DNA of 64,000 nt. It comes from Mesostigma viride. Its lineage: Eukaryota > Streptophyta > Mesostigmatophyceae > Mesostigmatales > Mesostigmataceae. Under the pieces are notes generated by a model that saw only the letters and a list, made by a program, of their open reading frames with translations, was not told the origin of the DNA and searched no databases. A program made the translations under genes and the position numbers. Shown here piece by piece: positions 1-64,000 of this stretch (positions within the stretch are counted from its first letter, which is position 1; every line of letters begins with the position of its first letter). The DNA lies in assembly GCA_009746045.1 (NCBI GenBank), contig RPFO01000076.1, positions 4,129,433-4,193,432 of the forward strand, in the 5' to 3' direction.

Positions 1-1678
1 TCCGCCAAAAATCGACTTGCAGCCGATGCATCGGCTGCTCCGCGGGGGACCAAATTGCGCGAAAACTATTGAGAATTAGGAAAAGTTTCGCAGATAAGAT
101 CGAAAGTTTATAATTTTCCTCACAGCATGTTACTAGGGTTCGCATACTTCTGACAAAGTTATAGAGGTGTTCTGGCCGGTCAAAGTACAAGGGGTCAGGG
201 TACTTTTTCACGTACAACGTGCATTCCGGAAAACGACGACCTGGCCATGGCGGCTTGCGCCCACACATGGAATTTACGTTTGCGTTCGAATTTTCTGGCC
301 AAACTTAGGAAATTGATTTCATACGTCCTAAAGATCACACAGGCGAATTTTTGGTTCGCGGGAATGCCATTTGATAGGTGTCGGCAGCGTTCTTGCTGGA
401 AAAAACTGCGATCAGGCCGGACGATAGAAACGTTGACAGCAATACCTTTCCGGCGTATTTTAAAGGATATATTGGTTTCTCTGTACTTTTTATGATACAT
501 AGTAGTCGTAAACGTGCAAGGGTGGCAAGAAATCGCCGAATCTAGCGACCATGCTGCACAACTTTGGTGTGCCGAAATGCGCCATTTTGCGGCCACCGCC
601 TGGGCCAAGGTAACGCCATCCATGCCTGGTAAAGCTTCAGCATCGTTTTCCTATCGATATTTGACGTTTATATATACGTTCTAGCTTGTGTAGCACATTC
701 TTTTTGCATTATTCATGCTCTTTCTTGACCCTGGCCTGGCCCCTTTCTAAAACACCCTTCTTAGATGCTTCCATCAGTCAGTTGACCTGCCACAGTGTGA
801 AGGTGATAAGTTTTAGATGCTGTATGGGTTTGAATACCTCCATATATGTTTGTTATACATTTCCCATACACATATTGCATGAGTGTGAGGCAGTTGGCTG
901 GTCTCTGTGGCATCATCAAGCACGTAACTGGTGAGTAAAAGCTTCCCATTGACAGCATGTGCCACCAGGTGTGCTGGCCATCACCTGGCAAGCTATAGCA
1001 GCTTAGGCCTAGTTTTTCCTTGCTAGGGCAGGCTGAAATAGGCTCAACGTCACTAGTTTGTTGGTGGCTGCCTCCTATAATGTATGCCTTGCGTAGGGTA
1101 TCGGTACCACGTTACCTACGTGCATGGACAAGGTGGCACCTGCACATAGGTGCCATGTAAGGGCAGTGTGATGATGCAGTTATGTTTCCCCATCATTGTG
1201 GAAGGGAAATGTATTGTATGGCATGGTTGGGGGCCATATAAGTAGGTATTAGTAGGTAGTATGCCCACCCCTACCCCCTTGGTTGCTTTTTACCAACGGT
1301 ACCCCTATGGGCTGTACTGGGTGTAACTGCTGGTATACCCACCCAAATGATGACCCCAATGGCTCAAACTGTTCAGCAACTGATTGTTTATCATCCCTGA
1401 AGTGGTAGGTGCCTAGCTCTTATAACATAATTCAAAATGCACATTCTACCAAAAATAAAAACGCGCGTCTCGACTCCCCTAACTTTGACGGTAGTTATAC
1501 ATGGCCTACCCTGCAGATATGTTAGGTTGTGATAGCTCACCCCGAAGGAAAACTCATGGACATGCTTGACCCCCAAGGACAGCCCTTGGATGTTGGTAGG
1601 TTGGCTGTGGGGTGGTTTGCAAATTTAGCATTTTGCAGCCGATTTTTCGGCTTTAAATGGGACCAATGAGGGGTTAAG
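1..1678. mobile_element. T1, truncated copy of a non-autonomous TIR element
   Basis: From base 1 to about 1660 this aligns with the second copy at 20993-22699 at one constant offset (21022), with only scattered substitutions. The left end lies outside the window. A perfect 20-bp palindrome sits at 19-38 (core GCCGATGCATCGGC), and a related motif lies near the right end. The right end (around 1665-1678) is a degraded version of the T2 terminus. No transposase-like ORF is visible; short ORFs in both copies lack recognisable domains. The superfamily is unknown. Confidence 0.7.
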
Positions 1679-3056
1679 CTTCAGCCTATATGATTTCAGG
1701 CATCCACCCTGGGTTACACCAGATACATGACCAATCCCATACCCGTTCCTTGAGAGCAGCTTACGATATCCGCTCAACGTTCCGATAGAGGGTGGATCCG
1801 GCAAGCCTATAATAGCTGTTGATCGTGCCGGTCCATTTGGTGGATTGAAGACATCCATTGTGATGTCTGGCACTTGTGAGGCTGCCAGGTAGTCCTGACC
1901 GCTGCTGGGATGTCTGGCCATGCGCCAGACTAGCTTGATCAGTTACTCGTAAATATCGAAATCGTGACGATACGTATCACAGTTGCTTGGAGTTGTTGTC
2001 GTCTGAGTTGTCGACTGAATCAGGAGAAGCCGTACGTGAACCGGTGGCTGTGTTGCTAGCGTGCAGCTCGGTCATATGGGAGAAGAACCGCATGTTGATG
2101 GTGCAGTCAGACCGTGCACCGCTGAATTGATGACTTGATGTAGCGTCCCGTGTTCAGCGACGGGGAAATCAGCGTTCAGCAACGAAGAGTGCGTGATGGG
2201 CGCCACTCAAACCTGCAAGATTGTGTGCATGGGTTGGTTGCGCTTCATGTGGTCGTGCAGAAGCATGGCATACAAACAAAAGTCAGGCTGATTCTCGGGG
2301 TGGCAAGAAGCCAACCCCAAGAGAAAGAAGGTACGCAACAAGACATAACAAGACCACTATAGTGTCAAGTTAGAACAACAAGACAACAAGGCTCCACCTA
2401 TAGTAGCCTCTGGAATTATGCCAACTGCTGAGGGCAGCCATCGCTGGCCAGCAGGCATGCATGAAAAACGAAAAGACAACTACTAGGTACCAGACAGATC
2501 TGTCATGCAAGTACTATATTCTGACACCTGAACTGGCCCTTCACTTGCCGTCGTTTCATCATAACCTTGTCAGACTCCTCCCCCCCCCTAAATGGACCTG
2601 GAGACAGTACTATGACGTCGACAGATTTGTCGCGCCTACGTGACACACTAGGGATTAGCCAATCAGACAAATGTGGCAATGCGATATTAGTATATAGGCA
2701 TTAGCAGCAATACCTAAGTTGCGGCAAGCCATTGTGCATGCCACACGAAGGATCCTCGACTTCACGGCCAAACACAACACTGAGCAGAGGCTGCCACGGC
2801 TTTAAAAAGGAACGGGGGTGTGGTGGTCGGCACTGAGCAATTAATAGTAGGCAGACATGACAAGTGGTGAATCAGTGTCAGACCTCCCGGCCGCAGCATT
2901 TCGGAATGGTTGCCGACTATGCGGCAGACCTACATATGCCCGGCCTTAGCCTGGCAGCATCCTGCCAGGGAAGAAGGGAACAGGTTGGTTCGTTCCCGAA
3001 GAAAGGTTGGCTGAGTATCAAACCGCAATGCAAAGCTAGGGGCCACATGATCACGT
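1679..3056. other. No gene recognised
   Basis: Unassigned sequence between T1 and gypsy A. Short ORFs show no recognisable domain. The part close to 3056 may be decayed gypsy A sequence downstream of the gag zinc knuckle, but no protease signature is readable. Confidence 0.5.
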
Positions 3057-3880
3057 TCAATAGGTTGCCGACGTGTCACCGGGCGTGTCTGCTCCTCTCC
3101 TCAACTTCGGGCAGTTGCGCTTCATGTGACCGATCTCCTGACAATAGAAGCACCGCATGTGCCAGCTGCGGGTGTTGAGTAGAGCATTGACCTGGGAGTC
3201 ATTCTGCGCGTCGCCGATCTCGTCCTCATCTTGCTCCTCCTCAGCTGGGGATTCCTCCGCGTGGTCGCCTTCGTCTGCAGGATTCGACGCGTCAGCGGTA
3301 CCGCGCTGCGTCGAGCGTGCAGTCCTACTAGCCATGTGGTCGTCGGCTGTAGTGAGGAGGTATGCCTTGACCTTGGACATGTCCCACAGATGCCACGGGG
3401 TGTCTGCGAACTTCTTCCAAGCCTCCAGCTGCAGCTCAGGGCCGGTGGATGGCTTCCATGGCTCAGGCGGATCTTGTACTCGTGGCCCGACACATCCAAT
3501 AGGCGACTCGCCATCCCGTCAAACTCCACCTCAAACTCGCGGTAGGGCATGTCACCCTGTCTGAATGCGCCAAAGGCGATGCGCTCCTGGAACTCAGCGT
3601 CTGGTGGGACGAGCTTCTGCTGAATTCCATCACTCTCGTGAATATCCTTGGGGTAGGACTGTGACGCGATGCTATCGCAGTGAAGCAGTCGTGTAACTGA
3701 GATGTCCATGGCCTGGGTGATGATCAAGTCGATCAAGTCCTTGGTGGACAGATCCCAGTTGTGGTAATTCGACCAAAATTTGACGGCCTTGTTCATCAGC
3801 CTAGCCCACTCCTGGATGTCTCGCGGCTTCATGCTCATTGTTTAGCTTGGGGATGTGCTTGAAGTCGGGCATGGGGTCTG
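3057..3880 (-). pseudogene. Gypsy A gag fragment (capsid and zinc knuckle)
   Basis: Nucleocapsid/capsid remnant of a Ty3/gypsy chromovirus. On the minus strand it opens with a PMPDFK..PKL segment matching the start of the capsid region in gypsy B, followed by a capsid-like helical region. A frame change near 3480 leads into the C-terminal part with a CCHC knuckle (CFYCQEIGHMKRNC, 3111-3152). A linker rich in acidic residues precedes the knuckle. Gag sits directly downstream of the integrase/chromodomain remnant, the reverse of normal gypsy order, with no LTR between. Protease and RT are absent downstream. It cannot encode an intact Gag. Confidence 0.75.
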
Positions 3881-5868
3881 CCTCCGACTGGCTGAACTTC
3901 CATTGTACGCGGTACCATGCCCCTGCCTCGCTTCTGATCGCGGTGGGCCACAATGGCCTCCACCTCATTCTCTACCTCTCCCGTCTCTGGGTTGTGTTCT
4001 AGCGGCGCAGGGGCGTCTACCCTACCCGGGAACGTGCTCTTGTGGTACAGTTTTAACTGGTCCCTGTGGAAGGTGTTATTCTGCACCTGCCAAGTGGAGG
4101 GCACGTCTACCCGGAACATGCAGTCCTTGAACTTGTCCACCACCGGATACGAGCCGAGGAAGATTGGCTTCAACTTGGTCTTAAGCCCTTCCTCCACCTT
4201 CTGGGCGAAACGACCTAGTTGAGGACCCTCCACGAGGACCAAGTCCCCGATTTCGATCGCGGGCGTGCGAGCATCAATCGCGGCTCTCAAGCGCGTCAGG
4301 CGTTTGTCTCGTGTGGCTTGGTATCCCAAAACCGCACTTTCCTGTGCCTGCTTCATGTGCTCACGCATCTCCCTCACACCTCGCACTGTCGTGCGTATGA
4401 TTGCGTCCTTGCTGGGCATCTGGCTGTCCTGTGTCCAGGAAAAATGGCGTATAGCCGTGGGCAGCCTGGGACGAGTTGTTAAGGGCAAACTCAACTAACC
4501 CAATGAACTCATGAATCCCAGTTGTCGCCTCGCCCCTTGATGTAGTGGCGCATGGTCTCCTCCACTACCCGGTTAAGTCGTTCTACCAGATGTGTAGAGG
4601 AGCTGTGTATGTGCACATGCGGTCCCGAGGGAGACCTTGGTGCCCAGGGGTCCGAAGAACTCTTGCCAAACGTGGCAGTGAACAGCTTGTCGCGGTCGGA
4701 GATAAACTGGCGACTCAGCCCATGGTACTTGAAGACATTGTCTAGGTAGAGTCGGACGCAATCCTGCGCGGTGAGTGTCAAGGGACAATGCACCAGATGG
4801 CACCTGCGGGTCAACCGATCGAGGAACACGGCAAAATCTGCTCGTTACCCGACGGGGTCCTTTTAATGGACCAACAAAGTCCATCATCAGGCTATCCCAA
4901 GGTTGCAGCGGATCAGGTAATGAGTGGGGGGTGGCCTGCGACCCGGTGTTGCGCGGCTTCATCAATTGGCACGAATGGCATGTGCGCACATATTCCAGCG
5001 CCTCCTGCTTCATGCCGGGCCAGAAGAATAGCCGTCGCAGGTGGCTTAGTAGGACCCGATGGGTGCCCTGATGACCTCCCAAGGGAGAGCCGTGGAGCTC
5101 ATGCAAGAGCGCGGCTCTAGCGATGGGCGGTATATACAGCCGCCATTGATCCCCGGGTCCCGTCATCACGTACAGGAACCCGTATTGGAACTTGCAGGGG
5201 AGTCCGTTCATCTGCTGCGGGTGCACTGCAATGGCTGCCTGCGCCTCGGGTTCGGTCACCGTGAACCTACTGACGATGCGCTCCAAGTCGGACGTTATCT
5301 TAAAGCTCTCCGTGTTGCCTTCCGGTACGGGCAGCTTTTCCAAGTCGTCCAGCTCCTGGCGAATGGTGGTGTCGCCTGGTTGCGAGGTCGTGACTCGCCT
5401 AGCTATGGTTCGCGTGAGCGCAGTGATGTCCGCAACGGAGCCGAAGTTTCTGTCGACAAGAAGGGGCTCGCCAAGTGGTGTGAGGCTAAAGCCGCCTACT
5501 GGTGGGACCGCATGACTGGGAGGGATCCGGTGATGGGACCCCTCCCCCCCCATCGGGGTGGGCGCGCCGGTGATGGGACCCCTCCCCCCCCATCGGGGTG
5601 GGCGCGTCCTCGTGCTCGTCGCGGGGCCAAGGGGCCAAAACCTTAGGGGTGGTAGGGTCCTCATGGAAGAGGAACCGTGAGGTCAAGGATCCGTCCGACA
5701 CGCCATACGGCAGGACATGACCCATGGTGGGCACACAAACGGTGTGCAGCACACCCAAGTCCTCATAGAACTGGTAGTCTGCGCGGCGGGAAAGCGCGTC
5801 CGGGACAACTTTGTCCTCACCCTTCACATATTGAATGCGAAAGGGGCGAACTGGGACAGATACTCCAT
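3881..5868 (-). pseudogene. Gypsy A RNase H tail, integrase and chromodomain remnant
   Basis: Reading the minus strand from 5868: the end of RNase H with the clade-typical DALSRRADYQFYEDLGVL, a long linker, then integrase. The HHCC zinc domain is seen (H-x-H in ELHGSPLGGHQG, CHSC). The core shows D in MMDFVGPL, D in QFISDRDKLF and E in HLVERLNRVVEE. The C-terminal GPY/F-like part follows, and the start of a chromodomain (QWKFSQ) near 3890. Frame changes occur near 5570, 4850 and 4500. The 5' part (gag, PR, RT) is missing upstream of 5868. Homologous to gypsy D integrase at 54.9-56.4 kb. Confidence 0.8.
5527..5606. repeat. Exact 40-bp tandem duplication in the gypsy A RNase H-integrase linker
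   Basis: Two exact 40-bp units (5527-5566 and 5567-5606), each containing CCCATCGGGG and, on the minus strand, the G8AG4 tract. Forty is not a multiple of three. The reading frames on either side come into register if one unit is ignored, so the duplication explains this frameshift. Confidence 0.9.
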
Positions 5869-5897
5869 CCCTGACTATGATGATCTTGGACCACGCC

Positions 5898-6242
5898 AGT
5901 TGAGTAACTCTAGAGCCCTAGGATCTGGCTCTAAGTTCCCCATGTCCGTCCGCACGCCTTCCGCTAGCGTCCGCTAAGCCGCCGGCTATAATCCGGCGGT
6001 CCGATGCGGTCGACCGGTCTAAGGGCGGCGCCTAGGGCCGGCGCCACCTAGGCCCCAGTCCGGGGCCTTATCCGGGTCGGTACGGACAGCTAGCTTGTCC
6101 CACGGTTACGGCTAACCGGATAGGGTTTGCTGGCTAAGACATAAACCAGTGGTGGGCCAGCTCCGACAGCAGTTCTCTGTGTTCACCTTATCCCAAGCTC
6201 AACGTGACCGACCGCCATAGCTGAGCCGGTCGGGCTTTAACT
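5898..6242 (+). repeat. Copia I 5' LTR
   Basis: 345 bp, same as 11707-12051 at an offset of 5809. It begins AGTTGAGTAACTC and ends TTTAACT. GC-rich with several short inverted repeats (for example GCCGCCGGCTATAATCCGGCGG). No TGG-type primer-binding start follows at 6243, so the priming mode is unclear. Confidence 0.93.
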
Positions 6243-6261
6243 TGTATTCATAAAAATCCCG

Positions 6262-8292
6262 ATGGCTTCCGGTACACGGAGCCGCACGGGCGAACACACA
6301 GATACGCCAAGTGGCGAGGCCGCAGGGTCCGTCCTGCCACGCTTTAGTGCGGACGAGGCCACGAGGTTGATGCAAACCCTCGTGGCGCAACCTGAACTGG
6401 CCAAGCAGTTCAAGCATCTGATGCTTGCTGCTGACGATGCACTAAATCGCGGCCCTCTCAAGCAAACGGAGGTGCCCGCTGATCTACCGGCCGACTATAC
6501 GGCGGACGACGCAGCAGATTTTCTAGCTGCTCTCAAGCGTCTGCGCGATGGACGCGCAGACAAAGATTCGGAGCTGATTGGCAAGTTCCGTGCAGTATTC
6601 TGCAGTACAACAAAGCACCCAAACATTGCCAATCTAGTTCGCATTGCGGACGACAACAAACAAACCTGGGAAGTTTTTTACAACGGTCTAGATGCCCACT
6701 TGTCGCGGTCTAAGGAAGAGGCCGACGAGCAAGCCTTCAACGACTTCGAGGGCTATGCAGTTAATAAGGCAAATTTGCCCGGGGCTGCACGTGATTTCCA
6801 GGTCTTCGTGCACAAGCACAAGCTGCTAGATACTCTCAAGCCCATTTTCCTGTGCAATCGATTTCTCAAGAAATGCGACCTGTCGTCGGATGTGCATCTG
6901 ACCATAGCGACGGAACTCAAAAAGAAGAGTGCCGTCAGTTTCGACGAGGGCATGCTGTATTTGATCTCATGCTTCAAGAGTGCGCAGTCCAAGCCGGCTG
7001 CCTCGGCTGCTCTGCCATCCCTGCGCAAGGTGGATGCCGGCGCGTCTTCTTCTTCAGGCGCAGAGGCTCCAATTACGCGGTCGGAGCTTACGGCCATCCT
7101 GAAAAAGGTCGTCGGCCACGGCAACAACGGGGGCCAGCGAGGGCGCAAGCGCGGGCATGGTGGCGACGCCAAGCAGGGTGATAATCCCCCGGCCAAGCGG
7201 CAGCAGGGGGCGTCTACTGACCGCAAGCAACGCTGTGAGCGCTGCTTCGGACGTCGCCATGTCCGGGATGACTGCCGAGTTCGCCCGGACCTGGAGCTCG
7301 AGGACAACCTTTGCCGCAAGTGCCACGACGTTCTGCGTGGTCACAGCGTGGAGGCGTGCAAGGCCAAGCGCATCGTCGTCCACGGCACACGCGAGGAGTG
7401 GGCAGAGCGACGGGCAGCACGAAAGTCAGGTGAGAGCACGCTCGATACCCCTTCTTTTGCTCAATGCGTCACGCTGAACCGGGCCGTCGTAGAGCCTGAC
7501 GTCGTTCCTAAAAGCAACGTGACTGCATCCTCTGTCTCATTCCGTGATGTGCTCACGCAATCCGTTGATGCTGCTCTGGCTCTGTCGCGCCAGGATCACG
7601 TGCTTCCTGAGCACGGGTCTACAATGCGTGACCTAAGCAATGTGGTGTCTTCTAGGTCGGGTGTGTACAACGCCGAGCGACCAAGCACTACTGCAGCACC
7701 CCAGCTAGATACTGGGGCGGTTGGGCCTATGAGGAATGTTGTGACAGTGCAAGAGAATGCTGGGCGGGCAGATGTTCTCGGTACACACCACCCTAGTGTG
7801 GATCTTCACATTGGCAAGGTGCTCACACGGGCGGCCTTTCGTGCAGCCTCTGAAGCTGCCCAGTTAGCCAATGTCACTACCCCAGTAGTCACCCCACCTG
7901 TTGAGAATCCTGACAATGCCACTGCACCTCAGGCTGTCACCCTGAAACTGTTAGCATACCAGATGCACCGTGCATACGGGCATGAGGCCCAAGCCGAGGT
8001 AGAGGGGGCACACATGTTGGGGGCACCTTTATACAACGAGCTGAAGAATGTGCGTGCTCAGTGTCCTGCCTGCATCAAGATCAGGAAGAAGTCGCGTAGG
8101 CGGCATGCCAAGACTCCACCCTTGGAGCGAGGGTACCTTGTGGGGGATGTCATGCACATGGAAGGGGGGGACACCTATTTCATAGTCAAGGATAGGTTCA
8201 GCAAGGCCACCTACATTGAGCCGCTGCCCACATGTTTGAGGCTGACCTGCACAGGGCTATCAAGATCAGCCTGGCTTTCTTTCATCCCGTAG
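6262..8292 (+). CDS. Copia I gag and integrase N-terminal part (gag-pol fusion)
   Basis: Starts at an ATG only 20 bases after the 5' LTR. Residues about 1-300 form a gag region with no strong motif, followed by a basic stretch. A CCHC knuckle (CERCFGRRHVRDDC, about aa 325-338) and a second cysteine/histidine cluster (CRKC..H..C, about aa 351-367) follow. Then a low-complexity linker with no protease domain, though LDTGA occurs once at 7705-7719. Next the integrase zinc domain (MHRAYGH..CPAC, about aa 567-605) and the first catalytic Asp (GDVMHM, about aa 630). Gag and pol are fused without a stop, unlike copia II and III. The frame is lost near 8230 in mid-integrase. Confidence 0.85.
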   Translation: MASGTRSRTGEHTDTPSGEAAGSVLPRFSADEATRLMQTLVAQPELAKQFKHLMLAADDALNRGPLKQTEVPADLPADYTADDAADFLAALKRLRDGRADKDSELIGKFRAVFCSTTKHPNIANLVRIADDNKQTWEVFYNGLDAHLSRSKEEADEQAFNDFEGYAVNKANLPGAARDFQVFVHKHKLLDTLKPIFLCNRFLKKCDLSSDVHLTIATELKKKSAVSFDEGMLYLISCFKSAQSKPAASAALPSLRKVDAGASSSSGAEAPITRSELTAILKKVVGHGNNGGQRGRKRGHGGDAKQGDNPPAKRQQGASTDRKQRCERCFGRRHVRDDCRVRPDLELEDNLCRKCHDVLRGHSVEACKAKRIVVHGTREEWAERRAARKSGESTLDTPSFAQCVTLNRAVVEPDVVPKSNVTASSVSFRDVLTQSVDAALALSRQDHVLPEHGSTMRDLSNVVSSRSGVYNAERPSTTAAPQLDTGAVGPMRNVVTVQENAGRADVLGTHHPSVDLHIGKVLTRAAFRAASEAAQLANVTTPVVTPPVENPDNATAPQAVTLKLLAYQMHRAYGHEAQAEVEGAHMLGAPLYNELKNVRAQCPACIKIRKKSRRRHAKTPPLERGYLVGDVMHMEGGDTYFIVKDRFSKATYIEPLPTCLRLTCTGLSRSAWLSFIP

Positions 8293-9044
8293 TGGAGCTC
8301 ATGCTAGACCAGCAGTTCCGCTGTGTGCAAGGTTTGCCGGGGATGGAGGCCGTGGTCATCGTGGGGCGTGAGGATCACGGCAATATGGGCATGATAGATC
8401 GCACTGTAAGCTATGTCAAGACTGTGGCAGCCAAGCGACAGGATAACCCACATGGCAAATCCTACGCGGTCAAGACGGCGTGGTGCAAGGAGCTCATGCA
8501 TGTGTGCAACCATAGGCACGTGCTTGATGTCAAGGGCTTTGGGCTAGTCACGCCTCGGGGGCTGTCAGCGGGCACCTACTCACCCGAGGTAGTAGAGGCA
8601 TACCAACAGCATCTACAGGATACCGCCGCCAAGCTGCGGCTCAAGGATGCCACGCTGCCTGATTTGTCTAGCGCTTTTGAGGTCGGGCAGTTGGTCATGT
8701 TCCACAAGGAGAGCTCGCCCAGCGGCAAACGGGGCACCATGCAGGGGCCTGGGGCCATCACAAAGTTAGACTGGCCGCTGCGGGTCATAGACATAGAGTG
8801 GAATGATCGGGTGTATAGGGTACCATGGGCATCGGTGGCAGGCTATAAGCAAGGGGATAGCATGGAGAGTGAGCTGGCAGCCAACAGGGCACTGGGGTGG
8901 GTAGTGAAGGATAATGCGCCTGTCGTAGCATCTGAGGTGGTACCCCACGGGTCGCTCCCAGGGGCAGACACAGCTACACCCCCCCCTCCCCTGGGCCCCA
9001 ATATGACCCCGTGGATGGGTGGGATGAGGATGGGGTGGGTTTGA
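8232..9044 (+). CDS. Copia I integrase core, C-terminal part (frame -1 to the preceding ORF)
   Basis: Continues the integrase after a frame change. The second catalytic Asp lies in MLDQQFRCV. The third position is Asp, not Glu (GMIDRTVSYVKT, codon 8397-8399), where copia II has GAVERSIREVKT. Downstream is an integrase C-terminal beta-rich region (VGQLVMFHKE, then YRVPWASV), similar to the YRLSWA segment of copia II. The ORF ends in a proline/glycine-rich linker, where a second frame change (9011-9044) leads to the protease-RT ORF. Either single-base loss or recoding could explain the breaks. Confidence 0.8.
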   Translation: MFEADLHRAIKISLAFFHPVVELMLDQQFRCVQGLPGMEAVVIVGREDHGNMGMIDRTVSYVKTVAAKRQDNPHGKSYAVKTAWCKELMHVCNHRHVLDVKGFGLVTPRGLSAGTYSPEVVEAYQQHLQDTAAKLRLKDATLPDLSSAFEVGQLVMFHKESSPSGKRGTMQGPGAITKLDWPLRVIDIEWNDRVYRVPWASVAGYKQGDSMESELAANRALGWVVKDNAPVVASEVVPHGSLPGADTATPPPPLGPNMTPWMGGMRMGWV

Positions 9045-11329
9045 CGGGACCTAGTGCACGTAGTGACTCACCTCCTGTGCTAGCCACGGATAATGTGGGA
9101 GGCCCGCCTAGCGTGGCCTCGCCGGAGGGTCAGGGTCCTGCCCATGCGCCTCGCCCACCTAGGGACCTGGCTTCAACGGTCACGGCCTTGTGGCGTGCTC
9201 AGGCGCTTAAAGCGAAAGCTGCATCAGGGGTGGCTCAGGTCAAAACTCTCTCACAGGGGGTCAGGCCGGTTAAGTCAGCCTTGTTTCCTACGTGTAGACC
9301 GTGGCAGCTGGTGGCTGTGGACACGCAAGCATCCGTGTCTATTATCTCTCGTCGGGCAGCCACCCTGTATCCAGTGCTAGAGTCGCCGTACAAATCGGTG
9401 ACCGACTTTGCAGGCACTTCGGCATATCAAGTTACCGGGATGGTGGTGCTGCCGGTGTTGGGCATTGACACGCCGTTTCACGTCGTGGATGGCTACGAGG
9501 ATGTGGCCTTGCTGGGCGAACCTTTCGTATCATACCCGGGGTTCTCAGTGTCCGCTGACTTGCTGTCAGTCGCGGGGGTGGGCAGCATCCCGCTTCGCGA
9601 GTACCACGCTCCATTGGGGGTGGTGGTCGGGCAGCCCGGCGTCGTGCGGCGCTTACCGATGGCGGCGTTTTCCACACCGCCGCTCGTCCAGTCCATCATT
9701 CAGCCTCAGGATTGGCACCCGCGCAGCTTCGGCCTCCACTCACACTCACTGGCGGCGGATAGCCCTGTGACGTGGGAGCAACTTGTCCTGGACTGTCAAG
9801 ATCCTCTCAAGTTTGCTTTGTGGCGCGACGCGTTCATTCGAGCCAAGGAGCAGTGGCGAGAGCGCGAGGTCTACCGAGGATTGGAGAGTGTGCCAGCCGG
9901 GGCCACGCGGTTGCGGTTGAAGTTCGTGCTCACCTACAAGCCGGACGAGACCAACTCTTCGGTGGTGTTCCGGGTAAGGCCCGTGGTCACGGAGACGAAG
10001 GGGTCCTCCCCGCTGGACGCCAAGGATCTTTATACCCCTGGGCTCAACCATGTTTCGCATCGGCTACTGACGGTCATCTACTTGGGCAAGCGGAACGCGG
10101 GCAAGGACTACGGGATGTGGTGCGGTGACTTTCAGCGGGCATTCCTCCACAGCGACGCTGGGGTCGCGCAGCAAACATGGCAAGGCACCCGCTACGTGGT
10201 GAAGGTCCCGGTGGTCTGGCAGGATGGCACCATTGGCAGCGAGTATATCGAGCTGTTGACAGGGGTGGAGGGGCTGCAGAGCTCTCCCATCATCTTCCGC
10301 ATTTCCGCGGAGGAGGTCTTGCAGAGCTTAGGGGCCACGTACCATCGCGCGGATCCTAACTTCTTTGTGGTCCCCACCGGCGTCCCTGGCGAGCCAGCCC
10401 TCTTCGTGTGGCATGGCGATGACTTCAAGCTGGTGGCACCTCGCACCTTTGCTACCCAGTTTCTTGCTGCAGTGGCGGCTAAGTTTCCCCTGGGCAGGGC
10501 GGTGGATCATGAGGAGGGTAAACCCGTGGTGTTTTGCGGCGTGCAGTCTACGTTGCAGCGGGATTCGCGTTCTGGCGAATGGGTCATGCACATGCAGGAT
10601 AGCCGCAACTATGTGGTTGACCTGCTGGCCGACCTCCCGTCCCCGCTGTTGGCAACCCATGGGCCCTCGGTTAAGGGCAAGCTCGGGTGGTTGGCGGACA
10701 CGGTGGCACCTGATTTGGCGGTGCTCGCTCGCCTGCCCGATGATGTGCTGGAAGGACTAGGGTCCATTCATGTTCGGCGGCAGCTGGCCATGACGCCCGG
10801 CATTGTGCTTCGTGGGCTCGATTGCTCACAGCCGGTGCACCTCGAGATAGTGACGGATGCTAATCTAGAGACGCGCACAGTCAGCCAAGTGCGGGCCCGC
10901 ATGGGGGCACTGTTCTTTATTAGCAATGAGGGACAGCCTGGCATGTTGTTAGATTGGTACTCGCGCTTGCACAGCCGCATTGCCACTAGCCCCAACACGG
11001 CTGAATGCCGGGGCATTGTTTCAGCTATCTCACATGGCATGTGGCTGCGGTACTTGCTGGGTTGGGTATTTGGCTCGTGTGGGTTCACTCTTCACTGGAC
11101 TAGCACGGTGCACACTGACTCACAAAGTTGTTTGGCCTTCCTTGACAATCCCTATGCGCGGTCACAGGACGTTGATTACCTCGTACTCGCTGAGGCGGCC
11201 TCCTGCGTCACGCGTCTCCAGCACATCGCGGATGAACTCAATCCCGCGGATGCACTCACCAAGGAGGCGCGGGAGGCTGCCCCGCAGTACGCAGTGTTGC
11301 GCAAGCGCATGACGATGCAACACCCGTGA
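9011..11329 (+). CDS. Copia I retropepsin-like domain, reverse transcriptase and RNase H
   Basis: About 770 codons. At about aa 100-190 is a retropepsin-like domain: VDTQASVSII (Asp codon 9320-9322), a flap-like region, and ALLGEPFV (from 9506); the usual DTG/DSG glycine is Gln. RT follows with DFQRAFLHSD (first catalytic Asp), GVEGLQSSPIIF and the active site WHGDDFKLV (HGDD at 10412-10423) in place of YVDD. RNase H shows TDAN, WYSRLHSR, AECRGIV, VHTDSQSCLAF and a C-terminal LNPADALTKE, typical of copia. Protease placement after integrase is unusual. The ORF is intact to its stop. Confidence 0.88.
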   Translation: MDGWDEDGVGLTGPSARSDSPPVLATDNVGGPPSVASPEGQGPAHAPRPPRDLASTVTALWRAQALKAKAASGVAQVKTLSQGVRPVKSALFPTCRPWQLVAVDTQASVSIISRRAATLYPVLESPYKSVTDFAGTSAYQVTGMVVLPVLGIDTPFHVVDGYEDVALLGEPFVSYPGFSVSADLLSVAGVGSIPLREYHAPLGVVVGQPGVVRRLPMAAFSTPPLVQSIIQPQDWHPRSFGLHSHSLAADSPVTWEQLVLDCQDPLKFALWRDAFIRAKEQWREREVYRGLESVPAGATRLRLKFVLTYKPDETNSSVVFRVRPVVTETKGSSPLDAKDLYTPGLNHVSHRLLTVIYLGKRNAGKDYGMWCGDFQRAFLHSDAGVAQQTWQGTRYVVKVPVVWQDGTIGSEYIELLTGVEGLQSSPIIFRISAEEVLQSLGATYHRADPNFFVVPTGVPGEPALFVWHGDDFKLVAPRTFATQFLAAVAAKFPLGRAVDHEEGKPVVFCGVQSTLQRDSRSGEWVMHMQDSRNYVVDLLADLPSPLLATHGPSVKGKLGWLADTVAPDLAVLARLPDDVLEGLGSIHVRRQLAMTPGIVLRGLDCSQPVHLEIVTDANLETRTVSQVRARMGALFFISNEGQPGMLLDWYSRLHSRIATSPNTAECRGIVSAISHGMWLRYLLGWVFGSCGFTLHWTSTVHTDSQSCLAFLDNPYARSQDVDYLVLAEAASCVTRLQHIADELNPADALTKEAREAAPQYAVLRKRMTMQHP

Positions 11330-11706
11330 GCCACACAGGGTTACGGCTCGGGCGCTTTATGAATACAGCCATAACTCACCCTGTGTTGCTAGCATTCACG
11401 AATATCATGGTGGTAGTTTTTTTGCTTGTCCTGACCATACCCTAGCCACGTTGGACGGTGCCTTGGGCCCGTCGGCGGGTCACTGGTCCTAATAAATGGG
11501 TCACCTTTTGTCTGGTGGCATAGTTGTTTTTTTCTCGATACTTATTACATCACTATTCATGTGTGATCACAAGGGCGCGGGTCGATACCGTGGTGATTTT
11601 GACGGCCTTGAGGCCCCCTTGAGTTCCCTACCTTAGAGGGTTTTGTATGGTCTGCATTTGATGTAATTATTTTGATAATTAATCAAAGAACAAAAGAGTA
11701 TGTCGG
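11330..11706 (+). other. Copia I 3' untranslated region with probable polypurine tract
   Basis: No ORF. Just before the 3' LTR the sequence is purine-rich (AAAGAACAAAAGAG, then TATGTCGG), in the position expected for a polypurine tract. Confidence 0.5.
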
Positions 11707-12051
11707 AGTTGAGTAACTCTAGAGCCCTAGGATCTGGCTCTAAGTTCCCCATGTCCGTCCGCACGCCTTCCGCTAGCGTCCGCTAAGCCGCCGGCTATAA
11801 TCCGGCGGTCCGATGCGGTCGACCGGTCTAAGGGCGGCGCCTAGGGCCGGCGCCACCTAGGCCCCAGTCCGGGGCCTTATCCGGGTCGGTACGGACAGCT
11901 AGCTTGTCCCACGGTTACGGCTAACCGGATAGGGTTTGCTGGCTAAGACATAAACCAGTGGTGGGCCAGCTCCGACAGCAGTTCTCTGTGTTCACCTTAT
12001 CCCAAGCTCAACGTGACCGACCGCCATAGCTGAGCCGGTCGGGCTTTAACT
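11707..12051 (+). repeat. Copia I 3' LTR
   Basis: Partner of 5898-6242, with no difference noticed. It is followed at 12052-12056 by the ACGCC target duplication. Confidence 0.93.
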
Positions 12052-12056
12052 ACGCC

Positions 12057-14279
12057 CCCATCGGGACGGCCCACGCCCCCATCGGGGCAGGTGCGCGGAC
12101 TATCGTTCAATGGTACATGTTGTTGAGCGAGCCTTCGACCCGAGCGTAGCGCCCGAATATCTATGCCGTCATCCGAGGGAAGCTCAGTCATTAACTCGCG
12201 GTGCGCCATCGTTTTCAAAGTGCTACTCGTACCGTGTGATTCTGGATGTGCTAGTCTATTAGGTGTTTAGGTCCAGCACTCGAGGCCGGCTGCCGGGGTC
12301 ACGGATCACCACACCCCAACTACCCACCCCTTACACAAGTCCACACACACCTTTATAGCACTTAGTACTATAATAGTAGTCCTACTAGAACCACTCTTGA
12401 TTCCTGATCAACTTGTACGAGTATTATTAGTAATCCTAGACCTACTCTTAGTACGTGGTCACCTTACACACGGCTAACTGCAGGTCTATTGTTTTGATTT
12501 ATATAATGTAATAAAGTTTAGGACTCGGAAGAGGATTGCATCTAAATCAAAATGCAGTATAACTTATGCAGGTATAGGTCAAGCCACAACCATTGTCCCA
12601 ACTTATGGCCTAATGTCCTTGCCCATCGGCATATGACATGAGAACCAATATTTTGAGCCCATCGGCTTATGACATGACATTATGACATGACAACCATCAC
12701 GTTGAGCCCATCGGCTTAAGACATGACAACCATCACGTTGAGCCCATCGGCTTAAGACATGACAACCATTACATTGAGCCCATCGGCTTAAGACATGACA
12801 ACCATTACATTGAGCCCATCGGCTTAAGACATAACAATCATTATATTAAGCCCATCGGCTCGGAGACATGACAACCATTACTTTGAGCCTATCGGCTTAT
12901 GATAGGAAAGGAAGGAAAGACAATGCAACAAGCCACGACACGGTTTGGAACACAATATAAAAAACGTTTTTATGCGACTCAAACCAATCGGTTTGTTACG
13001 AATAAAGGTGTCCCTCCGACCCATCGGTCAGATTCTCACCTGCATGGGACAAAGAGGTCGGCCCAGGACAAAAAGAAAAGAAAAGATATGCGCAGCAGGA
13101 ATACAATTACTAATCCCGCAATGCAAGGAAGGGCAGAAAACAACGAAATTTCCGTCACGGCACCACCATCGTGGGCCGTTAGGAACTGCACTACATTGCC
13201 GCTCCATAATGCATGGATACACGGAATAAAAGGAAAACGACGATGCAGGATTGAAGTCTGCCGCCCCGACGGAATTGTCAGTGCGTTGCTGTTGGTTAGC
13301 TCTCGCTTGTTCTTCACGCTCCTTGCTGGACTGCAACGTGAGTGCGCAGGCACAACAGCAGCAAGGTGCAACACAACAACAGCAACGAAAACGAAAAGAA
13401 AACTAACCGACCATCGCCGGATCTAGCTAATCTAATTCGACCATCGTCGACTTTAATATTGCAATATTCGTTAGTCAAATTGCGGCAATTCCGACCATCG
13501 CCGGAATGCCTGAACAATATTGCATGAACCTAACTACTCAGGCACGAAATGCAAATAGAAAAACAGACCTCCGATTCCAGTGTAACGTGCCAAACCCATC
13601 GGCCAGGCACGTTGGGAAAGATCGTTTCTATCTACGGGACCATCGCCCCGGTTTGTTGCCTGCCTGAGTAGGAAGGGGGATCACTATTCTATGGGCTACT
13701 TGCTGTCATCACAGCGTAGGCCCAGAGGCATTATATTAATTACCTTCTTGTATTCTTGCAATTGCAGTTGTACAAGGATATGTGTTGGACATGATTGTAT
13801 TAAAAGGAATAGATTCGTAGCTCAGATTAACTGAGGTGGGTGAGTCGGCGGATTGACGAACGACTGTCTTGTCCATCGTCCTCGCACACCTTTATGCCAA
13901 GCAGTGCCACTAGGTCAGCACTGCTGTCCCGACCCTTGTGGCTCGGAACAGGCATGCGAATATTCCACGCTTAATTTCCATTACTGTAGTGGGCCGAACT
14001 ACGGGTCGAACATAGGGCTAGTCGACCTCTAACCATGTCCGTGGTAACCATCGTTACGTTATGCCATCGGACACACATCCATCGATATATATCCCAATGT
14101 CACCAATATTACTCTAGATATCAACTGTCGGCACCCTCGTATACACAAGCAGAGGTGTGCCGGAAGGTATGGACTTCAAACCACCTTAGGTATCTATCTC
14201 TTTTTGCACGTATCTTTTTATACCATATTTCTTTTGCCAAACTCTCTCGTGCTCACTAGGTTCGGCCCTAGTCGGCACG
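12057..14279. other. Gene-free region rich in CCATCGG-type motifs
   Basis: No convincing gene. The word CCATCG recurs about 20 times (CCCATCGGC, ACCATCGCCGG, ACCATCGTCG and similar), mainly on this strand, from the copia I flank to about 14080. A patch around 13575-13625 (CAGTGTAACG..AACCCATCGG..GAAAGATC) resembles 20520-20555 on the other side of gypsy B, so parts may be old LTR or leader sequence. Clustered short repeats also resemble the subterminal repeats of CACTA elements. Neither is proven. Confidence 0.4.
12613..12900 (+). repeat. 36-bp tandem repeat array
   Basis: About seven to eight imperfect units with consensus start GAGCCCATCGGCTTAAGACA followed by TGACAACCAT. Most units are 36 bp; two near the edges are longer or degenerate. 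Each carries one CCCATCGGC word. Confidence 0.88.
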
Positions 14280-16517
14280 CTACAGCACCCCCATGTCCTC
14301 ATAGAACCAGTAGTCAGCACGACGGGAGAGGGCGTCGGGCACAACATTGTCTGCACCCTTCACGTACTGGATCTTAAAAGGGGCGAACTGGGAAAGGTAC
14401 TCCATCCATCTGGCCTGACGGGGCGTCAGATTTGGCTGCGTCAGGAGGTGAGTCAGGGGCCTATGGTCCGTGTGAATAATCAAACGGGCGGGGTCGAGGT
14501 CTCCTGTCTCGCTGACCGCAACATCAAACTGCGCGCCCAACAGGTGGTGGCGCCATGTGTGGCAACAGTAGACCACAGCCAACAGCTCCGGCTGGTGGAC
14601 CGGATAGTTCCGCTCGGCGGGGATCATTGTGCGGGAGATGTACTCAACCGGTTGCAAGCCCTTGCCTTGGTCCTGCAGGAGGACCCCGCCGATAGCCACC
14701 TTGCTGGCATCCGTCGCGACCACAAAAGGAAGGGACGGGTCTGGGAGCACGAGCACTGGGGCCGCAGTCAAACTGGCCTTGAGGGCCTCAAAGGCCTGCT
14801 GGCACTGTGCCGACCAGACGAAGGACACGCCCTTCTTGAGGAGAGCGTTGATGGGCGACGCGATCGTGGCAAACCTGGGGATGAAGCGTCGATAGTATGA
14901 CGCAATCCCCAGGAAGCTACGCACGCCCTTCACGTCGGTCGGAGCTGGCCACTGTTGGACAGAGGCGATCTTCTCGGGGTCCGTGGCCACGCCTGCTGCA
15001 GAAAGCGTGTGGCCCAGGAACGGGACGCTGCGCCCCGCGCGAACCTTAGCCCTGCGGGCCGAGAGATGCTCGTCTTCCATGATGCGCAGGACCGTATCGA
15101 CGTCCTCCAGGTGCTCCTCGAAGGTCTTGGAGTACACCAGGATGTCATCCAGATAGGCCAGAGCGCAAGTGCGTTTCCAGGACCAGGGCGGCTTGTCCCC
15201 CTTGCGAGGGTCGCGCAGGTCACTGGACACCTGTGGCAGGTGTGCGGTCCCCATGACGGGCCGCAAGATGTCGTTCATGAGCATCTGGAAGCTGGCTGGT
15301 GAGTTGCAGAGCCCCATCGCCGCCACGCGGAACTGGTAGTGTCCGTATGGCGTATTGAAGGCCGTCTTGTGACAGTCCTCTTCAGCGATGCGGAGCTGCC
15401 AAAACCCATCGGCGCAGTCGATCACCGTGAAGCAGGTGGCACCCTGCACCCGATTGAAGATGTCATCAATGCGCGGGAGCGGGTACTTGGACTTGACAGT
15501 GATCGCGTTGAGCTTCCTGTAGTCGGTGACGAGCCGCCACTTGCCCCCAGGCTTGGGCACAAGGAGTACCCCAGCGGAGAAGGGGCTGTTACTGGGCTCA
15601 ATCAGACCACGCTCAAGGAGGGCCATCAGGATCTTCTTGAGCTCCATCAGCTCGACGGGCCCCATCCGGTACATCGGGGACGTGGTGGGCCCGTAGCCTT
15701 CCTTGAGGCGGATATGGTGCAGCACAGAACGGGGCGGGGGAAACTGCGGTGTAGACTCGTCGAACAGCTTCTCCCGCTTGGCCAGGACGGCGTTGTAGCG
15801 CGCGATCTCATCCTCAGTAAAGTCTGTGCCGATCTCCAGCAGCTCCTGAATCAGGGGCACCGAGTCAAGGCGGTACATGTAGTACTCCTTACCCTTCTGC
15901 AGGTTGCGCGCGAGCGTCTTGCTGCTCATCAGCATCTGAGAAGCATGGCGTCGTGGCTTCTCGGGCCCCGCGTCGTGCTGAACGTTGTGCACCTCGGTGC
16001 CATGCGCCAGGTATTCGTGCCGCGGGCACCAGAAGGAGCCATCAGGAAACCAAACCACCCGGCGCTTGACACTGATCGTCACGTCCTGGGCATCCTGCCA
16101 ATCCACGCCCAAGATGATGTCGGCTGCGCCCAGCGGCGCCACTGTGGCTGTTACCTCTACCGGGATGCCCTGGACAACCGCCTTGAGATCCACGAGACCC
16201 GGGGACGGGTGCTTGTTACCATCGGCGTACCGGACGTTGATGGGCGTCGGGTGTGGGCGAATGGTGTAGCCAGCGCGTCGCACCAGGGCCTCATGGATAA
16301 AAGATGTGGTTGCTCCCGTATCCACCATAAACTTAACATCCAGGATCGTCTTCTCCTTCAGAAACGGGTCAAGTGTGGTGGTGGGGAGCGCCAGTCCACC
16401 GCTGAAGACTAGCAGTGTTCTGGTGCTTGGTGCAGAGGGCGGGGAGGCCTTTGGGGCCTGTCCGCCAGACCTATCTACATGATTGGCTGAAGCTGGGTCC
16501 ACCTCGGTCGCCGACAC
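14280..16517 (-). CDS. Gypsy B pol: protease, reverse transcriptase, RNase H
   Basis: An uninterrupted frame of about 745 codons; the same frame stays open upstream past 16700, overlapping the end of gag in the -1 relation. Domains: retropepsin (FMVDTGATTSF, DIILGVDW), RT (TDYRKLNAITVKSKYPLPR, DCADGFWQLR, YLDDILVYS), the LGHTLSAAGV..FLGIASYYRRFIP thumb/connection and RNase H (VATDASKVAIGG, HTDHRPLTHLL, DALSRRADYWF). All catalytic aspartates are present. Translation ends immediately after RNase H, so no integrase is encoded. The start is uncertain; expression as a gag-pol frameshift product is plausible. Confidence 0.88.
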   Translation of the reverse strand: MSATEVDPASANHVDRSGGQAPKASPPSAPSTRTLLVFSGGLALPTTTLDPFLKEKTILDVKFMVDTGATTSFIHEALVRRAGYTIRPHPTPINVRYADGNKHPSPGLVDLKAVVQGIPVEVTATVAPLGAADIILGVDWQDAQDVTISVKRRVVWFPDGSFWCPRHEYLAHGTEVHNVQHDAGPEKPRRHASQMLMSSKTLARNLQKGKEYYMYRLDSVPLIQELLEIGTDFTEDEIARYNAVLAKREKLFDESTPQFPPPRSVLHHIRLKEGYGPTTSPMYRMGPVELMELKKILMALLERGLIEPSNSPFSAGVLLVPKPGGKWRLVTDYRKLNAITVKSKYPLPRIDDIFNRVQGATCFTVIDCADGFWQLRIAEEDCHKTAFNTPYGHYQFRVAAMGLCNSPASFQMLMNDILRPVMGTAHLPQVSSDLRDPRKGDKPPWSWKRTCALAYLDDILVYSKTFEEHLEDVDTVLRIMEDEHLSARRAKVRAGRSVPFLGHTLSAAGVATDPEKIASVQQWPAPTDVKGVRSFLGIASYYRRFIPRFATIASPINALLKKGVSFVWSAQCQQAFEALKASLTAAPVLVLPDPSLPFVVATDASKVAIGGVLLQDQGKGLQPVEYISRTMIPAERNYPVHQPELLAVVYCCHTWRHHLLGAQFDVAVSETGDLDPARLIIHTDHRPLTHLLTQPNLTPRQARWMEYLSQFAPFKIQYVKGADNVVPDALSRRADYWFYEDMGVL

Positions 16518-16590
16518 GTCTGCACCTGAAGAGGGCGGGGAGACCTCTGGGGCCTGCCCGCCAGTCCTATCTACATTATTGCCTGATGCT
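16434..16590 (-). repeat. Imperfect tandem duplication (about 94-bp period) at the gypsy B gag-pol boundary
   Basis: GGGCGGGGAG.CCT.TGGGGCCTG.CCGCCAG.CCTATCTACAT occurs twice in tandem. In the pol frame both copies read VDR(S/T)GGQAP..SPPS, so the pre-protease linker holds a duplicated peptide. The duplication extends upstream of the pol ORF start given here. Confidence 0.75.
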
Positions 16591-17680
16591 ACATCGGCCT
16601 CAGAGTGGCCGCGCCCACATTTGGTGCAGGCGTCTGTTCTACCTGGTTGACTAACTCTACTCCTACTTCTACCCCTGTGGGAAGGGGCACTATGCGAGGA
16701 TCGCGGGGCCGGGAGGCCGCCTCGTCCGACCGCCCGGTCTCCCCTTCCCCCTCATCCGAGTCGTCGTCGTCGCCGGGATTGAGCGCCTCATACTCGTCAC
16801 CCTCAGCCTGCTGCTGCGCCAGGATCTCATTGAGCTCGCGCACCGTCCGAGAGAACGACGCTGGGAAGCGGGGTGTCTGGAACTGGTTGGGCTGCGTGCG
16901 CGCGTCGCGCAGCTTGGCAGCCCGCGCGCCTGCGTTGCGCGGGCGAGCATCCCGCGCTGCCGGCGCTGGGCGCTTCTCAAAGGCGGGACCAGAAAACTTG
17001 GGGGCCTCCTTGGTGGCCTCCGTCGCCGTGCTGGTGCGCGCCTTGAGGCGCGGGCAGTCCTTCTTGAGGTGCCCGACCTCGTGACACATGAAACAGCGGG
17101 CCTTGGACGCATCGATGGCGTGCAGTTGGGTGGCCGGCTGCTCGTCGTCATTGGACTCCTCCCCCTCCGACGGGTCGGGTTCCACTTCAGTGAAGTGGAC
17201 ACGGCGTGTCATCGTGGATGAGGCGAACCGGCGGGTGCTGGTGTAGCGCGGCTGCTTGATGACGTCGGCCACCTGTAGAAGGTACTGCTGGACAGCGTGG
17301 ATGTCAAGCTTGTCCCAGGGTACCTCTGCATAGTGCTTCTTAACCTCAGCGAGGAGGTCAGGATGGATGGCCTCCAGAAACCGAATCTTGTACTCGGTCC
17401 ACGTCAGGTCCCCGGTCAGCCGCGCCGCAAAGGAGTCAAAAGTGGTGAGGAACTCCGCCAAGTCAGTGTTGCCCTGACGTAGGCGGCCGAACTCAGACCG
17501 CTCGGTCAGTCGATAGCCGGGAGGGATGAGCTTGCGCCGGATGCGCTCGTGCAGTTCCTCGACCGTCTGCGGGTATGACTGGGCTGCCACACTCTCAACG
17601 TTAAGCATCCCGACCACTGATGGGTCCATATACACTTCACCACCACGTAGGGGATCAAAACCTTGGTGGCCAGCTGCCAC
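16589..17680 (-). pseudogene. Gypsy B gag, C-terminal part (capsid end and zinc knuckle)
   Basis: Capsid helices (NVESVAAQSYP, FGRLRQGN, TEYKIRFLEAIHPDLL) precede a CCHC knuckle (CFMCHEVGHLKKDC, 17054-17095). Basic and acidic low-complexity tails follow to the stop at 16589. The frame differs by one base from the N-terminal part (17506-18459); the break is near 17640. The pol frame overlaps this end in the -1 relation. Confidence 0.82.
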
Positions 17681-18459
17681 TCATGGTGTTCACACCAGAC
17701 GGTGTACAACTGTTGCCACATACGGGCCCACTCGTCGATCTCACGGGGAGTCATGCCCGCATGGAGCTTGGGCACCGCCTTAAAATCTGGCATAGGCGGG
17801 GCCTTGACAGGGTCAGGACGCAAGGGGCCGCCCTTGCTGCAGTACGCGGGGCTGGAAAAGGTGAGGGGCTCGTGCCGACGCGCCCGCATCTCCTGTTGAG
17901 AGCCCCGTCCTGTGGGCTGGTCCTGCCCACGTAGGGACACAAAGGTGTCCTCCTCACGCTCGGGATCGAGGTCGCCGGACTCTCGGCGGGGCGTCACGGA
18001 CACCCGCTGTGACGCAAAGGGGGCTGACTCACGCCGAACGCGAACGGAGGTGGGATGCTCATAACCGGGGTCGTCCAGGGGCAGCCGACTGAAGTTGGCG
18101 TTAGTGGGCGCGCTCCTTGCTGGGAGGGGGGTGGGTACCGTGGGAAAGGGACCCGGGGGATCGTAGTAGTCCTCCTCCTCAGGATCGGTCTGCACGTGAG
18201 CCGACCCTGACGCCTGTGGCGGGGGCCTAGGCCAGCCCTCATTTGCTCCAAAGGAGACCCGACGGGGATCCCTTCCAGGACCCAGCCCCGACCCGCCGCG
18301 GCCACGCCCTGCCCAAGGGTGGGTCAGGCGCGGGCGGCCACGTGCGTACGCCCCCAATTGGGAGGACTGCACGAACTCAGGCGGAGGGGCAAACGGCGAG
18401 CTAGCTACCGAGCTGTCCGCGGCCTCTATCTCCTCATCCTCCTCCTGCACGACTTCCAC
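17506..18459 (-). pseudogene. Gypsy B gag, N-terminal part
   Basis: An acidic start, a long Pro/Gly/Arg-rich linker, then MPDFKAVPKL and TPREIDEW, which match the start of the capsid region in gypsy A. Homology is lost near 17640 and resumes in the frame of 16589-17680. The true N-terminus may lie further upstream beyond the hairpin cluster at 18499-19104. Confidence 0.7.
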
Positions 18460-18498
18460 AGATGGTGGTCGCTGCGTAGGAGGTACCCTGTCCAGTTA

Positions 18499-19104
18499 GG
18501 TGAAATAGTGCCGGAACCTTTTTTGCCGTTGGGGCAAATCGGTCCGGAACACTATTTTGCCCGGATTCACCACTTCCGAGCACCCAAGTTAATTCGGCCG
18601 TGAACTACACGCGGAATAGATGCCGGCGAGTGGTTTTCGCCGGATAAATAGTGACGGACCTAATTGCCAAGTGGCAAAAAGGTTCCGTCACTATTTATAA
18701 TAACTAAGACCTCGTAAGTCGGGGGTTCGAATCCCTGTGGTGACACGGGTATTTCCGAATACCGGAATTGATACCAGAAGGCCAAACGAAAGTGCCAGAA
18801 GGGAAAATATGCCCGGTTGGAATATCGTTAAGGCGAGATTCGGTACTGCAGTAGGCATCAGCGGTATGATAGATATCGACCCCCACACTACGACGTTTTA
18901 GTTATTATAAATAGTGACGGAACCTTTTTGCCACTTGGCAATTAGGTCCGTCACTATTTATCCGGCGAAAACCACTCGCCGGCATCAATTCCGCGTGTAG
19001 TTCACGTGAACTTAACGCGGAATAGATGCCGGCGAGTGGTTTTCGCCGGATAAATAGTGACGGACCTAATTGCCAAGTGGCAAAAAGGTTCCATCACTAT
19101 TTAT
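18499..19104. repeat. Cluster of hairpin-forming MITE-like repeats
   Basis: Three close copies of a foldback unit of about 55 bp, AATAGTGACGGA..TCCGTCACTATT with inner TTGCCAAGTGGCAA, at about 18644-18700 (+), 18905-18960 (inverted) and 19049-19104 (+). A diverged fourth lies at about 18499-18572. Each intact unit adjoins a GCCGGCGAGTGGTTTTCGCCGG hairpin. Copies in opposite orientation also pair with each other, making a large palindrome with a spacer at about 18715-18900. No ORF. Confidence 0.85.
18687..18744 (+). tRNA. Possible degenerate tRNA-like relic (anticodon loop CGT, D-arm missing)
   Basis: A strong T-arm-like GGGGGTTCGAATCCCTG (from 18721) is followed by TGGTGAC, which pairs over 7 positions (one G-U) with GTCACTA at 18687. 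A loop CTCGTAA could hold anticodon CGT (Thr). The span is only 58 nt, has no D-arm, and its 5' half is MITE sequence. It is a relic or coincidence, not a credible functional tRNA. Confidence 0.25.
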
Positions 19105-19158
19105 AATAACTTGTCCCAGTTGCCCATATGCTGGGTCAATAGCGGTCGCGGCTGCTGC

Positions 19159-19191
<33 letters not shown>

Positions 19192-19556
19192 TGTTGCTGT
19201 TGCTGCTGCTGCTGCGGCCGCGTCTGTCGTGACAACGTCGATTGCTGAGACTGAGGCTGTCGCTGCGGCGACTGCTGAGACTGATGCTGTCGCTGCGGCG
19301 ACTGCGGTTGCTGATCAAACCCTAGGGCAGCTTGCTCTAGCTGCGACTCCAGGGTCGCCTGCCGTTCCGCGGTAACCCTAGCGGCTGCATCGGATCGCCG
19401 GGAGCCTCGGGAGCCCCTACTGGACTTGCTAGATCTTCTGGAACCCTGGCTGGACTTGCTCGCCACTTCCTGCTGTTCTTCCCTAACGTCCTTTGGGGAC
19501 AGCCTAGGGTCCTTTGGGGACCGTGTGCCACCTGTACCTCTCTTCTTATGGGGCAT
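19101..19556 (-). CDS. Glutamine-rich ORF, possibly gypsy B gag N-terminus
   Basis: 151 codons from ATG (MPHKKRGTGG): a basic Ser/Arg-rich start, then Q/S-rich sequence and a run of about 20 glutamines encoded by a CAG array (19151-19215 on the plus strand as CTG). It ends at the border of the hairpin cluster. The strand and position between the RNase H1-N-like ORF and gag fit an upstream gag segment cut off by the MITE cluster. No domain beyond low complexity; it could also be a spurious ORF from the microsatellite. Confidence 0.4.
19151..19215 (+). repeat. CTG/CAG microsatellite
   Basis: About 20 CTG units with a few TTG interruptions. On the minus strand it encodes the polyglutamine run of the ORF at 19101-19556. 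Confidence 0.95.
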
Positions 19557-19765
19557 TTGGGCCCACGTACCTCACCAGCACCGTACTAGGTGTACACAAT
19601 ACCTCCCCAAACACAAGCAAGCACGAGAGAAAAGAGGCAGCCACAACTAATGCTTCTAACTAATGGTACTAAATTAATTAATGATACTAATATTATCTAC
19701 TAACTCTTGTATCTAGGCTATTGGCAGTCTCACTCTATACTAGTATCTAGTAGTGGTAGTAGTAC

Positions 19766-20095
19766 TTATGCACTAGCAACTGGGCCCAGGTGAAGCTGCT
19801 CCAGTGCATGCAACACATCCTGTGCAGGTATCTGGGTGCCACGCCTAGTCTGGTGCAGCCCTTCTGGGAGGGGCATATTATCCCTAATAAACTGATCTGC
19901 CTCAGCTAATGTATTAAATCCCTGCCATCTAGCTAACGACGTTGGGTGTAAGACTTTATCCTTAATATGATTGCTACACGCAGCCCAACTATAAAAAATG
20001 CCTGGTTGGCCTGTGGCCCCGTCGTGTGCTACTGCATAGTATAGGTATTGGGATCTACTACCTCCTTCTATACCTCCGTCTATATCCTCCTTCAT
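19766..20095 (-). CDS. Small protein with RNase H1 N-terminal (viroplasmin/Cauli_VI-like) domain
   Basis: 109 codons. Residues about 17-75 read YYAVAHDG..PGIFYSWAAC, a basic/hydrophobic helix, then ARWQGFNTLAEADQFI. This follows the pattern of the RNase H1 hybrid-binding domain (YYAV..G..PGIY.SW..C..V...A.FK.F.T..EA..F). In known proteins this small fold binds RNA/DNA hybrids or dsRNA and precedes an RNase H; here no catalytic RNase H follows in frame. It lies upstream of gypsy B gag on the same strand and might be an accessory ORF of that element or a fragment of another one. Recognition rests on motif reading only. Confidence 0.6.
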   Translation of the reverse strand: MKEDIDGGIEGGSRSQYLYYAVAHDGATGQPGIFYSWAACSNHIKDKVLHPTSLARWQGFNTLAEADQFIRDNMPLPEGLHQTRRGTQIPAQDVLHALEQLHLGPVASA

Positions 20096-20992
20096 TATTA
20101 CGTCTGCTGCGGGAGGTTCCCATGAACTACCGATTAGGTATAAAGCAATATCACACGGTATTCAAGCATGCAATGCAGGAAGGGGAAAGAAAGGGAGGAA
20201 AGCCCACCCAGGATACCTCTACGTGCAGGTGACGTGCTCACAGCGAGAGAGAAACACTAGGCAGAAACGAAACGTTCACAAACAGTACGAAAGACGTTGA
20301 GGTCCAGCCACCGGCAACACAGTTAGGCAACGGCCAGCCGGTGACTACCCTCGAGCCGTAGGCAGCGTTGCCCTTTGGGGGTCCACCCACGGCTCGATCC
20401 AGTGTTTCTCCAGTGGAATCTAATCAGATGGGATCAGATTCTGAATGGATTTTATCCAGTGTAAGCTAAACACGGCTTTGGGCCGCCCTGTAAAACCACC
20501 CTAACCTAACCTCCGATAACCAGTGTAACGAACCCATCCGGGTCGTGCGAAAGATCCTATTGTTAAGGTAGGTTATCACCGGTTTCTTGGCTAACCACGA
20601 CCACTCTTTGGGAGTGGGATTAACGGAACAGGCGTGGCTTTAGGCCTGTTACGGCTCGCGGTGATTAATATTGCATTAATCTACACAATCCACATTTAGG
20701 ATGGAGCTACCAAATGCAGTTGGAATTTATGCCCCAGGTTCAGACAGGTGATAACACACACTTTATTCCGAACCAAGAGGACGAGACTCTCGTCCTCGGA
20801 CCAATTTCACCTAGGTCTGCCACCAAGCTGGCAAGAGGCGCCGACATGGCGCCGACCTTCCAGAGAACTCCGAAACATGCAGTCCACACAAGATCCTCGG
20901 GTCGACATCGACCCTCACCTACAGAATCCACGCATGAATACAAGATCTTAACCGGCTGTAAAGTACGCAGCGCGGCGCGACTGCGCCGGCCC
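20096..20992. other. No gene recognised; possible old LTR or leader sequence
   Basis: No domain-bearing ORF. A short segment around 20520-20555 resembles 13575-13625, so it may be LTR-related sequence of gypsy B. Not demonstrated. Confidence 0.35.
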
Positions 20993-22699
20993 CTAGCCCC
21001 TAAATGGTCTGGCTGCCGATTTTCCGCCTAAAACTGAGTTACAGCCGACACGTCGGCCCCTTCTCGGGGGACCAAATGCCGCGAAAACTATTGAGAATTA
21101 GGAAAAGTTTAGCTGAGAAGATCGAAAGTTTATAATTTTCCTCACAGCATGGTACTAGGGTTTGCATACTTCTGACAAAGTTATAGAGGTGTTCTGGTCG
21201 GTCAAAGTACAAGGGGTCAGGGTACTTTTTCGCGTACAACGTGCATTCCGGAAAACGACGACCTGGCCATGGCGGCTTGCGCCCACGCATGGCATTTACG
21301 TTTTCGTTCGAATTTTCTGACCAAACTCAGGAAATTGATTTTATACGTCCTAAAGATGATACAGGCCAATTTTTGGTTCGCGGGAATGCCATTTGATAGG
21401 TTTCGGCAGCGTTCTTGCTGGAAAAAACTGCGATCAGGCCGGACGATAGAAACGTTGACAGCAATACCTTTCCGGCGTATTTTAAAGGATATATTGGTTT
21501 CTTTGTACTTTTTATGATACATAGTAGTCGTAAACGTGCAAGGGTAGCCAGAAATCGCCGAATCCAGCGACCATGCTGCACAACTTTGGTGTGCCGAAAT
21601 GCGCCATTTTGCGGCCACCGCCTGGGCCAAGGTAACGCCATCCATGCCTGGTAAAGCTTAAGCATCGTTTTCCTATCGATGTTTGACGTTTATATATACG
21701 TTCTAGCTTGTGTAGCACATTCTTTTTGCATTATTCATGCTCTTTCTTGACCCTGGCCTGGCCCCTTTCTAAAACACCCTTCTTAGATGCTTCCATCAGT
21801 CAGTTGACCTGCCACAGGGTGATGGTGATAAGTTTTAGAGGCTGTATGGGTTTGAATACCTCCATATATGTTTGTTATACATTTCCCACACACATATTGC
21901 ATGAGTGTGAGGCAGTTGGCTGGTCTCTGTGGCATCATCAAGCATGTAACCGGTGAGTAGAAGCTTCCCATTGTCAGCATGTGCCACCAGGTGTACTGGC
22001 CATCACCTGGCAAGCTATAGCAGCTTAGGCCTAGTTTATCCTTGCTAGGGCAAGCTGAAATAGGCTTAAAATCACTAGTTTGTTGGTGGCTGCCTCCTAG
22101 AATGCATGCCTTGCGTAGGGTATCCGTACCACGTTACCTACGTGCATGGACAAGGTGGCACCTGCACATAGGTGCCATGTAAGGGCAGTGTGATGATGCA
22201 GTTATGTTTCCCCATCATTGTGGAAGGGAAATGTATTGTGTGGCATGGTTGGGGGCCATATTAGTAGGTATTAGTAGGTAGTATGCCCACTCCTACCCCC
22301 TTGGTTGCTTTTTACCAACGGTACCCCTATGGGCTGTACTGGGTGTAACTGCTGGTATACCCACCCAAATGATGACCCCAATGGCTCAAACTGTTCAGCA
22401 ACTAATTTTTTATCATCCCTGAAGTGGTAGGTGCCTAGCTCTTACAACATAATTCAAAATGCACATTCTACCAAAAATGAAAACGCTCGTCTTGACCCCC
22501 CTGACTTTGACGGCAGTTATACATGGCCTAACCTGCATATATGTAAGGTTGTGATATACCAACCCGAAGGGCAACTCATGGACATGCTTGGCCCCCAAGG
22601 ACAGCCATTGGATATGGGTGGGTTGGATGGCATCTGGTTTGCAAAATTGTGAAGTTACAGCCGATGCATCGGCAGTATTTCTGCCCATTTAGGGGCTAG
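20993..22699. mobile_element. T2, non-autonomous TIR element (full copy)
   Basis: 1707 bp with 15-bp terminal inverted repeats, CTAGCCCCTAAATGG at 20993-21007 and its exact complement CCATTTAGGGGCTAG at 22685-22699. Inside, a GCCGATGCATCGGC palindrome lies near the right end. Collinear with T1 (1-1678). No transposase domain. If CTAG is a 4-bp target duplication, the TIR proper begins CCCCTAAATGG. Superfamily not assignable by eye. Confidence 0.8.
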
Positions 22700-23130
22700 A
22701 AGATCTCATACATCAACCTAGGCCCAAAATAACTAGTCCGAATCACACAAACTATCATAGTTCCATACAAAAGTCCTGACCAAGGGACAATTCCCAAATT
22801 ACGTCCCGAAATGAGTCCCAAAGTCCTACGGACTATGACAACAAGCCAAAATACATAATTTATTCCATTGTTGCGCCCGTTCCAAGGGTCGGGCACGCAA
22901 CACTACATCTGGCCATTGCTTGTTTTTTTTTTTATCTTTGCTTGCCGATAGAGTTACACAACGCCGCGTTACTTTGGTATGTAGAGCTAGAACGCTAGTA
23001 ACCCTGAATCTTGCCATTGAATCTTGCCTGGCAAGGTCAGTGTCGTGTTAAGTGATGTATCTGTATTTCTTACCGTTGCTTCAATGCATTCTCTGTGGTT
23101 GGTTCTTTCCTTGCCTGTTTCTTTTTGCAG
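22700..23130. other. No exon recognised upstream of the Tnp2 exon
   Basis: Includes the presumed end of an upstream intron: polypyrimidine-rich CTGTTTCTTTTTGCAG ends at 23130. Upstream exons of the transposase were not identified. Confidence 0.4.
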
Positions 23131-23856
23131 ACTGTCCGGCTGTACAACATGTAAAAAATCTTTACCCGCAGTTTCGTACTGAGCTGCGTAATCTTATATT
23201 CGGGATGGCGGTTGACGGAGTGTGTCCGCGTAGCTTTATGGGAAACTATTCTTGCTGGCTAGCTTTTATGGCTTGCTACAATTTACCTGAGTGGGTATTT
23301 GTCAACAAGAACTTCTCACCTATGGTTCTGCTGATAAGTGCCGCCAAGGGCAAGGCTCCAAAAAGAATGCAGGTGTACTGGGAGTTGGCGGTTGATGAGC
23401 TTGTGGCGATGTGGAATGGTTTTTATGTATGCGACATCGTGGATGACCATGGCGGCCATTTACAACCTGTGCGCCTGCAGGCGCTCCTACTGTGGGTAAT
23501 CCACGACTACACAGCTTTTGCAAAGTCACTAAACATCCCAGATGCTGGATACTGCGGCTGCATGTTACATGGGCCAGAATGGGAAGCAACTTTTTTTTCC
23601 AATGGGAAGCTTGTGTGCTTAGGGCACTCTACGCTTTTGAAGGAAGGTGACCCTGCGCGACCATCCGGGACTGGAGCTGCCCCTCCAGAAATGGATTATT
23701 ATGATGGGTACCTGAAATATTGTCGGGAAGAGTTGGGGGTGCAACCTGAAATATTCGGCAAGCTGCCGTACTGGACCAAGCTGTTAATTCGACATCTGGT
23801 GGATGAGTTTCACCTTGGCCCCAACTGCCTGCTCCGGATAGTCAACTGCACCAGCG
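23131..23856 (+). CDS. Tnp2-family (CACTA/EnSpm) transposase, exon
   Basis: CACTA transposases cut and paste DNA at terminal CACTA repeats. The exon starts after a strong 3' splice site (23130) and ends before GTAAGT (23857). The protein shows the Tnp2 signature in order: LIFGMAVDGVCP, NYSCW, YNLPEWVFVNKNFSPMVLL, KAPKRMQVYWELAVDELVAM, then QALLLWVIHDYTAFAKSL. This matches the plant family pattern DG..P, YSCWP, NLPP, LLIPGP, VYLQPLIEEL, ALLWTINDFPAYG. The Asp in MAVDG and in IHDY are candidate catalytic residues. Codon use and splice sites look normal, so this exon appears intact. Confidence 0.85.
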
Positions 23857-24017
23857 GTAAGTAGCACGCGACAGTGTTCTTTTTTTTTCTAGTGTGCAGT
23901 TTGTAAACTTTGTCATATGCAAGGGACAAATTTTTGTTACATGCTTATTGATTGATTATTGATTGTGCGTTTCGTTGATATTGTGTTGTCCTTTGTGGCC
24001 TTTTTTATTATGTGCAG
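23857..24017 (+). other. Spliceosomal intron in the Tnp2 gene
   Basis: 161 bp, GTAAGT..TTATGTGCAG. Removing it keeps the frame (..CTS-G-KAHTPAVRARL), joining two coding exons. It is T-rich near the 3' end. Confidence 0.8.
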
Positions 24018-24131
24018 GGAAAGCTCATACCCCTGCTGTTCGAGCAAGGCTGCAACAACTGGGCCTTAATCAGGAGCTCTGGGTTACCACGGAAGAGGTG
24101 GAGAAAGTGGCGAAGAACGGTGTCCGGACAA
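24018..24131 (+). CDS. Tnp2 transposase, second exon, cut by repeat R1
   Basis: Continues the transposase in phase (AHTPAVRARLQQLGLNQELW..EEVEKVAKNGVRT). Homology to unique sequence stops at about 24131, where the 291-bp repeat R1 begins; the frame runs on into R1 to an unrelated stop. The gene is therefore interrupted here or the exon ends just upstream. Confidence 0.6.
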
Positions 24132-24422
24132 TTTCTGAGCTATCTGCTCATTTTATAGTTATGTTGCGGCGGGCTCAAAGGGGGCCGATCTGCCGCCTGT
24201 AGCGTAGCTCTACCGTACGTCACCTACACCATGTTAGGTGCTTGTTGTTACTTAGGACTAGAGAGAGAAAGGGACCGGCGGTGCGCCGGTACTAGTGCCT
24301 ACTGGCAACCGTGCCCGCCCTTGATTGAGGGGGGCGCGGCGCCTTGAGACATGTGCTTTGTTTTCCATTTTCACACCGTACTTAGAGTGGTGTGGTGAAC
24401 GTAGGGAGGCCTTTTTGCAGCT
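24132..24422 (+). repeat. Repeat R, copy 1
   Basis: 291-bp unit starting TTTCTGAGCTATCTGCTC and ending CCTTTTTGCAGCT. Four copies exist: this one, 25968-26258 (same orientation), 28626-28916 and 30439-30732 (inverted). Copies 1 and 4 form the outer inverted pair of the complex. All copies break off at exactly the same bases. Confidence 0.92.
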
Positions 24423-25170
24423 TCGCAACTTGATCCCAGCATTTGCTGGCAAGGTCGGCTGGCCGCTATGGCGGCTGCGCTGAATGTAAGACGATGCTAT
24501 CGATCGGCCTCTCCGGGCGTGGAGAGGCCTGGAAAAAAAGTCTTTATGATCGCCACCTACCGTTACAGGCCACGGTAATGGTTGTTGGGTGGGGGGCTCT
24601 ACGATTTGAGTAAAAGGGTGTGATTTCCGGCGCTGGGCCCACTGACGATTCCCCTCTACCCCTGGGTGCGGCAAGCAGCTTCCTGACACTGGGGAAGCTG
24701 CGTTTTTAGTCGGACAACGTCAGGGAAGGAGCCATACAGGCCAGGGCCAGCGGCTACGGTGGAAAGAATAACAGGTGGAGGCGAATCTGCCTTAAACGTG
24801 GAGATGGCTAGCGCGGGGTGCCAGGGTAGCCCATAACTACCAGGAGCCTGACAGCGGACCCGATCTTTCGGCCTGTGGCCAGACGGGAGTTTCGGGGAGG
24901 ATGCGGGGCTGGAGCGAATCTTGGTGGGAGGAGCGCGCTCTTCATAATTGCCCAGTTTTTCAGCAAAGGCAGCGGCTGCCGTGGGTCGGGGGGGGTCCTG
25001 TCGGCATGGGGAGGTCGGCAGGCACTCTGTACCCTCTCGGCGCTCCGGCGAGCAGGCCCCTTCTGCCCTTGGCGATAAGGGAGAGGTGGGAAGCTGCGGA
25101 AAACCGTGGGTATTCATGCGCACTTACAAAAAATCTGGTTAAGAAATTCTACAGCGCCTGGCAAGCCTGG
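24423..25170. other. No gene; sequence between R1 and the left inverted-repeat arm
   Basis: Unique sequence with no recognised domain in any frame. It may be intronic with respect to the Tnp2 gene, or part of the inserted complex. Confidence 0.4.
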
Positions 25171-25181
25171 AAAAAAATTTT

Positions 25182-25278
25182 CCCCTCGCGGGGGGCGCGT
25201 GAAAGGCTCCGCTACGCCCGCCCAAAGGCGGCGGGCTCCGCTTTGCCTTTGCCGTTTTCACGCGCCCCCCACGAGGGG
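25182..25278. repeat. Small GC-rich foldback element (inverse copy at 29585-29689)
   Basis: About 100 bp with ends CCCCTCGCGGGGGGCGCGTG and the near complement CACGCGCCCCCCACGAGGGG, able to form a long hairpin. Confidence 0.8.
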
Positions 25279-25967
25279 GGGTGCGTGTGGAACCCGGCAG
25301 TGCGGTCCGGCTTTGTTTTAAGAAAATGCATTATATACCATAATAAAGCTCCACTCGGCTGCGGCTGCGCCAAGGCTCGTGATAATAAAGCTCGGATCGG
25401 CTGCGCCATGGCGATGGTGAGCCTTGGCGCTAGGAGGTCCGCAGCCATCATTATCACCACGATGGGGGGTAATGGAGCCAGTGGCAGTGGCTCTACCCTC
25501 GGGAAATCCCAGCGGCTTTGCCGGTGGGCTGGTGATGGTGGTTGGGTGAGCTGGAGACGTTCCCAGGTGGCATAAGTCCTAAAGCGGCAGCACTGGGATG
25601 CGCCCCTCTAAGAAGGGGAACGCATGTGGCTCCGCCCTGCGTCCGCCGGGAGACCGTAGCGGCCACACGGGGGCGGATAGGGGGGCATCATCATGCCAAC
25701 AAGAGCCCAGCATTCCAAGTGGTTGCGTTCCTACCACCAGGGCTGGAAACGGCCTGGGTGGCCAGAGATGGTGATGTGGGACAAGATTGGACCAAGGGGG
25801 CTTGTGCTGGGCCCCAGCATGGTGAACTGGCCTAACTTGACAATGACTTGTACAATGATTTTGAGGGTGTGGCTAGGCTCAACTGTTAAAGCCTGCACAC
25901 ACTTATTGTAATAAACTTGTTTCTCTGGTAGGAAGGCACTCCAATGGACCTTAGCTTCAGCACCTAT

Positions 25968-26258
25968 TTTCTGAGCTATCTGCTCATTTTATAGTTATGT
26001 TGCGGCGGGCTCAAAGGGGGCCGATCTGCCGCCTGTAGCGTAGCTCTACCGTACGTCACCTACACCATGTTAGGTGCTTGTTGTTACTTAGGACTAGAGA
26101 GAGAAAGGGACCGGCGGTGCGCCGGTACTAGTGCCTACTGGCAACCGTGCCCGCCCTTGATTGAGGGGGGCGCGGCGCCTTGAGACATGTGCTTTGTTTT
26201 CCATTTTCACACCGTACTTAGAGTGGTGTGGTGAACGTAGGGAGGCCTTTTTGCAGCT
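25968..26258 (+). repeat. Repeat R, copy 2
   Basis: 291 bp, same orientation as copy 1, flanked on both sides by direct copies of segment S. Confidence 0.92.
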
Positions 26259-26672
26259 CCCACCCACCCACCCTCGCTGCTGTTGGGGACAAGATTGGAC
26301 CAAGGGGGCATGTGCTGGGCCCCAGCATGGTGAACTGGCCTAACTTGACAATGACTTTTGAGGGTCTAATTTGACAATGATTTTGAGGGTGTGGCTAGGC
26401 TCAACTGTTAAAGCCTGCACACACTTATTGTAATAAACTTGTTTATCTGGTAGGAGGGCACTCCAATGGACCTTAGCTTCAGCACCTATTAACCCAAGCA
26501 TTAAAAAAATTCTCGACATCCACCATGTCAACACACGTCGGAGGAGAAAGCGGCCACCCGTGGTATGTCTGTGGATGTGTATATGCTTTTTTTATTGGAA
26601 TTGGTTTGGATGTTGTTTGTTGGTATTTTATATAAAGTGTTTCATGTTGTCATCTGCCAAGATTGCTTACAG

Positions 26673-28235
26673 AATCGGTTTTCTCTGAATATAGTTTAAT
26701 TAACGCATGCGGGAAAGATAAGGCCGCCATGCCTTGGCCTGGATGTGGAAGGCTGCCTGCGACATGGGCTGACTAATTCGATCTGTACAAAGGGTTTCCT
26801 GCTCGCCCGAATTTTCCTTGGATGACCCGGTTGTTTGTAAGGGTCGGTGGCGGTCCGAGAGAATTAATTGTAGGTTTTATACGACTTCACTTGCAAAGAT
26901 TCGTGTTTGCTTGCACCAGCTGAGGTTAGGTGGGGACCTGTAGGGTCGGCTGGTTGCTTACCGAATCTTTGGCTGATTTGGGTTATTTAGTGAGTCGTGA
27001 TTAATTATTGTATAGTGGATTCGGACCGGCCCAAGGGGTCGATGGGCGAGTTTTATGTTTGTCAGTCTTGGGAACCTTGTACAACTACCTGTACGGTTAA
27101 CGCACTAGCCTGGGGGTGCGTGGCCACGCTGTTTGTAGTGGCGTTTTCAGCACTGTTCAGGCCGGTGTGTGACGCATGCCGGTGTTAATTAATTTAGGAT
27201 GATGTCAGCTTGTGTGTCGGCGGGCCATGCCTTAAGCAAGCTAGGCAGGCAATGATCCGCAATTGTTTCTTTCACAATGGCGGCAATGGCCGCCTGTGCA
27301 AAATTGCACATTCTAGCGCGGGTTGCATCTGTCTTCTAGCCGAGGTAGATGGTGGCACAACCGCTAAGTTGTTCGACCAAGCATAGTATCGTTGGTCGTG
27401 CAACGGAAAGAAAATTTAAATTTACCCCCATGTCGTTTTCCCCGGCTGCGGGTCTTTTTGACATGGGCGAAGGATGGGGCGCTACTCCGGCGGTTGGGCA
27501 GCTTCGGCGGAGCTGTTTATAAGTTTCTAAAACAGCTCTAGTGTCACATCGCAGGCTTGCCACCTTGTGATGGTGCGTGGGACGTGACCTGGACTCAAAA
27601 GGTCCTGAACCAGGTTCCTGTCAGCAACGGCCTGTTTTTTTCATAAATTATTTTTTGTGGCGGCAGGTCAGTTGTCCAGCTGCCCCTGCCGAGGAGGGGT
27701 GGTTGGGGACAATAGGAGCCGCGCGAGAGTTGCGCTCCGAAGCTAGAAATTTCCCTATTGCGAGACTCGAGTTGGGGAGGGCGTCTCAGGGAGGCGAGGC
27801 TACGCCAGACCTTTGTCGTTCCTTTTGATCGTCTCAGCACCTGCTGCGCGGCTCAGTCTATTATGGTCTCGTAAAACCTCTTTCCTTTTTGGACGGTTCC
27901 GGAATTGCGAAATGCTGGCTCTTTTTGAGGGCTTGCTTTTGGGGTGGTCACCGGCTTGTGTTGCATTGAACCAGCGGGCCCCTGCGGGGGTTAATATAGC
28001 CTAGCGCGGGCTGAGTCGCCATTTAAGATGTTGCGACACGCTCTTTCGCGCACGGTGGTCATGAGTCTAATCGGCGCAATGGGGTTGGCGCCAGGGGGGG
28101 GTAATTGGGTGGAGGCTTCTTGCTTCCGCGTGCAGATTGAGAAACCTTAAGGCCACTGTTAACTGCTGCATTTGTGGCAGGGCTCCACTTATTGTATTCA
28201 ATCAAATGCTGGTCTTCTTGGGAGCTGAGTGATCT
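26673..28235 (+). repeat. V-W-X segment, first copy, with an 830-bp insertion
   Basis: V (26673-26875) recurs at 28236-28443; W (26876-27275) recurs at 30733-31137; X (28104-28235) recurs at 31146-31270. Between W and X an extra stretch (27276-28103) is present only here. The order indicates a tandem segmental duplication later broken by insertions. A 63-codon ORF in W (26997-27188) is duplicated at 30855-31046 but has no recognisable domain and no independent sign of being coding. Confidence 0.8.
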
Positions 28236-28443
28236 TAATCGGTTTTCTCTGAATATAGTTTAATTAACGCATGCGGGAAAGATAAGGCCGCCATGCCTTG
28301 GCCTGGATGTGGAAGGCTGCCTGCGACATGGGCTGACTAATTCGATCTGTACAAAGGGTTTCCTGCTCGCCCGAATTTTCCTTGGATGACCCGGTTGTTT
28401 ATAAGGGTCGGTGGCTGTTAATTAGTGGTACGAGAGAATTAAT
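28236..28443 (+). repeat. V segment, second copy
   Basis: Same sequence as 26673-26875 (CGGTTTTCTCTGAATATAGT onward), joined on its right to the inverted-repeat right arm instead of W. Confidence 0.85.
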
Positions 28444-29699
28444 TGTAGGATAGGTGCTGAAGCTAAGGTCCATTGGAGTGCAGGCTTTAACAGTTGAGCC
28501 TAGCCACACCCTCAAAATCATTGTACAAGTCATTGTCAAGTTAGGCCAGTTCACCATGCTGGGGCCCAGCACATGCCCCCTTGGTCCAATCTTGTCCCCA
28601 ACAGCAGCGAGGGTGGGTGGGTGGGAGCTGCAAAAAGGCCTCCCTACGTTCACCACACCACTCTAAGTACGGTGTGAAAATGGAAAACAAAGCACATGTC
28701 TCAAGGCGCCGCGCCCCCCTCAATCAAGGGCGGGCACGGTTGCCAGTAGGCACTAGTACCGGCGCACCGCCGGTCCCTTTCTCTCTCTAGTCCTAAGTAA
28801 CAACAAGCACCTTACATGGTGTAGGTGACGTACGGTAGAGCTACGCTACAGGCGGCAGATTGGCCCCCTTTGAGCCCGCCGCAACATAACTATAAAATGA
28901 GCAGATAGCTCAGAAAATAGGTGCTGAAGCTAAGGTCCATTGGAGTGCCTTCCTACCAGAGAAACAAGTTTATTACAATAAGTGTGTGCAGGCTTTAACA
29001 GTTGAGCCTAGCCACACCCTCAAAATCATTGTACAAGTCATTGTCAAGTTAGGCCAGTTCACCATGCTGGGGCCCAGCACATGCCCCCTTGGTCCAATCT
29101 TGTCCCACATCACCATCTCTGGCCACCCAGGCCGTTTCCAGCCCTGGTGGTAGGAACGCAACCACTTGGAATGCTGGGCTCTTGTTGGCATGATGATGCC
29201 CCCCTTCCCGCCCCCGTGTGGCCGCTACGGTCTCCCGGCGGACGCAGGGCGGAGCCACATGCGTTCCTCTTCTTAGAGGGGCGCATCCCAGTGCTGCCGC
29301 TTTAGGACTTATGCCACCTGGGAACGTCTCCAGCTCACCCAACCACCATCACCAGCCCACCGGCAAAGCCGCTGGGATTTCCCGAGGGTAGAGCCACTGC
29401 CACTGGCCCCATTACCCCCCATCGTGGTGATAATGATGGCTGCGGACCTCCTAGCGCCAAGGCTCACCATCGCCATGGTGTCACGAGCCTTGGCGCAGCC
29501 GCAGCCGAGTGGAGCTTTATTATGGTATATAATGCATTTTCTTAAAACAAAGCCGGACCGCACTGCCGGGTTCCACACGCACCCCCCCTCGTGGGGGGCG
29601 CGTGAAAACGGCAAAGGCAAAGCGGAGCCCGCTGCCTTTGGGCGGGCGTAGCGGAGCCTTTGCCGTTTTCACGCGCCCCCCGCGAGGGGAAAATTTTTT
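28440..29699 (-). repeat. Right arm of the large inverted repeat
   Basis: Inverse of 25171-26490, containing S, R copy 3 (28626-28916), S again and the foldback element (29585-29689). The spacer between arms is about 1.95 kb. The arms could form a cruciform or, if transcribed, a long hairpin RNA. Confidence 0.88.
28626..28916 (-). repeat. Repeat R, copy 3
   Basis: 291 bp, inverted relative to copies 1 and 2. Confidence 0.92.
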
Positions 29700-30438
29700 C
29701 AGGAAAGCTGCGCAAACCATGGGGGTTTCCTTACGGATTACCCCCGAAACCGCGCTGCAGCTTGAATTCCCCCCTCGCCTTGGCACCATGCCCCGCCCTA
29801 ACATCCTTCCCCTTCCCCGCTGTGGACCGTCAGTCCCAACAACTCGTCCCCGTTTAAATTACGCGTCAACGACCCCGCCATTCCGCCCTGGCCGCCGGCC
29901 GCTGCCGACTCAATTAGCACGAGGAAATGTTAGGCTGTTTAGGGTGCTGCCCCCCTTGGCGCTGGGGCTGCAGCCACCCCGCTCCTGTGCTGGCCTGGGG
30001 GCTCGGCTCCGCCTTCTTCCTGCTCGCATAGCGCCCTCATGCACTATCGACATTTATTAGCCAGGCCCAGCGCATCCGATACCCAGCGAATTTGCCTGAG
30101 GCGTAATCCCCCTCCGCCTGTAGCTGTTGCCACCCAAGCACCACGATTGCCCCGCTTTAGTTGTCCGATCAAGAGTCACTCCCGCGTCTATCCAGACCCC
30201 TCCCGCGAGCTCGGGGTGGCGAGTACAACGGGCGAGCAAAAATACACAATCTGGCACTGGCAGCTACCGCCCGCACTTCGAATGGCAAATTCTTGGGGTG
30301 CTGCCGACCCCCGTCGCGCAGCCGTCATAACTTTAAATAAAACAGGCCCCCGAATAATAATTCGGAGGCCGGTAGCTGTGATTTACATTCGGCACCGCCA
30401 TAGCAGTGCACACACGCCCCAGAATGGGCCGTCGACAG
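29700..30438. other. No gene; unique sequence between right arm and R copy 4
   Basis: No domain-bearing ORF. Counterpart in position to 24423-25170 but not obviously homologous to it. Confidence 0.4.
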
Positions 30439-30732
30439 AGCTGCAAAAAGGCCTCCCTACGTTCACCACACCACTCTAAGTACGGTGTGAAAATGGAAAA
30501 CAAAGCACATGTCTCAAGGCGCCGCGCCCCCCTCAATCAAGGGCGGGCACGGTTGCCAGTAGGCACTAGTACCGGCGCACCGCCGGTCCCTTTCTCTCTC
30601 TAGTCCTAAGTAACAACAAGCACCTAACATGGTGTAGGTGACGTACGGTAGAGCTACGCTACAGGCGGCAGATCGGCCCCCTTTGAGCCCGCCGCACCAT
30701 AATAACTATAAAATGAGCAGATAGCTCAGAAA
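30439..30732 (-). repeat. Repeat R, copy 4
   Basis: 294 bp, inverted, with a small insertion near the outer end. With copy 1 it brackets the 6.6-kb complex 24132-30732. No target duplication was found at the outer junctions. Confidence 0.9.
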
Positions 30733-31270
30733 TTTTTTACGACTTCACTTGCAAAGATTCGTGTTTGCTTGCACCAGCTGAGGTTAGGTGGGGACCTGTA
30801 GGGTCGGCTGGTTGCTTACCGAATCTTTGGCTGATTTGGGTTATTTAGTGAGTCGTGATTAATTATTGTATAGTGGATTCGGACCGGCCCAAGGGGTCGA
30901 TGGGCGAGTTTTATGTTTGTCAGTCTTGGGAACCTTGTACAACTACCTGTACGGTTAACGCACTAGCCTGGGGGTGCGTGGCCACGCTGTTTGTAGTGGC
31001 GTTTTCAGCACTGTTCAGGCCGGTGTGTGACGCATGCCGGTGTTAATTAATTTAGGATGATGTCAGCTTGTGTGTCGGCGGGCCATGCCTTAAGCAAGCT
31101 AGGCAGGCAATGATCCGCAATTGTTTCTTTCCCCTCCCTCCCACCCTGGAGGCTTCTTGCTTCCGCGTGCGGATTGAGAAACCACTGTTAACTGCTGCAT
31201 TTGTGGCAGGGCTCCACTTATTGTATTCAATCAAATGCTGGTCTTCTTGGGAGCTGAGTGATCTTAAACT
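30733..31270 (+). repeat. W-X segment, second copy
   Basis: W (30733-31137) and X (31146-31270) adjoin here without the 830-bp stretch seen at 27276-28103. The region up to 31555 is presumed intron of the Tnp2 gene. Confidence 0.8.
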
Positions 31271-31555
31271 GCTGTGTTGGTCCATAGATCCCATGACGTA
31301 GTCCACTGTCATTAGATATTTCTGTGTACCACATCAAACCAAGTGCCCTTGTTAGGGTAAACATGTTGCTTGTAAGACTTCCTTTCATTTTTTCAATAAC
31401 TATTTATGGGGTTAGTGTCAGGATTTGCCGGAGCATTTGGGCTGACAGTGTTTGGCCACTCTGAGAATTCGCCTCTGACATAATTTTCTAATCAAATTGT
31501 CAATGTGATCGATCGTTTACATCTGTGTATCATACCATGTTTCTGTTGAATGCAG

Positions 31556-32067
31556 AGGTGGAAAAGGCGTTCGACTGCCTCCCGGACTATGTGCCTGGGC
31601 GATACCACGGACTAGCCGCTGACGGGAAAAGCGATGAGACGATGAAAACAAGTGACAAAAACAAGTACATGTGCTTGTTGTTGCCGGTCGTGTTGCGCAA
31701 TCGTTTGCATCCGGATGCCCGCACGGCATTTGTCCAGCTGTCTGTGGCCTTCAATGCTGTATTTTCAGCAAGGTGCCTCACTCAATCGCAGTTAGTCGAA
31801 GTGGGCGAAATGATGGTGCGTGAGGTGGTAGCATTAGAGTGTGTTATGCCAGCGTCAGAAATGTCAAGATCAGTCCATGCTGCATCTCACTTGGCGGAAC
31901 AGATCCGGTATGCTGGCCTGCCTGATGGCCGGAGCATGACTTGGGGTGAGCGCCAAATGGCGGTGCTTACTTCTGGCCCGTTGTCAAACAAGAACGTGGA
32001 ATGCTCCATGGGGAACTTCTTCATGGACTTCGAGGCATTGAACATCCTGAGCTACTTCACGCGCTAG
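31556..32067 (+). CDS. CACTA transposase C-terminal exon (DUF4218-like)
   Basis: Begins after a 3' splice site (TTCTGTTGAATGCAG ending 31555) and runs to TAG at 32065-32067. It contains SDKNKYMCLLLPVVLR, FVQLSVAFNAV, a helix with VREVVALECVMPAS and HAASHLAEQIRYAGLP. The order and spacing match the domain that follows Tnp2 in plant CACTA transposases (pattern: KSHDCH..QLLPVALR, L.FFN..C, LE..FPPSFFD, H...HL..E). This supports one gene spanning 23.1-32.1 kb, interrupted by the repeat complex. The C-terminus seems intact. Confidence 0.75.
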
Positions 32068-32139
32068 ACTGTGTGGGTAAGTTTTTTAAACAAACTTCGT
32101 GTTTGCTTGGCTGCATGCACATTTCCCATGTTTCAGCGA

Positions 32140-32601
32140 GTGTTTCTAGCTGGGAAGGCCAGTAGTAAGAACGGGTTACTAGGTCCCGTACCCGTTTACC
32201 GCCCTGGTGGGCAGCTAAATCATGCAACTCAAAAAGCAAGGAGGAGCGACAGATAGGAGGGACATGAGGCGCCATTGAGGGGGAGAATCTGTTATCTGCA
32301 CATAAAAAAACCCACCTACAAATTTACAGGGGTATTTGCCTAACTGTTGGGGATGGGAGGCGATGGCAGCTAAAGCTTCCGGCTCAGTGGCAGTAAATCT
32401 ACTAATAAGGCGCTCAAGATCAGAGGTAGGCATCGCTACAGAAGTATCTATATCAGGTTTAAAGAGGTCTCCTACCGCCTTGCCAAAGAGAAGGGGAGGT
32501 CCTAGAGGGACTATATTATCATAGGACTTTCCTGACCTAGTCGCTATATGGCTAAACGGTATAGAACTTTTATGTTTCCCCTCCCCCCCCACAGAGACCA
32601 C
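32140..32601 (-). pseudogene. Gypsy C integrase N-terminal remnant
   Basis: On the minus strand: SDLERLISRFT.TE, a region conserved upstream of integrase in gypsy A and D, then LLFELHDLAAHQGGKRVRDL and RSYYWP of the HHCC domain. Homology ends near 32140 at the border with the CACTA gene; the catalytic core is missing. A G8AG4 tract (complement of 32578-32590) lies at its start, encoding VGGEG. A frame change separates it from the RNase H ORF. Confidence 0.8.
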
Positions 32602-32651
32602 AGGAAGGGCCTCACATCATTGGGAGAGAGAGTCCTACGTGAGAAAGGAGG

Positions 32652-33854
32652 TCAGGCATGCGAACTGTCAGCAGTATGAAAGAGATAGGCATAAGATTCA
32701 TCATCCGGTAGTTCACCATAAGGGGTTACACCAATAGTGGTAGGAACTAGAGTAGTATTGAGAACATCTAAGTCCTCGAAAAAGGAGTAATCTGCGCGAC
32801 GGGAGAGGGCATCAGGTACTATGTTATCTACACCTTTAAAAGGGGAAAACTGTGCTAAAAACTCCATCCAGCGCGCTTGACGAGGGGTAAGGTTGGGTTG
32901 GGAGAGCAGATGGGTAAGGAGACGATAGTCCGTTTGTATAACGAATCTATAAGGATCTATCTCACAGGGTTCATTCAGACAAACATCAAATTGGGCACCT
33001 TTAAGAAAGTGCTGCCACGCGTGGCGACAATACACCACAGCTAAGAGTTCCTGCTGGTGTACAGGATAGTTACGCTCCGCGGGGAGCATTGTCCTAGAGA
33101 TATACTCAATTGGCTGTAAGCCCTGACCCTGATCCTGGAGAAGGACGCCCCCTATAGCTACCTTACTAGCGTCTGTAGCTACCACAAAGGGTTTGGTAGT
33201 ATCGGGTAGGATGAGTACGGGAGGAGAGAGGAGTAGGGATTTTAAACACTGAAAAGCAGACTGACACTCACTACTCCAGATAAAGGGGATATCTTTCTTT
33301 AATAAATGATTGATAGGGGCTGCTATAGTTGCGAAACGAGGGATAAAACGCCTATAGTAAGAGGCAGCAATCCCTAAGAAACTACGTACACTTTTAACGT
33401 CGGTAGGGGTAGGCCAATCCTGAATTGACTTAGTTTTATCCGGGTCGGTAGCGACACCGGCATCCGACAAAACATGTCCTAAAAATGGTACACTCCTACC
33501 AGAACGAACTTTAGCACGGCGAGCCCACAAGGAATTTTCAGACATTATTCTAAGACTTTCTTCATCACGTAGGTGCGTTTCAAAATCAGGGGAGTAAATA
33601 AGGATGTCATCTGAGTAAGCCTGAGCACAAGAACGATCGTGCTCAGCTAAAGAAACAGAGGAGAAGGAAGGATCCTTTAAATCAGAGGACACTTGGGGAA
33701 GGTGAGAATTACCCATAACAGGTCTAAGCACTTCATTCATCAACATTTGAAAAGAGGCAGGAGAATTACAGAGTCCCATAGCCGCTACTCTAAACTGATA
33801 ATGACCAAAAGGGGTAGCAAAGGCGGTTTTATGACAATCCTCGGGCGCTATACG
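32652..33854 (-). pseudogene. Gypsy C reverse transcriptase (C-terminal part) and RNase H
   Basis: Continues the RT cut by copia II: EDCHKTAFATPFGHYQFRVA, then AYSDDILIYS, where the active-site box is YSDD rather than YLDD. Next VRSFLGIAASYYRRFIPRFA and RNase H (VATDASKVAIGGVLL, QTDYRLLTHLL, DALSRRADYSF). HTDHR-type residues have become QTDYR. The ORF stops at 32652 before the integrase frame. The N-terminal half of RT is at 42023-42472. Confidence 0.85.
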
Positions 33855-34496
33855 AGTTAGCATATTGGTGATGCAATATGCTAAGCATATCATACTTGAA
33901 GTGGCCTTTCCAACGCCGTGCTAAACGCCTCATTTGGACAAGGAACTTGAGAGTTATCAAGTCCCGAAGTAATGCCGCCGGACGCTACAGCAGTACCAGG
34001 ACTAAGGACACGTGAGGGACAGGGCACGTGGCAGTGTTGGGTGAACCATCACAAGTTACGTGTCACAGGACCGACTGTCACTAGGAGGTACTGTGGTCAA
34101 TATTGGTTGATGGTACCAAGAATGTCACAGGACTTCAGGACTGGCAGTCCTGCAGGCCTGGGATGGACGGGTACTTGTCATGACGGATAAATCCAGAGCG
34201 TTACTGTCATTCATGGAAGGACAGACGTCCTGGATTGATGCAACCAAGGAAATTGACAGTGGCGGACCTGCCAAGGCGTGCAAGGCCTGGCAGCAATGGT
34301 GAGACCTAGAAAGGCTCGGACACAGCAGTGGCCAAGCGTCTTTTCCCAACACCGTCCGTGGGTACTGCCGCCTCAGGCTAGTGACCACAGGGTAGTGAGG
34401 CAACTGTGGTAAAGGTTAAAAGCCGCTGGTTGAAACCATGGCTCCATTCATCACATCTTGGGAAGACCAGAAACTCACTGATCCGCGTTCATCTAA
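33855..34496 (+). repeat. Copia II 5' LTR
   Basis: Starts AGTTAGCATATTGG, ends CGTTCATCTAA; repeated at 41381-42022 (offset 7526). It includes a short palindrome-like start (GCATATTGGTGATGCAATATGC). Short ORFs present in both LTRs are not coding. Confidence 0.93.
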
Positions 34497-34523
34497 ATCG
34501 TATTACAGTCTGGTCGACGGATA

Positions 34524-35486
34524 TGTCGAATTCGGACTCTGAAGCTAGGACAAACACCTTTGCGCGTGCAGCAACGGTAGCGGCGTCCAGTCCAGTACCC
34601 GCAGGAGGGCACGAGGACTCGGAGGAAGTGCGCCGAAATATTAGAGCGGTGTCGGCGCCGGGCGAGTACGTCCGAGGAGCAGCCGAGCAGCTGCTGAGAT
34701 TTCGCGAGGACCTCGCGGAAATCATCAGAAGGCTGCCAGCGTCTTGGCGGGCTGGCCACACAAACGCATTCGCGTTTGAGCAGGTGGTCACTCTGCTTTT
34801 GCAGATAATTGCCATAAGCCTCGGGGGTGCCCGAGAGATAAACGACCTTGTCGCCAATCTCCGCCTTGGGGACGACTACACCGGCGTGCCAAACGTGGTG
34901 CAGGTCGCCCGGGACAGGCGGGAGGCCATCGTTCGTGGCAGTACGCAGGCGTTGGTGGCAGAGTGCCAGAATCTGGCGCACTCTGTCTTAGAGTTGACCA
35001 GAGGCGCTGCTGATCGTGTCTTCATTACTCTTAATCCCTTCTCCATCTACACTAGTCGGGATACTCCACATTCTCGCCGAGAGTTAAACCAGCTAAGTTT
35101 GACTGTCGACGTGGTTGGCGGTCGAGAGGTCTCAGCCGACGACGCCTTCTACGACTTCGTAGATCAGCCAAGGGGCGGTAGTACAGCCGGCCCAGAGGCG
35201 TCACGAGGGCGACGGCTCTCAGGAGGGCCGTGAGCAGGCGCAGCGGGACGAGCTTAATCGCTACCACATTGACGACAACGTTGGTTTAGGTGAGGCCCAT
35301 TTGTTGAGGTGGGGGCGTTCTCGCTGGATACGTGATTACGCGTATGGTTTGAGGCTTCCGGTGGTTATTAGGCCTGTGCCTACTCACGACGACCAGGGGC
35401 AGCCATTGAATCCGGTGGAGGGACCGTTCCACGAGCCAGCACCTGCACCGGTTGCAGGAGAAGCTTCGTCTGAAAACGAGGCTTGA
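34524..35486 (+). CDS. Copia II ORF-X, unrecognised protein ahead of gag
   Basis: Starts at ATG 28 bases after the 5' LTR (MSNSDSEARTN). About 235 codons read to a stop at 35231; a frame change near 35215 leads into a further open stretch (LLRWGRSRWIRDYAYGLRLP) to 35486. The body is rich in charged helices (AAEQLLRFREDLAEIIRRLP, then FEQVVTLLLQIIAISL). I recognise no domain, zinc finger or catalytic motif. Copia I lacks an equivalent, since its gag begins 20 bases after the LTR. It could be an accessory protein, an N-terminal gag extension, or captured sequence. Coding potential is supported by length and composition only. Confidence 0.5.
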
Positions 35487-35551
35487 GGGGGTGGAGGATA
35501 GGTGGAGAGTTTGCTGTTTTCTTGTTGCAAAGTTGGTCGCAGCCATTGTAT

Positions 35552-36879
35552 ATAATGCCTAGGAGGGCAAGCCGGGGTGCGGCGACATTCGAGGAGCAAC
35601 GGGAGCGAACGGCAGAGGAGGACATCGCCAGAGAGGAAGGGGAGGCGATGGAGGAGAGGGGCGTGGAGGCGCCAGCTGGGCAACCTATCCCAGAGATGGA
35701 CCCCAGAGCCGGGAGAACACACAAGCGGTGGCGTGATGGGCAAGCTGAGGCGGAGAAAGTCAAGCGTGCCAGGCGACCTACGGATGCAGTGGTGCTCACA
35801 ACGCCTGGTGAGGAGGACGCCATCGTCACCCCAGGTGTGCGTGCTGCAAAGCAAGCTGCTGTTCACGATAGGGTGTCTGGTATGTTGCCCGAGCGTTTGG
35901 AGGCTAGGATTGACCCTCCCCAGGCACCACCAGTGCGTGTGGGGAGTGTGTTGCCTGGCACCCGTCCATTTTCTGATGCTGTGACAGTCATGAATGGGCA
36001 GAAAGCGCTCAACCCTCCCTGAAGCAAGACAACCTGGATAAATGGCTTGATGACATGAAGCTAGTTGTGGGCTCTGTCGCAGCAGGTGTGGATATTGTCA
36101 GGGTGTTTCACTCTTCCACCGCAAACAAGGGGTCGTCTGAAAGGGTCAATGACATGGCTAGGCATGCTCTGAAAGAGGGGCACACTTGGCTGCAGTTCCT
36201 AGATGACATCAAGGAGGAGTTTTCTGACAGGGTTCACAATCTCACCATGGAAAAGAAGAGAGAATTTGATGAGTTTGAGATCAAGGGTGAGGTGGCTGCT
36301 GAGCTGGCCAGGTTTGAGTTGATCGTGGAGGCAGGCAAGAAGCAGGGCTTCAGTGTGACAGTCAGGGCAGCAGCAGACCACTTCTTTGATAAGATGGGCT
36401 TGTCAGAGGAAGGTAGGGCTACTGCTAGGCAGCTCTGTGATCTCACTGATGGCACCTGGGGGGCTCTGAAGCGTGTGATACTAAACTTCAGGACCCGGGT
36501 CCCTACCTGCAAGGGTATCAGTTCTCAGGGAGGGTCAGCGTCTCAGGCTAGCCAGGGCAAGAACCGTACCCCATCTGGGACACGGTATGGTAGCAGGAGA
36601 AGGAAGCAGGCCCAGAAGGAGCAGAACCAGGGTGGTGGAGGAGGTCAGCAGGGGAACCAGAATCAGGGGAACCAGTCTGGCAACCGTAACAGCCATCAGC
36701 AGGGTAAGGGTGGTGGCCAGGGGCAGAATAACAATCAGGCCTCAGGCAACCAGAACAAGCAGGACAGCAAGGCCCCAGGGGGAGGGTCTGGCAAGAGCAA
36801 GTGTTTTGCTTGTGGCAAGGAAGGTCACTGGAAGAGGGATTGCCCAAACAAGAAGAAGGGGCAGTCTGATCAGAAGTGA
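35552..36879 (+). CDS. Copia II gag with CCHC knuckle, ending in UGA
   Basis: Likely start at ATG 35552 (MPRRASRGAATFEEQ). A frame change near 36000-36030 is required to reach the core (LDKWLDDMKLVVGSV..). Core helices (KREFDEFEIKGEV) are comparable to copia I gag. A long Gln/Gly/Asn-rich tail precedes the knuckle CFACGKEGHWKRDC. The stop is TGA at 36877-36879; the next codons CTA GTG continue open in the same frame as pol, pointing to readthrough. Gag forms the particle; the knuckle binds RNA. Confidence 0.8.
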
Positions 36880-36883
36880 CTAG
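36877..36883 (+). promoter_or_regulatory. Candidate stop-codon readthrough site UGA-CUAG between gag and pol
   Basis: TGACTAG in frame: AAG TGA CTA GTG. Pol continues in the same frame for over 700 codons. The UGA-CUA(G) context is a known efficient readthrough context in viruses and some metazoan genes. Copia III has TGA CTT at the same place (63325-63327). Confidence 0.65.
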
Positions 36884-39078
36884 TGAAGCAGTCCCGTGTA
36901 CATAGTGAGACACCCTGTGGGGACACAGCTTCACATGTAAATAAATCTGGGCAGGGTGCCACCTCTGATCAGCACCAGGGGTGTACTGATGTTCTCATTC
37001 CACAAGATTGCATGCATGCTGCAGCACAACAATCCCCTCAACTGTCAACAGGTGGAGGGTCCCCAGACAGGGTTGGCTCTGGGAGCCTAGATGCTCTGCT
37101 GGGAGGGTCTGCTGGGTCCTCTGGATCCAAGATGCAGAAGGTGGATGTTGCGTCCTCACACGCAGGGCCCGTCCAGGCGTCTTCCCAGGTGCGTAATCTG
37201 GCTAGGCAACTGAGCTACACGGATGCTGGACGCAGGCTGCACAATATCTTTGGTCACACAGCCATGGCTGAGATGTTTGGTTGGAAGATTGGAGATGAGC
37301 CACTGAGGGAAGCATGCAGGGCTGCAGCTGAGCAATGTACTTGTAAGGAGAATGCTGCCAAGAAGCCAAGGTCCCATGCTAGGGAGCCTGCCAGGGAGAA
37401 GGGGGACATCCAGGTAGACGTCCAGCATATCAGGGGCTTATACATTTTGGTGGCAGTGGACAGATTTAGCAGGTACAGGCTGCTCCAGATTCTGCCAGAT
37501 ATGAAGGGGAATACCCTGCTGCTGGGCTTGCAGACTCTCTTACCAGGCTTTGGGGTGTACAAGACAGTACAGGCTGATATTCAGTTTGAGTGCCTACTGT
37601 CACAGCAGGAGCAACTGCCATGCAAGCTGCTGGTCACGCCCAGGGAGAGCCATGGACAGCAAGGTGCTGTGGAGAGATCCATCAGGGAGGTCAAGACCGT
37701 AGTGCTGGCAGAACCTAAGGTGCCACTGGTAGCATCTGCTTTGGAGAGGGCAGTGTGGACCAGGCAGGTGGAAGAACAGTTGAACCTCAGAATAAACTAC
37801 TATTATGACGGGGTGGCTGTCAATCCTGTAGCACTGCAGTTTGGGATGCTAGCCCAGGAAGTGGTCCAGGCTTGCTTGAGGAAAGCAGACAGGGTGTTTG
37901 CTCAGTTGAGACGCAAGGATAGGGGCTGGAATGTGCTGAGGCCTCAGGTGGGGCTGAAGGTCAGAATGTGGAAGGAGCCATCAATGCAGGGCAAGAGGGG
38001 CAAGTGGCAGAACGGGGTGGTGACCTGTGTGGAAGATGCCAATCGTTCCTGCCTTGTGGCCTTGGAGAGTAATCCCAGGCATGTTTACAGGTTGAGCTGG
38101 GCCAACGTCAAGGAACGCAAGCCACATGCAATCTGGCCTGCAGACGGGCCTGGACCCCAGTGTTGGCTGGAGGGCCAGGTTAAGGACCAGGTAGTTGATG
38201 TGCCTGTCACTGACGTGGGAGGTGGCTATCCCTCTGATGATGATGAGGTGCAGGAGGCAACTGCATCACCTGTGGTGGAGCCAACGGGGGCTGGGCCTGC
38301 ACCAGGGTCCAAGAGGCCACTCATGGCAGACATTGTCCGGTCGCTCATGTTCAACAAGCACAAGGATCCCAAGGTATCTAAGTTGACTGAATGGGGTTCT
38401 TGCTGGGCTGCTACCCTAGAAGTGGATACTAACTCAGAGGTGTCTATCATCAGGGTGGAGGATGCTCAGGGCCTGAAGGTGAATAAGGCTGGCTGCAGGG
38501 CAGTGAGTGACTTTACGGGCACTGTAACAATGAAGATCCTAGGGGAAGTGACTGTGCCTATCCTGGGTGTCCCCACTGCGTTCTGTGTGGTGGAAGGGTA
38601 CCAGGGGCCTGCCATTTTGGGCCAGAATTTCTTGTGCATGCCAGGAGTGACTCTGTCAGCAGATGAGCTTGCACTAGAAGGTCATGGCAGTTTGCCCCTC
38701 CAGAGATATCACTACTCCAAGGGTCTAGCTGTGGCAGTCAAGGCTGTGAAGGGGCAGCAGAGTGTGGGGCCTGAAGGCAAGGAGCCCATTGCTGAGGACT
38801 TGTTGATCATCCCAACCACCCTAGATCCACGGGACTTGGGGGTGCACAAGTACCAGATTGCTGGTCACAGTCCTATTTCCTGGCACCAGTTGGTAGAGTT
38901 GATGCAAAGCCCCAAGATGGCTAAGGCATGGATTCTAGGGTTTGTCTCCAGTGGGCATGACTGGATAGTGTCTAACTGTGCTGAGCCTGTGGATGAGTTG
39001 CCCAGGGAGCATCAGTTGCTAAGGCTCTTGTTTGTGCTCAAGCTGAAGGAGATAGACGGGTGCAGGTGCCACATGTGA
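36883..39078 (+). CDS. Copia II pol part 1: integrase, retropepsin-like domain, start of RT
   Basis: After a gag-pol linker comes the integrase zinc domain (LHNIFGHTAMAEMFGW, ending in CTC, a CxC not CxxC). The core has D in VDVQHIRG, D in VQADIQFECL and E in QQGAVERSIREVKT. The C-terminal region has VRMWKEPS and YRLSWANVKE. Then the retropepsin-like domain: LEVDTNSEVSIIR (Asp codon 38425-38427), FTGT, TVPILGVPTAFCVVEGY, AILGQNFL (38611-38634). RT begins (DLGVHKY, LVELMQSPKM) and the frame breaks at about 39055, where one base appears missing relative to copia III. Confidence 0.88.
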   Translation: MKQSRVHSETPCGDTASHVNKSGQGATSDQHQGCTDVLIPQDCMHAAAQQSPQLSTGGGSPDRVGSGSLDALLGGSAGSSGSKMQKVDVASSHAGPVQASSQVRNLARQLSYTDAGRRLHNIFGHTAMAEMFGWKIGDEPLREACRAAAEQCTCKENAAKKPRSHAREPAREKGDIQVDVQHIRGLYILVAVDRFSRYRLLQILPDMKGNTLLLGLQTLLPGFGVYKTVQADIQFECLLSQQEQLPCKLLVTPRESHGQQGAVERSIREVKTVVLAEPKVPLVASALERAVWTRQVEEQLNLRINYYYDGVAVNPVALQFGMLAQEVVQACLRKADRVFAQLRRKDRGWNVLRPQVGLKVRMWKEPSMQGKRGKWQNGVVTCVEDANRSCLVALESNPRHVYRLSWANVKERKPHAIWPADGPGPQCWLEGQVKDQVVDVPVTDVGGGYPSDDDEVQEATASPVVEPTGAGPAPGSKRPLMADIVRSLMFNKHKDPKVSKLTEWGSCWAATLEVDTNSEVSIIRVEDAQGLKVNKAGCRAVSDFTGTVTMKILGEVTVPILGVPTAFCVVEGYQGPAILGQNFLCMPGVTLSADELALEGHGSLPLQRYHYSKGLAVAVKAVKGQQSVGPEGKEPIAEDLLIIPTTLDPRDLGVHKYQIAGHSPISWHQLVELMQSPKMAKAWILGFVSSGHDWIVSNCAEPVDELPREHQLLRLLFVLKLKEIDGCRCHM

Positions 39079-40417
39079 GGCCAGTTGTGACTGAGTACCA
39101 TGGCACGGGGGAGCTGACAGATGAGGAGTTGTATACGCCTGGGATGCTGCATGATACCTGGAGGATTGTTCTGTGTATATATCTGTCTTTCCTGGTCAAG
39201 GGCATTGCGTACAGCTCTGTGCTGATTGATTTCAAGAGGGCTTTTCTAAGGGTGATGTGGAGCAGGCCAAGGAGACGTGGCGTGATATCCCTCCCTTCTT
39301 TGTAACAGTGCCCAAGGTGTGGAGAGCAGAGATCAAGTCAAAATATCTCAGAATACTCAAGGGTTTGGAGGGTCTCAGGTCCAGCCCTATCATCTGGAGA
39401 AAGAGCCTGGAAAAGTTTCTGAAAACTCACTGTGGCTTTACTGTGTCTCCAGTTGATCCTTGCTTGTTCCAGAGTACTCATGAAGGGTTGCCTGTGTTTG
39501 CATCTCTGCATGGAGATGACCTGCACCTTCTAGGGCCTCCTGAGTGGGTGGATTCAGTACTGTCCAAGATCCAGAAGAGGTTTGAGTTAGGAAAGGTCCA
39601 GCACATGAAGCAGGATGAGCCCATGGTGTTTTGTGGAATGCAGGCCACGCTGATCAAGAGGGCAGGTACTTGGTTTATCAAGATGGAGGGTGGCAACAAC
39701 TATCCTCAGCAGATCATTGATGCCCTCCAGCAGCCCATTACCCAGGCCAGGTGTGCCACAATCAGGGGAATGTTGGCTTGGCTAGCTAGCATTTGTGCCC
39801 CAGATTTGTTGGTGCTGAGTAGGCTCACAGATGCTCAGCTGGTTGAGGTAGGGGCAGAGCAGGTGGTTGAGTCTGTCAGGAGCTCACCTCCACTCATACT
39901 GGCAGCTGTGGACTTGTACAAACCACTCAACATGGTGCTTTTTGTGGACAGTTCCATGGACAGCAGGAAGGTGACGGATGTCAGGGGTAGGGCAGCAGCA
40001 CTCATTACACTACAACAGGAGCACACTTCTCTGGTCAGCTGGTACAGTAGGTTACAGAACAGGGTGACGCCCAGCAGTGACATTGCTGAGTGCAGGGCAA
40101 TATGTGAGGGGCTACACACTGCTCTTTACCTCAGGGAGTTATTCTACCAGCTCTGTCAGGTAGCTTCCTGTAGCTTGCAGCTGCACACACTGGTCAAGAC
40201 AGACAGCATGGGCATGGTGCAGTTTGTGCACAGACAGCTCGCCAGGAGCAGGGATCTGGATTATTTGTTGCTGAAGGAGATGTCTTACCTTGCTCATCTT
40301 GAACATGTGCCTGGTGTTGACAACCCAGCAGACGCCCTCACCAAGCTGGAGAGCAAGGCTGAGCTACAATACCCTGTGCTCAAAGGGCTCATGTACCCCT
40401 TTTCTGGTGGGACTTGA
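39060..40417 (+). CDS. Copia II pol part 2: reverse transcriptase and RNase H
   Basis: RT resumes with VRPVVTEYHGTGEL and DFKRAFL (first catalytic Asp). A further one-base loss near 39250 shifts frame. Then GLEGLRSSPIIWRKSLEK, the active site LHGDDLHLL (HGDD 39509-39520) and MVFCGMQATL. RNase H: FVDSSMDSRKV, WYSRLQNRVTPSSDIAECRAI, KTDSMGMVQFVH, NPADALTK. RT copies the element RNA; RNase H removes it. Normal end at 40415-40417. Confidence 0.88.
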
Positions 40418-41380
40418 AGTCCAGCCTTTGCCAGTTGGTGGCTGACCAGTGCTGTTGTCCCCAGGGGGGAGGGCAACAGGTAGCCTACCTGTCACCAAGC
40501 AGGTAGAAGGCTCAACAGGAGCAAGCTCTTCCTGTAAAGGATTAGCACAGTGGGATGCCTTTGGCCTCGGGCAGTTAGGCCATGACAGGGCAGGCCATGT
40601 TGAGAGTTCTTCCAGGTTGTTTGTATATATCTCTCTTGTTTAGTTTTCTTTAGCTGTGAATAAGTGACAACCTTGGATATTATGGTGTTGTAACCTGACA
40701 GTTGGGCCTTGCTGGTGCAGGCTGGTCCACTGGGAACACTCAACATTGGTTTTGGTGGATATTCTATAATAAAACATAATCATGTTGTATGCCAATCTCT
40801 CTTGTTGTCTGTCATGTGACCAGGTTAAGTTTAACCTGGGGTTCTGGGGTAGGGTTCGATTCCCTAGTTGAGCCACAGCCTGGTATGTATGACTCCTGGG
40901 CTTTAACACCCAGTGATGACATGGGCTCCCCATCAAGCAGTGGCACAGTGGTGTTGAAGTGGTTTCCATTGGTGAACATTTGGATGGATGATGCCTGGAA
41001 CGCTCGGGGCGGGCGCCATGAAACGGGCGCCAGTGATAACTGGGAAGACCAGGAACTCACTGTAATACGTTTCCTGTAGTCAGGGCCTCTCATTCAGATA
41101 TCCAGGATATGTTGCCTAAGGAATATTCAATATCCTCCTTTAAGCCCAAGCCAAGGTACAGTTGCAAAAGAAAGGGTTGGGGATGACCTGCAGGTCAAGT
41201 TAATGATCAGATGGCAGGGTTGAACCATAGATCCCTAAGAAGGATACCATTAAGGTGGCAAAAGGGGTGCTCATGAGGCTTATTATAAGTCCAGGGTAAC
41301 CAGGTGTCCATTTCACAAGGCAGCAAGGAATGGGTTGGTCATGGTGTGAAGCTTGCAGCTCCAAAACAAGAAAGGGTTGG
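40418..41380 (+). other. Copia II 3' untranslated region with polypurine tract
   Basis: No domain-bearing ORF. Ends in AAAACAAGAAAGGGTTGG immediately before the 3' LTR, a good polypurine tract. An inverted pair GGCGGGCGCCATG..CGGGCGCCAG lies near 41010-41030 and is conserved in copia III near 59130. Confidence 0.65.
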
Positions 41381-42022
41381 AGTTAGCATATTGGTGATGC
41401 AATATGCTAAGCATATCATACTTGAAGTGGCCTTTCCAACGCCGTGCTAAACGCCTCATTTGGACAAGGAACTTGAGAGTTATCAAGTCCCGAAGTAATG
41501 CCGCCGGACGCTACAGCAGTACCAGGACTAAGGACACGTGAGGGACAGGGCACGTGGCAGTGTTGGGTGAACCATCACACGTTACGTGTCACAGGACCGA
41601 CTGTCACTAGGAGGTACTGTGGTCAATATTGGTTGATGGTACCAAGAATGTCACAGGACTTCAGGACTGGCAGTCCTGCAGGCCTGGGATGGACGGGTAC
41701 TTGTCATGACGGATAAATCCAGAGCGTTACTGTCATTCATGGAAGGACAGACGTCCTGGATTGATGCAACCAAGGAAATTGACAGTGGCGGACCTGCCAA
41801 GGCGTGCAAGGCCTGGCAGCAATGGTGAGACCTAGAAAGGCTCGGACACAGCAGTGGCCAAGCGTCTTTTCCCAACACCGTCCGTGGGTACTGCCGCCTC
41901 AGGCTAGTGACCACAGGGTAGTGAGGCAACTGTGGTAAAGGTTAAAAGCCGCTGGTTGAAACCATGGCTCCATTCATCACATCTTGGGAAGACCAGAAAC
42001 TCACTGATCCGCGTTCATCTAA
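41381..42022 (+). repeat. Copia II 3' LTR
   Basis: Partner of 33855-34496; one difference seen (AAGTTACG versus ACGTTACG). Followed by TATACG. Confidence 0.93.
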
Positions 42023-42472
42023 TATACGCAGTTGCCAAAAACCATCCGCACAATCCAGTACAGTGAAACAGGTAGAACCTTTAACCTTATTAAATATATC
42101 ATCAATACGAGGTAGAGGGTATTTAGACTTCACAGTGATATCATTTAACTTCCTATAATCAGTAACTAAACGAAACTTGCCATTTGGCTTAGGGACTAAC
42201 AGGACACCAGCTGAGTAGGGGGAGTTACTAGGCTCTATCAATCCTGCTTCTAACAGTGACACTAAAATCTGTTTTAGTAGTTCCTTTAGCTCGGTAGGGC
42301 CCATTCTATACATCGGAGAGTGCGTAGGAACTGCACCGTCCTTAATAACTACACGGTGTAAAACAGAACGAGGAGGAGGATAAGAAGGAGTCTTTTCTTC
42401 AAAAACTTTGGAGGAATCTATCACAGCCATGTATCTTACTATTTCGTTTTCAGTAAATCCCACCCTTATTGT
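42023..42472 (-). pseudogene. Gypsy C reverse transcriptase, N-terminal part
   Basis: Minus-strand RT fingers/palm: VGFTENEIVRYMAV, VLHRVVIKDG, YSAGVLLVPKPNGKFRLVTD, DYRKLNDITVKSKYPLP, LDCADGFWQLRI. It ends at the copia II insertion (42023) and begins at the composite element (42473). The reading continues from the protease piece at 45250-45866 across that insertion. Confidence 0.88.
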
Positions 42473-42595
42473 TGTCAGAGTATGTTTATACCTGGCTGCC
42501 CTACCTAGCTTTTAGGCCCTTGCCTGAATTGAGGGGGGAGAGACTGTTTGCCCTACCTGCGTAGTGTCTTCACTTTAGGCATTGTGCAAGGGGGG

Positions 42596-43257
42596 TGTCA
42601 GAGGTGAATTTCACCCTGTGTGCCCAACTGCCTGTTTACATTTGTAGTGTCTGGCCATCATGTTGTAAACGGAGGTATTAGGGTTGCGTCCCTAACAATC
42701 GCACCCGCCTGCCGTCTTTCCGGCCGCTAATTAAATAGGCTTGGTAGGGCCCGCCGTGAGCTTTCCGGCACAACTCATAGCACTGAATATAGTGCAGTAT
42801 AGCAAAAGTTATGTAGTGCCAAAGTTGTAATTCCGGCACAATACTTTGCGTACCTTATAGGTGCCGACGGTATTATCCTCGGCCGAATATTCCGTGTTGG
42901 ATATTTCGTATGACTGAATCCAGTTCTAGATGCATTGTATGCCGTGTTAGTTGCTTGACATCTGGCGTTCTCCTAATCGTCCATTGTATAATCGACAGCT
43001 GGCAACTTGTGCAGAATATTCTAGAACGTGCACCGCTGCCCCAATGTGCCTTGATAAGGAAGTGACACACCTACGTTGCACTTACCTTGCAGTCCGAGCC
43101 CAGTGTGGCTATGGATGCTATGGTCCCCACCCGGGAACCGCACCATGGCTTTGGCGGTGAAACGGTGGCAGTCCGTAACCTAAATATGCAATGAATAAAC
43201 TGTCTATCAATTGTCTCAATCAGTCTTGACGACCAAGGAATTAAATGAAAATTTCTG
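42596..43257 (+). repeat. Unit U, left copy (662 bp)
   Basis: Begins TGTCAGAGGTGAA and ends AAATTTCTGACA; its inverse is 44588-45249, also 662 bp, with a few substitutions. Confidence 0.9.
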
Positions 43258-43503
43258 ACACAAAGCCATTACAGAATTCACCCTATGGACGTCAATTAGC
43301 GAGACCCGCCTGAAAATGGCGAGAGACGTAATGTATTTCATGCATTATTATGGTTCGGAAGTTCGCGGCCGTGAGTCGCGTAATATTTGCTGGTCAGGCG
43401 TCTTGTTGAAGTCCTGCTGGCCAGCGCGTTTCCTGGAACCAGTCGCGGCTGGAGTCGCGGAAGTTTATATAAAACAATTTCCGGAATATTTCACATGTCG
43501 TCA

Positions 43504-43555
43504 GGCATCGTTGGTTGAAGCCGGAGCCATATAATGAGCTCAGGTTCAAATCCTG
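43504..43555 (+). tRNA. Possible tRNA-like relic in the composite element
   Basis: A D-arm-like GGC..GTTGGTTGAA..GCC (43504-43522), a GAGC..GCTC stem with a 10-nt loop starting CAT, and a T-arm-like CAGGTTCAAATCCTG (43541-43555) occur in the right order. No matching acceptor stem was found. Could be a tRNA-derived SINE head or chance. Confidence 0.25.
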
Positions 43556-44030
43556 CGGCCGGCGATGTCGCAAGCTAATTTTTGGGTATTTTTTCGGGCA
43601 ACGCAGCGTGGAGCTGCGAATTTTTGTGCCGGAACCTGTCACTGGCCTATGCCAGTATGGGGAGTAATATGTGGTCGGCTGACCGGACGTTCATCGCGGG
43701 ATTAGTAAGACGTGCATAGTCCACGCAGATGCCCAATGCGAGAACGAGGGGATCAGACCGAGAGCAGGCGTTCAGGCCGGGAGCAACTTTTTGCACCGAG
43801 TATCGCCGCCATTACCACCTGCACGATCACAGTGCTACTCCACCAAGACCAAGAATTCTTTTCTGCTTCATCGAGCCAAGTTCGGCAATGCATCCAAGAC
43901 GACATCAACTTTTATGCTGCGTTTTTCCAGGAATGGTTTGGCCGTGGCCCTTGCCACGAGCAATGTGTTTTCTTCCCCGTGCTGATAGCAATGGTAGCAC
44001 TGTTTTGACGGGCTAGCCATGTAAGGGGGG

Positions 44031-44587
44031 TGTCAGAGTATGTTTATACCTGGCTGCCCTAGCTAGCTTTTAGGCCCTTGCCTGAATTGAGGGGGGAGAG
44101 ACTGTTTGCCCTACCTGCGTAGTGTCTTCACTTTAGGCATTGTGCAAGGGGAGTGTCAGAGGTGAATTTCACCCTGTGTGCCCAACTGCCTGTTTACATT
44201 TGTAGTGTCTGGCCATCATGTTGTAAACGGAGGTATTAGGGTTGCGTCCCTAACAATCGCACCCGCCTGCCGTCTTTCCGGCCGCTAATTAAATAGGCTT
44301 GGTAGGGCCCGCCGTGAGCTTTCCGGCACAACTTATAGCACTGAATATAGTGCAGTATAGCAAAAGTTATGTAGTGCCAAAGTTGTAATTCCGGCACAAT
44401 ACTTTGCGTACCTTATAGGTGCCGACGGTACTATCCTCGGCCGAATATTCCGTGTTGGATATTTCGTATGACTGAATCCAGTTCTAGATGCATTGTATGC
44501 CGTGTTAGTTGCTTGACATCTGGCGTTCTCCTAATCGTCCATTGTATAATCGACAGCCGGCAACTTGTGCAGAATATTCTAGAACGT
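44031..44587 (+). repeat. Direct repeat of 42473-43029 within the composite element
   Basis: Starts TGTCAGAGTATGTTTATACC and ends TTCTAGAACG; near-identical to the left end at an offset of 1558, then joined directly to the inverted U copy. Confidence 0.9.
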
Positions 44588-45249
44588 CAGAAATTTTCAT
44601 TTAATTCCTTGGTCGTCAAGACTGATTGAGACAATTGATAGACAGTTTATTCATTGCATATTTAGGTTACGGACTGCCACCGTTTCACCGCCAAAGCCAT
44701 GGTGCGGTTCCCGGGTGGGGACCATAGCATCCATAGCCACACTGGGCTCGGACTGCAAGGTAAGTGCAACGTAGGTGTGTCACTTCCTTATCAAGGCACA
44801 TTGGGGCAGCGGTGCACGTTCTAGAATATTCTGCACAAGTTGCCAGCTGTCGATTATACAATTGACGATTAGGAGAACGCCAGATGTCAAGCAACTAACA
44901 CGGCATACAATGCATCTAGAACTGGATTCAGTCATACGAAATATCCCACACGGAATATTCGGCCGAGGATAGTACCGTCGGCACCTATAAGGTACGCAAA
45001 GTATTGTGCCGGAATTACAACTTCGGCACTACATAACTTTTGCTATACTGCACTGTATTCAGTGCTATAAGTTGTGCCGGAAAGCTCACGGCGGGCCCTA
45101 CCAAGCCTATTTAATTAGCGGCCGGAAAGACGGCAGGCGGGTGCGATTGTTAGGGACGCAACCCTAATACCTCCGTTTACAACATGATGGCCAGACACTA
45201 CAAATGTAAACATGCAGTTGGGCACACAGGGTGAAATTCACCTCTGACA
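44588..45249 (-). repeat. Unit U, inverted right copy (662 bp)
   Basis: Inverse of 42596-43257. Its outer end forms the right terminus of the composite element, next to ATTGT. Confidence 0.9.
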
Positions 45250-45866
45250 ATTGTATCCGCTGTGTTCACATCTATATCCACACTATTATTAGTGATAGGT
45301 ATCTCCTGTACTTCTAACTGAAGGAACATACATAATAAATATCCATATTCCTTTAATTCAGATCGCAATTCATCATTGGACATTAATACTTCAGGTATAG
45401 GTCTTACAGGAGGATCAACAGGTGTAGGAGGAGTAATATCTACCAAAGATAAATTTTCCACTCTATAATGACGTTCCGGTACCCAGTAAGAGCTATCTGG
45501 AAACCAGATGACCATGGTATCATAATTAATAGTAATCTTATTATCCTGGTGCCAATCTAATCCTAGTAATACATCAGCGGTAGTGATAGGGCCTATAGTG
45601 GCCGTCAGGTTGACAGTACGTCCTTGTATGACCAGGGGAAGGGACACCGTACCCGGGGAGTGACTGGTGCGACCGTCAGCATAATTGACAGTGACAGGCT
45701 TGGTGTGAGGGATAGGGACTAGTCCTAAACGCCTAACTAGGGCCTCGCTCACAAAGGAGCTAGCCGCACCGCTATACACTAACACAGAGACATTCAAAAG
45801 TTCATCAGCATGCAAGAAGGGGTCTACAACAGTGTGGGGAACGGTTAAGCCACCATTCAAAAACAT
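45250..45866 (-). pseudogene. Gypsy C protease region with mutated active site
   Basis: Minus strand: FLNGGLTVPHTVVDPF, then SVLVYSGAASSF. The catalytic Asp of the DSGA motif is Tyr (YSGA), a one-base change, so the protease would be inactive. The rest is well kept (VRRLGL, NYADGRTSHSPG, ADVLLGLDWHQD, VIWFPDSSYWVPERHY). The reading is cut by the composite element and resumes in RT at 42472. More A/T-rich in codon third positions than gypsy B and D. Confidence 0.85.
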
Positions 45867-46140
45867 AAGAGGACGGACACGTAGTGGTAGGGATGATTCA
45901 GCTCCTACAGAAGTTATAAAAACAGGCAGGCAAAAATTATTATCTGGGGTACTATCTAAGGACCTGTCCAGGTTACCCCCGGCTGACAGGCCTACTGTTC
46001 CCCCTGGCCCACATCCATTGGGACTAACCCCGAAGAAGTCCCTGGCGAAAAAGCCACTGCTGGAGGGTCACGAGGGAGCGAAGAGGGTGCAGGAGCCTGA
46101 TTATCATAGGGGAACCCTGAGGGTCCTGTCTGCACAGCAT

Positions 46141-46653
46141 TCAGCCTACTAGGGGTAGCTGAGAGAATGCGTCCTGGAGTGGGACGAATAGGAGCACGCT
46201 GAGGGGTACGAGGAGGGCAAGCATCGGGATGAGGGGGAGCACCCGAAAGGAACTTGGGGCACTCACGTTAAGATGACCTACTTCCTTACAATGATAGCAT
46301 GTGATATGAGAAACATCAAGAGCCGAAAGGTCGGTAACACAAATGTCTAATTCTTCTACATAGGAGTTCTCCTCCTCAGGGGTAAGGCTAATGTTATTAA
46401 TACGGGAGCGGGTAGGAAGAGAAGGGGTGGTGAAGAAATCTGCTACTCTTAAGAGATGCTGGCGCACATGCTTGAGGGGTAGATCAGTAAAACGGTAGGC
46501 AGAGAACTGGCGCTTTACCTCACGTAATAAGGGTCTACTGAGGCCTTGCAGGAAACGAGCACGTACTTCTGCGCCCGACAAATCCCTAATTCGTACCATC
46601 TGTGCATCAAATTCTTTCATATATTCCCTAAACGGCTTAGTACCCTGCTGCAA
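46141..46653 (-). pseudogene. Gypsy C gag, C-terminal part with broken zinc knuckle
   Basis: Capsid end (EYMKEFDAQMVRIRDLSGAE, RFLQGLSRPLLREVKRQF) and a knuckle that begins CYHCKEVGHL but loses frame before the last cysteine (about 46260-46301); the missing RECP reading is present in another frame. A frame change also separates it from the upstream gag piece. Confidence 0.78.
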
Positions 46654-46687
46654 GGTACCAAAGGCTAATCTATCCTGCCAATCTGCA

Positions 46688-47696
46688 TCAGGAGGAACTA
46701 AATGGCTCTCTAATCGCTACTGAGTTAGGGTAGGCATGAGAGGCCAAGGATTCACACTGAATGAGGTTAGCAAGCTCAGGGGTAATACAGGTAGTAAGAT
46801 AGTGAGGGACTAATACAGCATCAGGGAGACGCCATTTATTATGATTTTGCCACGACTCTGTGTTCTGGGTAAGCAACATAATAAAAGTGAAAAACTGTTG
46901 AGGGGTAGACTTGACATCCAACTTGGGAAGGTTAGCAAAGAAGGGAAGAGCAGGGGGCTTAGGAGGATGGGAAGGATCAGATTTACCCATAGGACCACTG
47001 TCTTCCACTGCTACATACGAGGGATAGAAAGAAGGAAGAGGAAAGGTTTTGGATAGGGGTCTAGAAGGGGCCACCGTTTCAGGATGGTGCCCATAGGAGA
47101 AGGGAACAGTATATTGTTCACGAAGGGAGGAGTAGGCAAAATGATCATAATTTCTGTCATCTAGAGGCATGGTGCTGAAATCACTATTAACTTCTAACTC
47201 AGCCACACGGGTAGGGACCTGGGCAGCCTCGTAGGCCGTGTCAGGGTAGGACCCAGAAGCAGGAGGATAAAATGGAACTGCACTAGGGCGACCAGAAGGG
47301 CCGACAGGGGCAGAGGTACGACCCGTGTTATGAGCAGGGATGGAAGGCACAGGGTGAGGAGGAGGCCTAGAAGCATTGTCAGGGAGTGAGGACCGAGTTG
47401 AGGGTTGGACCAAGGTTGCAGGAGGGGCAGGGGCCTGGTTCAGGGTAAAAGAGGGGTCATCACTAAATCTGACACGTTGTTCAAAGGTAGGGGGGGTAAG
47501 AGTGGGTCGACGGCGACCACCAGTAGTAGGAGCTAGAAGGAGGTGAGGTACGCAAGTTACCTTGAGGAGTGAGATGGTGCACCGTTTCCAAGGAGTCCCG
47601 TCGGTTACCACGAGTATTGTTATTATTAGTAGTATTAGTAGTATTATTAGTATTATTGGTAGGTATAGGCGACATATCTCCACCCACTGGATCCAT
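46688..47696 (-). pseudogene. Gypsy C gag, N-terminal and capsid part
   Basis: Probable ATG at 47694-47696 (MDPVGGDMSPIPTNNTNN) with an Asn/Thr-rich start. A frame change near 47500-47600 leads into a Pro-rich linker (FEQRVRFSDDPSFTLNQ), then FFANLPKLDVKSTPQQFFTF and capsid helices up to about 46690. Clearly related to gypsy D gag but decayed. Confidence 0.7.
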
Positions 47697-48997
47697 GTTT
47701 AATTAATTAAAAAGAAAAACAATGAAAGTTGCCTTAAGAAAAGGATAGGAATCTAAATTGAAGCAATGAAGGCAAAAGGAAAAACCTTGAATGTCTTAAG
47801 GGGACGGTCCCGGCGCGAATATTTTGGCGCCGAAAAATTCGCGGTACCCATCCGTACCGTGAAAAAGTGGTGCACGGGGCGCGCACCCCTACTGGAGCTG
47901 GCCATGGCGACGTGCTTTCAGGCAGAGTAGAAAAAGATAGCTCGCGGAATGCAGAGAAACTGAGCGACGATGAGTAAATGATACTACTTCGTAGCGGAGT
48001 TCGCGTTTTTTGCAGTGTCGATGATTTTATTGATGACCATCGCGACGGGGGTCCAATCTGATGTTTTCGTCGAGAGGAATAAAATAGAATGCACGCTGGC
48101 GGCGGTGATTGTCAGGTTTTATGGGCTTTACCCAGCGTCAACGATGCGTTTAAATTGTTATTGGTAAAGCTTTAAAAAATTTGCTGGGTTTCGGCAAGAT
48201 TTCCGTCATGATCGGTAAGACACTCTCCAGGCTCGCGGGATGCGCGTCTTATACTTCCATGGAGGGTTGTTCTTTCTTGCGCCGCTGGGCGAAGGACAAT
48301 TCCGGTAATGGTACGATCGTGTGATCAACGTGACCCTATGAATGTTTCGCTTCCTTTATGGGTTATCAACGCAAGTTTTCGGCTTTTTTCCGTGCAGTTA
48401 GCGCCAGGTATAATGCCATTCCGTGCTGCGCATCGCCAGATTCCTGGCACCTTTCAGTGGTTTTTATGTACGTTGCATGGCTGGGACGTGTCAAAGCGTG
48501 ACCGTGGCATATCGTCAAGTTGTCAGGGATTTGCTGAGTGGTTTCTTGGAAGGAGATTGCTAAAAGGACTCAGTTTTGTGTGAATATTGACGCGGCCTTT
48601 CTTAGCAGAGGCTTCATTGTGGTTAGACTAGGCTCACAAGCTTGAGTTTGTTTCTTGGCAAGCAACTGCGCTGGAAAGAAAGGTGGCAGTGGTTTTTCTG
48701 AGGGGCATACTGCATGGGTGGAACTGCACGTAGGTAGGGGTTATCGTTGTCTTGTTGGCCTTTCTCCCACTAAAATGGGAGAGCCCTAATTCATGCTAGC
48801 AAGGCAAGGTAACCATGGTGAGAAGCCTTGGCAATCAGCATGTATGATAAATCTGCTTTCTCTGTGGACTGTCTGTTGTTACCCTTGTTGGGCAATTAGT
48901 GGATATGGCTTTCTAGGGTGTGTTTGAGCTTGGTTTTGGGATGATGCCCACACCATAAACCTGGAATATGCTTTAGAAGTGTCGGCTAGGCATGTAG
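47697..48997. other. No gene; presumed leader or LTR sequence of gypsy C
   Basis: No recognisable ORF (the longest, 48308-48583, has no domain). Continuous with 57679-58107 before gypsy D inserted. No LTR partner of gypsy C was identified. Confidence 0.4.
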
Positions 48998-49002
48998 AGC
49001 TA

Positions 49003-49737
49003 TGTTGCACGGATGCAACATGCCGTTTGTGGTAAATATAAATTATCCGTCCCGGTCGATCGGCGCCGACCGTAATCCGGCGCCAGTGCCGAGGCCATAG
49101 TATAGTTTACAGCCGAGGCAATCCGTGTGGAAGTAAGTGCATAGAAGTTTTGCTGACGAACTTGGCCTTTGCGCCGTAGGCAGACCTAGCGCCTGAACGG
49201 GAGTTACGGGACAGCCAAGTGGCACTGCACATGCGTTATGATGGTACCTACGGACATTTGGATATTTTCAGGAGAGGCCTCTAGCCGTACTGGTCTTTAA
49301 TGTGTTCTAGACGGTTCGAGAAGCCCGTCCCTGCGGACCTCACGTCATGCCTGGTTGGCAGCGCCAGGCGCAGCCACCAACGGGGACGAAGGGACAAAAT
49401 AGGAAGGCACGAGCTATGCCAGCAATCCGGACCTTGTATCGTAATTTACCACGTTGCTCTACAGATTATTTACCATCGCTTAATCCTGGAGTGTAAATCT
49501 CCTGTGGGCTCGAGTGTGAATCCCTCGCCTACTGGGTGTAAGTCTTCCCGCATTGAGTGTTTTAATCTGTGTGGTAACATTGTAATATACGAAACCGGTT
49601 TTCCGGGTTTGAGCTTATTCGTATTGTGTGACAAGTATTAAGCCACCATCGTGCGCTGTGACGCATAGGAAGTCAAAGGTCTTTCGCATTCATTCTCAAT
49701 CACTAAGGCGCTATTTTAAATAGCCATACGTGTTAAA
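49003..49737 (+). repeat. Gypsy D 5' LTR
   Basis: Starts TGTTGCACGGATGCAACA, a 7-bp inverted repeat around CGGA, and ends CGTGTTAAA. Partner 56942-57673. Confidence 0.92.
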
Positions 49738-50414
49738 CTGGACTCGGAGGAAACTTTCCTAGTGGCCTCTATCCCGTCCCGTTTTTCTGTAATCTGATCC
49801 GGATCAGCAACGGAATTATATAAGGGCCGGAACCCTTACTAATTCCGCTTGCAGTAATTCATTGTGGGGGTCGGATCCCCACAATCCTATCTGTCCATAC
49901 CCGTTACCCATATTGCGGTTCTTGCATGCCCCAACCTGGCCTTGTCCGGTTGACCTAAGGGATTCGTCCGGAAACGAATCTCCTTATATTGCGTGCTTTA
50001 TAAGGAAACGCTTTGTGGGTTGCGATTTCACGCATTATTTGGCGTCTTGGATATTGCCTCACACCCTATATCTGGGATATATACTGTCAGCTCCGGCAAG
50101 CTGCATGAATATCTCACGTCCCTTGATTGACGTATTTTGGTGCTTGGTCCCCGTGACCCGGTTCGCGTGACAGTGCCCGAGAGGACGCTTCCACGGATCT
50201 ATTCCAGCACCGGTCGTTCAAGGGACTGCGCTTCCAGCGGATCCACATGGACAACCAGGTACATTGTAGGCTAACAAGGAACATGCCCTACCCCCCTTGT
50301 TAGAGCATTGTGTAACCTGTTTGGAAGCTGTGGGTGTGTGTGAGGATTGTAATTAATTTATCACCCTGCCAAGACTAAAGGCACATTGTTTCACACTGTA
50401 CCAGCCACCACGCG
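49738..50414 (+). other. Gypsy D leader
   Basis: 677 bp between LTR and gag start. A TGG-initial primer-binding-like sequence lies at its start. No convincing ORF. Confidence 0.5.
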
Positions 50415-52289
50415 ATGGCTGACGGTATTGAGCGAGGGCGACGAGAGGCCCATCGCTTCTCTCCTGCCCCTTCCCTCGTGGCAGCACTCGAGGCGGCAGA
50501 GAGAGCTACCCAAAATCACTCACGCCCGAGTAGTGAGCGTGGCTCTAGGGGGTCATCCCCAGCACAAACCCCACGTTTGGGAGGGAATTCCTCGGCGGCT
50601 GCCGGTGCACCACCTGATAGCCCTGTAGTGAATCCCCTTAATGGACCACCTAGTGGAACATCCATCGCGGGATTGTCGGCGGGTCCGGCCCTTGGTGTAG
50701 GAGCCGGCGCGGGGGCGCAGGGGAATAATGTTACCCTGCACTACGGTAGGAGTGGGGCCCTGCCTACGGTGCTGCCGCAACCTACATTGGCCACTTGGCC
50801 CAGCAGCGCCCCGGCGCCACCCTTGTATGATAGCCGATCGCGGTCTCGCCGCGCTGCGAATCGGGCGTCCTATCATGCGCCTGGACCCCTTGGGGCTAGC
50901 CCCTTCGGCCATGCCTCGCCAAATATGGCTGGGCAGGGCCAGGGCACCGCACGGACCGGTCGGTCTTCCTTCGGGGTCGCAGGGGAGGCGATTCCCCTCC
51001 CCAACTCAGCATACGACCGCCTGGCTCCGGGTGACCCACGAGCGCAGCACCCAGCGGCCACCGCCGCCCATCATTATGCAAGCCGCGCCCACTACCCACA
51101 TGGGTATGAGCACCCGGGTGAGGATGAGTGCAGCCCCCCGGCAGGTTACCCGCGTGGGCACACCTCGCAAGGTGTGGCCAGGCCCGGGAGACCCGCGAGT
51201 ATCATGGGCCATCATGACGATGATACTCACAATGCAGGGCGACTACCACCGTTGCCCAAGCTGTCGGATATTCCCAAGTTTAAACCCGACTGCTCGTACC
51301 AAGAGTTTGAGGCTTGGGAGATTGCAGTGTCTCAGAAGATCGACATCTGGGAGACATACAATCGCAAGCTCTTGGACGAGGATATCAAGGTCAAGCTGGT
51401 GTCCAGCGAGGCACTGGCTCCCGATGTGAGACAAGCTCTCCATTGCGAAAGCGCCCTGGCCAATGGCTTCCCCAGCAGCTTGGCTGAATTATTTCGGCGA
51501 GCACGGGCCAAGTACCTGCCACCCGACCAAGACAAGCTGGACCGGGAGGCTTTTGGGGCGTTCAAGCAGGGGAACCTGAGCTATCGGGAATATATGACCA
51601 AGTTCGAGCTTCTAGCTGGGCGGGTTGATGACCTGATGGGCCCAGAAGCCTTGGCAAGGTTCTATGAGGGCTTGCAACCCGAATTCCGGGATGAGGTGAA
51701 GCGGAAATTCGCCCACCTCTCCTGGGCTCAATGGAACCTGCAGGACATCAAGACCTACCTAGCGGAGATAGCTCCCTTGGTGCAGCGGACCCCAAAACCC
51801 CGCGTGAATGCACTGGAACTCAATGAGCTGGGATTCGCCCCCGTGTGGGTGGATGAGCTACAGTGCGAGGTCCTGGACATTAATGCCTTGGACACTTCCC
51901 GGATTCAGTGCTACCACTGCAACCGCGTGGGGCACATCAAACGCGAGTGCCCTGATCTCCCTCCGCTGGACCAGGCCCCGCCTGTGCAACGCAACAACTT
52001 CCAAGCGGCCTCCCCGCAAATGGCCTCGAGGCCACCACCGGCGCGAAATATGCGCACAGCTCCCAGTGCGGGTGAGCGTGCCCGACGCTTGCAACAAGCG
52101 CGCCAACAGCCCCGGCTGTACCAACAACCCAAGGCGCCCCCAAGCGCCTACCAGCAAGCTGGGCATGCCCTCAACCAACTGGATGCCGCAGACGCGGCCG
52201 AGCCTGATGATGGCTCTTCCGCGGCCGCATCCGGCCACCTGCGAGGCACACCGGTGGACGAGGGGCCTGCAGGAGAGGCGTTGGACTGA
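50415..52289 (+). CDS. Gypsy D gag
   Basis: 624 codons from ATG (MADGIERGRR). The first about 280 residues are Pro/Ala/Gly/His-rich and disordered. The capsid region starts at LPPLPKLSDIPKFKPD (about aa 280) and includes LHCESALANGFPSSLAE, AFGAFKQGNLSYREYM and FYEGLQPEFRDEVKRKF. A single CCHC knuckle CYHCNRVGHIKREC follows at 51909-51950. A Pro/Gln-rich tail runs to TGA at 52287. It builds the particle and packages element RNA. Pol lies in the -1 frame, open from about 52211. Intact. Confidence 0.92.
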   Translation: MADGIERGRREAHRFSPAPSLVAALEAAERATQNHSRPSSERGSRGSSPAQTPRLGGNSSAAAGAPPDSPVVNPLNGPPSGTSIAGLSAGPALGVGAGAGAQGNNVTLHYGRSGALPTVLPQPTLATWPSSAPAPPLYDSRSRSRRAANRASYHAPGPLGASPFGHASPNMAGQGQGTARTGRSSFGVAGEAIPLPNSAYDRLAPGDPRAQHPAATAAHHYASRAHYPHGYEHPGEDECSPPAGYPRGHTSQGVARPGRPASIMGHHDDDTHNAGRLPPLPKLSDIPKFKPDCSYQEFEAWEIAVSQKIDIWETYNRKLLDEDIKVKLVSSEALAPDVRQALHCESALANGFPSSLAELFRRARAKYLPPDQDKLDREAFGAFKQGNLSYREYMTKFELLAGRVDDLMGPEALARFYEGLQPEFRDEVKRKFAHLSWAQWNLQDIKTYLAEIAPLVQRTPKPRVNALELNELGFAPVWVDELQCEVLDINALDTSRIQCYHCNRVGHIKRECPDLPPLDQAPPVQRNNFQAASPQMASRPPPARNMRTAPSAGERARRLQQARQQPRLYQQPKAPPSAYQQAGHALNQLDAADAAEPDDGSSAAASGHLRGTPVDEGPAGEALD

Positions 52290-52348
52290 GAGGCCGGGAG
52301 GGCACTCCGGGCGACACCTTACCCGGCCATGAACAAGTCGCCCAAGTT

Positions 52349-54874
52349 TTGTTACCATGTAATGTGGTGACAGAGACCCAGGAATGGCAAGCGGAGCCTA
52401 GCGAAGGCCCGCGGCAACTACTCCTCTTCACTGGAAGCCTACCAGACCCCCAGGGCTCTGGGCGTTGTTTGGAGGGCATCAAGGTCCTCATTGACAGTGG
52501 TGCGGCTACCACCTTCGTCAGTGAGGCCATAGTGCAGCGCCTGGGAGTAACCCCGACTCCCCATACCATTGCTCGGCGCGTGCGATACTCGGATGGCTAC
52601 ACTCAGCCATCCCCGGGCTATGCGGACTTGGCCCCTATCGTACAAGGCACCAGCGTGCCCATTCGCGCCACGGTCATTCCCTTACAAGCGGCTGATATCA
52701 TCCTAGGGATTGACTGGCTGCACATATCCAAGGTGACCGTCTCTTTTGGTACCATGGTTACCCACTTCCCAGATGGGTCATTCTGGTTACCTGAGCGGCA
52801 GTATGCGGCCAACGGCATGACCATCACCGATGACACGCCTGCCCTCAAGAGTGACCGTCGTCGCCTTGCGGACATTCTCATGTCCAAAAGGGAGTTCAAG
52901 CGGATGATGAGAGCCCGACAGCCTCCTCCCGTTTACTCCATTCGTCTGGACGCCCTTGCCCACGCGCGCGGGCCCAGCGCCCAGCATGCACAGGCTGGAG
53001 TTTCGTTAAACTCGCTTGGCATGGACTTGTCGGAAGACGAGGTGAAACGACTCAACGCAGTGCTCGATCAGTATTCAGCCGTGTTTGAGGAGAAAACACC
53101 TACGTTTCCCCCGGCCAGACCGGTGCTCCACCGCATTCATTTGCAGGAGGGGCACCCACCTACCACCTCACCCATTTTTCGCATGGGGCCCGTGGAGTTG
53201 GCAGAGCTCAAGAAGATCTTGGTCGGCTTGTTGGAGGCCGGCTTGATCGAGCCCAGCAATAGCCCTTACAGCGCGGGCGTGTTGCTGGTGCCCAAACCCA
53301 ATGGGAAGTGGCGTCTGGTTACGGATTATCGCAAACTCAATGCGATCACCGTGAAGTCCAAGTATCCCCTCCCCCGCATCGATGATATATTTAATAAGGT
53401 GGAGGGCGCAAAGTACTTTACGGTGCTCGATTGTGCAGACGGTTTTTGGCAACTTCGGATCGCCCCCGAAGATTGCCATAAAACAGCCTTTGCCACGCCT
53501 TTTGGCCATTACCAATTCCGCGTGGCGGCCATGGGCTTGTGTAACAGCCCTGCCTCTTTTCAGATGCTCATGAACCACCTCTTTAGGTCGGTGATGGGCA
53601 CTAGTCGGCTGCCCCAGGTCTCGGCAGACCTGCGCGACCCGACTATCCCGTGGGACCCGGGGACGCAGCCGTACAAACGCACCTGCGTGGCCATCTACTT
53701 GGATGACATCCTCATTTTCTCTCGCACGTTCGAGGAGCACTTGGAGGATGTTGCCGCGGTTCTGCAGATCATGGCGGATAATAAACTGTCCGCCCGCCGC
53801 AGCAAGGTAGAATCAGGCCGCAGCGTCCCCTTTCTAGGCCACATTCTCTCGGACAAGGGCGTGTCCACGGACCCCGATAAGGTCGCCGCCGTCCAACAGT
53901 GGCCTGTTCCCGCGAATGTTCGCGCCTTGCGCAGCTTCTTGGGCTTGGTATCGTATTATCGCCGCTTCATCCCGCGTTTCGCGACCATTGCGGCCCCGCT
54001 TACTCACCTCCTCAAGAAGGACGTACCGTGGGAATGGTCAGGCCTGTGTCAACAGGCCTTTGACCTGCTGAAGGCCAGGCTCGCCACTGCGCCTGTCCTC
54101 ATCCTTCCGGATCCCACCAAGCCATTCGTGGTCAATAGCGATTCTAGCAAGGTTGCTATTGGCGGTGTGCTGCTCCAAGACCATGGTCTCGGTCTCCAAC
54201 CGGTCGAGTATATCTCCCGGACGATGATCCCGGCCGAAAGAAATTACCCGGTCCATCAGCAAGAGTTGTTGGCCGTGGTGTACTGTTGCCATACTTGGCG
54301 GCACCATCTTCTGGGTGCTCAGTTCAACGTGGCCATGGCCGAACCCGACCCTGCGGACCCGTACCGCTTGATCATCCAGACCGACCATCGGCCCCTCACG
54401 CACTTGTTGACGCAGCCCACGCTTACGCCACGCCAAGCCCGTTGGCTTGAATATTTGGCACAGTTCGGTCCGTTCAAGATCGAATATGTCAAGGGCCTTG
54501 ACAACACGGTCCCTGACGCCCTGTCGCGTCGCCCCGACTATTGGTTTTATGAGGATCTTGACGTTTTGGCCACGACGTTGATCCCCTCCCATGGTCCCGT
54601 CGCCCCCTTTGGCGACCGCTTGAGCGACCCGATGAGCCCCTTCCTCTTCTGTGGCGCCACAACCGCGGAGGTTGACACTGTTGACCATTCCGTGCGCCTC
54701 GCCGGCAGCACCCCTGCACGTGAGGGCACGTGCGCAGCCGCAGGGGGGGAAGGACTTCGGCCCCGTACAGCCATGTGGTGCCGGCGACAGGAGTCTACCC
54801 TCCAATGCAGCCCGTTGGAGAGGCATTCACGTTGGCAAATACTGCAACAACGGTCGTCATCAGCTCGGACCTAG
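52349..54874 (+). CDS. Gypsy D pol: protease, reverse transcriptase, RNase H
   Basis: Retropepsin (VLIDSGAATTF, Asp codon 52493-52495; DIILGIDWL). RT: VLDCADGFWQLRI, FRVAAMGLCNSPASFQ, YLDDILIFS (YLDD 53696-53707), LRSFLGLVSYYRRFIP. RNase H: VVNSDSSKVAIGGVLL, NYPVHQQELLAVVY, QTDHRPLTHLL, ending DALSRRPDYWFYEDLDVL. The frame has no good ATG at its start and overlaps gag from 52211, so translation by frameshift or fusion with gag is likely. After RNase H a linker with a G7 tract (54743-54749, peptide AGGEG) follows, and the frame is lost before integrase. Confidence 0.92.
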   Translation: MLPCNVVTETQEWQAEPSEGPRQLLLFTGSLPDPQGSGRCLEGIKVLIDSGAATTFVSEAIVQRLGVTPTPHTIARRVRYSDGYTQPSPGYADLAPIVQGTSVPIRATVIPLQAADIILGIDWLHISKVTVSFGTMVTHFPDGSFWLPERQYAANGMTITDDTPALKSDRRRLADILMSKREFKRMMRARQPPPVYSIRLDALAHARGPSAQHAQAGVSLNSLGMDLSEDEVKRLNAVLDQYSAVFEEKTPTFPPARPVLHRIHLQEGHPPTTSPIFRMGPVELAELKKILVGLLEAGLIEPSNSPYSAGVLLVPKPNGKWRLVTDYRKLNAITVKSKYPLPRIDDIFNKVEGAKYFTVLDCADGFWQLRIAPEDCHKTAFATPFGHYQFRVAAMGLCNSPASFQMLMNHLFRSVMGTSRLPQVSADLRDPTIPWDPGTQPYKRTCVAIYLDDILIFSRTFEEHLEDVAAVLQIMADNKLSARRSKVESGRSVPFLGHILSDKGVSTDPDKVAAVQQWPVPANVRALRSFLGLVSYYRRFIPRFATIAAPLTHLLKKDVPWEWSGLCQQAFDLLKARLATAPVLILPDPTKPFVVNSDSSKVAIGGVLLQDHGLGLQPVEYISRTMIPAERNYPVHQQELLAVVYCCHTWRHHLLGAQFNVAMAEPDPADPYRLIIQTDHRPLTHLLTQPTLTPRQARWLEYLAQFGPFKIEYVKGLDNTVPDALSRRPDYWFYEDLDVLATTLIPSHGPVAPFGDRLSDPMSPFLFCGATTAEVDTVDHSVRLAGSTPAREGTCAAAGGEGLRPRTAMWCRRQESTLQCSPLERHSRWQILQQRSSSART

Positions 54875-55758
54875 AGCGCCTCATCTCGCGCTTCACGGTC
54901 ACTGAGGACAAGGCAAATGAAGCCATAGCTGCCCGCCCTCAGAGCATGGACGGCTACCCAGCCAAGTTTCAAAACGGGTTCCTTTACGTGAATGTCAGTG
55001 GCCAGGCGGCCCGTCAAGACTCATGGCGCTTGTATGTCCCCCAAATATGCCGCGCTGAGGTATTATTTGAGTTACATGACTCCGTCTTGGGGGGACACCA
55101 AGGCCAGGACAGGCTGTTAGCGAGGGCCCGGAGGTCCTACTATTGGCCTAAGATGGCTCGGGATGTGCGGGAGTATGTCAGTACCTGTGACAGCTGCCAG
55201 CACATGAAGCCACGGAATACGGGCAAACAGGGCGTTCCAAAGGAAATTCCAGACCCCATGTTCCCTTGGGACTCGGTGATGATGGATTTCATTGGGCCCT
55301 TGCCAGAGACCAAGGCGGGCAATGCTCAGATCCTGGTAGTGGTGGACCGGCTCACGCGGAGATGCCATTTAATCCCCTGCAAGGCCACCCTGACGGCGGA
55401 AGAGTGTGCCCACTTGTTCCTAAACAATGTGTTCCGGCTCCATGGCATGCCCCGACAATTTATCACCGACAAGGACAAGCTGTTCACGTCGAAATTTTGG
55501 ACCTCATTTTTTCAGGTCGTCGGGACTAAGTTGTCTATGGGTACGGCCTATCACAGTAGCTCTTCTCACATGGTGGAGAGAGTGAATCGGGTGGTGGAAG
55601 AGGCACTGCGGCACTACCTGGATCGAGACGGGAGGAATTGGGACGAAGTGCTGGGATTCATTGAGTTTTCACTCAATAATGCCCCCCATTCTGCCCACGG
55701 GTATACCCCGTTCTTTCTTGATACAGGCAGGCATCCCCTTACCCCACCGATCTCTTGA
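54730..55758 (+). CDS. Gypsy D integrase
   Basis: Opens with SDLERLISRFTVTED, a segment conserved upstream of integrase in A and C. HHCC zinc domain: LFELHDSVLGGHQGQDRLL..CDSCQHMK. Catalytic core: D in MMDFIGPLPE, D in QFITDKDKLFTSKFW, E in SSSHMVERVNRVVEEAL. Here HMVER replaces the more usual GQTER, also in gypsy A (HLVER), so this looks clade-specific. It is in the -1 frame relative to the RNase H ORF and ends in a further -1 break at about 55750, just before the C-terminal domain. Confidence 0.9.
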   Translation: MRSRRGGRTSAPYSHVVPATGVYPPMQPVGEAFTLANTATTVVISSDLERLISRFTVTEDKANEAIAARPQSMDGYPAKFQNGFLYVNVSGQAARQDSWRLYVPQICRAEVLFELHDSVLGGHQGQDRLLARARRSYYWPKMARDVREYVSTCDSCQHMKPRNTGKQGVPKEIPDPMFPWDSVMMDFIGPLPETKAGNAQILVVVDRLTRRCHLIPCKATLTAEECAHLFLNNVFRLHGMPRQFITDKDKLFTSKFWTSFFQVVGTKLSMGTAYHSSSSHMVERVNRVVEEALRHYLDRDGRNWDEVLGFIEFSLNNAPHSAHGYTPFFLDTGRHPLTPPIS

Positions 55759-56387
55759 CCGCCCCAGCCATCACCACGACAACGGAGCTACGCTCCACAG
55801 TCGCAGGGGCGCGGGAGCTGGTACAACGGATGGTGCAAGCTCATTCCAGCGCCATAAGTGGCCTACGTCAGGCGCGTGCCAAGTACATGGCGCGAGTCCA
55901 AAGTACCCTGGACAGGCGCACCCCTGCAATCGAAGCAGGTGACTTGGTTTTAATTGAGGGCCCCCACCAAGGCCGCTTCTCGCACAAGTTCGAGGACAGC
56001 CTGAAGGTCAAGCTCCGCCCCTTATTCCTTGGACCGTATCTGGTGGAGAAGGTGTTCAATGAGGTGATGGTGTCTGTCGCCATCCCGGACTCGTGGCAGC
56101 TGAAGTCCAATGTTTTCCACGTTGACCAGCTGAAGCTTTACCGCAAGAGCACCTTCCCAGGTCGTGTCATGGCACCCGCCCCCTTGGAGTTCAACCCCGA
56201 GACGGGCGAACCCGAGGATGAGGTCGAGGACATTGTAGCCCACCGCAATCGAGGCCGCCGCCGCGAGTACCTCCTTAAGTGGAAGTTCTCCCAAACAGAG
56301 CTAGAGCACTCATGGGTAGCTGAGGCTGGACTCACGGGCTGTGCACGCTTGCTACAGGAGTATAAAGCCCGGGCAGGGTTGGCATAA
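55755..56387 (+). CDS. Gypsy D integrase C-terminal domain and chromodomain
   Basis: Contains the Q/A-rich helix (RQARAKYMARVQSTLDRRTP), GDLVLIEGPHQGRFSHK, KVKLRPLFLGPYLVEKV (GPY/F module) and a C-terminal chromodomain, EYLLKWKFSQTELEHSWVAE followed by LLQEYKA. Chromodomains of chromoviruses direct insertion to modified histone tails. Aromatic cage positions cannot be judged fully by eye. Stop at 56385-56387. Confidence 0.88.
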   Translation: MTAPAITTTTELRSTVAGARELVQRMVQAHSSAISGLRQARAKYMARVQSTLDRRTPAIEAGDLVLIEGPHQGRFSHKFEDSLKVKLRPLFLGPYLVEKVFNEVMVSVAIPDSWQLKSNVFHVDQLKLYRKSTFPGRVMAPAPLEFNPETGEPEDEVEDIVAHRNRGRRREYLLKWKFSQTELEHSWVAEAGLTGCARLLQEYKARAGLA

Positions 56388-56941
56388 TTCCGGCCCTTCT
56401 CCTACCTTTTGCGTAATGCTCCTTGCATGTGCATTGGCAGCCTTGATGCAGGCCGCCCCGCCCCAGGGGTCCATGGGCGAGTTATTCGGTGCGGTATCGT
56501 TTGGACAGGAGGTTCGGTGTCCCTCACCCGACACAAGTTCCTCGCCGCCTTCTTGAGCGTTTTCCCACTGGAGGCGCTGCGGGATGTCAACCTGGCCAAA
56601 CGCCATGATGCACGCGCCGGCGAGCGGCAACTCACCTTCCAGCCCGCCCTAGTCCAGGCCAATGGCCTGCCTCTTCCCGAGCCGGCTGAGGCCGCGCCGG
56701 CTGAGCGTGTCCACCGGCGTCAACGCCCGGCCGCACCTCTGCGCGGGCATGGCCGTGGGGGCTCCGCTCGTGGGGGTCACCGCCCGAGCCCTTACCGCCC
56801 GGCGCCGTAAACCATCGCCAACGGACGGTGACAATTGGCACGATCGATGCGTGCCCTGGAAGGGAACAGTGACCATGTATACAGTCATTTATAAGTCCCG
56901 GCTACAGGAGTAGCCGCCTCTTTTGTTGGGGGGGGGAGGTG
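56388..56941 (+). other. Gypsy D 3' untranslated region and polypurine tract
   Basis: No domain-bearing ORF. It ends in TTGTTGGGGGGGGGAGGTG (to 56941), a G-rich polypurine tract directly before the LTR. Confidence 0.75.
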
Positions 56942-57673
56942 TGTTGCACGGATGCAACATGCCATTTGTGGTATTAAATTATCCGTCCCGGTCGATCGGC
57001 GCCGACCGTAATCCGGCGCCAGTGCCGAGGCCATAGTATAGTTGGCAGCCGAGGCAATCCGTGTGGAAGTAAGTGTAGAAGTTTTGCTGACGAACTTGGC
57101 CTTTGCGCCGTAGGCAGACCTAGCGCCTGAACGGGAGTTACGGACAGCCAAGTGGCACTGCACATGCGTTATGATGGTACCTACGGACATTTGGATATTT
57201 TCAGGAGAGGCCTCTAGCCGTACTGGTCTTTAATGTGTTCTAGACGGTTCGAGAAGCCCGTCCCCGCGGACCTCACGTCATGCCTGGTTGGCAGCGCCAG
57301 GCGCAGCCACCAACGGGGACGAAGGGACAAAATAGGAAGGCACGAGCTATGCCAGCAATCCGGACCTTGTATCGTAATTTACCACGTTGCTCTACAGATT
57401 ATTTACCATCGCTTAATCCTGGAGTGTAAATCTCCTGTGGGCTCGAGTGTGAATCCCTCGCCTACTGGGTGTAAGTCTTCCCGCATTGAGTGTTTTAATC
57501 TGTGTGGTAACATTGTAATATACGAAACCGGTTTTCCGGGTTTGAGCTTATTCGTATTGTGTGACAAGTATTCTTAAGCCACCATCGTGCGCTGTGACGC
57601 ATAGGAAGTCAAAGGTCTTTCGCATTCATTCTCAATCATTAAGGCGCTATTTTAAATAGCCATACGTGTTAAA
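56942..57673 (+). repeat. Gypsy D 3' LTR
   Basis: Partner of 49003-49737, followed by AGCTA (57674-57678). Confidence 0.92.
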
Positions 57674-57678
57674 AGCTA

Positions 57679-58107
57679 CCTGCCTCATTGTTGTGCACAC
57701 ACACAACAGGTTGCCCGTGTCGAGGTAAGGCAAGGGCACATGACGTGCCCAGCCACCTCCTTGTACATTGTGGTTGAATTGGGCATGGTCAGGAGCCTTT
57801 TGGATGGCACAGGAAGTGTTAGTGTGCCTTAATAATCACTAATGCCTTCCTTAGCGTCTGCACAGGTGGCCAACTGCCAAAATTAATAACTGCTACAGCT
57901 GAGCTCAGAATGCCACCAAACTTTGACAGTGCCTTCTATGGTCATGACAGAATTTGACTATTACTTTTTAGGCCTAATTGATGTGTTATGAGTGTGTATG
58001 TGGACGCCCCGCCTGAAAAAGCGTATTTTTGGCCAAAAAATTAATAACTCAAAGGGATGTGCTGATTTTGTTGATCCAATTAGGTAGAAACAATGTCCCA
58101 TGACATT
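57679..58107. other. No gene recognised
   Basis: Sequence between gypsy D and copia III; before D inserted it adjoined 48997. GTTGTGCACACACACAAC near 57690 is a short palindrome. Confidence 0.4.
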
Positions 58108-58816
58108 TTAATATGGGTATTACTTTTTTCATGCAACTGGTTCTCCCACTGTTCTGGGCAAGAATTTGCGCAGCAACTCGTCAGCAGAGCTTGTGAGCTC
58201 CTGGTCCTTGCCGGCTGGACTGACCCTAGGCTGCTGGCTAGCAACCTTTATCCTCACACCAGGCCTACGACCCTCGATAGGCTCGCCACTCGTCGTGACG
58301 ACCAAGGTTCGTGTGTGAAGACGCTCGTTGCCTCGTTGAGCCTCGAGCTATATGCAACCTCGTTCCATCCTTGTTCCTCGGTCATGAGCAACGCTGGGCA
58401 ACGCTACATTGCCAGAGCCTCGTATCGCTGCCTGCATCCTCGTTGCAGGCAGCATACAGGAATCTCTGGCTATCCTGTGTCTAGGACAGCACAGGACCTG
58501 CCACAGTCCTGCAAGGACTTACATCCTTGCAGACCTGCTGGCTGGTTACTGGCTTCTACTAGCCACAGTACCGTTGAGCCCTCAGTACACTGTGTCCCAG
58601 TCACGTGAGAGTCCAGGCTAAGCCTGTGCAGGCACGGCCTGCCACGTGTCCTGTCCACTATGCCCTGAGTGTGCCCCGCCCTCGCCCACCGGTCGGCAGT
58701 ACTTCGGGACTTGATAACTTTCTAGTCCCTTGTCTGTTCTAGGCGGTTGACACGGCGTTGGAAAGGTCTCCTCAACCTGCATCCATCTAGCACATTGGTG
58801 CCCCAATATGCTAACT
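58108..58816 (-). repeat. Copia III 3' LTR
   Basis: Read on the minus strand it starts AGTTAGCATATTGG, directly after the same CAAGAAAGGGTTGG polypurine tract as copia II. It keeps patches such as CCTTTCCAACGCCGTG and AAGTTATCAAGTCCCGAAGTA, and GGGAGAACCAG near the lower end. The lower boundary (about 58108) is uncertain and no target duplication could be defined. Confidence 0.75.
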
Positions 58817-59748
58817 CCAACCCTTTCTTGTTTTGGAGCTTGGACCAGCCTGAGAACCTATCAGCCACTGTCCCCACAAGCCTTCAGACATCTGATCCCT
58901 CCCAGAGACCAGACCTGCCTTTTTTTTGGAACCTGAGGTGCCTCCAAATATTAGCTAGGCCTGCTCATTGGTTCAAAGGTTGCCCTCTGACCCACATGAC
59001 ATCCCAACCCTTTCTTTGGGAACCTGGTGTAGATTAAAGTTAGGTCTTCACTTAGTCAGAGGAGTTTGGATAGAGGAGTCCATGAACGTACTATTGTGAG
59101 TTCCTGGTCATCCAGTTATCACAGGCGCCCGTTCATATGGCGCCCGCCACGGAGCCTCCTTTATCTTTTAAATCCTTCCAAAGACTGAGAGAGCCCTGAC
59201 AAATGTTAGCCAACACATGGGGAGCCCATGTCCTCACTGAGTCTCACTCAGGATTCATACATGCCAGGCTGAGGTCAGCTGGGGAATCGAACCCCACCCC
59301 ATCCTCCAGGTTTGGATCAGCTCCTGGAACTGAGCATCACAAACAACAAGACATGACAATAACAAGATTATGTTTTATTATAAAGGAGTATAACCCATAG
59401 TGAGGCCCCTGGCAACCACGTCCAACATGGTCACACAACCAGGGATTTTATTAGCATGCAACAGGTTGGTTACAGAGAATATATACAAATGTACAGCAAC
59501 CTGTTAGAGCCAACACTTGGGCTGCCCTTGCAGGGTCCATTCCATGAAGACCCAAGGCCCATTACAAAGTCCTTAAGACTCTTCTGCAGCTCCATGACAG
59601 AGCCAGGCGAAATTCTCAGCCAGGGGAGTGACTCCACCCTGACCCCTGTCCAGCAGAGTGTGTCTGAACTCTGAAGGACCTGCTGTCAGCCACCACGTGG
59701 CTGCCCAGCCCACTGGGATGCCTCCCACCTAGAGCAAGGCTGTTTGGT
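58817..59748 (-). other. Copia III 3' untranslated region
   Basis: No domain-bearing ORF. It shares CACAGGCGCCCG..GGCGCCCGCC (about 59125-59150, complement) with the copia II 3' region, and the polypurine tract at 58817-58835. Confidence 0.6.
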
Positions 59749-62442
59749 CTACTCTGGCCCTCCCCCCTTGGAGGCCATGAGCCCACGAAGCAAAGGGTAT
59801 TGCAGCTCAGCCTTCTCCTCCAGCTTGGTGAGAGCATCTGCAGGGTTGTCCACGCCAGCCACATGTTCAATGTTAGCTAAGCAAGACATTTCCTTGAGCA
59901 ACAAATAATCAAGGTCCCTGCTCCTGGCCAGCTGCCTGTGCACAAACTGCACCATGCCCATGCTGTCAGTTCTTACCAGTGTGTGCATCTGCAACCGACA
60001 GGAAGCCACTTGACATAGCTGGTAAAATAGCTCCCTCAAGTAAAGAGCAGTATGAAGCCCTTCACAGATTGCCCTGCACTCAGCAATGTCACTGCTGGGA
60101 GTTACCCTGTTTTGCAACCGACTGTACCAGCAGACCAGAGAGGACTGTTCCTGCACCAGGGATATTAATGCTGCTGCACGGCCCCTGACCTCTGTGACCT
60201 TCCTACTATCCATAGAACTGTCCACATAGAGCATCATGTCAAAAGGCCTGTACAAATCCAAAGGACCCAGCATGAGAGGGGGAGACATGCGAACAGCCTC
60301 TACCACTCTCTCAGCACCCACCTCAACCAGTTGGGAATCGGTCAACCGACTCAGTACCAACAGGTCAGGAGCACAAATGCTGGCCAGCCATGCCAACATA
60401 CCTCGTATTGTTGCACATCTGGCCTGGGTGATGGGCTCCTGCAAGGCATCTATGATCTGCTGAGGATAATCCTTACCACCCTCCAGCTGGATGGACCATG
60501 TACCCTGCTGATGGACCAAGGTCGCCTGCATTCCACAAAACACCATGGGCTCATTCTCAACCATGTACTGGATCTTACCCAGTTCAAACCGTTTCTGGAT
60601 CCTGGCCAGAGTCAACTCTTGCCAAGTGGGATGGCCCAGGAGATGCAGATCATCACCATGCAGGGAGGCAAACGCTGGCAGCCCCTCATAGCTACCCTGA
60701 AACAGACAAGGATCAACTGGAGAGACTGAGAGACCACAGACAGACCTGAGGTACTTCTCCAAGCTCTTCCTCCAGATGATGGGACTCGATCTAAGGCCTT
60801 CCACGCCTTTGAGAATCCTCAAATACCTCGTCTTCAGCTCTGCCCTCCACACTGCAGGCACCTTAACAAAGAAAGGGGGTATTGTGCGCCAAGTATCCTG
60901 TGCTTCCTGCTGATCACCCTTAAGAAAAGCCCTCTTGAAATCTACCAACACAGAGCTATAGGGTATCCCCTTCTGCAGAAAAGACAAGTAAATGCACAAC
61001 AAAATCCTCCATGTATCATGCAGCATCCCTGGTGTGTAAAGCTCCTCATCTGCTAACTGTCCAGTGCCATGGTACTCAGTCACAACTGGTCTAACATGTG
61101 GCACCTGCACGCCATCTACCTCCTTGAGCTTGAGGACAAACAATCTGAGCAGCTGGTGATCCTCAGGGAGGACATCCACAGGCTCTGCACAGTTGGCAAC
61201 TATCCACTCATGCCCAGAAGCAACAAAGCCAAGAGTCCATGCCTTAGCCATCTTGGGGCTTTGCATCATCTCCACTAGCTTGCGCCAAGGTACAGGACTC
61301 GTTCCTGGGATCTGGTACCTCTGCACACCCAACTCACGTGGGTCAAACGTAGTAGGGAGGATCAGCAGGTCCCCAGCAATGGGCTCCTTTGTATCAGGAC
61401 CCTCTGCCTCTAGACCCCTCACAGCCCTTACAGCCACACTAAGACCCTGGGAGTAGCGATATCTCTGCAAGGGAAGGCGGCCCTGCCCTTCTAATGCTAG
61501 CTCCTCAGAGGATATCCTCACCCCTGGTAAGCACAAGAAGTTCTGACCTAGAATGGCAGGCCCCTGATACCCTTCAACACACTGAACGTGGTGGGCCCCC
61601 AGGATAGGCACACTCACTTCTCCCAAGATCTTCATGGACACATTCCCAGAGAAATCAGACACAGCTAGGCAGCTAGGGGATGACCACTGCAAGCCTGCAG
61701 CATCCTCTACCCTTAGAATGGACACCTGTGAGTTGGTATCCACTTCTAGTGCTGGTGCCCCACATGACCCCCATCCCGTGAGCTTAGATACCTTGGGATC
61801 ACGCTTGCTGTTCTGCAGAGCTCGAATGATGTCCGCCATAAGCAGCCCCCTGGACTGTGGTGCAGCCCTGGCCACCTCTGGCCTTGTGACAGACGTCTCA
61901 GCAGACTCCTGCTCACCCTCATCCATCCAGGACAGACCATAATCCAAGCATGGTGGGTTAGCATCTGCTGCCTGGCTCTCATCCTGCTCATCTCCCTCCA
62001 AGGGAGGATCAGGGCCGTCTTCAGGCCAGATTGCAGTTGGCCTTCTCTCCTTGACGTGAGCCCAGGATAGCCTGTACACGTGCTTGGGATTACTCTCCAA
62101 AGCCACCAGACAAGAATGGTTAGCTTCCTCAACATGGGTTACCTGCCCATCTTGCCACTTGCCACGCTTGCCTGGTAATGACGGTTCCTTCCACATCCTG
62201 ACCCTCAGTCCCACCTGGGGCCTCAGCATTTTCCAACCCTTGTCCTTACGCCTCAATCTGGAAAACACCCTGTCTGCCTTCTTCAGGCAGGCTGCCACCA
62301 CGTCCTGTGATAGCATACCAAACTGCAATGCCAGGGGAGAGACTGCCACACCATCATAGTAATAGGTTACCCTGTGGTTAAGCTGCTCCTCAATCCCCTT
62401 ACACCAAGCTGCTTTCTCTAGAGCTGATGCCACAACAGGCAC
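59749..62442 (-). CDS. Copia III pol: integrase C-terminal part, retropepsin-like domain, RT, RNase H
   Basis: 897 codons in one frame, the best-preserved copy of this family. Integrase C-terminal region (VRMWKEPSLPGKRGKW, YRLSWAHVKER). Retropepsin-like domain: LEVDTNSQVSILR (Asp codon complement of 61738-61740), SVPILGAHHVQCVEGY, AILGQNFLCLPG. RT: VRPVVTEYHGTGQL, DFKRAFLKGD, GVEGLRSSPIIWRKSLEK, LHGDDLHLLG (HGDD complement of 60650-60661). RNase H: YVDSSMDSRKV, AECRAICEGL, RTDSMGMVQF, NPADALTK. The continuous frame shows integrase, protease and RT are one polypeptide in this order. Confidence 0.93.
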   Translation of the reverse strand: MPVVASALEKAAWCKGIEEQLNHRVTYYYDGVAVSPLALQFGMLSQDVVAACLKKADRVFSRLRRKDKGWKMLRPQVGLRVRMWKEPSLPGKRGKWQDGQVTHVEEANHSCLVALESNPKHVYRLSWAHVKERRPTAIWPEDGPDPPLEGDEQDESQAADANPPCLDYGLSWMDEGEQESAETSVTRPEVARAAPQSRGLLMADIIRALQNSKRDPKVSKLTGWGSCGAPALEVDTNSQVSILRVEDAAGLQWSSPSCLAVSDFSGNVSMKILGEVSVPILGAHHVQCVEGYQGPAILGQNFLCLPGVRISSEELALEGQGRLPLQRYRYSQGLSVAVRAVRGLEAEGPDTKEPIAGDLLILPTTFDPRELGVQRYQIPGTSPVPWRKLVEMMQSPKMAKAWTLGFVASGHEWIVANCAEPVDVLPEDHQLLRLFVLKLKEVDGVQVPHVRPVVTEYHGTGQLADEELYTPGMLHDTWRILLCIYLSFLQKGIPYSSVLVDFKRAFLKGDQQEAQDTWRTIPPFFVKVPAVWRAELKTRYLRILKGVEGLRSSPIIWRKSLEKYLRSVCGLSVSPVDPCLFQGSYEGLPAFASLHGDDLHLLGHPTWQELTLARIQKRFELGKIQYMVENEPMVFCGMQATLVHQQGTWSIQLEGGKDYPQQIIDALQEPITQARCATIRGMLAWLASICAPDLLVLSRLTDSQLVEVGAERVVEAVRMSPPLMLGPLDLYRPFDMMLYVDSSMDSRKVTEVRGRAAALISLVQEQSSLVCWYSRLQNRVTPSSDIAECRAICEGLHTALYLRELFYQLCQVASCRLQMHTLVRTDSMGMVQFVHRQLARSRDLDYLLLKEMSCLANIEHVAGVDNPADALTKLEEKAELQYPLLRGLMASKGGGPE

Positions 62443-63324
62443 ACTCTAGCTGCTAGCACCACTGTTTTTACTTCACGTATAGATCTCTCTACAGCTCCCT
62501 GCTGCCCATGGCACTAGGGACCACTACCAACTTACAAGGAAGCTGGTCAGCCAGCTTGATCAAGCAGTCAAACTGCAAGTCAGCTTGCACCTTGGTGTAC
62601 ACCCCAAAGCCTGGCAACAAAGACTGGAGACCCATCAACAGCTGATGCTCCTGCATTCCAGGAAGAATGGTCAGCAACCTATATCTGCTAAACCTATCCA
62701 CCCCACCAACAGATACATGCCCCTGATGTGTTGGATGTCCACCTGGATATCCCCCGCTCTCTAGCAGGTTCTCTGGCATGGGACTGTGGGAGGCGAACAG
62801 CATTCTCCTGACAGACACAATTCTGAGCAGCTGCACTGCAGGCCTCTAGCAAAGGCTCCTTGCCAATCTTCCAAGCAAACATCTCTGCCTGCTTAGAGTG
62901 ACCAAAGATATGGTGTAGAGTGTTTCCAGCCTGAGCATAGCTCAACCCCCTGTCAGCCTGGCTGCACAGAGAGGAACGTGACAAAGACTGTGTGCTTGGG
63001 ATAGCACGACCCACCTGCTGTTCTCTTGCTCCAGGGACCTCCTCCAAGGTAGCTCGGCTCCCAGAGCCAGCCCCGTTCCCACAGAAGCTGCAGGTCCTTC
63101 CAGTCTGGCGCTTGACTCCCAGAGTCAACCCCAACAACTGGAGACCCTGCACCTGCCACAGGCACAGGGAATTCCACTGCTGCAGCAGCGTTATTGCAAT
63201 CATTGAGTGGAAGCACCTCATCATTCCCAACCCCTTGCTGCTGCACAAGAGGACACCCATTACTATGTACAACTGTTCGTCCCACTAGGGGTGATTGACT
63301 ATTTACAGGGGACAACATCTCAAG
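62443..63324 (-). pseudogene. Copia III gag-pol linker and integrase N-terminal part (frameshifted)
   Basis: Immediately after the in-frame UGA: LEMLSPVNSQSPL.., a linker matching copia II around NDEVLPLNDC. A frame change near 63000 leads to the zinc domain (LHHIFGHSKQAEMFAWKIG..CVC). Another near 62700 leads to VDRFSRYRLLTILPG and VQADLQFDCL (second Asp). A last one near 62500 lies before GQQGAVERSI, whose Glu codon survives (complement of 62487-62489). Confidence 0.8.
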
Positions 63325-63327
63325 TCA
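63325..63327 (-). promoter_or_regulatory. In-frame UGA between gag and pol of copia III (readthrough candidate)
   Basis: Minus strand: AAG CCA TGA CTT GAG ATG in the frame of the knuckle, followed by open pol-linker sequence. Equivalent to TGA CTA at 36877 in copia II. Confidence 0.6.
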
Positions 63328-63840
63328 TGGCTTACCCACCTGGCCAGAGCCTGCTCCAGCAGACTTGGCCTGGTCTGGGCAGTCACGTCGCCAATGACCC
63401 GTCCTGCCACATCCAAAGCACTTGTCATCCTTCCCAGCAGCAGCCTTCTTCAGGCCACCCTGGTTCTGGCTGCTCTGACTGGCCTGGGTGCCCTGGCCCT
63501 GGCTCTTGCCTTGCCCTTGGCCACCCTTGTTCTGCTGACCACCCTGGTGACCACCAGCCTGCTGCTGACCCTTGCCTTTGGATCCCTGCTGCTGGCCCTT
63601 GCCACCTGGTTACCATTCTGCCTGCGCCTGTTAGCCTCTGACGCTACTAGGCCTGGGATCTACCTGAGCACCCTGCCCAGGGGCATCACCATGGACCTGA
63701 TGAGCGGAGGCTGAAGGGGCACAGTCACCTGGATGCTTGCAAGCAGCATTGTCAGATGGACGGATGTTAAAATACTTTTTGCAAGCTGGACGTCCCATCT
63801 GTCTGATCAGCAACATCCTAGCTGCATTTCTCCCATACAT
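63328..63840 (-). CDS. Copia III gag C-terminal part (partial)
   Basis: Gln/Gly-rich tail and CCHC knuckle CFGCGRTGHWRRDC (complement of 63379-63420), ending at UGA 63325-63327. Upstream of about 63640 the frame is unclear and homology to copia II gag is weak. Confidence 0.7.
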
Positions 63841-64000
63841 CAGCCCATGCGATCAGAAGTAATCTGCCACTGCTCTGTCGCAGATTGAAGCATGCTTGGC
63901 CCTTTCTCCCTGATCGTGTGAGCGTGCAGCTCCTAGCTACTGCCCTGATCTCAAAGGTATCATAGCTGAGCTTATAGTGATTAGTGAGGTTGAGTATATT
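63841..64000. other. Presumed upstream gag region of copia III, not resolved
   Basis: No clear reading frame match to copia II gag was found in this last stretch. Confidence 0.3.

Follow-up and report, generated by a model that had tools for sequence, protein, structure and literature searches.

The question raised by this locus is whether its copia-type LTR elements carry their protease between integrase and reverse transcriptase (RT), as an earlier note proposed after finding a retropepsin-like segment there in three copies, and, if so, whether that protease had moved or had been lost and replaced. The three elements (copia I, II and III) are present within a 64-kb window, the whole stretch of DNA that was analysed, and all three segments were found where the note had placed them.

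Copia I spans 5898-12051 on the forward strand. Its 5' LTR (5898-6242, 345 bp) is identical to its 3' LTR (11707-12051), and the element is flanked by a 5-bp target-site duplication, ACGCC, at 5893-5897 and 12052-12056; identical LTRs together with a perfect duplication indicate a complete, recent insertion. The LTRs start with AGTT and end with AACT, unlike the TG..CA termini described for most LTR elements (PMC12440569). The coding sequence is split over three different frames: an open frame at 6241-8292 holds gag, a non-conserved spacer, the integrase zinc domain and the start of the integrase core; a second, at 8220-9044, holds the remainder of the core and the C-terminal part; and a third, at 8936-11329, holds the retropepsin-like domain (9296-9640, with DTQA at 9320-9331 and LLG at 9509-9517), RT and RNase H. 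The Cys/His-rich part of gag was recognised by eye and had no Pfam match, and the two integrase pieces gave no rve match. In copia I, Asp (IDR) stands in place of the catalytic Glu of integrase (8229-8546, +), where the others read VER. Just downstream of the element lies a tandem array with a 36-bp unit (12595-12932).

Copia II, also on the forward strand, is bounded by LTRs of 643 bp with 99.8% identity (33854-34496 and 41380-42022). Its gag (35977-36879), with a CCHC knuckle, terminates at an in-frame TGA ahead of pol, and the pol open frame at 36880-39078 contains the spacer, integrase, the retropepsin-like domain (38398-38721; DTNS at 38425-38436, ILG at 38614-38622) and a pre-RT region, with RT and RNase H following in a different frame at 39230-40417. 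Copia III lies on the reverse strand and extends past the right end of the window; its pol frame at 59749-62445 carries the C-terminal part of integrase, the retropepsin-like domain (61444-61767; DTNS at 61729-61740, ILG at 61546-61554), RT and RNase H, and the integrase zinc domain region (62694-63284) is in an open frame other than that of the rest of pol. Both elements are interrupted by frame changes. Between the gag knuckle and pol each has an in-frame TGA (36877-36879, + in copia II; 63325-63327, - in copia III) directly followed by CTA or CTT, as if pol arose by stop-codon read-through. RNA folding 3' of the copia II gag stop showed nothing unusual (z -1.04), and Rfam had no matches in the window.

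Protein searches recovered three relatives carrying the domain (P0010, P0014 and P0015), which with copia I, II and III make up the six-member family. The same searches gave four sequences that do not enter the six-member counts: P0013, a Mesostigma viride gene model and near-identical copy of copia I (99% identity over 87% of the searched copia I part), begins inside the domain; P0016 begins downstream of it; P0011, another M. viride gene model, bears the integrase of copia III and stops upstream of the domain; and P0012 is a canonical copia fragment. The close M. viride copies P0013 and P0011 make this streptophyte alga the probable source of the window. No relatives were found in the viral_contigs and genome_contigs collections. 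In 6/6 members the RT was closer to that of P0012 than to a gypsy RT, and the RNase H was closer to copia in 5/6, copia III giving a tie. The Pfam family PF07727, for the RVT_2-type RT, was matched by P0016 at 48.0 bits (cut-off 31.6), below threshold by P0002, P0008 and P0010, and not by P0005, P0014 or P0015. We regard the elements as a divergent Ty1/copia-type clade that probably resides in M. viride. The catalytic box of RT reads HGDD in all eight sequences compared (copia I, II, III, P0010 and P0013-P0016) and YVDD in P0012.

A domain of about 105 residues was found between integrase (INT) and RT in all four elements in which the upstream part was seen, which bears out the location proposed in the earlier note and gives the pol order INT-PR-RT-RH (protease, PR; RNase H, RH) rather than the PR-INT-RT-RH of Ty1/copia. 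P0010, which comes from an ENA contig, is the only member to show the order entire in one unbroken frame (1214 aa). Within the gag-integrase interval no conserved domain and no protease was detected, in agreement with the earlier note as regards copia II and III, so that the order reads gag-INT-PR-RT-RH and not gag-PR-INT-RT-RH. According to PMC2774666, every known Ty1/copia element, and Gmr1 as well, has integrase downstream of the protease, and searches of an open-access library on such elements and their domain order showed the INT-PR-RT order for no copia element. That the domain has a retropepsin fold and occupies this place in pol appears very probable.

For the fold, the evidence came from structure prediction and profile searches. 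An AlphaFold2 model of the copia II domain, made with an alignment of the six family members, had a pLDDT of 70 (below 50 for residues 87-108) and showed a retropepsin beta-barrel with a flap hairpin and an ILG-helix; the best 50 of 314 PDB rows were all retropepsins and Ddi proteases, and among these Ddi1/Ddi2-type retropepsins were the best structural matches, tied with viral ones. The matches had VIA Z values below 8, a range flagged by the tool, and Foldseek E-values above 0.001, and a four-row alignment with a longer construct gave a pLDDT of 34.7. The six-member profile matched 11 PDB sequences, nine of them proteases, with a reversed control at 0/3; the matches were individually weak (best E 0.069) and extended over the flap-to-ILG part without including the Asp-Thr motif. 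Profiles A2 and A3 gave nothing against PDB, nor did phmmer with single segments of copia III and copia I. The retropepsin-like character is supported by both the model and the PDB profile, but no member reached the Pfam protease cut-off of 28.2 bits: the best scores were 19.4 bits for a P0010 piece and 19.6 bits for a hand-made consensus. The Pfam matches depended on the trimming of the query (none for longer copia I or II pieces, any copia III piece, P0014, P0015 or a second consensus of 108 aa); the same library also gave an unrelated match at E 0.013. NCBIfam gave a single irrelevant weak match. Aligned by hhalign with the window's three gypsy proteases, the family fell into the right register without significance (19/300 column shuffles did as well). 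Gypsy proteases of the window read DSGA (52490, +) and DTGA (16325, -), and one at 45201-46067 (-) has Tyr at the catalytic Asp position (VYSGA). Two small frames, 26700-26822 and 28264-28386, had equal scores against the domain profile, which suggests a duplicated stretch.

The active-site motif departs from the D-T/S-G-A of retropepsins at one position. Asp and Thr are invariant in the six members and the fourth residue is always Ala or Ser, but the triad Gly, which the earlier note had seen replaced by Gln or Asn in its three copies, is absent from all six, its place being taken by Gln, Asn, Met or Lys. Between copia II and III, dN/dS was 0.204 for the domain, 0.176 for the pre-RT region, 0.108 for RT-RH, 0.097 for the integrase C-terminus and 0.540 for the spacer. 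The value of about 0.20 points to purifying selection on the domain, and the spacer in the canonical gag-integrase slot is fast-changing.

An unlikely alternative is that the domain is a pseudo-protease in which the fold was kept and catalysis lost; at the front of RT it would then promote dimerisation or act as a scaffold, Gag-Pol being cut by another protease (of the host or another element) or left uncut. The missing Gly and the variability of the residue in its place would fit this, as would the open frame shared with RT in five of the six members (I, III, P0010, P0014 and P0015) and the invariance of the Thr, the residue responsible for the inter-subunit 'fireman's grip' of retropepsins (PMC7072860). 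However, no other protease was found within the elements, and the catalytic Asp is kept throughout although the domains are only 33-53% identical outside the close copia II/III pair. The protease of feline foamy virus (FFV) is active with Gln in the triad. PMC7072860 describes the triad Gly as highly conserved and, among the proteases studied, reports Gln instead only in that of FFV, so the loss of Gly alone is no proof of inactivity. On balance, the chance that the domain is an active protease seems a little better than even.

As to where the domain came from, it could be the same copia protease merely relocated in pol, or left downstream when integrase was inserted upstream of it, its source unchanged. 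This we consider rather improbable. Apart from very few exceptions, the proteases of Ty1/copia retain LLS, whereas the others have ILG (PMC2774666), and the six members have ILG, LLG or LIG without exception, which favours capture of a non-copia retropepsin over relocation. Similarly, the sole Pfam protease families matched, PF13975 and PF13650, also match the window's gypsy proteases, the copia side of this comparison being judged from the published motif. Of the two origins that the earlier note had left side by side, replacement is therefore favoured and simple movement is not. A swap of integrase is the remaining alternative origin of the order; integrase as the changed part stays an option because comparison of its affinity, copia against gypsy, gave no assignment. 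There is very little likelihood that a true protease, too divergent to see, sits in the gag-integrase interval and that what precedes RT is some other, unrelated beta-barrel, even though copia I has an isolated LDTGA (7705) in that interval and copia III a VDSGS (63129, minus). Mis-assembly, or a nested insertion that placed a gypsy protease between integrase and RT, is scarcely credible: gypsy elements with proteases do occur in the window and frame changes break copia II and III, but the order recurs in four elements with domain identities of 33-72%, runs through the single frame of P0010, is found in a copia I framed by identical LTRs and a perfect duplication, and involves a domain whose similarity to those gypsy proteases is not even significant.

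The reading we favour, and think probable, is that of a copia-type clade in which an ILG-type retropepsin directly upstream of RT, active as a PR-RT dimer, replaced the copia protease, leaving only a spacer in the canonical slot. The domain would remain fused to RT as PR-RT and would dimerise once two Pol chains come together, as happens in foamy virus; the dimer would then cleave Gag-Pol through the Asp of each subunit, with Gln, Asn, Met or Lys as the third residue of the triad. A stronger version, in which a separate copia-related lineage lost its protease, captured a non-copia retropepsin beside RT and so came to a family-wide active D-T-x-A/S (x = Q, N, M or K) protease in a permanently fused PR-RT, is put forward tentatively; the foamy-virus strategy would then have been invented a second time, independently.

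The clade resembles Ty1/copia (Pseudoviridae) in its RVT_2-type RT (the cut-off being reached in one member and approached from below in three), in the affinities of RT and RNase H, in having integrase upstream of RT and in the 5-bp duplication of copia I, but differs in the protease after integrase, the ILG-type motif, the triad without Gly, the LTR ends of copia I and the HGDD motif. In foamy viruses integrase follows RT. Here it precedes the domain, and the foamy RT is not of the copia type. Foamy viruses keep the protease joined to RT (PMC8402755), but spumaviral proteases show a PWL-like motif where ILG would stand (PMC2774666); given the position of integrase and the ILG-type motif, the parallel is one of function and not of family. 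Gmr1 likewise violates the pol order of its own superfamily (Goodwin and Poulter 2002, cited in PMC2774666), but it is a Ty3/gypsy element with a copia-like integrase position, whereas the present elements combine INT-PR-RT-RH with a copia-type, not a gypsy-type, RT. Ddi1/Ddi2 and the clan AA families Asp_protease_2 and gag-asp_proteas share the fold and the register of Asp and ILG; they keep D-S/T-G (PMC7072860) and belong to host or gypsy proteins.

If confirmed, these elements would represent a new domain layout in a class of mobile elements that is large and has been much studied, with a protease-like domain of odd active site just before RT, and the clade would break both rules set out in PMC2774666, that integrase comes after the protease in Ty1/copia and that LLS and ILG mark a taxonomic divide. 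The plant survey of PMC6317226 discarded elements with an unexpected domain order as likely mispredicted, and such lineages may thus have been lost from other surveys as well. A retropepsin family without Gly would allow a long-held requirement of aspartic proteases to be tested with natural variants.
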